Positions 1 through 22,780 of a DNA stretch of 22,780 nt are shown one piece after another. How positions within the stretch are numbered: the stretch's first letter is position 1; every line of letters starts with the position of its first letter. Source of the stretch: a virus; the IMG/VR virus record IMGVR_UViG_3300027833_000234, positions 1 to 22,780 of that record. One strand, given 5' to 3'. Position numbers and translations under genes: made by a program. The notes below the pieces were generated by a model, which did not search any database, had not been told where the DNA came from, and was given only the letters and a program-made list of their open reading frames with translations.

Positions 1-163
1 CCTGTAGTGCAAGGTACATACCAACAAAGGTTTTACCAGTACCCGCAGAACCACAGAGAACCAGATGGTCTCCGTCTTTGAATGCTTCGTATGCAATTTG
101 TTGATTAGATGTTATTGCATCGTATGTCATCAAATGGTCTATCTTGAGACGCTTCATTGTCAT
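1..163 (-). CDS. phoH: PhoH-like ATPase, N-terminal part (cut by window edge)
   Basis: Only the first 54 residues are in the window; the reading frame runs off at position 1. I read the start as ATG at 163, which overlaps the TGA of the preceding gene in an ATGA junction. Residues 38-45 form a Walker A P-loop (GSAGTGKT), preceded by the hydrophobic strand DHLVLC and a short helix-rich leader that contains NQQ. This spacing, with the P-loop close to the N-terminus after a NQxxAxxA-like helix, is typical of phage PhoH proteins, which are nucleotide-binding ATPases of unsettled role, common in marine phages and also found in phages of non-phosphate-limited hosts. It ends the panD/FmdB-like gene string. 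Another P-loop helicase remains possible because motifs beyond Walker A are outside the window. Confidence 0.85.
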   Translation of the reverse strand, partial: MTMKRLKIDHLMTYDAITSNQQIAYEAFKDGDHLVLCGSAGTGKTFVGMYLALQ

Positions 164-405
164 GTCTTGATATTACTCCCTTCTCTGGCACCACCAGCAC
201 CTTTCTCAATTTTCTTCATTAGGTTCTTCCAATCACCACTTGTCTTATTGATAACATTGCCAGTACCACTTATTAATGCGGGAGCTCCAATTTCTTGACT
301 CCAGTCATCACCGAGTTCTGCCAACTTTTCATTAAGAGAATCCCAAGAACACATCAACGTTTGAGTGTCTTCGGTTTTCTTATTTTTGATAGTATATAAA
401 GGCAT
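160..405 (-). CDS. Small FmdB-like phage protein
   Basis: 81 residues beginning MPLYTIKNKKT, followed by a helical LNEKLAELG segment, a short ISGTGNVINK strand-turn region and a Lys-rich tail. The layout (MPxYxFxNKxT start, 'APxxxSG' middle, 'DxFKxxLxKI' helix, tail) matches small phage proteins annotated as FmdB-like putative regulators, often found beside phoH. Unlike cellular FmdB zinc ribbons it has only one cysteine (residue 19), so it cannot form the usual four-Cys zinc site. Its ATG lies in a TAATG junction with the panD stop and its TGA overlaps the phoH start, so the three genes are probably translated from one message. The family match is by remembered pattern; the function is unknown. 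Confidence 0.7.
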   Translation of the reverse strand: MPLYTIKNKKTEDTQTLMCSWDSLNEKLAELGDDWSQEIGAPALISGTGNVINKTSGDWKNLMKKIEKGAGGAREGSNIKT

Positions 406-746
406 TATGTATACATTTCCTTATCAGTTATAATTTGCGGTTTTAATCGTCTTGCTTTGAACGGGGTTAGTTGACAATACGCCATGATGATTAATTCATC
501 TTCAGGTACAGCCAATCTCGCACCAGCACCATTGACACCTATGTAACTCGTCCCACGTTTAAATGGAATGGCATAGGTAGTCCATCGTCCACCTGTATTT
601 AGGTTGACAACATCTACTTGTTCGTTGGGGAGTATTCCGACTGCGTCCATCCAATCTTCATCGATTGCAATAGAACCTTCGTATTTTAAATCACACTCGG
701 TAACGATTGCACCGTGGATTTTAGATTTTAACATTGTTAGATTCAT
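405..746 (-). CDS. panD: Aspartate 1-decarboxylase (pyruvoyl enzyme)
   Basis: 113 residues, close to the cellular enzyme (E. coli PanD is 126) and aligned to it without gaps over the first 75 or so. The enzyme cleaves itself between Gly24 and Ser25, turning the serine into a pyruvoyl cofactor, and decarboxylates L-aspartate to beta-alanine, the precursor of pantothenate and CoA. Visible key residues fall in E. coli numbering: Lys9, His11, Tyr22, the YEGS cleavage site (Gly24-Ser25), Arg54, Thr57, Tyr58 and Asn72 in VNGAGAR. Only the C-terminal tail is shorter. The ATG at 746 follows a weak GGAA ribosome site; the stop overlaps the next start (TAATG). A terminator-like hairpin lies just upstream, so panD opens a panD/FmdB-like/phoH group. 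No panB, panC or panE is visible, so it probably feeds a host pathway. The catalytic set looks intact, so I expect activity. Confidence 0.93.
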   Translation of the reverse strand: MNLTMLKSKIHGAIVTECDLKYEGSIAIDEDWMDAVGILPNEQVDVVNLNTGGRWTTYAIPFKRGTSYIGVNGAGARLAVPEDELIIMAYCQLTPFKARRLKPQIITDKEMYT

Positions 747-767
747 AATTTAATTCCATATAACGAA

Positions 768-788
768 AGAGGGGAACGAGTCCCCTCT
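768..788 (-). terminator. Terminator-like hairpin upstream of panD
   Basis: A perfect 8-base-pair stem (AGAGGGGA pairing with TCCCCTCT) closes a 5-base loop. On the minus strand the stem is followed by TTTCGTTA, a weak T tract. It sits between the small gene ending at 810 and the panD start at 746, the right place to end the upstream transcript. The short T run makes intrinsic termination plausible but not certain. Confidence 0.6.
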
Positions 789-809
789 CCGAGATATTGA
801 CCACCTACC

Positions 810-989
810 TTATGCTAGAATTTGAGTTTGATTTCCTTGTTCGTACTCGGCAATAGTTTGATTAAGGTACAATTGTTTTGTCGATAACTTGTGCGCTAAA
901 TTGTCTCTTCCCTTTTTTTTGAGACGGTGGATGTAGTTATCTAGTTCTCGACTATCGTTCTTTAATCTCTCTATTTGGTTTCTTGGCAT
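810..989 (-). CDS. Small helical protein, 59 residues
   Basis: A short gene starting at ATG 989, with a good AGGAG ribosome site about 8 bases upstream and a TAA stop at 810. The product starts MPRNQIERLK, is rich in charged and polar residues and has no cysteines. Two predicted helices (residues about 4-27 and 33-50) give it a coiled-coil look (RELDNYIHRLKKKG, then STKQLYLNQTIAEYE). I do not recognise the family. It fills what would otherwise be a 280-base gap between the DUF6433-type gene and panD and runs in the same direction as its neighbours, which with the strong ribosome site supports a real gene. It is followed by the hairpin at 768-788 and is probably the last gene of the upstream transcript. 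Confidence 0.65.
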   Translation of the reverse strand: MPRNQIERLKNDSRELDNYIHRLKKKGRDNLAHKLSTKQLYLNQTIAEYEQGNQTQILA

Positions 990-1030
990 TAAACGCTCTC
1001 CTGCTGTTATTTAAAGAAACATAACAAAAT

Positions 1031-1453
1031 TTAAGATAGTAGGTTAGGGAAGGCCTCCTCTACTAATTTCTTAGTCAAACCTTTGACTGGTGGAATTCTA
1101 TCTTTCATGTTACACACAATGAGTGCGTCTTCAGCATGAATACTTTCCAACAGTTGAATAAATTGGTTTTCGATTTGCAACGAAGATAATTGACCCGCCC
1201 TTGCACCTTGCACAAAATTACCGAATTGTCGATGTAGTTTCAATAGGGATGATGGCACAGACTCAGGTCTATTTGGGTTGTATGGGGGTTTACCTTCGGG
1301 TAAGACAAACTTCAGACGTTCGTCAAAAACACCTCGTAAAACATCTTTGATGGCTGGGATTTGATTACCCTGCTCTTTTAAGAAAAGAACTTTGTCTTTC
1401 CTAGTCTTTAGTTTACTGAAATCCTCAAAGATTTCAAACACTTCTTTTTCCAT
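1031..1453 (-). CDS. Conserved phage protein (DUF6433-like)
   Basis: 140 residues. The pattern is the one I associate with the DUF6433 family of T4-like marine phages: an N-terminal IFEDFSKLKTRKDKVLFL helix, then LRGVFDERLKFVLPEGKPPYNPN, a middle HRQFGNFVQG segment, then FIQLLESIHAEDALIVCNMKD and a C-terminal GLTKKLVEEAFPNLLS. These proteins usually lie among replication and nucleotide-metabolism genes; their job is not known to me. The ATG at 1453 has a clear AGAGGAAA ribosome site. No membrane segment or recognisable catalytic motif is visible. Family confidence is good; function is unassigned. Confidence 0.8.
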   Translation of the reverse strand: MEKEVFEIFEDFSKLKTRKDKVLFLKEQGNQIPAIKDVLRGVFDERLKFVLPEGKPPYNPNRPESVPSSLLKLHRQFGNFVQGARAGQLSSLQIENQFIQLLESIHAEDALIVCNMKDRIPPVKGLTKKLVEEAFPNLLS

Positions 1454-1481
1454 AATTTCCTCTTAATATTATATATACGTT

Positions 1482-1673
1482 TTAGTACTTTGAAATGTTG
1501 TGATATGTACAATATTCTTCAAGCATTGATTCGTATTCTGCAATCATATATGTACATGAGGCAACTAGTCCTTGGTTTCCCTCAACTAGAGCCTCACACA
1601 TTTTTTCGTTCGTTTCTAAAATTAACTTCTTAATCTTACTACGTTGTTCTTCTTGTTCTGCACTTATTGTCAC
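1482..1673 (-). CDS. Small helical hypothetical protein
   Basis: 63 residues starting at a GTG (1673) with an AAGG ribosome-site element 6-7 bases upstream; no in-frame ATG lies upstream before a stop. The protein is almost wholly helical and charged (AEQEEQRSKIKKLILETNEKM, then MIAEYESMLEEYCTYH), with three cysteines that do not form a metal-binding pattern. I do not recognise the family. It sits in a run of small same-strand genes with short spacers, which supports expression. The start is less certain than the frame. Confidence 0.55.
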   Translation of the reverse strand: MTISAEQEEQRSKIKKLILETNEKMCEALVEGNQGLVASCTYMIAEYESMLEEYCTYHNISKY

Positions 1674-1693
1674 AACACTGCCTTATATATCAT

Positions 1694-1849
1694 TTAGTTA
1701 AATGTCTCCGTCCACGCCGTGAATACCTCACGGGCCTCGTTCTTACTCAAATCAAAGTTCTCTTGCAACCACTTGGGCGCACCGAACATGTTGATTTGAC
1801 CCGATTCTCTCAGGTCATTTAGTATTTCAAAAAATTCATTATTTTCCAT
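1694..1849 (-). CDS. Small conserved phage protein, 51 residues
   Basis: I choose ATG 1849 because AAGGAG sits 7 bases upstream; extending to 1879 adds residues that overlap the previous gene and match nothing. The protein is MENNEFFEILNDLRE..., then INMFGAPKWLQENFDLSKNEAREVFTAWTETFN. The combination of FFEFLNDLRxSGxINMFGA, a YLQExF-like segment and EARxVxxxWxxxF is a compact motif I recall from many phage genomes, probably a small helical DNA- or protein-binding unit. No function is known to me. It starts 10 bases after the stop of the upstream LPD29-like gene, so it probably shares its promoter. Confidence 0.7.
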   Translation of the reverse strand: MENNEFFEILNDLRESGQINMFGAPKWLQENFDLSKNEAREVFTAWTETFN

Positions 1850-1859
1850 TGCAAACTCC

Positions 1860-2282
1860 TTATGCGTACAACTGAACATCGGTGTAGTGACTTCTGTGGA
1901 AGTAGTCGGTCATTGAGTCATCGTGGTTGAAGAACTCAGGCCCTTCCATTGCTTCCTTCAGTTCTTTCAAGAACTTCACTCCAGTAGGACAGTAGTTCTC
2001 TTCCAACCAGTAAAGGTTCACATCGTGACCCCACTTCGCAGACTCAGCCATAACTGCTTCGGGAGAGAAGTTGTTGTAACCGTTGAACTCCCTCTTAGCA
2101 ACCTTCTGAGGTGTCATCTGTTCTGCACAGTAACCCTCTAGGACTTGTTTCGCACCTTTGACCTTTGCGACCAAAGTACTGTGATGTCTTACACTCAGAC
2201 TCACTTTGAACCCATACTTCTTGCAGACTTTCTTGACTTCAACAGCAAGGGCTTTCTTTTCTTCTTGAGATACATACGCCAT
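1860..2282 (-). CDS. Phage protein resembling LPD29-type domain
   Basis: 140 residues. The N-terminus (MAYVSQEEKKALAVEVKKVCKKYGFKVSL then VRHHSTLVAKV) resembles a domain found alone in phages and as the 'large polyvalent protein associated domain 29' in mobile-element proteins. The C-terminus also fits (VNLYWLEENYCPTGVKFLKELKEAM, then an FFNHDDSMTDYF segment and YTDVQLY). The pattern is a helix, two strands, then a helix and paired aromatic motifs. The role is not known to me; its distribution in mobile elements would fit an early host-takeover or anti-defence job, which is inference only. It is the first gene behind the promoter at 2314-2342 and has a strong AGAAAGGAAAG ribosome site shared almost base for base with the next gene upstream. 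Confidence 0.7.
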   Translation of the reverse strand: MAYVSQEEKKALAVEVKKVCKKYGFKVSLSVRHHSTLVAKVKGAKQVLEGYCAEQMTPQKVAKREFNGYNNFSPEAVMAESAKWGHDVNLYWLEENYCPTGVKFLKELKEAMEGPEFFNHDDSMTDYFHRSHYTDVQLYA

Positions 2283-2323
2283 AATTTCTTTCCTTTCTTT
2301 AGTTTATGTTATTATTATAACAA
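2280..2323 (-). repeat. Promoter/leader repeat, copy 1
   Basis: This 44-base stretch covers the -10 box, the 5' leader, the ribosome site and the ATG of the gene at 1860-2282. It is identical, apart from one base (position 2300), to 2635-2678 in front of the gene at 2326-2637. The two downstream proteins are unrelated, so only the control region is duplicated. Confidence 0.9.
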
Positions 2324-2342
2324 GATTAACAGGTTTTGGCAA
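2314..2342 (-). promoter_or_regulatory. Sigma70-type promoter, TTGCCA-17-TATAAT
   Basis: On the minus strand the -35 box TTGCCA (2342-2337) and a perfect -10 box TATAAT (2319-2314) are 17 bases apart. Transcription would start near 2307 and read the gene at 1860-2282. The -35 box lies in the last codons of the upstream gene. It looks like a promoter for unmodified host RNA polymerase, as used for early phage genes. Confidence 0.8.
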
Positions 2343-2637
2343 GGGTTTTTAAGAAAATATCCCTAACTATTTCTCTGTCGATAGAGTCTCCACCACCCCA
2401 TATATGGGTAGGAATCTTCTTGCCTTCAAGTTCAATCCAGTTCTCCTTGATACAAGGGTAATAACCGCTGAGGTATTCTTTTACAGCCTGAACCGCACCC
2501 AGAACAGTCATACCAACTTCGGGGTAGACAGGATTCCATCTGGCGTCTTTAGCGTAGAACGATAGAACGTACTCTACGAATCTTTCTTCCTCTAGATGAC
2601 TTGGGTAACCCCCGTCAAATCTCAATAGTTCTTTCAT
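2326..2637 (-). CDS. Hypothetical protein, 103 residues
   Basis: Starts at ATG 2637 behind a strong AGAAAGGAAAG ribosome site. The protein opens MKELLRFDGGYPSHLEEERFVEYVLSFY, continues with a GAVQAVKEYLSGYYP helix and KENWIELEGKKIPTHIWGGGDSIDREIVRDIF, and ends TLAKTC. It has no membrane segment, no metal motif and no domain I recognise. It has its own sigma70-type promoter (2669-2697), and the next gene's promoter sits at its 3' end, so the two short genes look like adjacent independent early units. Being strongly expressed early would suit a small host-takeover factor; this is inferred from the promoter alone. Confidence 0.65.
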   Translation of the reverse strand: MKELLRFDGGYPSHLEEERFVEYVLSFYAKDARWNPVYPEVGMTVLGAVQAVKEYLSGYYPCIKENWIELEGKKIPTHIWGGGDSIDREIVRDIFLKTLAKTC

Positions 2638-2678
2638 AATTTCTTTCCTTTCTTCAGTTTATGTTATTATTATAACAA
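2635..2678 (-). repeat. Promoter/leader repeat, copy 2
   Basis: Second copy of the 44-base control module, 43 of 44 bases identical to 2280-2323 and exactly 355 bases away. It holds the -10 box, leader, ribosome site and ATG of the gene at 2326-2637. Similarity stops just upstream, so the promoter spacers differ while both -35 boxes are kept. Confidence 0.9.
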
Positions 2679-2697
2679 CAACAGCAACAAAAGGCAA
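2669..2697 (-). promoter_or_regulatory. Sigma70-type promoter, TTGCCT-17-TATAAT
   Basis: The minus-strand -35 box TTGCCT (2697-2692) and -10 box TATAAT (2674-2669) are 17 bases apart, the same geometry as the promoter at 2314-2342. It lies just after the stop of the truncated adenylate-forming gene (2705) and would read the gene at 2326-2637. Confidence 0.8.
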
Positions 2698-2704
2698 GGG
2701 TTTT

Positions 2705-3622
2705 TTACACAAATTTTACGTTTAATTTGTCTTCCCAGTCGGGATTGAGGTCTGAGTAGGTATATATTTCAAGGGTATTCTCGAAGTCTTGACCACTCTC
2801 TACCATATATCCTAGAGCGATATCCATCATGGGTTCTTCGATTTGGTATATGATATCCAACTTACGTAACCTACGAATACCCCTCAAAAGGAATTTCTCA
2901 TATAGTGGGTAGATTGGGGGTGCAAAGGATAGAGAACTCAGAGTCTTGGCACTCATGAGTGCTGGTAGGATGTTCTTAACAAAAGAATTATGATGGTGAT
3001 ATGACATACCATATCCAGCATGTTTATCTTTATACAGAGACACGTATTCGGTTGTCACATCTAATGTATTTCTATGTGATGACATTCTGTCTTCGAAGGG
3101 GTTCTCTTGTTGACTCCAGAACTTGTCGGTGTACATAAATGCAATATCATCGGGTGTTACTTCCCATGGCTGAATATCGTGGGTGGGCATACCGTTTATC
3201 TCACTTGCAAGTGAATTGCTTAGTTTCACACCTTCGTTTAGTTTGAACAGTTCACTTATAATGTGGAAGTTTGGTAAATGGTGATGTATGTCAGGAACGT
3301 GTCCCACTCTGTTTTGTGGTAAAAACTTCAACTCCTCTTCAGACATTGTTTGGATAAAATCGAGAACAACTGTCTTTTCTAGGGTTGACTTCCATAACTT
3401 CGCATCGTTTGTCCAAAGGGGTAGTCCCAGTTCAAGACACGCAAACACAGAAACAAGTTGTAATACACCATTCTTAGGAATAAGAACTGTTGTTGTCTCA
3501 CCTTTACTAACACCCTTGGATATGAGTAGATGTTTCACTTTGTTGATGGCTTGAAAAAAATCTTCCCTATTCAAACCATCGATTCGAATGTCTTCTCTAA
3601 TTAGGTGTCTATTTAATAACAT
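2705..3622 (-). CDS. Truncated, degenerate adenylate-forming (ANL) paralogue
   Basis: 305 residues from ATG 3622, which lies within the last codons of the SGNH gene (14-base overlap). It is a paralogue of the product of 4402-5637: both open with a LLNR/ILNR start, share an INKxKxLL helix and a FAC-x-ELGL segment, and later share a His-rich loop followed by LPALM. In ANL enzymes (acyl-CoA synthetases, peptide-synthetase adenylation domains) the phosphate loop is a Ser/Thr/Gly-rich motif; here the matching place (about residues 158-172) reads DDIAFMYTDKFWSQQ, with the loop lost. The protein ends just before the YGS-type motif, so the ATP-binding core and the mobile C-terminal domain are missing. 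The frame is intact over 900 bases. Seen: homology and loss. Inferred: a pseudo-enzyme, perhaps a partner or regulator of the complete copy. A decaying gene is the alternative. Confidence 0.75.
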   Translation of the reverse strand: MLLNRHLIREDIRIDGLNREDFFQAINKVKHLLISKGVSKGETTTVLIPKNGVLQLVSVFACLELGLPLWTNDAKLWKSTLEKTVVLDFIQTMSEEELKFLPQNRVGHVPDIHHHLPNFHIISELFKLNEGVKLSNSLASEINGMPTHDIQPWEVTPDDIAFMYTDKFWSQQENPFEDRMSSHRNTLDVTTEYVSLYKDKHAGYGMSYHHHNSFVKNILPALMSAKTLSSLSFAPPIYPLYEKFLLRGIRRLRKLDIIYQIEEPMMDIALGYMVESGQDFENTLEIYTYSDLNPDWEDKLNVKFV

Positions 3623-4424
3623 CTTCAAATACTGTTGTTAAATACTCTGCATACTCTTTATGAGATTGTTCGTCTGTGTGGCCATGTTCTTTCAATGGAC
3701 GGTCTCCTTGTTTGTCCCATAACGTTTCACCATCAACTAATCCAAGTTGACATTCTGGTCGTATGAAAGCAAGGGTATCAAGTACCCAATTTCTCCACTG
3801 AACCACTTGTCCACCGCAGTTGTGTTCGTGTTTTTTGATTCTTTCCATACAGAATTTTAATTGTTTACGTACAAGTGAATGGAAGGTTCCCTGTACAACT
3901 TTAATGTCCATCGCATCACATAACTTCTGTATGGTTGCCTGCATGGTCAATTGATGTGTCAGTGGTGTTCCAAATGTGGAGACGGCCATATCCACGACTC
4001 TTGGAACTCTATCAAAAGAAAGTTTTTTATTATATATTTCGTTTCGAGACCACTTCCTTGCGATTGTAGGACTCATAGAAAGTTCAAGGTCTTCGGCACG
4101 ATTCTCGTGCCATTGGGTCATAGAAATCTGACGTGGAACCTGTGGCAACCGCTCATCACGAACTTCTAATAATTGTTCCTTTCTTAGTGGGTCAGACCAA
4201 AGTATCACTAGGTGTGAGGGTTTCTCTTTAGTTGTCAAATAGGTAATTACATCACGAAATATTTTCTCGTTACAATTACCACACCATGCAAGGTTAGTAT
4301 ATTCAACACCCAGATTGTTTGCAAGTTGATGTGTAAACGTGTGCGGGTAATGTGTCGGTGGTTTGTCCTCATACCCTTCGAGTTCATCGCCCCAGACAAA
4401 ACTACATCCGTTTGTCAATAACAT
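3609..4424 (-). CDS. SGNH/GDSL-family hydrolase or acyltransferase
   Basis: 271 residues from ATG 4424. The blocks of the SGNH superfamily can be followed: block I near the N-terminus is TNGCSFVWGDEL with candidate nucleophile Ser8, block II is CGNCNEKI (Gly49, Asn52), block III is around HLVILWSDP (residues 71-79, Trp in place of the usual GxN Gly), and block V near the C-terminus is HTDEQSHKEYAEYL with His255 as the likely catalytic base. Such enzymes hydrolyse or transfer acyl esters; phage members of this divergent set have no proven substrate that I know. It overlaps an ANL gene at each end (23 and 14 bases), so the three are very likely made together. An ester-forming or ester-removing step on the product of the ANL enzyme is the natural reading, but it is inference. 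Confidence 0.75.
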   Translation of the reverse strand: MLLTNGCSFVWGDELEGYEDKPPTHYPHTFTHQLANNLGVEYTNLAWCGNCNEKIFRDVITYLTTKEKPSHLVILWSDPLRKEQLLEVRDERLPQVPRQISMTQWHENRAEDLELSMSPTIARKWSRNEIYNKKLSFDRVPRVVDMAVSTFGTPLTHQLTMQATIQKLCDAMDIKVVQGTFHSLVRKQLKFCMERIKKHEHNCGGQVVQWRNWVLDTLAFIRPECQLGLVDGETLWDKQGDRPLKEHGHTDEQSHKEYAEYLTTVFEDVIK

Positions 4425-5637
4425 CTAAATATCCTCTCAACTGTTCAAAGTCGATTTTGGTATCGTGAGAAAATGGAGTCATATCAAAATCATCTGGTAC
4501 ACCCATCTCTTTTAGACATACTGGACGATTACTCATTAAAATATATTCACCATCAAACAACTCTATCTTATCGTCCATGTACCTTGGTTCGTTCCAGAAT
4601 GGGGATTCTACCTTCATACGTCCATTCTCAAGGGTTGTCGTATAAAAGTCATCGCATAGTACTCCTAATGAATTAGGAACATGTATTGTATCTTTGTCTA
4701 CACGGTTTATTAATAAGGGGATAGCGGTATCAATACTACCGTAATGTGACTGAAAACAAACATTGTATTCTTTCGCAAGGTCAACAAAGTCTCGGTCTAG
4801 TACGAATCCACACATATTAATGTTTACAGTTCTTTTGAATGGCCCCGCAAAACTCTCTAGAAAATCAAAGAGAACATTCTTATTAGGCATCATAATGTTT
4901 GATGGAGGATTGTCCGCTAAATCTTTCAGACCCTTCAGATAATCGTAATCTTCTTCGTGTGACCCATCATGACCCAGTGCAAAAGAACTATGTGAGTATG
5001 CATTCATAAGTGCGGGTAATAGATGCGTCATGATTGCGGATGCATGATGTAGATTCCTAGAATGAATAACCTTTGCATCATGTCCAAACCAAAATATATC
5101 TATATTACGTTTGGCGATTGCCATTGTTTCTTGGTGTGAAAACAATATTGGTCTAGATGCTTTGGTTGTCCCACTGGTAGAACTTATTAAGAATGTGTCT
5201 TCTGGATATACTAACTCACCTTTGATATTTCTATCTGAGGAATCTTCCATGACATCAATACCAATACCACCGTATCGTTTTATCATCTCATCATGGAGAC
5301 CGTCATAAACCCCAGTAGTATCTTCTTCAGAACTGTAGATATGAAAGTCACTCGGGCCATGGAGTGCAAGTTTAGTAAATGGTAGGGATTCTATTGTTGC
5401 GGGACTATTGAGGATAAAGACTTTCAATCCTAGTTCTGCACATGCAAAGATAGAAGCGATATGTTTTATATCAACTACCATAATACCGATAGTTACTATA
5501 TCACCCTTTCTTGCACCCGCATCCCAGAGTAAATTCTTTATCTTGTTTATTTCTAAACAGACGGTTTTTTTACCGACCTTATCAAATACAAACCCACGTC
5601 CGTGAGAAATTGCGTCACGATTTAATATGTTTTGCAT
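4402..5637 (-). CDS. Adenylate-forming enzyme (ANL superfamily), short form
   Basis: 411 residues from ATG 5637. ANL enzymes activate a carboxylate as an acyl-AMP. The phosphate loop is clear at residues 153-163 (STSGTTKASRP, matching the SSGTTGxPK type), followed by a His-rich LHHAS segment near 196-200 and an adenine-pocket motif HYGSIDT at 298-304 (the YGxTE motif, with Asp for Glu). The C-terminal part is short: FDGEYILMSNRP replaces the usual hinge motif and only about 40 residues follow, so the swinging domain with its catalytic lysine is missing or much reduced. It may adenylate its substrate, but the transfer half of the reaction probably needs another protein. It overlaps the GIY-YIG gene upstream and the SGNH gene downstream by 23 bases each. 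The substrate cannot be read from sequence. Confidence 0.8.
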   Translation of the reverse strand: MQNILNRDAISHGRGFVFDKVGKKTVCLEINKIKNLLWDAGARKGDIVTIGIMVVDIKHIASIFACAELGLKVFILNSPATIESLPFTKLALHGPSDFHIYSSEEDTTGVYDGLHDEMIKRYGGIGIDVMEDSSDRNIKGELVYPEDTFLISSTSGTTKASRPILFSHQETMAIAKRNIDIFWFGHDAKVIHSRNLHHASAIMTHLLPALMNAYSHSSFALGHDGSHEEDYDYLKGLKDLADNPPSNIMMPNKNVLFDFLESFAGPFKRTVNINMCGFVLDRDFVDLAKEYNVCFQSHYGSIDTAIPLLINRVDKDTIHVPNSLGVLCDDFYTTTLENGRMKVESPFWNEPRYMDDKIELFDGEYILMSNRPVCLKEMGVPDDFDMTPFSHDTKIDFEQLRGYLDVIDKRM

Positions 5638-6019
5638 GAATCTTACAACCTATAAATTCATTATAGTATTCATCACTCAACAAAACATCATATTCAAATT
5701 GTAGTTTCGCTTCGTAGTATGAACACTCACCTTTAGTACGACACAGTCTTAGAACAGTTCTCTCGAACTCGTGGCCCCCTTCATACAGGGTTTTTACCTG
5801 TTCGGACGAACCATAGTAGTTCCGCCAGTCGGATTGAACCCGTGTTCTTTTGCGTCTTTTTCTTGTTTTTGTAACAGGGAGTATCTTGGGTTTCCAGAAA
5901 AATTTCTTACCAATATACTTTTTACCAGTACTCAACTCAGTTAAACAGTAGACGAATCCTTGGTATGGTTCCAAGAACTCGTCTTCTGGTTCAAACTCTT
6001 TATCTTCATATATCCACAT
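5615..6019 (-). CDS. GIY-YIG-type phage endonuclease
   Basis: 134 residues from ATG 6019. A GFVYCLTELSTGKKYIGKK segment (residues 21-39) gives the two-strand GIY...YIG core in its phage form (FVY...YIG), followed by a Lys/Arg-rich stretch, WRNYYGSSEQV and an ECSYYEAKLQFEYDVL helix whose glutamate fits the metal-binding Glu of the family. The tail CKIHAKHIK is also shared with a widespread T4-like phage family annotated as putative homing-type or SegE-like endonuclease. These enzymes cut DNA; in phages they act as free-standing homing enzymes or help degrade competing DNA. It follows the zinc-ribbon gene by 19 bases without a clear ribosome site. Confidence 0.8.
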   Translation of the reverse strand: MWIYEDKEFEPEDEFLEPYQGFVYCLTELSTGKKYIGKKFFWKPKILPVTKTRKRRKRTRVQSDWRNYYGSSEQVKTLYEGGHEFERTVLRLCRTKGECSYYEAKLQFEYDVLLSDEYYNEFIGCKIHAKHIKS

Positions 6020-6038
6020 GTTGGTATATATGTGTTTT

Positions 6039-6161
6039 TTATGATATCGTAACTCCGCACATAGGACAGTACGATGGTTCTTCTTCCGAATCTTTTACAA
6101 GTACTTCGGTCTCAGTTTCGCAGAGCGCACATTCCAATGTGTAAGTTTCGTCCTCTTCCAC
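6039..6161 (-). CDS. 40-residue zinc-ribbon protein
   Basis: A very short gene starting at a GTG (6161-6159) that shares one base with the nrdB TAG stop (TAGTG). The product has two CxxC knuckles: C11-A-L-C14, then about 17 acidic residues, then C32-P-M-C35-G, the usual rubredoxin/zinc-ribbon pattern. It is strongly acidic and ends ITIS-like (GVTIS). Small zinc ribbons beside nrdB occur in related phages by my recollection; their role is unknown. The paired CxxC motifs, close packing and translational coupling to nrdB make it a real gene despite its size. It could bind nucleic acid or serve as an accessory of the reductase; neither is shown. Confidence 0.8.
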   Translation of the reverse strand: MEEDETYTLECALCETETEVLVKDSEEEPSYCPMCGVTIS

Positions 6162-7150
6162 TAGGCAGCACAACCAGTTCCATCCAAGGAGCACACTTCT
6201 TCTGACCAACCCCAGTCACCTTCCATTCCATTCACGGAATATTCAGTCACACGTTTCTCAAAGAAGTTGTCATGGGACGCACCATTCAGTACCCAGTCCA
6301 ACCACGGTAGTGGATTGTCCTTTACACCGAACTTAGGTTTCATACCCAGTTGTAATAGTCTACGGTCTGCAATGTGACGGATGTATTGTTTCACATCTGT
6401 CTCAGATAGACCTTCGATATCTCCAGACTTATATGCAAGTGTAATGAATCGGTCTTCTAGTTTGACAGCGTTACGTGCCATCTGATAGATTTTAGACTTC
6501 AACTCATCGTTCACAATACGTGGATGTTCAGCCGTAAACTCACGGAATAACTTTGCATTACCTTGTACGTGGATAGTCTCATCTCTGATAGACCACTCTA
6601 CAATCGTACCCATACCTTTCATCTTACCGAAACGTTGGAAGTTCAACAACATTACAAATGATGCGAACAATGACATACCTTCGTTGAATACAGATTGTGC
6701 AAGTACCAGTGCAAGACCTGTTTGGGTGTTAATGTCACCCTCTTTCATAAAGTCAATCTTGTCTGCCATCTCTTTATATTCCATGAACGCAGAATGTTCT
6801 TCGTCTGGTAATCCCAGTGTGTCATTCAACAATGCATATGCACGTTGGTGTACACCTTCACGGTTTGCAAATGAAGACAACATGTTACGAACTTCGTTGT
6901 TCTTAAACTTAGGAATCAATAACTCGTGGTAGTTTTCTCCTACCTGTACGTCACTCTGTGTAAACAGACGTAGTACCTGTGTAATGAACTCTTTCTCTTC
7001 TGCACTCAGTTTGGTTCTCCAGTCTTGAATGTCTTCGGATAGTTCCGCTTCATCTTCGACCCAATGAACCTCTTCATGTTTCTTTGTTAATTCCACCGCC
7101 CAAGGGTAGAGGAAAGGTTTATATGTTTTGCTAAATTCTAATAATGCCAT
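6161..7150 (-). CDS. nrdB: Ribonucleotide reductase class I, beta subunit
   Basis: 329 residues, a normal length for the beta subunit, which holds the di-metal centre and radical that drives reduction of ribonucleoside diphosphates to deoxy forms. The ligand set is complete: Asp67, Glu98 and His101 (REGVHQRAY), Glu157 (FNEGMS), Glu191 and His194 (RDETIH). Tyr105, four residues after His101, sits where E. coli NrdB has the radical Tyr122, so a tyrosyl-radical type is likely. The protein ends CSLDGTGCAA, unlike the usual acidic/aromatic tail that docks on the alpha subunit. It begins 3 bases after the nrdA stop and shares its transcript. Its product supplies dNTPs for phage replication. Confidence 0.96.
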   Translation of the reverse strand: MALLEFSKTYKPFLYPWAVELTKKHEEVHWVEDEAELSEDIQDWRTKLSAEEKEFITQVLRLFTQSDVQVGENYHELLIPKFKNNEVRNMLSSFANREGVHQRAYALLNDTLGLPDEEHSAFMEYKEMADKIDFMKEGDINTQTGLALVLAQSVFNEGMSLFASFVMLLNFQRFGKMKGMGTIVEWSIRDETIHVQGNAKLFREFTAEHPRIVNDELKSKIYQMARNAVKLEDRFITLAYKSGDIEGLSETDVKQYIRHIADRRLLQLGMKPKFGVKDNPLPWLDWVLNGASHDNFFEKRVTEYSVNGMEGDWGWSEEVCSLDGTGCAA

Positions 7151-7153
7151 TTG

Positions 7154-9142
7154 TTATCCCTCGCAAGCACGACATTCATCGTCTTCGTCTGTTTCTATTG
7201 GTTTGTTTAAATATTCCATCAACTCTTCGTACCCACCGACATATTCACCTTCGATGTAAATTTGTGGTACTGTTTTTACTTTACGTCCTGTTACCTCAGC
7301 GGCAGTCTTACCAATTTCTTTCAAGTCAATCTTGTCAAATGGTATTCCTCTTAACTTCAGTTCTTCCATAGCCATAGAACAGAAAGGACAATCTGCTTTA
7401 CTATAAACTATACTACGGGTATCACCCGCAAGTGCAACACGTTCTACCTTTTCAGATACATTCTCTGCACGTTGTTTTGCCTCTGTACGTAAATAGTACA
7501 GACCTTTCAATCCTTCTTTCCATGCCTTCAGATGCACCTTATTCACATAAGATTTCTCTGCACCAGATGGGAAGAATAGATTTACCGACTGACCTTGACA
7601 GATATACTGTTGACGTTCAGCTGCATGGGTAACAACCCAGTTTTGGTCTAATTCATCCGCAGTCCTAAAGATTGCCTTCTCACCTTCAGTAAGGAATGGT
7701 AAGTGTTGTACCGAACCTTTGTTGGTAATGATAGATGTCCAATTAGACTCATTGTTCTCACCCTTCTCATTCAAGAGTCGAGTAAGGTATTTATTCTTTA
7801 CGAGAAATGAACCAGCACGTGTACGATGTGTATATGCATTTGCCTTCAATGGTTCAATAGATGGACTCGTTGATAGAATCACTCCACTGGATGCATTTGG
7901 GGCGATTGCCAACAGATGTGAGTTTCTTCGTCCACTTCCAATGCCGTCAGGATATTCCCCACGTTCTTCAGCAAGTTGTTCAGTTTCTTTAACTGCTTCG
8001 GACTTAATGTGGTCGAACAAGGTTCGGTTGATTTCTCTTGCTGCTTCTGACTCCCATGCGACTCCGTGCCTTTGTAGAAGGGAGTGGAATCCCATTGCTC
8101 CCAGTCCAATACTTCTCTCTCTTTCTGCGGAATATTTTGCACGTGGGATTGTGTCGGGGGCTTCGTTAATGAAATACTCAAGTACGTTATCGAGCATCCT
8201 AACAATATCCCGAACAATAGTTGTATCTTTCCATTCATCGTAGTATTCTAAGTTCAGACTCGACAAACAACACACCGCAGTCCTATCATCGGACGTTGGT
8301 AGGTGGATTTCATTACAGAGGTTCGAACCGTGAATCTTTAGTCCTTTGTCTTTTAATGGTTGAGGTAAACTATCATTTGCAGTATCGATGAAGTTCAGGT
8401 ATGGTTCACCTGTTCTAAAACGAATCTCAAGAATACGTTCCCATAACTTACGTGCGTTAACAGTCTCTTTAACCGTTTCGTCCTTGGGGTCACGTAGGTC
8501 GAAATCACTATTCGACATAACCGCTTCCATAAACTCATCGGTAATATTAATTGCATTGTGTAAGTTTAGTGCTTTACGTTGCACGTCACCTGTAGGAATT
8601 CTCATGTTAATGAATTCTACAATATCTGGATGCGATATATCCATATACGCAGCATAAGAACCTTTACGGGTCTTACCCTGTCTATACGCAATCATGTCTG
8701 CATCAACTGTGTGTAGGAATGGCATAGGGCCAGGCGCAATGTCTGAAACAGTTCTTACGTCAGACCAATGACCACCAACACCACCACCATATACGGATAA
8801 CCACCGTAGTTCTGAAGAGTGTCCAATCAAACCTTCGAGTGTATCTGGTACGTAGGTAAGGAAACAAGAGATTGGCATTCCTTTGCTCTTCTGGTCGTGA
8901 CCATTAGGTGCATTGGATAGAACAGGGGAGGCAAACATGAACCACTTATTTGATACGTAGTTGTACAGACGTTGGGCGAGTTCATCGTCCATCTCATCTC
9001 GGTACTTACTCCATGCTTTACTTGCTCTTGCGAAACCCTCTTGTGGACTTTTTTCATAATCATTTAAATAGAAATCTTTAAGCATACCTACTGCATATTC
9101 TGCTAGTAGACTATCCTTCTTTTTATCAAGTTTGAGGGTCAT
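7154..9142 (-). CDS. nrdA: Ribonucleotide reductase class I, alpha subunit, with fused glutaredoxin
   Basis: 662 residues from ATG 9142. A TTG at 9235 would extend the frame, but it lies upstream of the -10 box of the promoter at 9215-9243, so it is not used from that transcript. Catalytic features: Cys93 (ISCF) and Cys291 (AVCCLSS) as the redox pair, Asn274-Leu-Cys276-Asn-Glu278 as the active-site loop with the thiyl cysteine, and Tyr549-Tyr550 of the radical pathway. The N-terminus goes straight into the catalytic domain, so the ATP-cone for dATP shut-off is absent. A complete glutaredoxin domain occupies residues about 573-646 (redox site CPFC at 585-588, TVP at 624-626, GGYEEL), and the usual C-terminal reducing cysteine pair follows it (ECRAC, 657-660). 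The enzyme thus carries its own reductant. It leads the operon with nrdB. Confidence 0.97.
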   Translation of the reverse strand: MTLKLDKKKDSLLAEYAVGMLKDFYLNDYEKSPQEGFARASKAWSKYRDEMDDELAQRLYNYVSNKWFMFASPVLSNAPNGHDQKSKGMPISCFLTYVPDTLEGLIGHSSELRWLSVYGGGVGGHWSDVRTVSDIAPGPMPFLHTVDADMIAYRQGKTRKGSYAAYMDISHPDIVEFINMRIPTGDVQRKALNLHNAINITDEFMEAVMSNSDFDLRDPKDETVKETVNARKLWERILEIRFRTGEPYLNFIDTANDSLPQPLKDKGLKIHGSNLCNEIHLPTSDDRTAVCCLSSLNLEYYDEWKDTTIVRDIVRMLDNVLEYFINEAPDTIPRAKYSAERERSIGLGAMGFHSLLQRHGVAWESEAAREINRTLFDHIKSEAVKETEQLAEERGEYPDGIGSGRRNSHLLAIAPNASSGVILSTSPSIEPLKANAYTHRTRAGSFLVKNKYLTRLLNEKGENNESNWTSIITNKGSVQHLPFLTEGEKAIFRTADELDQNWVVTHAAERQQYICQGQSVNLFFPSGAEKSYVNKVHLKAWKEGLKGLYYLRTEAKQRAENVSEKVERVALAGDTRSIVYSKADCPFCSMAMEELKLRGIPFDKIDLKEIGKTAAEVTGRKVKTVPQIYIEGEYVGGYEELMEYLNKPIETDEDDECRACEG

Positions 9143-9214
9143 ATTACTTTTCCATAGAGTATAGTTTTTTAGGGGGTAATAGTATCTATAACCCCAGTGT
9201 TTTTCAGTATTGTA

Positions 9215-9243
9215 ATTATACCCCGTCAGGGGCAAAAAGTCAA
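9215..9243 (-). promoter_or_regulatory. Near-consensus sigma70 promoter for nrdA
   Basis: On the minus strand TTGACT (9243-9238) and TATAAT (9220-9215) are separated by 17 bases. The start would be near 9208, giving a leader of about 65 bases before the nrdA ATG at 9142. The spacer holds a small dyad, CCCC-TGAC-GGGG, between the two boxes, where it could serve as an operator or a minor hairpin. This separates the nucleotide-metabolism operon from the late gene just upstream. Confidence 0.85.
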
Positions 9244-9245
9244 GC

Positions 9246-9707
9246 TTATTTTGACCTTTGTTTATCTATCGCTCTAGAACCGAACCAGAACGAGATAATT
9301 GCGGCAAAGATTGCCTTGGTGTCACCATCCCACAACAAACCCAGTGAGTCTGCCAGAGGAACACCACTTGCGAGTGCTTCTCTCAATAGGGTGATTTCAA
9401 TTGCACAAAACAATCCAAAGAAACAGTATGTGATTACAGGACGTACAGACTTCTGTAGACCCGCAATAATACCAGTACCTTGGTTGATTGAGATGTCATG
9501 TTGAATCAGTCGGTCATGCTCTTTATCAGCACCCATCTGTTCATACATTTTGATTTCATGGTCATAACCCTTTGCACGGAGTTCTGCCATCTTTTCCATC
9601 TTTTCTAATTCGTGTTTGTTGTTTGACTTTGTTTTAAAGTGGTCTGTGATTGCGGGTACAACTGAACCCCCAAAACCTAGCACACTACCTAATAATCCAC
9701 TTAGCAT
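9246..9707 (-). CDS. Holin-like protein (3-TM type)
   Basis: 153 residues from ATG 9707, sharing one base with the stop of the upstream small gene (TAATG). Layout: a hydrophobic N-terminus (residues about 2-20, GLLGSVLGFGGSVVPAI), a charged coiled-coil section (KHELEKMEKMAELR and on), a second membrane segment in VRPVITYCFFGLFCAIEITLL and a third in IFAAIISFWFGSRAI. The VRPxITYxFFGLF and IFAAxxSFWFGxRA motifs are those of the three-segment holin family described from gene transfer agents and phages, which permeabilise the inner membrane at lysis. No endolysin gene is next to it in this window. It is the last gene of the late unit that begins at 10486. Confidence 0.8.
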   Translation of the reverse strand: MLSGLLGSVLGFGGSVVPAITDHFKTKSNNKHELEKMEKMAELRAKGYDHEIKMYEQMGADKEHDRLIQHDISINQGTGIIAGLQKSVRPVITYCFFGLFCAIEITLLREALASGVPLADSLGLLWDGDTKAIFAAIISFWFGSRAIDKQRSK

Positions 9708-9874
9708 TATTTACTCCAACGTTTTCTATTTTCAATAAACCTTTTTACTATTTCGGGCTTCTTTTTCTTCTTTTTCTTTCCTAGATGAACAGGGACAGTT
9801 TCACTGTCATCACCAGTACCAACTACGGAACCAGTGCTTGTCATTTCTTCGTAGAACTTATTAAAATTTCTCAT
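9707..9874 (-). CDS. Small basic phage protein with capsid-targeting-like N-terminus
   Basis: 55 residues from ATG 9874, in an ATGA junction with the upstream structural gene; its TAA overlaps the holin start. The N-terminus MRNFNKFYEE has the aromatic-rich form ending in Glu9-Glu10 seen on several putative internal head proteins in this window. A Gly/Ser/Thr/Asp linker follows, then a run of seven lysines and a basic tail (VKRFIENRKRWSK). I do not recognise a family. The length and strong basic charge fit a small DNA-binding head component, but the neighbouring holin makes a lysis-linked role possible. Its reality rests on the perfect overlaps at both ends. Confidence 0.7.
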   Translation of the reverse strand: MRNFNKFYEEMTSTGSVVGTGDDSETVPVHLGKKKKKKKPEIVKRFIENRKRWSK

Positions 9875-10473
9875 CGGGTAATCTCCCCAGTTGTGAAGTA
9901 CACGTACTGTTTAGAGTTTTCGTGTATTCCTCTGTAGATGTCCAGACCAAGAACCTCATCAATAGGTTTTGCATCTGACTCCAAAATTCTTATTTTATCG
10001 TCCTTCTTTACAATATCGTCACATTTCGTTGCGGTCACCGTATCGTGTCTCATACGATAAATGCCAGGCGACAGTTCTTTGTCCTCAAGCATATACCAAG
10101 AACTTTCTTCTGCAAGGACATCTAAGATATCAATACCAGTCTCTTCATGGATTTGCATTATTCGTTCATCACTCAATGTGCCATGTTCTTTAATAAGGGC
10201 AAGAGCAGCACCATACCTTGCAACAACAGACTGACCGCCAGGCACTTTTGCCATTAGACGTTTCAGATTAAATACGAGTCGATGAAAGGGGGTGTAATGC
10301 GAACGATAAGCTTCACGGTCATCAACACGGAGAGTTGTAAACTCCTTGTTTCGTGTACCGTCTGCGTTGATAATACCTTTCTTGTATGCGTCAGTCTTAT
10401 CGAATGGAGTGACTAACAGTTTCAAGAAACGTATCGTATAGACTAAGTCTGCTGCTGATTTTAATATTCCCAT
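9871..10473 (-). CDS. Conserved phage structural-type protein
   Basis: 200 residues from ATG 10473. The sequence MGILKSAADLVYTIRFLKLLVTPF, then FDKTDAYKKGIINADG, DDREAYRSHYTPFHRLVFNLKRLM and KVPGGQSVVARYGAALALIKEHG belongs to a family I recall from T4-like cyanophages and pelagiphages, usually sitting among late genes, without an assigned function. The second half has ITxEESSWYxLEDxELSPGIYRMRHD and a final FTTGEITR strand. No catalytic motif is visible. A perfect T4-type late promoter octamer ends only five bases before the ATG and no ribosome site is seen, which fits late expression with an unusually short or absent leader. Confidence 0.75.
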   Translation of the reverse strand: MGILKSAADLVYTIRFLKLLVTPFDKTDAYKKGIINADGTRNKEFTTLRVDDREAYRSHYTPFHRLVFNLKRLMAKVPGGQSVVARYGAALALIKEHGTLSDERIMQIHEETGIDILDVLAEESSWYMLEDKELSPGIYRMRHDTVTATKCDDIVKKDDKIRILESDAKPIDEVLGLDIYRGIHENSKQYVYFTTGEITR

Positions 10474-10478
10474 AGTTC

Positions 10479-10486
10479 TATTTATA
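10479..10486 (-). promoter_or_regulatory. T4-type late promoter TATAAATA
   Basis: Perfect late-promoter octamer on the minus strand between the asparagine-synthetase-like gene and the structural gene at 9871-10473. With usual late spacing the first transcribed base would fall on, or within a base or two of, the ATG at 10473. It would drive the run 9871-10473, 9707-9874 and the holin-like gene. Confidence 0.75.
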
Positions 10487-10503
10487 CTCAGAAATTCTTT
10501 TAC

Positions 10504-11904
10504 TTATATGTTTTGCGAGATATCTCTGTACCAAGTTGCACGAAAAATGTTGTGAAACATGCCTTCATATACCGCATATAATTGGTCTTTGTGTGGTGTC
10601 TCACACTCAAAGGCAAACTTGTTCAGTATCTTTCTCTGTATGGGCGAGTCCATAGAGTCACCCAATAGGAAACTCTTAGGTGTTTTAAAGACCTCGTGAT
10701 ATATCCTTCTATCGTTATATAGGGATGCGGTAAGTACATCGTTGTTGGCACTGATAGAACGAGTGTACAACTTAGGTGTCAAGAGTTTTAACATGTTGTG
10801 TTCTGCATTCTCCCAGTCGATGTCCTCAGTGACCCACTCCTCGAACCATTCATCTAGATAGGTCTGTGTGGTCTTGTGTGTACCCAGTGTATAACATGCA
10901 CCATAATGATGCGTCTTCTCATCAATAATATTTTGAATTGCAGCTTCTATATACCTCTCACCCTTATGTTCTACCAATAACATGTGTAGGTGTGGAATCA
11001 AATCACGGAAGAACATCTCATCTCCGTTAACTCCATACATAACAATATCAGGTTTTATCTTACAATCCATTACCTGTTTCATTGTGGGTATAATAGATGC
11101 CCATCTGGTAGACCCATCTTTTAAATACTGTAGTGTGTGTTCGATTGCTTTGTTGGTATCAAAGGTTTCGAATGACACGTCAGGAAACTTTGCAGCCTGA
11201 ATCTGTTTATATTTTAACCCATCATCTCCCGCATGGCAAGGTAACATTGTATAACAATACTGTGGGTCATGGTAGAAGTACTGCGATTGAACTGCGGAGT
11301 CGATTCCCTCACTCAAAGAGATAAACCTGTTTTTATAACGAGACCTAATTAGATTGGAGTGTTGAGTCATACATTGGTGTATGTAATCAGTAAGTGCATC
11401 GATGTCAGTCCACTTATCTTCCTCAAGTGCTTTCTTACAATCACCCACGTAGTCGTAGGATGGAATGAATGAGTTGATATGGTCAAAGAATGTTGTGTTC
11501 TCCTCCACACCAAACTCACGAGACTGTGGGTCTTTCTGACCATACTCCAAGTAGGTCTTGGTGATATCTGACTTATGACACGTCATATATGGCACGTAAT
11601 TGGATATCTCTGTACCGTACTTACGTGCAAGGAATATCTTATGGTTCTGGAAGTAGTCAACCGATATCTCAAAACTGTCTTTGGTCAGTTTGATTGCAAA
11701 GAAGTTTCCATTCTCTTCATTGAAACTCCAACGTTCACATACATCTTCGATGTCACCTTCAATAAGGTAACCAGAATATACGACAATATAGTCTGGCCCT
11801 TTCCAGACATTCACCAGTTCGTCATGGTAATAACACCATTGACCATACTGTGTGTATTCACGTTTCTTGAACTTCGTAGGGTCTTTGCAAATAAAGAATC
11901 TCAT
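10504..11904 (-). CDS. Asparagine-synthetase-like ATP-pyrophosphatase
   Basis: 466 residues from ATG 11904 in an ATGA junction with the upstream Cys-rich gene. The C-terminal two-thirds is the asparagine-synthetase (AsnB) synthase domain: the pyrophosphate loop SLSEGIDS at 196-203 (canonical SGGxDS with one Gly changed to Glu) and GVNGDEMFF at 291-299 (the GxGGDExF type). The N-terminal 100 residues keep the shape of the glutaminase half (GNFFAIKLTKDS, then KIFLARKYG) but lack the catalytic Cys at position 2. It therefore probably cannot take ammonia from glutamine, as in beta-lactam synthetase and lasso-peptide cyclases, which use the same fold to adenylate a carboxylate and close an amide or ring. 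Substrate unknown. It closes a three-gene overlapping set with two CxxCxxCC proteins. Confidence 0.82.
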   Translation of the reverse strand: MRFFICKDPTKFKKREYTQYGQWCYYHDELVNVWKGPDYIVVYSGYLIEGDIEDVCERWSFNEENGNFFAIKLTKDSFEISVDYFQNHKIFLARKYGTEISNYVPYMTCHKSDITKTYLEYGQKDPQSREFGVEENTTFFDHINSFIPSYDYVGDCKKALEEDKWTDIDALTDYIHQCMTQHSNLIRSRYKNRFISLSEGIDSAVQSQYFYHDPQYCYTMLPCHAGDDGLKYKQIQAAKFPDVSFETFDTNKAIEHTLQYLKDGSTRWASIIPTMKQVMDCKIKPDIVMYGVNGDEMFFRDLIPHLHMLLVEHKGERYIEAAIQNIIDEKTHHYGACYTLGTHKTTQTYLDEWFEEWVTEDIDWENAEHNMLKLLTPKLYTRSISANNDVLTASLYNDRRIYHEVFKTPKSFLLGDSMDSPIQRKILNKFAFECETPHKDQLYAVYEGMFHNIFRATWYRDISQNI

Positions 11905-12359
11905 CGTAGTCTTAGTGTTCCCTGTTTGGTGTGTAACTCTACCTGTAGTTGTCTACCTTCACTTACAAGTATCTCTTCAACCAGTTCATCCAGTTTTCGT
12001 TTGTTGTTATCATATTGAATCTCTGGTGGTAATGTCTTGTCCATTGACAGGATACCAACCTTACCGTTCCACTTCTGTACATGTGCAACAAAACCAAAGT
12101 TCTTTGGTCTATATTTATCTTCTAAGTCGTGTTCAATATAGGAACAAAAGAACTCATCACATATTCTTGGTTTGTCTTCTTGAATAGAACAACCCGTATC
12201 ACATAGTTTATTACAGGTACTCCACGCACCGTAATCTACACCATAGAACTCTGCTTCATTATATCTGTCTGCATCCTTCCATGCACCAGTATAACCCATG
12301 ATTTCACAACAGACAGTACAGTCACCACAACGTGATTCTGTAGGGATAATCTCAGACAT
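11901..12359 (-). CDS. CxxCxxCC metal-binding protein, paralogue B
   Basis: 152 residues from ATG 12359, overlapping the end of paralogue A by 8 bases. The N-terminal CxxCxxCC motif (CGDCTVCC, Cys11, 14, 17, 18) is followed by CNKLCDTGCSIQEDKPRICDEFFCSY. This is the layout of the YkgJ/UPF0153-type 'putative zinc- or iron-chelating' family, where a second cluster ending in 'Y/x-x-x-RPxxCRxF' completes the metal site. The rest is a strand-rich domain with a DKTLPPEIQYDNNKRKLDELVEEIL helix. Members are thought to bind Zn or Fe-S; some act with modifying enzymes. It is coupled to the asparagine-synthetase-like gene by an ATGA overlap. Reaction and partners are not known. Confidence 0.82.
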   Translation of the reverse strand: MSEIIPTESRCGDCTVCCEIMGYTGAWKDADRYNEAEFYGVDYGAWSTCNKLCDTGCSIQEDKPRICDEFFCSYIEHDLEDKYRPKNFGFVAHVQKWNGKVGILSMDKTLPPEIQYDNNKRKLDELVEEILVSEGRQLQVELHTKQGTLRLR

Positions 12360-12807
12360 AAAAACGTTGTTCTCCAGCTGCGGTACATACCCTAACCATA
12401 GGCACGCTAACCGACCACATTTCTTCTGCGGTCTCTTTCATAGTTATAATGTTTGTATAGTTATCTTGGAAGAATTGTTCTGAGGTAAATTTATGTTTCA
12501 GAGATTCATTGGGAGTCACATCTAGATAATGAACATTTTTATGTGTTCGTAGGTTAGTAACAAACCCAACTCTTTCGGGAATATATTCTTCGGGTAAATC
12601 AGATTCTACATAGACACACTCGTAATCAGAACAAGACTGCGGTTTGGTATCATATATAGTGCATCGATTATTATCACAGAGTTTATTACATCTACCCCAT
12701 TCATATCGGATATCTAAATTGATTAGTTGTATCTGATTATTATTGAGAGCTCCAAAAGACTTACAACAAGAATAACAGTCACCGCATCGGTCAATCTGTT
12801 GTTCCAT
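12352..12807 (-). CDS. CxxCxxCC metal-binding protein, paralogue A
   Basis: 151 residues from ATG 12807, one base overlapping the stop of the upstream gene (TAATG). It has the same cysteine plan as its downstream neighbour: CGDCYSCC (Cys8, 11, 14, 15), then CNKLCDNNRCTIYDTKPQSCSDYECVY, and both share a GFV...K/R strand in the second half. The tandem pair arose by duplication within this locus or its ancestor; the two have since diverged strongly outside the cysteine blocks. Ten cysteines in all, nine placed in the two cluster blocks, suggest a multi-Cys metal site. Function unassigned; YkgJ-type family membership is by motif. Confidence 0.82.
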   Translation of the reverse strand: MEQQIDRCGDCYSCCKSFGALNNNQIQLINLDIRYEWGRCNKLCDNNRCTIYDTKPQSCSDYECVYVESDLPEEYIPERVGFVTNLRTHKNVHYLDVTPNESLKHKFTSEQFFQDNYTNIITMKETAEEMWSVSVPMVRVCTAAGEQRFYV

Positions 12808-13175
12808 TAGGATTGGGAAATCTGTCTTAGTGCCTCGACTACTTTAGAATCCATTTGAATATTGGTATATTCATGGTTCTTGATTGCTTTGAGGAATATG
12901 AGGAATGGTTTGAGTACACCCCAATGTTCGAGTTCGATTTTCAGTTCTAGGATATCAAGTCCTGGCTGAATACCGAATACATTAAATATTACTATGAGGT
13001 GGTTGAGGATGAGACGTTCCGATAGAACATCGGTGTCACGATATCGATTGAGTAATCTTTTCACATACTTAAATTTCTTTAAGTCTTCGAAGAACTCTTC
13101 GCTATCAATACATTTGGGATTATGGTAATGCTGAGCAGCATATACCGTAAGATTATCTTTTGTCAGTTTCATCAT
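12807..13175 (-). CDS. Conserved phage protein (DUF7207-like)
   Basis: 122 residues from ATG 13175 (a second ATG follows at 13172). Starting further upstream would place the start inside the hairpin at 13189-13206. The sequence MMKLTKDNLTVYAAQHYHNPKCIDSEEFFEDLKKFKYVKRLLNRY, then LSERLILNHLIVIFNVFG and LEHWGVLKPFLIFL, matches a common all-helical family of T4-like phages near the head genes. The role is unknown to me; the DUF number is from memory. It is the first gene after the hairpin and is preceded by a near-match late promoter (TATACATA), so it probably starts the transcript that also reads both CxxCxxCC genes and the asparagine-synthetase-like gene. Confidence 0.78.
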   Translation of the reverse strand: MMKLTKDNLTVYAAQHYHNPKCIDSEEFFEDLKKFKYVKRLLNRYRDTDVLSERLILNHLIVIFNVFGIQPGLDILELKIELEHWGVLKPFLIFLKAIKNHEYTNIQMDSKVVEALRQISQS

Positions 13176-13180
13176 ATAGT

Positions 13181-13188
13181 TATGTATA
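13181..13188 (-). promoter_or_regulatory. Likely late promoter TATACATA (one mismatch)
   Basis: This octamer differs from TATAAATA at one base and sits five bases before the ATG at 13175, the same geometry as the perfect octamer at 10479-10486. It directly abuts the hairpin at 13189-13206. The mismatch lowers certainty. Confidence 0.5.
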
Positions 13189-13206
13189 AGGGGGATTTCT
13201 CCCCCT
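13189..13206 (-). terminator. Terminator-like GC-rich hairpin
   Basis: A 7-base-pair stem (AGGGGGA with TCCCCCT) closes a GAAA loop on the minus strand, a stable tetraloop. It lies after the stop at 13215 and before the next gene. No T run follows, so it may attenuate, protect a 3' end or mark a unit boundary rather than end transcription by itself. Confidence 0.5.
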
Positions 13207-13214
13207 CTCAAAAA

Positions 13215-13562
13215 TTACTGGTCTAAGACTTCACTCACTTCATCTATCAAGTCTGCCTTTGAACGTCTACGGTCTAGTTCAATACCGTGGGTACGTCCTA
13301 ACGCTTCTAGTTCAATCTTAGTCATCTCTTCTAGAGACTTACCACCAACAGGTGCTTCAGTAAGCATTGTTGGAGTCTTTACAAAATCATTTCTAGGTGC
13401 GGGTACTTCTGTTAGTACTTGTGGGACAGGTTGTCCGTGAAACTCTGCAATTTCTTCTGGAGTGAATCCACCAGACTTATATAATTCACCAGTCTGTGGG
13501 TCTTCCCAACCAAGAGTTGTTGGAACTGCGTTTTCGCACCATGCGGGGGCTTTAATTGCCAT
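13215..13562 (-). CDS. Small virion-type protein with HeH/LEM-like C-terminus
   Basis: 115 residues from ATG 13562 with an AAGG ribosome site. The N-terminus AIKAPAWCENAVPTTLGWEDPQTGELYKSGGF is a phage structural signature I recall from marine myoviruses, followed by a low-complexity Pro/Thr linker. The C-terminal part (about residues 75-113), KSLEEMTKIELEALGRTHGIELDRRRSKADLIDEVSEVL, has the helix-extended-helix layout of HeH/LEM/SAP-like domains, which often bind DNA. It lies 16 bases after the upstream structural gene. The likely role is a minor head or neck component; this is from context. Confidence 0.75.
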   Translation of the reverse strand: MAIKAPAWCENAVPTTLGWEDPQTGELYKSGGFTPEEIAEFHGQPVPQVLTEVPAPRNDFVKTPTMLTEAPVGGKSLEEMTKIELEALGRTHGIELDRRRSKADLIDEVSEVLDQ

Positions 13563-13578
13563 AATAATTACCTTCTAT

Positions 13579-13839
13579 TTAATGTGAGAATCCGACTGCA
13601 ACACCAAGTACACCAGCATTTGCAGCGAATATTTTATCGGTAGGTGCTTTCTTCAGTACTTCTGTTGCACCAGCCGCCAAAGTAAAAGTACCGATATCAG
13701 TACCTCCAGCTTGTTCTAGAGTCACTAGGTGAGCAGCAGTATGAGTATTAATCAACCTTACTGCGGATGCACTACCAAAATTAGATGCAGCACCACTAGT
13801 GGTGCCACATGCAGCTTGAGTTCCTTGTAATACTATCAT
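13579..13839 (-). CDS. Small beta-rich virion-type protein
   Basis: 86 residues. I take ATG 13839, which shares one base with the upstream TAA (TAATG), rather than an in-frame TTG two codons earlier. The composition is rich in Gly, Ala, Thr and Ser, with strands such as AVRLINTHTAAHLVTLEQ and GTFTLAAGATEVLKKAPTDKIFA, as seen in small decoration or adaptor proteins of marine phages. It has no membrane segment or signal peptide. The N-terminal MIVLQGT and C-terminal GVAVGFSH are typical of a compact single-domain structural protein. The exact role is not readable from sequence. Confidence 0.7.
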   Translation of the reverse strand: MIVLQGTQAACGTTSGAASNFGSASAVRLINTHTAAHLVTLEQAGGTDIGTFTLAAGATEVLKKAPTDKIFAANAGVLGVAVGFSH

Positions 13840-14909
13840 TAGCAATCACCTTTTTCTGCTTTAACGTAACCACGTCTTTTTGCCATACGTTCTAAAAACT
13901 TCTTAGCGTCTTTAGTACGTGCATCATGAGGATTCTTTGGTTTATCAGCCTGCATATCCGCAATCTCGGATACAGTCTTACCGTTAATAATGTCTTGTGC
14001 CTGTGCGACAACTTCTTCCGCAGTCTCTTCCTTGACTTCAGTTGACTTAACAATGTTCTTGTCACCAGCGGCATTATCTACAGGACGTTTACCAGAGTTT
14101 GCTTTGGTTCCACCTTCAGCACTCTTAGACTTCTTCTTGGCATCTTCTACATTGTCTTCGATATCTTTCTCAGACTTATCATGAGAGTTGTCAAATTCTT
14201 TAGCTTTAGGTGACTGTTTAGAATCAATCTCTTCACCTTTATCAGTAACACCTTTAACACTTTTCTTTGCGGCACTTTCCCACATCTTGAGTAGGTCAGT
14301 AGTTGCATCAGTCAAGTCGATGTCTTCACCAATCTTAGAGATTTCAGCAGTCTTGGCATTAGATGCAACTTTCTTCTTGTCATCTTTCTTACCAGCAACT
14401 TTAGGTTTTTCTTTATCTTCTTCGTCTTCAGACTCTTCTTCACCCTTGTCTTCGTCATCCTTTTCTTCACCATCTTTCTTAGGTGGGAAAGGCTTCTTCT
14501 TTTTAGGTTCGTCAGACTCTTCTTCGTCTTCTTCTTTCTTGACGTTCTTAGCAGGTTTCTTACCACCGTCAATTGCATCGTCAGTAGCCGCACGTTTCTT
14601 GTGCAGATACTCATCTGAAGAATCTACATCTCCATCGTTATCGATGTCTTTGTCTTTGCGGTCTTTGAATTTCTTATCGTTTGCTTTGTCATCGACAGGG
14701 TCAAGTTTAGATTTCTCTGCGAGAGTCCAACCTTTCTTGAGGTATTCTTTCTCTTTTGACTTATCGATTACGATTGTCTTTCCATTCTTGGCGACCATAG
14801 AGTCTTTCTTAGGGTCTTTCATTTGTCTAGCTTCGTCAATTTCTAACGACTCGCCTAGGATGACTTGGTTGTAGGCATCCATTAATGACTTCATATCTTT
14901 TGTTCGCAT
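13839..14909 (-). CDS. Low-complexity charged head/core protein with Ca-loop motif
   Basis: 356 residues from ATG 14909 with a strong AGGAG ribosome site. The N-terminus (MRTKDMKSLMDAYNQVILGE) ends in a hydrophobic-Gly-Glu that could be a prohead-protease site. Residues 86-100 read DKDIDNDGDVDSSDE, a clear EF-hand/dockerin-type loop (Asp88, Asp90, Asp92, Gly93, Asp99). The middle is a long run of Lys, Asp and Glu. The C-terminal part is helical: EETAEEVVAQAQDIINGKT, then AKKFLERMAKRRGYVKAE. This fits a prohead-core or scaffold-type protein of T4-like phages, which are acidic/basic, processed and partly expelled. It is in the late block between the coiled-coil gene and the small structural genes. 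Confidence 0.75.
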   Translation of the reverse strand: MRTKDMKSLMDAYNQVILGESLEIDEARQMKDPKKDSMVAKNGKTIVIDKSKEKEYLKKGWTLAEKSKLDPVDDKANDKKFKDRKDKDIDNDGDVDSSDEYLHKKRAATDDAIDGGKKPAKNVKKEEDEEESDEPKKKKPFPPKKDGEEKDDEDKGEEESEDEEDKEKPKVAGKKDDKKKVASNAKTAEISKIGEDIDLTDATTDLLKMWESAAKKSVKGVTDKGEEIDSKQSPKAKEFDNSHDKSEKDIEDNVEDAKKKSKSAEGGTKANSGKRPVDNAAGDKNIVKSTEVKEETAEEVVAQAQDIINGKTVSEIADMQADKPKNPHDARTKDAKKFLERMAKRRGYVKAEKGDC

Positions 14910-14918
14910 GGTGTTCTC

Positions 14919-15233
14919 CTACATCCACATATATTTTACTAGTCCAGCAATAATTGCTGCACTAATGAGGTAAACTACTTTATTGATGATTCCCACAGTA
15001 TGTGCGTTATCATCAACCTTCTTTTCTATTTCATCTAACTTCTGAGAGAATCTGTTCATTCTGTCGAAGTTGTTGCTATTATTTTTTTCCACTGCTATCA
15101 TTTTCTCTTCTACACGAGCAAGAGCAACTAACGCTTCCGCAAGTTTGTCGAGTTTAACTTCTAAACGGTCAAACCTAGCGACTGAGTCTGACTCAATTCT
15201 ACTTAGTTTCTGCGACTGTGTTTCCGTTGCCAT
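14919..15233 (-). CDS. Coiled-coil protein with C-terminal membrane anchor (XhlA-like)
   Basis: 104 residues from ATG 15233. Residues about 8-80 form a long coiled coil (LSRIESDSVARFDRLEVKLDKLAE, then FSQKLDEIEKKVDD), ending in one membrane segment, IINKVVYLISAAIIAGLVKYMWM. This is the layout of haemolysin XhlA-type proteins and other small phage membrane proteins linked with lysis. It could work with the holin-like protein at 9246-9707, for instance as an antiholin or accessory, but a tail or DNA-ejection role is also open. A perfect late promoter lies about 35 bases upstream, so it opens the transcript that runs through the structural genes to the hairpin at 13189-13206. Confidence 0.75.
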   Translation of the reverse strand: MATETQSQKLSRIESDSVARFDRLEVKLDKLAEALVALARVEEKMIAVEKNNSNNFDRMNRFSQKLDEIEKKVDDNAHTVGIINKVVYLISAAIIAGLVKYMWM

Positions 15234-15250
15234 TCGTGATTTCCCATTAA

Positions 15251-15940
15251 TTAAGTAATTATAGTGTTATTTATAAGACTTCTATTCTTGAGTCTATAAC
15301 TTTCTATCTTATTTTGCCAGTTACTTGGTATCTTCATACCCAGATATTCACTGACTCTCTTTAATTCTGTCTTGGTATCTTCCTTGTTATTAAAAAATAA
15401 CTCACAAGGGTCAACTAATAACATGGAATGTTCTATGGGTATTGTATCCATCCACATCGCAAACATCTCTGCCTGTGATTCCCACGGTCTATTCCAAAAC
15501 TGGTCATGAGCAAGAATACCATCCTTAATCATGTTCATACCAGCTTCTCTGTCCTCATCCCTAACTAACTTACACTTTGCAAGTTGTTGAGTATAATCCA
15601 GACTTTCTCTGGTTTTTGAGAGGAACACAATAGTCTTCGTCTCATCCCAATCGTTCCAACAATACTCTGTCCAGAACTCTTGATTGATTGGAAATCCATA
15701 CCCGTGGTCTAGTCTAACATTCCACAAGTCTTTATTCCATTCTGGTTTCTGAACTTCTCTAGGATTCCCTCTGGTCACTTCTATTTCATGTGACTGGTAA
15801 TCTTCTCTCTTCAAAAACCATCTTTCTATGACGGGGTTGTTTATTAATTCTTTGGTTGCAATCTCTTCAAGTTCTTGTAAGAGTCCACCAAAAAATTCAC
15901 CACCAGCCCCACCACGATAAATTACATTAAGTACCTTCAT
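15251..15940 (-). CDS. Sulfotransferase-like P-loop protein
   Basis: 229 residues from ATG 15940; a GTG at 15967 would overlap the cupin gene by 41 bases and add residues unlike the family. The N-terminus MKVLNVIYRGGAGGEFFGGLL has the glycine-rich loop after a strand that in sulfotransferases binds the phosphosulfate donor. The C-terminal part (MLLVDPCELFFNN, then LKRVSEYLGMKIPSNWQNKIESYRLKN) matches the 'strand, D-P/y, then L..xLG' end of that fold. Such proteins are frequent in marine phages and have no proven acceptor; capsid or cell-surface glycans are the usual guess. It overlaps the cupin gene by 14 bases. The late promoter of the next gene lies inside its 3' end. Confidence 0.7.
   Translation of the reverse strand: MKVLNVIYRGGAGGEFFGGLLQELEEIATKELINNPVIERWFLKREDYQSHEIEVTRGNPREVQKPEWNKDLWNVRLDHGYGFPINQEFWTEYCWNDWDETKTIVFLSKTRESLDYTQQLAKCKLVRDEDREAGMNMIKDGILAHDQFWNRPWESQAEMFAMWMDTIPIEHSMLLVDPCELFFNNKEDTKTELKRVSEYLGMKIPSNWQNKIESYRLKNRSLINNTIIT
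15268..15275 (-). promoter_or_regulatory. T4-type late promoter TATAAATA
   Basis: Perfect octamer on the minus strand, inside the 3' end of the sulfotransferase-like gene. Transcription would begin near 15262, leaving a leader of about 30 bases before ATG 15233, the usual layout for a late gene. It would drive the structural run 14919-15233 to 13215-13562. Confidence 0.75.
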
Positions 15941-16181
15941 ATATTCTAATAACCAAATCACCTTCACCTTTTATTACACGGTGATATTCCATCTTATCAA
16001 TACTATAACTATGTCCTTCTAATAAGTCCATAGGATGTTCATTGTCTATCTGTAGTTGCCACCCATATCCTTCCATGACATGGATACTTCTGTCTTTAGT
16101 ATCTCTATGCCAAATCAAGTCTTCCTCTTTGACATCCTCTCTAAAAACCCTTATCTTACCATTACGAACCTTCAGTTCCAT
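15927..16181 (-). CDS. Small cupin-like protein
   Basis: 84 residues from ATG 16181, preceded by GGTGA at good spacing; an upstream TTG at 16196 has no support. The protein is nearly all short strands. RVFREDVKEEDLIWHRD, then RSIHVMEGYGWQLQIDN and SYSIDKMEYHRVIKGEGDLVIRIYE give a single cupin barrel with candidate metal ligands His25, His34, Glu37 and His67. Similar small cupins occur in T4-like marine phages. Function unknown; a metal-dependent or sugar-binding role is possible. It lies between the DUF5872-type gene (8-base gap) and the sulfotransferase-like gene (overlap), in a set that could act on the virion surface. Confidence 0.75.
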   Translation of the reverse strand: MELKVRNGKIRVFREDVKEEDLIWHRDTKDRSIHVMEGYGWQLQIDNEHPMDLLEGHSYSIDKMEYHRVIKGEGDLVIRIYEGT

Positions 16182-16189
16182 GTAGGGTT

Positions 16190-16702
16190 TCACCAAAAGA
16201 AACTTCCTCCACCAGATAGTCCTAATTGTTTGGCATACCTAGGCAATCTACATGCCCAGTATCCCGCTTTTGTTTTGTCTTTCTTATTCGCACAATCATG
16301 TCGTGCAGCAAATGACTTACGTGCCTTCGGGTCATTCAACTTGACTTTAAGTCCAGTAGTATCACCCCAAGATACTTTCTTAATGTTACCACTTGATGGG
16401 TCTTTGACATACACATAGTATTTCTTTGGCCCACCCGCTTTTGGTTTGTTTAGTTCTGGTTGTTTCTCTTCTTCAAAGATACAATCCAGTGCAACATTCT
16501 CACCTTTAAAAGTGGCAAACTCACCGAGGTTACCCTCAATGATATCCATTTCATGTGGTTCGACCATTACATTACCTTCGTAGTATTCTTTCCGTACATT
16601 TCGGAAGTACTCGTAGTATTTTTCGGAACCTACACGATAGATGTTACCTTCAATCAGAGTAGATTCATGGCCACAATTACAGTGTTCATTAAACCTTTTC
16701 AT
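16190..16702 (-). CDS. Head-region protein with DUF5872-type C-terminus
   Basis: 170 residues from ATG 16702. The first half (MKRFNEHCNCGHESTLIEGNIYRVGSEKYYEYFRNVRKEYYEGN) has a possible CxCxxH metal knuckle and an aromatic-rich helix. The second half, from about residue 92, is KKYYVYVKDPSSGNIKKVSWGDTTGLKVKLNDPKARKSFAARHDC, then AGYWACRLPRYAKQLGLSGGGSFFW, a well-marked phage domain I know as DUF5872. It is often fused to or lying next to head-core proteins, with conserved Cys/His/Trp suggesting a structural metal. The C-terminal aromatic FFW is typical. The gene is followed 8 bases later by the cupin. Function: probably an internal or head-associated protein, from context. Confidence 0.75.
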   Translation of the reverse strand: MKRFNEHCNCGHESTLIEGNIYRVGSEKYYEYFRNVRKEYYEGNVMVEPHEMDIIEGNLGEFATFKGENVALDCIFEEEKQPELNKPKAGGPKKYYVYVKDPSSGNIKKVSWGDTTGLKVKLNDPKARKSFAARHDCANKKDKTKAGYWACRLPRYAKQLGLSGGGSFFW

Positions 16703-16705
16703 TTG

Positions 16706-16915
16706 TTAACCAAACTTTGCTGCGAATTTTTTCAATGGAAGAGTTTCAAATGAACCAAATTGGTCTTCAACTCTATACGATAATTTACCACCCATGATTA
16801 CGGGTTTTGCATTATATAGTTTACCGTCCTTTCCTTTTATATTCGATACTTCAGAACCGTAAATAGACAGTCCCTTCATCTTCTTTGCTTCCATAAACTG
16901 TGATAAGTCTTTCAT
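16706..16915 (-). CDS. Small protein with capsid-targeting-like N-terminus
   Basis: 69 residues from ATG 16915. The N-terminus MKDLSQFMEA has a short amphipathic leader ending in Phe-Met-Glu9, like the other putative internal proteins here. The rest is strand-rich (GLSIYGSEVSNIKGKDGKLYNAKPVIMGGKLSYRVEDQFGSFETLPLKKFAAKFG) and looks like one small beta domain. I do not recognise a family. It starts in an ATGA-type overlap with the 425-residue gene and ends 3 bases before the DUF5872-type gene. A packaged or head-core role follows from its place and leader only. Confidence 0.65.
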   Translation of the reverse strand: MKDLSQFMEAKKMKGLSIYGSEVSNIKGKDGKLYNAKPVIMGGKLSYRVEDQFGSFETLPLKKFAAKFG

Positions 16916-18189
16916 CGTCCTAACCTTTTTAAAAGTGCCTGAATACCTTTCAGGTCTTTTGATATTACTTTCTGAAACTTTTGTTTGTCCTGTGGTTTCT
17001 TCAACATGTCAAACAATTTAGAAACCTTCTTTGCGTCATCCTGTGAAATCTTACCCTTCTTACCGCTGTCAGGGAACTCAATAGTACCACCTTTAGGTAG
17101 GTCAGATGCTTTACGGATTTGCATCAGAACATTTTTAGATGCCGCCTTGCGGTCATCGTCTGTTGCATCTGTATCTATATCCGCATTATCTTTACCTCTT
17201 TTAGGCATGGCAGCCATTGCGTCACGTTTTGCACGAGCATTCTCTACGACAAAGTCTTCCCTCTTCATGAGTTTCATTGCAGCGTTAGCGAGTTGGGTGA
17301 CTTTCATCTTGTCCATCTTTGCCTTGTTACCGTCATTTACCTTATCGTAAATCTGAGAGATGGCAGATGCAGTGAACAAGTCAACCATGACACCTTGGAT
17401 TTTCTTTGCCTGTTTCTTGGCAACAATGTCTTTGACATCGGAGATTACAGACTCGTCTAGTTGTACACTCTCAATGTACATATTCAACTCATATCGTTTG
17501 TTGTCTAGGTTTGCAACCTGTACATGAAGTTTCTGTTTCTTGTTGGTATCTAGGATATACTTATTGGTCTTACCACTGGATGGTCTCTTGGGCCCCATTG
17601 CCACCTTGTGGTCAACATCGTCTTTGTCTACGATGAAACCTTTCTTCTTTGCGTGTGCGTATGCGTGTTGCATTGCACCAGAGAAGTCACGGTGATAGAG
17701 TTCGTAACCAGACGAGGACTTTGCTTCTTCTAGTTCAACCGACTCGTTTGCCTTCTTCATTGCCTTTGAAACAGCATCAGGTTTTTTGCGTTTAACCATT
17801 GCAACAAACTTTTGTAAAAGACTTTTATCTTCCTTACTAGGTTTGAATCCTTTCTTTGCAGATTTTGTCTTCAACTGTTTTAGGTCATCTGCCATTGCTT
17901 TTCCTGCCATGACATAAAAGGGTGCAAGTGCGAGAAGCATTGAACCAAAGATTGCGGTTGACACATCTTCTTTGATTTCTGGTTTCTCGTGGGTGTAACC
18001 CATCTTCTTCATACGTTCATGGTCTTCAGGTTTCTCTGCCTTATATTCTTTCCCAGTCTTGGGGTCATACATCATATGAGGTTCGAAGTCACTTTCCGCA
18101 ACGGGAGCTTTCTTCTTCTTCAGTGCCATGTATTCAGCCTTAGACATCTTAGGGCCACCATATTCCAATAATTCTTGTATTGTTTTCAT
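16912..18189 (-). CDS. Large phage head/core protein
   Basis: 425 residues from ATG 18189, sharing one base with the upstream stop (TAATG). The leader MKTIQELLEY ends in Leu-Leu-Glu9, an ideal T4-type prohead-protease site; VELEE and VQLDES offer more. A Lys-rich region, a hydrophobic stretch (STAIFGSMLLALAPFYVMAGKAM, about residues 82-104) and a conserved phage domain (SSSGYELYHRDFSGAMQHAYAHAKKKGF, then KYILDTNKKQKLHVQVANLDNKRYELNMYIE) follow. The C-terminal third, with a DIDTDATDDDRKAASKNVLMQIRKASDLPKGG segment, ends in a basic helix. The central domain recurs in structural genes of related phages by my recollection. The likely role is an internal or prohead protein; the biochemical role is unknown. 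Confidence 0.7.
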   Translation of the reverse strand: MKTIQELLEYGGPKMSKAEYMALKKKKAPVAESDFEPHMMYDPKTGKEYKAEKPEDHERMKKMGYTHEKPEIKEDVSTAIFGSMLLALAPFYVMAGKAMADDLKQLKTKSAKKGFKPSKEDKSLLQKFVAMVKRKKPDAVSKAMKKANESVELEEAKSSSGYELYHRDFSGAMQHAYAHAKKKGFIVDKDDVDHKVAMGPKRPSSGKTNKYILDTNKKQKLHVQVANLDNKRYELNMYIESVQLDESVISDVKDIVAKKQAKKIQGVMVDLFTASAISQIYDKVNDGNKAKMDKMKVTQLANAAMKLMKREDFVVENARAKRDAMAAMPKRGKDNADIDTDATDDDRKAASKNVLMQIRKASDLPKGGTIEFPDSGKKGKISQDDAKKVSKLFDMLKKPQDKQKFQKVISKDLKGIQALLKRLGR

Positions 18190-18431
18190 TACGCTAAATC
18201 CTTATCGTGGTTCAACCCACCTTTTTTCTTCTTTACTATGAAGGCATTAACACGAGCATATCCCCACTGTTGAGGGGTAGTGCCTGGCCTGTGGCCAGTC
18301 TTCCATGCGGCAACGCCACGATTATAAACTTTTCTTAATGTATCTACAGAGATACCAGACTTCTTTGACTTATCTGCAAGAGCACCCTCAACGAGTTGTC
18401 CCGCACGTTTGGTTAGTGCCATTCTAATCAT
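18189..18431 (-). CDS. DUF5824-type phage protein
   Basis: 80 residues from ATG 18431 in an ATGA junction; ATG 18422 (MALTKRAG) is an alternative and matches the usual family start. The sequence ALTKRAGQLVEGALADKSKKSGISVDTLRKVYNRGVAAWKTGHRPGTTPQQWGYARVNAFI is a strongly conserved domain (DUF5824) found singly and inside larger head proteins of many tailed phages. It is helical, rich in Lys and Arg and ends in a Gly/Asp tail. A role in DNA binding or head assembly is likely from charge and position; not proven. It sits between two genes for putative internal proteins. Confidence 0.85.
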   Translation of the reverse strand: MIRMALTKRAGQLVEGALADKSKKSGISVDTLRKVYNRGVAAWKTGHRPGTTPQQWGYARVNAFIVKKKKGGLNHDKDLA

Positions 18432-20302
18432 TTGGTTTTCCTATTCTTAGCTCTTGCACGTGCAAGTCTGGCACGGTCAAGTAATGAGTCGTGTTTCTTT
18501 TTGTCTTGTTCTTTCTCACGCTTGATACGTTGTTGTGCATCTTTAACTGCATCTTCTTCCATCGGAGTATCTTTCTTATACGTCTTTAGAAGTTTATCAG
18601 TACCTTCGTCACCAGCGCCATTCACTTCAGCCAACATGTTATGAAGTACTTTATCGTTCATGTTCCTATAAGTTTTGGCAATCTTTTGGGCGTAGTAGTT
18701 GGTGGAGTGTGATAGTTTACCACCACCTTCTTTTTTCTTACGTGCGAGTAGTTTCTTTAATGTCATCAATGCGTGTTGATACTCTTTCTTACCGACAGTC
18801 ATAGACTTCAGTTTGTCAAATGCCTTTCCTTCATACTTTACTTCAGGGTCAGGGGATTTGAATGCTTTCTTACGCATTATTGTTTTGTTAACAACTTCGA
18901 ACTCACCGTTCTTCCAGTTGACCACAATAGGTAGGTTTAAATCAGACTGCATATCCTTGAGGATTGCTTCACTGTTACCGTGCTTCTTGATTTTCTTACC
19001 CTTGTTTGCAGCCATCTTCTTGAATAGACGTTGTAACTCTGCAATAGTAATTGCGGGTTTGTTACGTTTGTCATTCATACGGTCAGCGAAATGTTTTGTA
19101 AATTCGATATCGACATCGAACTTATTGAGTAGTCTGTCTGCGAATTTCTCAAGGTCATTGAGTTCTTTCTGAGATACATCTTCTGTCTGAACACAATTGG
19201 GAACTGTCTTGTTCCCCTTCTTCTTCATACCAACTTGTTTATAACCGTCCCAGCAGTCTTCGTCATACATATCCTTGAACTGTTTGGTGTACTTGGATGG
19301 TTTCGTTTTTGCGGTCTTATCGCCAGGAGCGGGTTTATAGGCGGAATCATCATCGTCCGCTTTGTCCCCATGCTTCTTGAAATGTGCATCTCTCTTGTCC
19401 TTGGTTCCTTTCTTCAGACCCGCATAGTACTTCTTAGGTTGAGTACCTTCTTTGTCTTTGATGTCAGGGTCTTGTACTGCTTTCTTTTCTACCAGTTCGA
19501 CTGCGTCTAACCACTTACGAACCTTCTTGCCACCACATTCCACGATGACATAGTTAGAACCCAGTACGGATACTATACCTACTTCTTCGCTTTCTTTGAT
19601 AACAACAGTATCACCAAGTTCAAATAACTCACCCTTGACAAATTGTTCTCTAATATCAGAAACTTTCGGTAGTTCAATGTGACGTTTAAAGGATGTCTCT
19701 TCCTTGAGACCTAGACCCTTCCTTACGTCATTGAACAACTTACGGGTATCCTTGTCTGACATAGACTTAGGAACGCCCTGTGTGAAAGCGGAATAATCGT
19801 TATCTTTTGCATTGGCACGTTGTTTAGAGGCGGACATACCTTCTACACCTTCGGCGTCAGGGTCTCTTCGACCAGCTGATACGACCTTGATTGATTCAAA
19901 GTTATAGAATCCGTGACGTGCCTTCTTACCATTGTACTTATTTAGTAGGACATCAAACTCACGTAGACGGTCTTCCCCGACTACCATAGTGATTTGTTTG
20001 TATCCTTGGTCATACAACTTAACCGCAATATCAAATGCGGTCTTAACACCCTTATCGACCATGATGTTTCTACCATACTTGGGGAACATCTTACGTAGGT
20101 GTTTTACTTTGTCAGAATATGACAACGGGTCTTTAGCGCCCGTTGATTGAGATGTATAGACTTTCCAGTCTGCACCACTTGCTTTCTTTGCAATTGTATC
20201 TAGTACTTTACCGTGGCCAATAGTAGGCGGGTTCATTCTACCAAATGTAAAATAAACTTCCTTTGTTTCTTCGGTTAGGTACGATTTAAAATCTTTAATC
20301 AC
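18428..20302 (-). CDS. Multidomain protein: adenylyltransferase-like head plus RelE/barnase-like nuclease segment
   Basis: 624 residues from GTG 20302, preceded by GGAAAG; GTG 20314 is the alternative. Leader MIKDFKSYLTE ends in Leu-Thr-Glu11, a prohead-protease-like site. Residues 16-165 form a HxGH-type nucleotidyltransferase: GRMNPPTIGH (21-30), VVGEDR (107-112) and GMSASKQR (155-162), the ATP-binding layout of NMN/pantetheine-phosphate adenylyltransferases, with Thr27 where the first His of HxGH lies. Residues about 225-270 look like an SH3/KOW barrel. CWDGYKQVGMKKKG...VPNC (350-370) is a common phage Cys motif. Residues about 385-480 (FTKHFADRMNDKRNK, then LPIVVNWKNGEFEVVNKTIMRKKAF) resemble the phage barnase/EndoU/RelE-like nuclease (PBECR) family with the expected His and Arg. 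The C-terminus is very basic. This reads as an ejected or head-internal enzyme; substrates are unknown. It starts inside the end of the basic-core gene. Confidence 0.72.
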   Translation of the reverse strand: MIKDFKSYLTEETKEVYFTFGRMNPPTIGHGKVLDTIAKKASGADWKVYTSQSTGAKDPLSYSDKVKHLRKMFPKYGRNIMVDKGVKTAFDIAVKLYDQGYKQITMVVGEDRLREFDVLLNKYNGKKARHGFYNFESIKVVSAGRRDPDAEGVEGMSASKQRANAKDNDYSAFTQGVPKSMSDKDTRKLFNDVRKGLGLKEETSFKRHIELPKVSDIREQFVKGELFELGDTVVIKESEEVGIVSVLGSNYVIVECGGKKVRKWLDAVELVEKKAVQDPDIKDKEGTQPKKYYAGLKKGTKDKRDAHFKKHGDKADDDDSAYKPAPGDKTAKTKPSKYTKQFKDMYDEDCWDGYKQVGMKKKGNKTVPNCVQTEDVSQKELNDLEKFADRLLNKFDVDIEFTKHFADRMNDKRNKPAITIAELQRLFKKMAANKGKKIKKHGNSEAILKDMQSDLNLPIVVNWKNGEFEVVNKTIMRKKAFKSPDPEVKYEGKAFDKLKSMTVGKKEYQHALMTLKKLLARKKKEGGGKLSHSTNYYAQKIAKTYRNMNDKVLHNMLAEVNGAGDEGTDKLLKTYKKDTPMEEDAVKDAQQRIKREKEQDKKKHDSLLDRARLARARAKNRKTK

Positions 20303-20678
20303 TTTTCTTTCCACCTCGTTTTTTCTCCAGTTCTGCTTTACGAACTTTGGGGAGAAGTTTCTTTGCGAGTTTCTGTATTTTGGGTTTCATTTTCTCTAGA
20401 CGTTTTTCGATTGACTGTCTACGAGCCATGGACAAATCGCCTTTATCGGCACCCTTAGTGATTTTCTTAAAGAATGTCATACGTGCTTGCTTCATTGCAC
20501 GTAACTTAATTTTTTCTGGGGATGCAATTTTACGTGCCGCACGTTTGCGACCCATTGCAATTTTTGCTTTATTTTTCTTAAAGGTACGAGCCATCTTCAG
20601 ACGTTGCTGCATATTTAATGCTTCGTCAGGAGATTCACACACCTTTATAAATTCTTTTAGTCCCATTGGTTTGGACAT
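20295..20678 (-). CDS. Very basic head-core protein
   Basis: 127 residues from ATG 20678 with an AGAGG ribosome site formed at the end of the upstream gene. After a short leader (MSKPMGLKEFIKVCES) the protein is almost all helix and lysine/arginine: ALNMQQRLKMARTFKKNKAKI, RKRAARKIASPEKIKLRAMKQARMTFFKKITKG, then SIEKRLEKMKPKIQKLAKKLLPKVRK. I recall this family from T4-like marine phages, next to the adenylyltransferase-like gene. Such charge fits DNA condensation or scaffold-core packing in the head. No enzymatic motif is visible. The gene overlaps the next start by 8 bases. Confidence 0.8.
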   Translation of the reverse strand: MSKPMGLKEFIKVCESPDEALNMQQRLKMARTFKKNKAKIAMGRKRAARKIASPEKIKLRAMKQARMTFFKKITKGADKGDLSMARRQSIEKRLEKMKPKIQKLAKKLLPKVRKAELEKKRGGKKSD

Positions 20679-20681
20679 GGT

Positions 20682-21905
20682 TTACCTCTTTGGTTTATCC
20701 CATCCCTTCAGTATATCTGGACTGAAGTTGTTATACGAAAATTCCAGACGGTCAACCAACTTGACCGCATCACCACCTAACTTGTCAATAGCAACGAATC
20801 CTTCTGCACCTGTTTTAATCTTGTAACCAGTTTTGGTTTGTACAAAGGTGTCATATGAAGAGATGCTATTAAGTTTATTTATAAGTTTTAATTTTGCAAG
20901 AACCAGACTTTTTTGTAAATCAAACATCATAACTAGGTTCTTTTTGTTTCTTGGAGAGAAGAACTTCATCAATTCATCCAACTTCTTCTGTTGGGTTGCC
21001 TTGCCCTTATCAGTACTTCTCTTATCTTTCTCTTTCTGAAACTTGTCATTCAACCACTTCAACAGACCCGTTACGTGCGTATTAGTGTTGCCAATCACAG
21101 TTTGAGCCCGCACAAAAGTGTTATTATACTGTTCAATCAAGGTTGCAAGGTCTTCATTACCTTCTAACTCACGCAGTGTGGAACCAGATATCTTATTGAA
21201 TATCTTACCCGCATTGGACAAATGTTTGGTTACCTCTGCGGTTTCTTTCTTATTCATAGTCGCACCAGACACATCACGCAACATTGCATCCTGTGACCAG
21301 ACATTCTTAGAGGTCTTGAACTTGGATACATTAACACCATATGATGCTTTCATCGATTCAAAGTCTTTACCAGTATATGTAGTGTGCCATACAATACCAA
21401 TTTGTGCCTTACGGACTACGTCAGCTTGGTCATAGGGTACTGCATAAATGATTGTATTCGGGTGAAAGGTGGTGTACTTCTGACCATCAATAGTATCAGT
21501 ACTCAGGTCTGGTTTTGAAAACAAGAAGTCACCTTGAATCACACCTTTGATACCAAGTTCTGGTAGATGTTTCAATGCGAGTTTCATCTTGTCTGCAAGG
21601 TCACCACTTTTGATGTCCGCTTCAATGTCCGCTTCAGTCTTGTAGACTTTAGGGTTCTTGGCGAATACGCCCTTCTTGGCAACAAAGAACTCACCATCGG
21701 TTGGGTCTTGACCACAGAAGATTGCGGGAGCACCGTCCCACTTGGTAGATAGTTTAGAATCAGTTTGTCCCGCCAACATGTCACGGAGTTCACGTAGTGC
21801 ATTGATTGCTTGACGTGTACCATTGACACCCCCATAGAGAACCTTATCCTCAATGTGGGTCATGTGGGTATTCTTCTGTTCTGTTATAAAGTTTTTAAAT
21901 TCCAT
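20682..21905 (-). CDS. Nucleotidyltransferase/ligase-like phage protein (DUF6267-like)
   Basis: 407 residues from ATG 21905 (TGATG overlap with the upstream gene). The leader MEFKNFITEQ ends in Ile-Thr-Glu9, a prohead-protease-like site. Motifs of the covalent nucleotidyltransferase (DNA/RNA ligase, capping enzyme) fold are visible: KWDG with candidate adenylylated Lys55 (motif I), FFVAKKG at 73-79, GVIQGDFLFS at 121-130 (motif III-like), FHPNTIIYAVP at 147-157 and EGFVAIDK at 368-375 (motif IV-like, Val in place), then VKLVDRLEFS (motif V-like). A long helical insert (about 180-355) is unlike known ligases. I recall the family as DUF6267. It may join, nick-seal or adenylylate nucleic acid, possibly inside the head or after ejection. 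Which of these is not determined. Confidence 0.75.
   Translation of the reverse strand: MEFKNFITEQKNTHMTHIEDKVLYGGVNGTRQAINALRELRDMLAGQTDSKLSTKWDGAPAIFCGQDPTDGEFFVAKKGVFAKNPKVYKTEADIEADIKSGDLADKMKLALKHLPELGIKGVIQGDFLFSKPDLSTDTIDGQKYTTFHPNTIIYAVPYDQADVVRKAQIGIVWHTTYTGKDFESMKASYGVNVSKFKTSKNVWSQDAMLRDVSGATMNKKETAEVTKHLSNAGKIFNKISGSTLRELEGNEDLATLIEQYNNTFVRAQTVIGNTNTHVTGLLKWLNDKFQKEKDKRSTDKGKATQQKKLDELMKFFSPRNKKNLVMMFDLQKSLVLAKLKLINKLNSISSYDTFVQTKTGYKIKTGAEGFVAIDKLGGDAVKLVDRLEFSYNNFSPDILKGWDKPKR
20876..20883 (-). promoter_or_regulatory. Possible internal late promoter TATAAATA
   Basis: A perfect octamer on the minus strand lies inside the ligase-like gene, about 200 bases before the basic-core gene at 20295-20678. 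It encodes an ordinary Leu-Ile-Asn-Lys stretch, so chance AT-richness is quite possible. It would boost the head-core run if used. Confidence 0.35.
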
Positions 21906-22780
21906 CAGAATTTCAAGGTGGTGAAGTCACACATCATTCGTGTGGGATAACCATCCTTTCCTTGTGTGTCTCGTATATTTAGTTTGAATTTATAGTATGG
22001 TGACTTCAGTTCCATGTCGATACGTTTACCACGACCAGTCTTACCACCATAGTGAACTATACATGTTCCTACCTTAGCAGCAGCGGTCATCGCAGCTGCG
22101 TCCATCTTCTTGGAATAAACGTTCTTCTTCATCTTATGGATAACATGATAACCATGACCGATACCACTCTCAAGTAACATCTTCATGGCCATTGCGTTTG
22201 GTCTGGTAATAACTTTACCGCCTTTGGTCTTAACATCGTCATTGAATATACCACAGAATCTCTCGTTGTCAATACCAAACAACTCCAACAACTTCAGGCC
22301 GTCAGCGTTCTGAATCTTACCTTCTTTGATTTCTTTGGGAGTTAACTTGGTACGAACACCTACGTTGAAGAACGTGGTAGTAGTCTCGAACTTGAGACTG
22401 AGATAAATCTTTTCACCGTTATCTTTTACTAGAGTAACGTCAGTAACACTCTTACCAATATCATTACCCACACCTTTAGTATTGGTTAAAACGATATTAG
22501 ACTGAAAGTTTAATGGTCTCTTGGTGTTCTCTTGACCAACAACATTGACTTTGAGTGTCTGGGAACCACTGAGGTCATACAACTCATCCAAGTGCATAAT
22601 AGCCTTGAGGTTACCATCATCGGATACCGCATCATTACCTTCAGAGAACCATGCATTTAGGTCTTTCGCAAACGCAGTCTCAAACAGATTACCTCTATTA
22701 TTCACACCACGATTACCACTAGAACCATTACCATACTTGATACGTACAGTTTTCAATCCAGCGTTACGTTTGATGTCTGC
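21905..22780 (-). CDS. Phage protein with possible PD-(D/E)XK core, 5' end cut by window
   Basis: The frame is open to position 22780, so the N-terminus is outside the window; a TTG at 22756 is inside the frame but is probably not the start. Visible residues start ADIKRNAGLKTVRIKYG. RGNLFETAFAKDLNAWF looks like the first helix of PD-(D/E)XK nucleases with its Glu, followed by TDVTLVKDNGEKIYLSLKFE, which could supply the metal-binding Asp and the S-x-K part of the core. Later blocks (GIDNERFCGIFNDD, GIGHGYHVIHK, and a strand-rich end with FKLNIRDTQGKDGYPTRMMCDF) are not familiar. It precedes the ligase-like gene by a TGATG overlap, so the two are co-translated and may work together. The nuclease reading is a pattern inference; family not confirmed. 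Confidence 0.55.
   Translation of the reverse strand, partial: ADIKRNAGLKTVRIKYGNGSSGNRGVNNRGNLFETAFAKDLNAWFSEGNDAVSDDGNLKAIMHLDELYDLSGSQTLKVNVVGQENTKRPLNFQSNIVLTNTKGVGNDIGKSVTDVTLVKDNGEKIYLSLKFETTTTFFNVGVRTKLTPKEIKEGKIQNADGLKLLELFGIDNERFCGIFNDDVKTKGGKVITRPNAMAMKMLLESGIGHGYHVIHKMKKNVYSKKMDAAAMTAAAKVGTCIVHYGGKTGRGKRIDMELKSPYYKFKLNIRDTQGKDGYPTRMMCDFTTLKF

Follow-up and report, generated by a model that had tools for sequence, protein, structure and literature searches.

A marine phage locus encoding a putative pair of adenylate-forming proteins with exchangeable partner genes

Genes of the locus

The window analysed here is the whole of a 22,780-base virus record from a marine T4-like phage. 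By protein identity of nrdA, its nearest named phages are Phage C48C1 at 78.5% and the Methylophilales phages Melnitz at 66%; both are classed in Kyanoviridae. Positions 2705-5637 of the window are filled exactly by three minus-strand open reading frames, transcribed in the order ANLa, SGNH, ANLb. The features of the locus, with the evidence for each in brackets, are as follows.

7154..9235 (-), nrdA with a glutaredoxin domain, fixed anchor of the locus (Pfam PF02867, PF00317, PF00462)
6161..7150 (-), nrdB, ribonucleotide reductase small subunit, fixed anchor of the locus (Pfam PF00268, 4e-73)
5615..6019 (-), segE-like GIY-YIG endonuclease gene, fixed upstream neighbour (Pfam PF19835, 6.9e-33; also upstream in related loci)
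4402..5637 (-), ANLa, predicted Acore-only ANL N-terminal domain, 411 aa, ATG start, catalytic candidate (ORF, fold, motifs, pN/pS)
5149..5184 (-), phosphate loop (core motif A3) SSTSGTTKASRP, ANLa residues 152-163 (sequence; SSTSGTT in orthologues)
4417..4425 (-), 9-base repeat GATGTTATT, left copy, in the ANLa/SGNH overlap (sequence)
3609..4424 (-), SGNH-fold protein, 271 aa, ATG start, optional module (model, Z scores, Ser8/His249)
3615..3623 (-), 9-base repeat GATGTTATT, right copy, in the SGNH/ANLb overlap (sequence; L112 junction)
2705..3622 (-), ANLb, degenerate ANL protein, 305 aa from the ATG at 3622 (alignments, clade, pN/pS)
1860..2637 (-), two small genes of no assigned function, 2326-2637 and 1860-2282 (PHROG 7799, 10415; kept across relatives)

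A preliminary description, made from the sequence alone, had reported that the three genes overlap by 23 and 14 bases, and they do (4402-4424, and 3609-3622 with the ATG start of ANLb). The segE-like gene also overlaps ANLa by 23 bases (5615-5637). On the other side, the two small genes form the downstream border of the variable stretch. The alternative start of ANLb is a TTG at 3628, which gives a gene of 2705-3628 and 307 aa. The ANLb orthologues share an ATG start, and the ATG at 3622, which matches the orthologue start in contig L091, is best taken in preference to the TTG. In comparisons with orthologues, pN/pS is 0.20-0.35 for ANLa, 0.37-0.47 for SGNH and 0.28-0.60 for ANLb, and all three frames are kept in the relatives. 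All three genes are therefore under purifying selection and are working genes, ANLb included.

Two ANL homologues and an SGNH-fold protein

The AlphaFold model of ANLa is of moderate confidence (pLDDT 59.5, pTM 0.69). A Foldseek search with this model finds 573 PDB chains at E<=1e-3, with MatB at the top (2.2e-13), and the nearest folds are all ANL enzymes; against 1v26, 345 residues align with a Z score of 25.0 and an rmsd of 4.0. The Pfam AMP-binding profile scores the ANLa of the window at 20.3 bits, below its cut-off of 29.9, and several orthologues pass that cut-off. Among 24 distinct ANLa orthologues the phosphate loop SSTSGTT is invariant, and HSRNLHHA, YG[ST]ID and PRY.[DE]D are invariant or nearly so. 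By eye, YG[ST]ID (A5-like) and PRY.[DE]D (A7-like) sit at the places of the YGxTE and TGD-like motifs. Fold and phosphate loop thus bear out the description of the first protein as an adenylate-forming homologue. The best NCBIfam and PDB sequence matches of ANLa, all weak, include fatty-acyl ligases (FadD, E 5.5e-6; FadD13). Searching the PDB by sequence with the window proteins one at a time gave no useful matches, and in PHROGs there is no match for ANLb, SGNH or the AsnB-like protein, with ANLa reaching only E 0.12 at best.

In adenylation domains, motifs A1-A7 lie in Acore, while A8-A10 and two switching lysines lie in Asub (PMC11253843). ANLa stops after the hinge region, and its orthologues end in a conserved DTK...EQLRG(Y/H)L tail. 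Distant copies in contigs L187-L192 extend to a GR hinge-like motif and stop shortly beyond it. Since the Asub domain with A8-A10 is missing, ANLa is classed here as an Acore-only relative, not a standard two-domain ANL enzyme. The missing part includes the A10 lysine, which stabilises the adenylation half reaction (PMC11253843), so adenylation by ANLa may be weak or need a partner. The swinging C-terminal domain is missing from both ANL proteins, as first described, and it is not supplied as a free AMP-binding_C domain (PF13193) in any of 14 related contigs of up to 149 kb. Nor is there a carrier protein (PF00550, PP-binding) in 12 related contigs, which are possibly incomplete. For both profiles the control genomes were positive.

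ANLb was also rightly described as a truncated ANL-like protein. It is homologous to ANLa in its N-terminal half only, lacks the phosphate loop and ends before motif A5, so that A5-A10 are absent; its profile matches A-domains over positions 13-66 (E 0.002). ANLb-type proteins occur at three alternative sites relative to ANLa; whatever their site, they fall into a single clade (support 99/99), in which the branches are long. Of the 39 contigs that have ANLa beside nrdB-segE, 34 encode an ANLb-type protein (ANLb profile, E 1e-58 or better), a count that overstates independence in that many of these contigs are near-identical, with 24 distinct ANLa sequences among them. The remaining five contigs reach no further than about 5.6 kb upstream of ANLa, and the upstream ANLb site, at about 8.5 kb, falls outside them. 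ANLb is thus present in every relative in which all its known sites are visible. At the upstream site, ANLb has a 14-base overlap with a desaturase-like gene (3403-4143 and 4130-5110 in L209). This gene matches acyl-CoA desaturases weakly (E 0.008), and its product is 29-32% identical to phage proteins, one of which matches Pfam FA_desaturase at 3.6e-16. Some contigs encode ANLb as a fusion with a methyltransferase domain, L018 for example (PF13578, E 2e-4). A second degenerate ANL subfamily is found in L039, L074 and the second copy of L174. ANLa proteins of other lineages (G021 and G022) have neither ANLb nor SGNH in contigs of 74-91 kb, which we count against the pair model.

For the SGNH protein the fold prediction held: the model has a pLDDT of 86.1 and a pTM of 0.85, and its best structural matches include the acyl-CoA thioesterase TesA (4jgg, Z 14.8 over 159 residues, rmsd 2.6; E. 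coli TesA, Z 14.5). With SGNH/GDSL hydrolases, TesA and the CE2 esterases it shares the fold, block I (GCS, with an invariant Ser8), block II (N44-G49) and His249 of block V, and both Ser8 and His249 are present in 40 of 40 homologues. It differs from SGNH/GDSL hydrolases in block III, where an invariant Trp76-Ser77 takes the place of GxND, and in the DxxH aspartate, which is not conserved, position 246, three before His249, being E, P, K or D. The catalytic blocks were placed by sequence. Because Ser8 follows directly on the first core strand, there is no room for a signal peptide. Hydrolase or transferase activity is plausible, though not certain.

An SGNH profile search of the PDB found nothing useful. 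In genome contigs there is a single convincing relative, on the MAG contig L149 (32% identity), and in our collection the family otherwise occurs on phage contigs. L149 is probably viral as well, because its neighbours match those of the phage loci. A large SGNH family exists without ANL. Most of its members follow a 2OG-Fe(II) oxygenase-like gene, in the vicinity of helicase, recA-like and thyX genes, and tandem pairs are frequent; the names oxygenase, recA-like and thyX are given here from sequence motifs and position, without a Pfam hit. In Phage C48C1 a sugar epimerase and a UDP-glucose dehydrogenase lie near SGNH. A second association of the two families is found in L039, L040, L074 and L138, where an ANL protein of about 480 residues without a phosphate loop is encoded close to SGNH, at a different place and from a different ANL subfamily.

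Gene arrangements among related phages

We collected relatives from viral contigs, which are fragments, and mapped all their genes. Among the related loci ANLa keeps a fixed place beside nrdB-segE, and the genes around it occur in six arrangements.

ANLa-SGNH-ANLb: the window, L105, L107 and L125-L132
ANLa-SGNH: L097-L104 and L106, with ANLb about 8.5 kb away beside the desaturase-like gene in L098-L104
ANLa-ANLb without SGNH: L112 and L120-L124
ANLb-ANLa-SGNH: L109, L111, L113 and L114
ANLb-ANLa: L133, and L110 with a gene-sized gap between segE and ANLb
ANLa alone, with neither SGNH nor an adjacent ANLb: L115-L119

The SGNH gene is missing while ANLa is intact in L112, L115-L121, L123, L124 and L133. 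We present the case of L112, a close relative of the window that lacks exactly this gene: its alignment to the window runs to base 4416 and picks up again at 3622. An essential role for the SGNH protein is rejected on this case. In the window the 9-mer GATGTTATT is found at both junctions because SGNH and ANLb each begin ATGTTATT within the overlap, and these repeats would permit clean gain or loss of SGNH through short-homology recombination. The ANLa of L098 is 91% identical to that of the window, its SGNH only 45%; SGNH has therefore been exchanged separately from ANLa.

The core unit of the locus is the ANLa-ANLb pair, one putatively catalytic and one degenerate ANL protein, and SGNH is facultative. 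The exchangeable partners of the pair are SGNH, the desaturase-like protein, a methyltransferase, a carbamoyltransferase or a PP-loop enzyme. The PP-loop enzyme lies between segE and the ANLa relative in L187-L190 and has a weak, sub-threshold similarity to QueC (E 4e-4, 20.4 versus 22 bits), and a NodU-like carbamoyltransferase accompanies the ANLa relative of L174. In L200-L205, a full-length ANL adjoins two twitch-domain radical SAM proteins (NF033640, E 2e-108).

Possible function and relation to known systems

We infer a role in acylation for this locus, with the adenylate-forming protein pair encoded by the phage as its core. ANLa, by its motifs, would convert ATP and a carboxylic acid into an acyl-AMP. 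ANLb, as its non-catalytic partner, would probably bind ANLa and stand in for the missing swinging domain by helping to retain or release the acyl-AMP. A phage-specific tailoring enzyme encoded in the exchangeable stretch would then pass the acyl group to an acceptor or remove it from one; in the window this enzyme would be the cytosolic SGNH-fold protein, as an acyl transferase or esterase. This reading as a whole, a core pair that makes acyl-AMP, with ANLb non-catalytic and a variable tailoring enzyme to follow, is the one we prefer, and we give it slightly less than an even chance. As for the substrate, a fatty-acyl or similar hydrophobic acid may be the likeliest, because of the desaturase-like neighbour, the FadD similarity and the TesA-like SGNH fold, each weak alone; this guess draws on weak similarity and on a neighbour gene of one clade.

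The preliminary description had taken the three genes as one dedicated system for acylation or de-acylation, with SGNH as its required acyl transferase or hydrolase. The check it proposed, a search for the same order in other phages, gave a mixed outcome: the overlapping three-gene order is found again in L105, L107 and L125-L132, and genes of the ANL and SGNH families lie close together in another lineage too (L039, L040, L074 and L138). What holds, however, is only the ANLa-ANLb pair. The loci with intact ANLa and no SGNH, the large SGNH family that occurs without any ANL, mostly beside an oxygenase-like gene, and the separate exchange of SGNH between the window and L098 all speak against a single dedicated system. 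So do the other combinations found (ANLa-ANLb, ANLa-SGNH, ANLb upstream of ANLa as in L113 and L133, and ANLa alone), an outcome that the preliminary description had itself named as refuting the system, and we regard it as unlikely. An equally unlikely reading has the locus as a hypervariable tailoring island, with which each phage would add its own kind of group (acyl, carbamoyl, methyl or sulfo) to a surface glycan or lipid, for example to block further infection. Such an island would explain several genes that lie in or close to the locus or accompany related ANL genes: the carbamoyltransferases of L174 and L205, the methyltransferase fused to ANLb in L018, a glycosyltransferase-8-like gene downstream, the sulfotransferase-like and SGNH-like genes that precede the full-length ANL of L205 (assigned by eye, without a Pfam hit), and the sugar genes near SGNH in Phage C48C1. 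Yet the locus is fixed beside nrdAB and segE and not within a glycan cluster, its partners vary while ANLa stays constant, and neither a carrier protein nor a membrane acyltransferase is seen with the ANL pair.

The position next to ribonucleotide reductase could instead point to a nucleotide or DNA modification pathway in which an activated acid is joined to a base. The QueC-like enzyme between segE and ANLa in L187-L190 would fit there, and so would the helicase, thyX and 2OG-Fe(II) oxygenase-like genes found with SGNH in other lineages; but the QueC match is sub-threshold, its partners QueD and QueE are not seen nearby, and the window has no known set of hypermodification genes, which together make this pathway improbable. 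We find it just as improbable that the ANL proteins have given up catalysis and act as binding or scaffold proteins. The loss of the A8-A10 domain and the A10 lysine from both proteins, the lack of a phosphate loop in ANLb and the existence of a second degenerate subfamily are what such proteins would show, but the (near) invariance of SSTSGTT, HSRNLHHA, YG[ST]ID and PRY.[DE]D in 24 ANLa sequences fits retained ATP binding.

To our knowledge, the Dlt operon comes closest among known systems to such a combination of ANL and SGNH. In Dlt D-alanylation, DltA is an ANL enzyme and DltD has an SGNH-like fold, so that an ANL enzyme and an SGNH-fold protein are encoded together, as in the window. Unlike Dlt, the phage locus has no DltC-like carrier (12 contigs, possibly incomplete) and no DltB-like acyltransferase was seen at it, and the SGNH protein of the window has neither a membrane anchor nor a signal peptide. 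We rejected Dlt as the identity of the system on the absence of carrier and membrane anchor. With the ANL superfamily (acyl-CoA ligases, NRPS adenylation domains, luciferase), and most of all with MatB and the N-terminal-domain structures of FadD13/FACL13, ANLa shares the Acore fold (Z 24-25) and the phosphate loop, and apparently the A1-A7 order. It differs in stopping naturally at the hinge, without A8-A10, in having YG[ST]ID for YGxTE, in its DTK...EQLRG(Y/H)L tail, and in being encoded by a phage together with a degenerate partner. Fatty acyl-AMP ligases (FAALs) are ANL enzymes that form acyl-AMP, as proposed for ANLa, and may cooperate with desaturases, as in jamaicamide synthesis (PMC11837247). 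FAALs, however, carry a C-terminal domain and have a cognate carrier protein, neither of which was found at the phage locus (14 and 12 contigs, respectively).

In 50,697 phage records, none of the ANL types used as queries turned up, and SGNH was represented by a single distant member. Literature searches returned no description of the ANLa-ANLb/SGNH locus, and two papers dealing with related marine myophages (PMC7029224 and PMC9004378) contain neither 'acyl-CoA' nor 'AMP-binding'. What is new relative to the known systems is an ANL protein reduced to its Acore and paired with a degenerate partner.

ANL catalysis is regarded as depending centrally on domain alternation, in which the C-terminal domain swings. 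A bolder form of the preferred reading is a two-protein adenylate-forming enzyme, in which an Acore-only ANL works with an obligate pseudo-ANL that replaces the swinging domain, as a fixed core for varied transfer enzymes. We think this possible but doubtful. A natural, conserved ANL family without the swinging domain, if always accompanied by a degenerate copy of itself, would raise the question of whether a second protein can substitute for that domain, in a directly testable form. It would also point to an acyl-activation pathway in common marine phages, at a locus where relatives swap their tailoring enzymes.

Other genes of the window

Two groups of window genes and two single genes, all on the (-) strand, were also noted:

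10504-11904, (-), asparagine-synthase-like PP-loop protein
11901-12359 and 12352-12807, (-), two paralogous CxxCxxCC-type proteins
20682-21905, 18428-20314, 20295-20678, 16912-18189 and 13839-14909, (-), several proteins with short N-terminal segments
7154-9235, (-), NrdA with a C-terminal glutaredoxin domain (PF00462, 2e-12)
15251-15967, (-), sulfotransferase-like protein, assigned by eye (GGAGGEFFGGLL), with no match in Pfam or PHROG

The asparagine-synthase-like protein has no Pfam match and includes an LSEGIDS motif; its gene overlaps the two CxxCxxCC-type paralogues, and the group is kept at the same position in many relatives. The proteins of the third entry start with segments such as MEFKNFITEQ and DFKSYLTEE, which are similar to T4 capsid-targeting peptides; these proteins may be packed into the phage head. 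Among them are a DUF6267 protein, whose KWDGAPA motif is ligase-like, and a nucleotidyltransferase-like protein (PF01467, slightly under the cut-off).

Relatives and other lineages

Three relatives of the window phage (L213, L214, L215) carry genes for CsgG-like lipoproteins, for curlin-like repeat proteins and for a fatty acid desaturase (in L213, PF00487 at 3.6e-16). The public record of Phage C48C1 labels a segE-like GIY-YIG gene as NAD synthetase (L208:8775-9347; Phage C48C1 76852-77346). In loci L187 and L190, from another phage lineage, segE and ANLa, the Acore-only ANL gene, flank one further gene:

L187:6393-6998 and L190:6388-7008, PP-loop ATPase with a QueC-like zinc site

Loci with a full-length ANL gene

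Loci L200, L202, L203 and L205 contain a full-length ANL gene; after it come genes for a small membrane-like protein and for a tandem pair of twitch-domain radical SAM proteins (NF033640). L205 has carbamoyltransferase, SGNH-like and sulfotransferase-like genes ahead of the ANL gene. The four-locus gene group looks like a phage cluster for small-molecule or peptide maturation.

Follow-up and report, generated by a model that had tools for sequence, protein, structure and literature searches.

Beta-lactam and carbapenam synthetases, like the enzyme described here, lack the glutaminase cysteine of asparagine synthetase (AS). In nitrilobacillin biosynthesis, the AS-like enzyme PesC acts on a peptide together with iron oxygenases, and the Y368F replacement in its Glu363-Tyr368 dyad abolishes activity (PMC13060819). 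The flagellin methylase FliB binds a [4Fe-4S] cluster through CX4CX3CC, a motif related to CxxCxxCC, and the authors of that study point to the CxxCxxCC family PF03692 (PMC8598068).

The window, that is, the whole 22.8-kb stretch of DNA analysed here, comes from a T4-like marine phage that is represented here by metagenomes alone; the isolates with the best-matching backbone genes belong to the family Kyanoviridae. A sequence-only reading had described three serially overlapping genes at 10504-12807, and the open reading frames (ORFs) bear this out. All three lie on the minus strand; the gene for CxxCxxCC protein 2 overlaps that for CxxCxxCC protein 1 by 8 bases, and the latter overlaps the gene for a large protein by 4 bases. 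The CxxCxxCC protein 2 gene also shares 1 base, at 12807, with the stop of the upstream gene. The features are as follows.

9871..10473, minus strand: F4 gene (phrog_18642), which borders the cassette site downstream; similar in its N-terminal part to T4-type 61.1
10504..11904, minus strand: predicted AS-like enzyme without glutaminase Cys (the large protein), 466 aa (ORF and AlphaFold/structure alignment; no sequence-profile match)
11011..11034, minus strand: putative second ATP/Mg loop, G-V-N-G-D-E-M-F, residues 291-298 (E296 invariant; hhalign register against AsnB)
11296..11316, minus strand: PP-loop, L-S-E-G-I-D-S, residues 197-203 (S198, G200, D202 and S203 invariant in 26 homologs)
11887..11889, minus strand: codon for Cys6, which is invariant (homolog alignment; at residue 2, Arg or Lys and never Cys)
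11901..12359, minus strand: CxxCxxCC protein 1, 152 aa (ORF; 8 of 20 homologs match PF03692, best E 1.9e-7)
12306..12329, minus strand: CxxCxxCC motif of protein 1, residues 11-18 (conserved Cys)
12352..12807, minus strand: CxxCxxCC protein 2, 151 aa, an optional paralogue (PF03692 E 0.076; phrog_9155 E 1.2e-8)
12763..12786, minus strand: CxxCxxCC motif of protein 2, residues 8-15 (conserved Cys)
12807..13211, minus strand: F1, a DUF7207 gene, upstream flank of the cassette site (Pfam PF23837 E 1.6e-38; adjoins F4 in cassette-free phages)

Purifying selection acts on all three genes of the trio (dN/dS 0.08-0.22, where synonymous sites are unsaturated), and because the arrangement also recurs in about 37 distinct IMG/VR sequences, the trio is more than a chance association. 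The cassette is real and under selection, and it has no name in the libraries searched.

Predicted fold and active site of the large protein

No convincing match to the large protein was found in Pfam, NCBIfam, PHROG or PDB sequences, either with the protein alone or with a ten-homolog profile. PF00733 did not match the window protein at E values up to 1 and was absent from the hits of 10 homologs, and the profile of the large protein recovered no AS among PDB sequences. A search for the trio elsewhere, as the sequence-only reading had proposed, yielded about 37 distinct IMG/VR relatives of the large protein (39-100% identity), no homologs in 50,697 GenBank phage records and no bacterial source in a scan of GTDB genomes.

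The AlphaFold model of the large protein, built with 26 sequences (mean pLDDT 92.2, pTM 0.92), aligns end to end with the AS fold. Its best structural match is carbapenam synthetase (Z 20.8, 386 aligned, rmsd 3.4; Foldseek and VIA-align), and other full-length matches include beta-lactam synthetase (Z 20.2), TsnB9 (19.3) and human asparagine synthetase (19.1), with AsnB (1CT9) at Z 20.0 over 367 residues; the next fold after the AS group is LarE, at Z 8.7. Alignment with hhalign to a four-member AS alignment gave E 0.007 at a probability of only 5%, in the expected register, with SLSEGIDS placed on LLSGGLDS of AsnB and GVNGDEMF on GEGSDEVF. The model thus supports an AS-type two-domain fold, Ntn-like plus ATP-pyrophosphatase. 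It also indicates that the earlier recognition of an AS-like enzyme from two short loops was right, though sequence statistics alone are insufficient for it. The large protein is apparently a divergent, phage-only member of the AS fold.

The active site was read from 26 aligned homologs, with residues mapped by motif register and not by coordinates. Residue 2 is Arg in the window copy and Arg or Lys in 26 of 26 homologs; the protein therefore has no Cys nucleophile, as the missing Cys2 of the earlier reading implied. Cys6 is invariant but does not lie at the N-terminus. At the glutaminase site, SGY stands in place of NGE, with S, T, C or Q in the first position and GY invariant. The ATP-pyrophosphatase loops singled out from the sequence, SLSEGIDS (residues 196-203) and GVNGDEMFF (291-299), are both kept. 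The second Gly-Gly position of SGG is Glu or Asp. Position +5 from the invariant E296, the slot of the dyad Tyr (the PesC dyad being read as the motif GxGxDExxxxY), is Asp in most homologs and Lys or Glu in a few, and never Tyr. Since SGG has become SEG and the dyad Tyr has become Asp, Lys or Glu, the chemistry may differ from that of AS. Residue 292, which we take from the motif register to be the slot of the catalytic Tyr of beta-lactam synthetase (GYG motif), is Val, Ser or Gly across the homologs.

The predicted protein therefore resembles AsnB and human ASNS in its end-to-end two-domain architecture, and AsnB in the order of the PP-loop and second loop, and departs from the AsnB family in having no Cys nucleophile, SGY for NGE, SEG for SGG, a dyad without Tyr and no PF00733 match. 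The beta-lactam and carbapenam synthetases (1JGT, 1Q15) are its best structural matches (Z 20.2-20.8); unlike these, it has Val, Ser or Gly in the catalytic Tyr slot, no accompanying clavulanate or carbapenem pathway genes, and a phage context. PesC and the present family both include an AS-like enzyme found alongside iron-dependent oxygenases, but PesC uses glutamine and keeps its Glu-Tyr dyad, and the large protein, judged by its residues, does neither. The analogy drawn earlier with beta-lactam synthetase and lasso cyclases consequently holds for the fold and the loss of Cys2 and fails at the catalytic Tyr, which is absent. No precursor, leader peptidase or RRE of the kind known from lasso cyclase and PesC systems was seen in the conserved neighbourhoods, though a precursor gene may lie at a distance. 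As these defining features are absent or were not found, we would not class the protein with the asparagine synthetases, the beta-lactam synthetases or the lasso cyclases, even if its mechanism may be that of an AS-type ligase.

The CxxCxxCC proteins and their coupling to the enzyme

The pair of divergent CxxCxxCC paralogues was correctly recognized: both small proteins carry the motif, and they are 37.5% identical over 88 aa. Each has eight conserved Cys, the motif plus four further residues, the invariant set being C11, C14, C17, C18, C49, C57, C67 and C72. From their sequences they are classed as PF03692-type, a family matched by 8 of 20 cassette homologs, with the copies in the window below the Pfam cut-off. 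The eight-Cys layout is common to the cassette proteins, the PF03692 CxxCxxCC/YkgJ proteins and FliB; the cassette proteins differ in being phage proteins of about 150 aa whose window copies are sub-cut-off, with no sign of a FliB-type methylase. The structure model of CxxCxxCC protein 1 (mean pLDDT 65.5) has low confidence around the Cys motif and found no fold match (best Foldseek E 0.39; best VIA Z 3.7). We therefore infer metal binding by analogy: the proteins probably hold Fe-S or zinc.

The claimed coupling of the enzyme to these proteins is upheld by adjacency of a CxxCxxCC gene to the large-protein gene in 27 of 35 distinct IMG/VR loci. The second copy is optional, since a single CxxCxxCC gene is frequent among the relatives and a few loci lack one beside the enzyme (these include L040/L043, L018-L021, L068 and L070; the L070 contig has a CxxCxxCC gene near its other end). 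The coupling spans at least two phage backbones, the T4-like one of the window and another whose upstream gene is very large (L060, L071); in L017 the order is reversed, with the CxxCxxCC gene on the other side of the enzyme. Adjacency alone does not establish that the proteins share a substrate, because CxxCxxCC genes also adjoin Dam methylase and glycan genes. Inspection by eye of bacterial neighbours of CxxCxxCC genes revealed no consistent partner.

Two further arrangements were observed. Two cyanophages, Syn30 and S-8S29, have a DNA adenine methylase gene whose end shares 4 bases with a CxxCxxCC gene (L082 5075-6528; L239 3517-5504). Tandem CxxCxxCC pairs also occur without an AS-like enzyme in unrelated phages or prophages, close to genes that appear to serve packaging or the capsid (L299 2366-3540; L123, L143, L144, L136).

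An exchangeable cassette site

In Phage C48C1, Melnitz-3 and HTVC008M (in the last of which F1 was assigned by position), F1 directly adjoins F4; of the isolates seen, C48C1 is the nearest. We surveyed 79 IMG/VR loci anchored on F4; because several of the contigs nearly duplicate one another, the counts stand for loci and not for independent events. The site is empty in 50 loci, whereas 17 have one or two CxxCxxCC genes followed by the AS-like enzyme, one has the reversed order, three seen in full have two CxxCxxCC genes followed by a 2OG-Fe(II) oxygenase, and eight are cut by a contig end. The two enzymes occur together in none of the 79 (0/79), and no other inserts were found. The alternative enzyme matches PF13759 (E 2.6e-9 and 9.3e-11), the family of 2OG-Fe(II) oxygenases of T4-like cyanophages, and is unrelated to the AS-like enzyme in family and chemistry.

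Pairs of close relatives locate the exchange precisely. To either side of the site, L190 and L192 show 97-98% identity, and what distinguishes them is the cassette, a block of about 1.85 kb; identity between L110 and L190 is 94-96% outside the site, where one has the oxygenase and the other the AS-like enzyme; and the same swap is repeated in L182/L185 and L202/L200. The trio is thus one allele of an exchangeable cassette, the alternatives being CxxCxxCC genes with a 2OG-Fe(II) oxygenase, or nothing. This exchangeability, absent from the sequence-only reading, is more interesting than the AS similarity alone. A role in interactions of the phage with its host or with other phages would fit such fast exchange at one site among near-identical phages.

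The cassette is flanked by T4-like backbone genes, mostly uncharacterized, with ribonucleotide reductase downstream. The trio had been placed inside a late structural block, a view that these neighbours do not establish, and the late promoter motif TATAAATA is not above chance (3 versus 1.26). Short open frames, which the earlier reading had suggested inspecting for a precursor peptide, include none specific to enzyme-bearing loci in the conserved neighbourhoods. The small ORF at 9707-9874 (minus strand; MRNFNKFYEEMTSTGSVVGTGDDSETVPVHLGKKKKKKK...), downstream of F4, was rejected as a precursor, as it is a conserved backbone gene present with or without the cassette.

Other candidate partners were also considered. 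A B12 radical SAM gene lies two genes downstream of the enzyme in L066, L065, L067 and L071. Radical SAM was rejected as a general partner, the type of about 320-360 aa being part of the backbone; the B12 type, of 540-590 aa, accompanies the enzyme in a minority of its lineages and is found in 0 of 12 records without the enzyme, which are too few to decide. A general link to a carrier protein was likewise rejected, an ACP preceding the enzyme in L070 alone (1 of 20 records). At 5217-7527 of that contig, the ACP (PF00550, over cut-off), a 2OG-oxygenase-like gene (by eye, no Pfam match) and the AS-like enzyme lie in a row. Elsewhere, a B12-type radical SAM gene overlaps a 2OG-oxygenase-like gene (by eye) by 4 bases (L323 3304-6125), and another is found among apparent tail and head structural genes (L322 3179-4909).

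Proposed function and alternatives

The gene set suggests an uncharacterized chemical tailoring step. We assign a probability of about 55% to the reading that the trio is an exchangeable tailoring cassette, in which an ATP-dependent, carboxylate-activating and probably amide-forming AS-like enzyme works with Fe-S or zinc partners. The N-terminal domain would be a dead glutaminase shell and the C-terminal domain an ATP pyrophosphatase. The large protein would bind ATP-Mg, adenylate a carboxylate and release pyrophosphate, and the acyl-AMP would then be attacked by a non-glutamine amine (a substrate amine or free ammonia) to give an amide. ATP-dependent carboxylate adenylation requires the least assumption, because of the predicted AS fold and the conserved ATP loops. 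One or two CxxCxxCC proteins would carry an Fe-S cluster or zinc and could prepare or present the substrate, or serve as redox or binding partners; as they pair with an AS-like ligase and also with a 2OG oxygenase, their role may lie in defining or preparing the substrate and not in any one reaction. Free aspartate is a less probable substrate than a macromolecule of the phage or its host, be it a protein side chain, a peptide or a glycan.

A broader and more tentative version, which we rate as clearly less likely than not, is that one adaptor serves alternative catalysts: Fe-S CxxCxxCC proteins would bring to a single macromolecule, of phage or host, either a glutamine-independent AS-like ligase or a 2OG-Fe(II) oxygenase (in other phages a B12 radical SAM enzyme is a possible third). 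If so, marine T4-like phages would swap interchangeable, previously unknown modifications as single cassettes.

Tailoring of a glycan or small molecule is an unlikely alternative, in which the enzyme would amidate or acylate a sugar acid or amino sugar of tail fibres or the host surface with the CxxCxxCC proteins as accessory factors. An AS gene of phage S-SCSM1 lies inside a glycosyltransferase and fucose cluster, a CxxCxxCC gene of S-SRM01 in a sulfotransferase/glycosyltransferase/epimerase cluster (L125 likewise), and a glycosyltransferase-like gene (F22) just upstream of the cassette site in some relatives. However, no sugar gene is conserved alongside the cassette from lineage to lineage, and the S-SCSM1 enzyme retains Cys2 and is therefore of a different type.

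It is less likely again that the AS fold has been repurposed as a non-catalytic ATP-binding protein, a nucleotide sensor or inhibitor acting, for example, against host defence. Anti-defence genes are often found at hypervariable sites, and the cassette site is hypervariable between near-identical phages. Two putative catalytic residues changed together, D295N and K439N/R, in one clade (L018, L020, L021, L068, L070 and L071; support 100/98), K439 being the likely equivalent of AsnB Lys449 as judged from the surrounding sequence, and L060, sister of this clade, keeps both residues. Yet dN/dS within the clade is near 0.09-0.14, so that purifying selection persists and the chemistry there may be altered, a point that also weighs against the tailoring reading. 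Against the repurposing reading, the window's own clade retains D295, K439 and the whole PP-loop.

A RiPP-like role, in which the enzyme would close a ring or form a lactam on its own precursor peptide as lasso cyclases do, is very improbable: the fold and the loss of the glutaminase Cys are the same, and 2OG-type and radical-SAM enzymes, also known from RiPP pathways, occur around the enzyme family, but no lasso-type B protein (leader peptidase/RRE) was seen in the conserved neighbourhoods, and the one conserved small ORF is shared with cassette-free phages.

The phages constitute a natural experiment, near-identical genomes having the enzyme, an alternative enzyme or none at one site, and the substrate question is directly testable through such sets by comparative mass spectrometry. 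The large protein represents, by its predicted fold, a sequence-invisible branch of the AS group, recognisable by structure alone and phage-only in these searches, and the CxxCxxCC proteins, whose function is largely open, are pointed to as partners of carboxylate-activating and oxygen-using enzymes.

Other genes of the window and its relatives are recorded here as minor observations. Two short AMP-binding (ANL-type) ligase-like genes, at 4402-5637 and 2705-3628 (minus strand), both overlap a possible SGNH-like gene at 3609-4424; their matches to PF00501 are weak and cover the N-domain only. Relatives such as L024 have a desaturase-like gene and a further ANL-type ligase-like gene upstream of DUF7207. 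A protein encoded at 15251-15967 (minus strand) appears sulfotransferase-like by eye, with no Pfam or PHROG match. The ribonucleotide reductase large subunit at 7154-9235 (minus strand) has an apparent glutaredoxin-like C-terminal domain with a CPFC motif.
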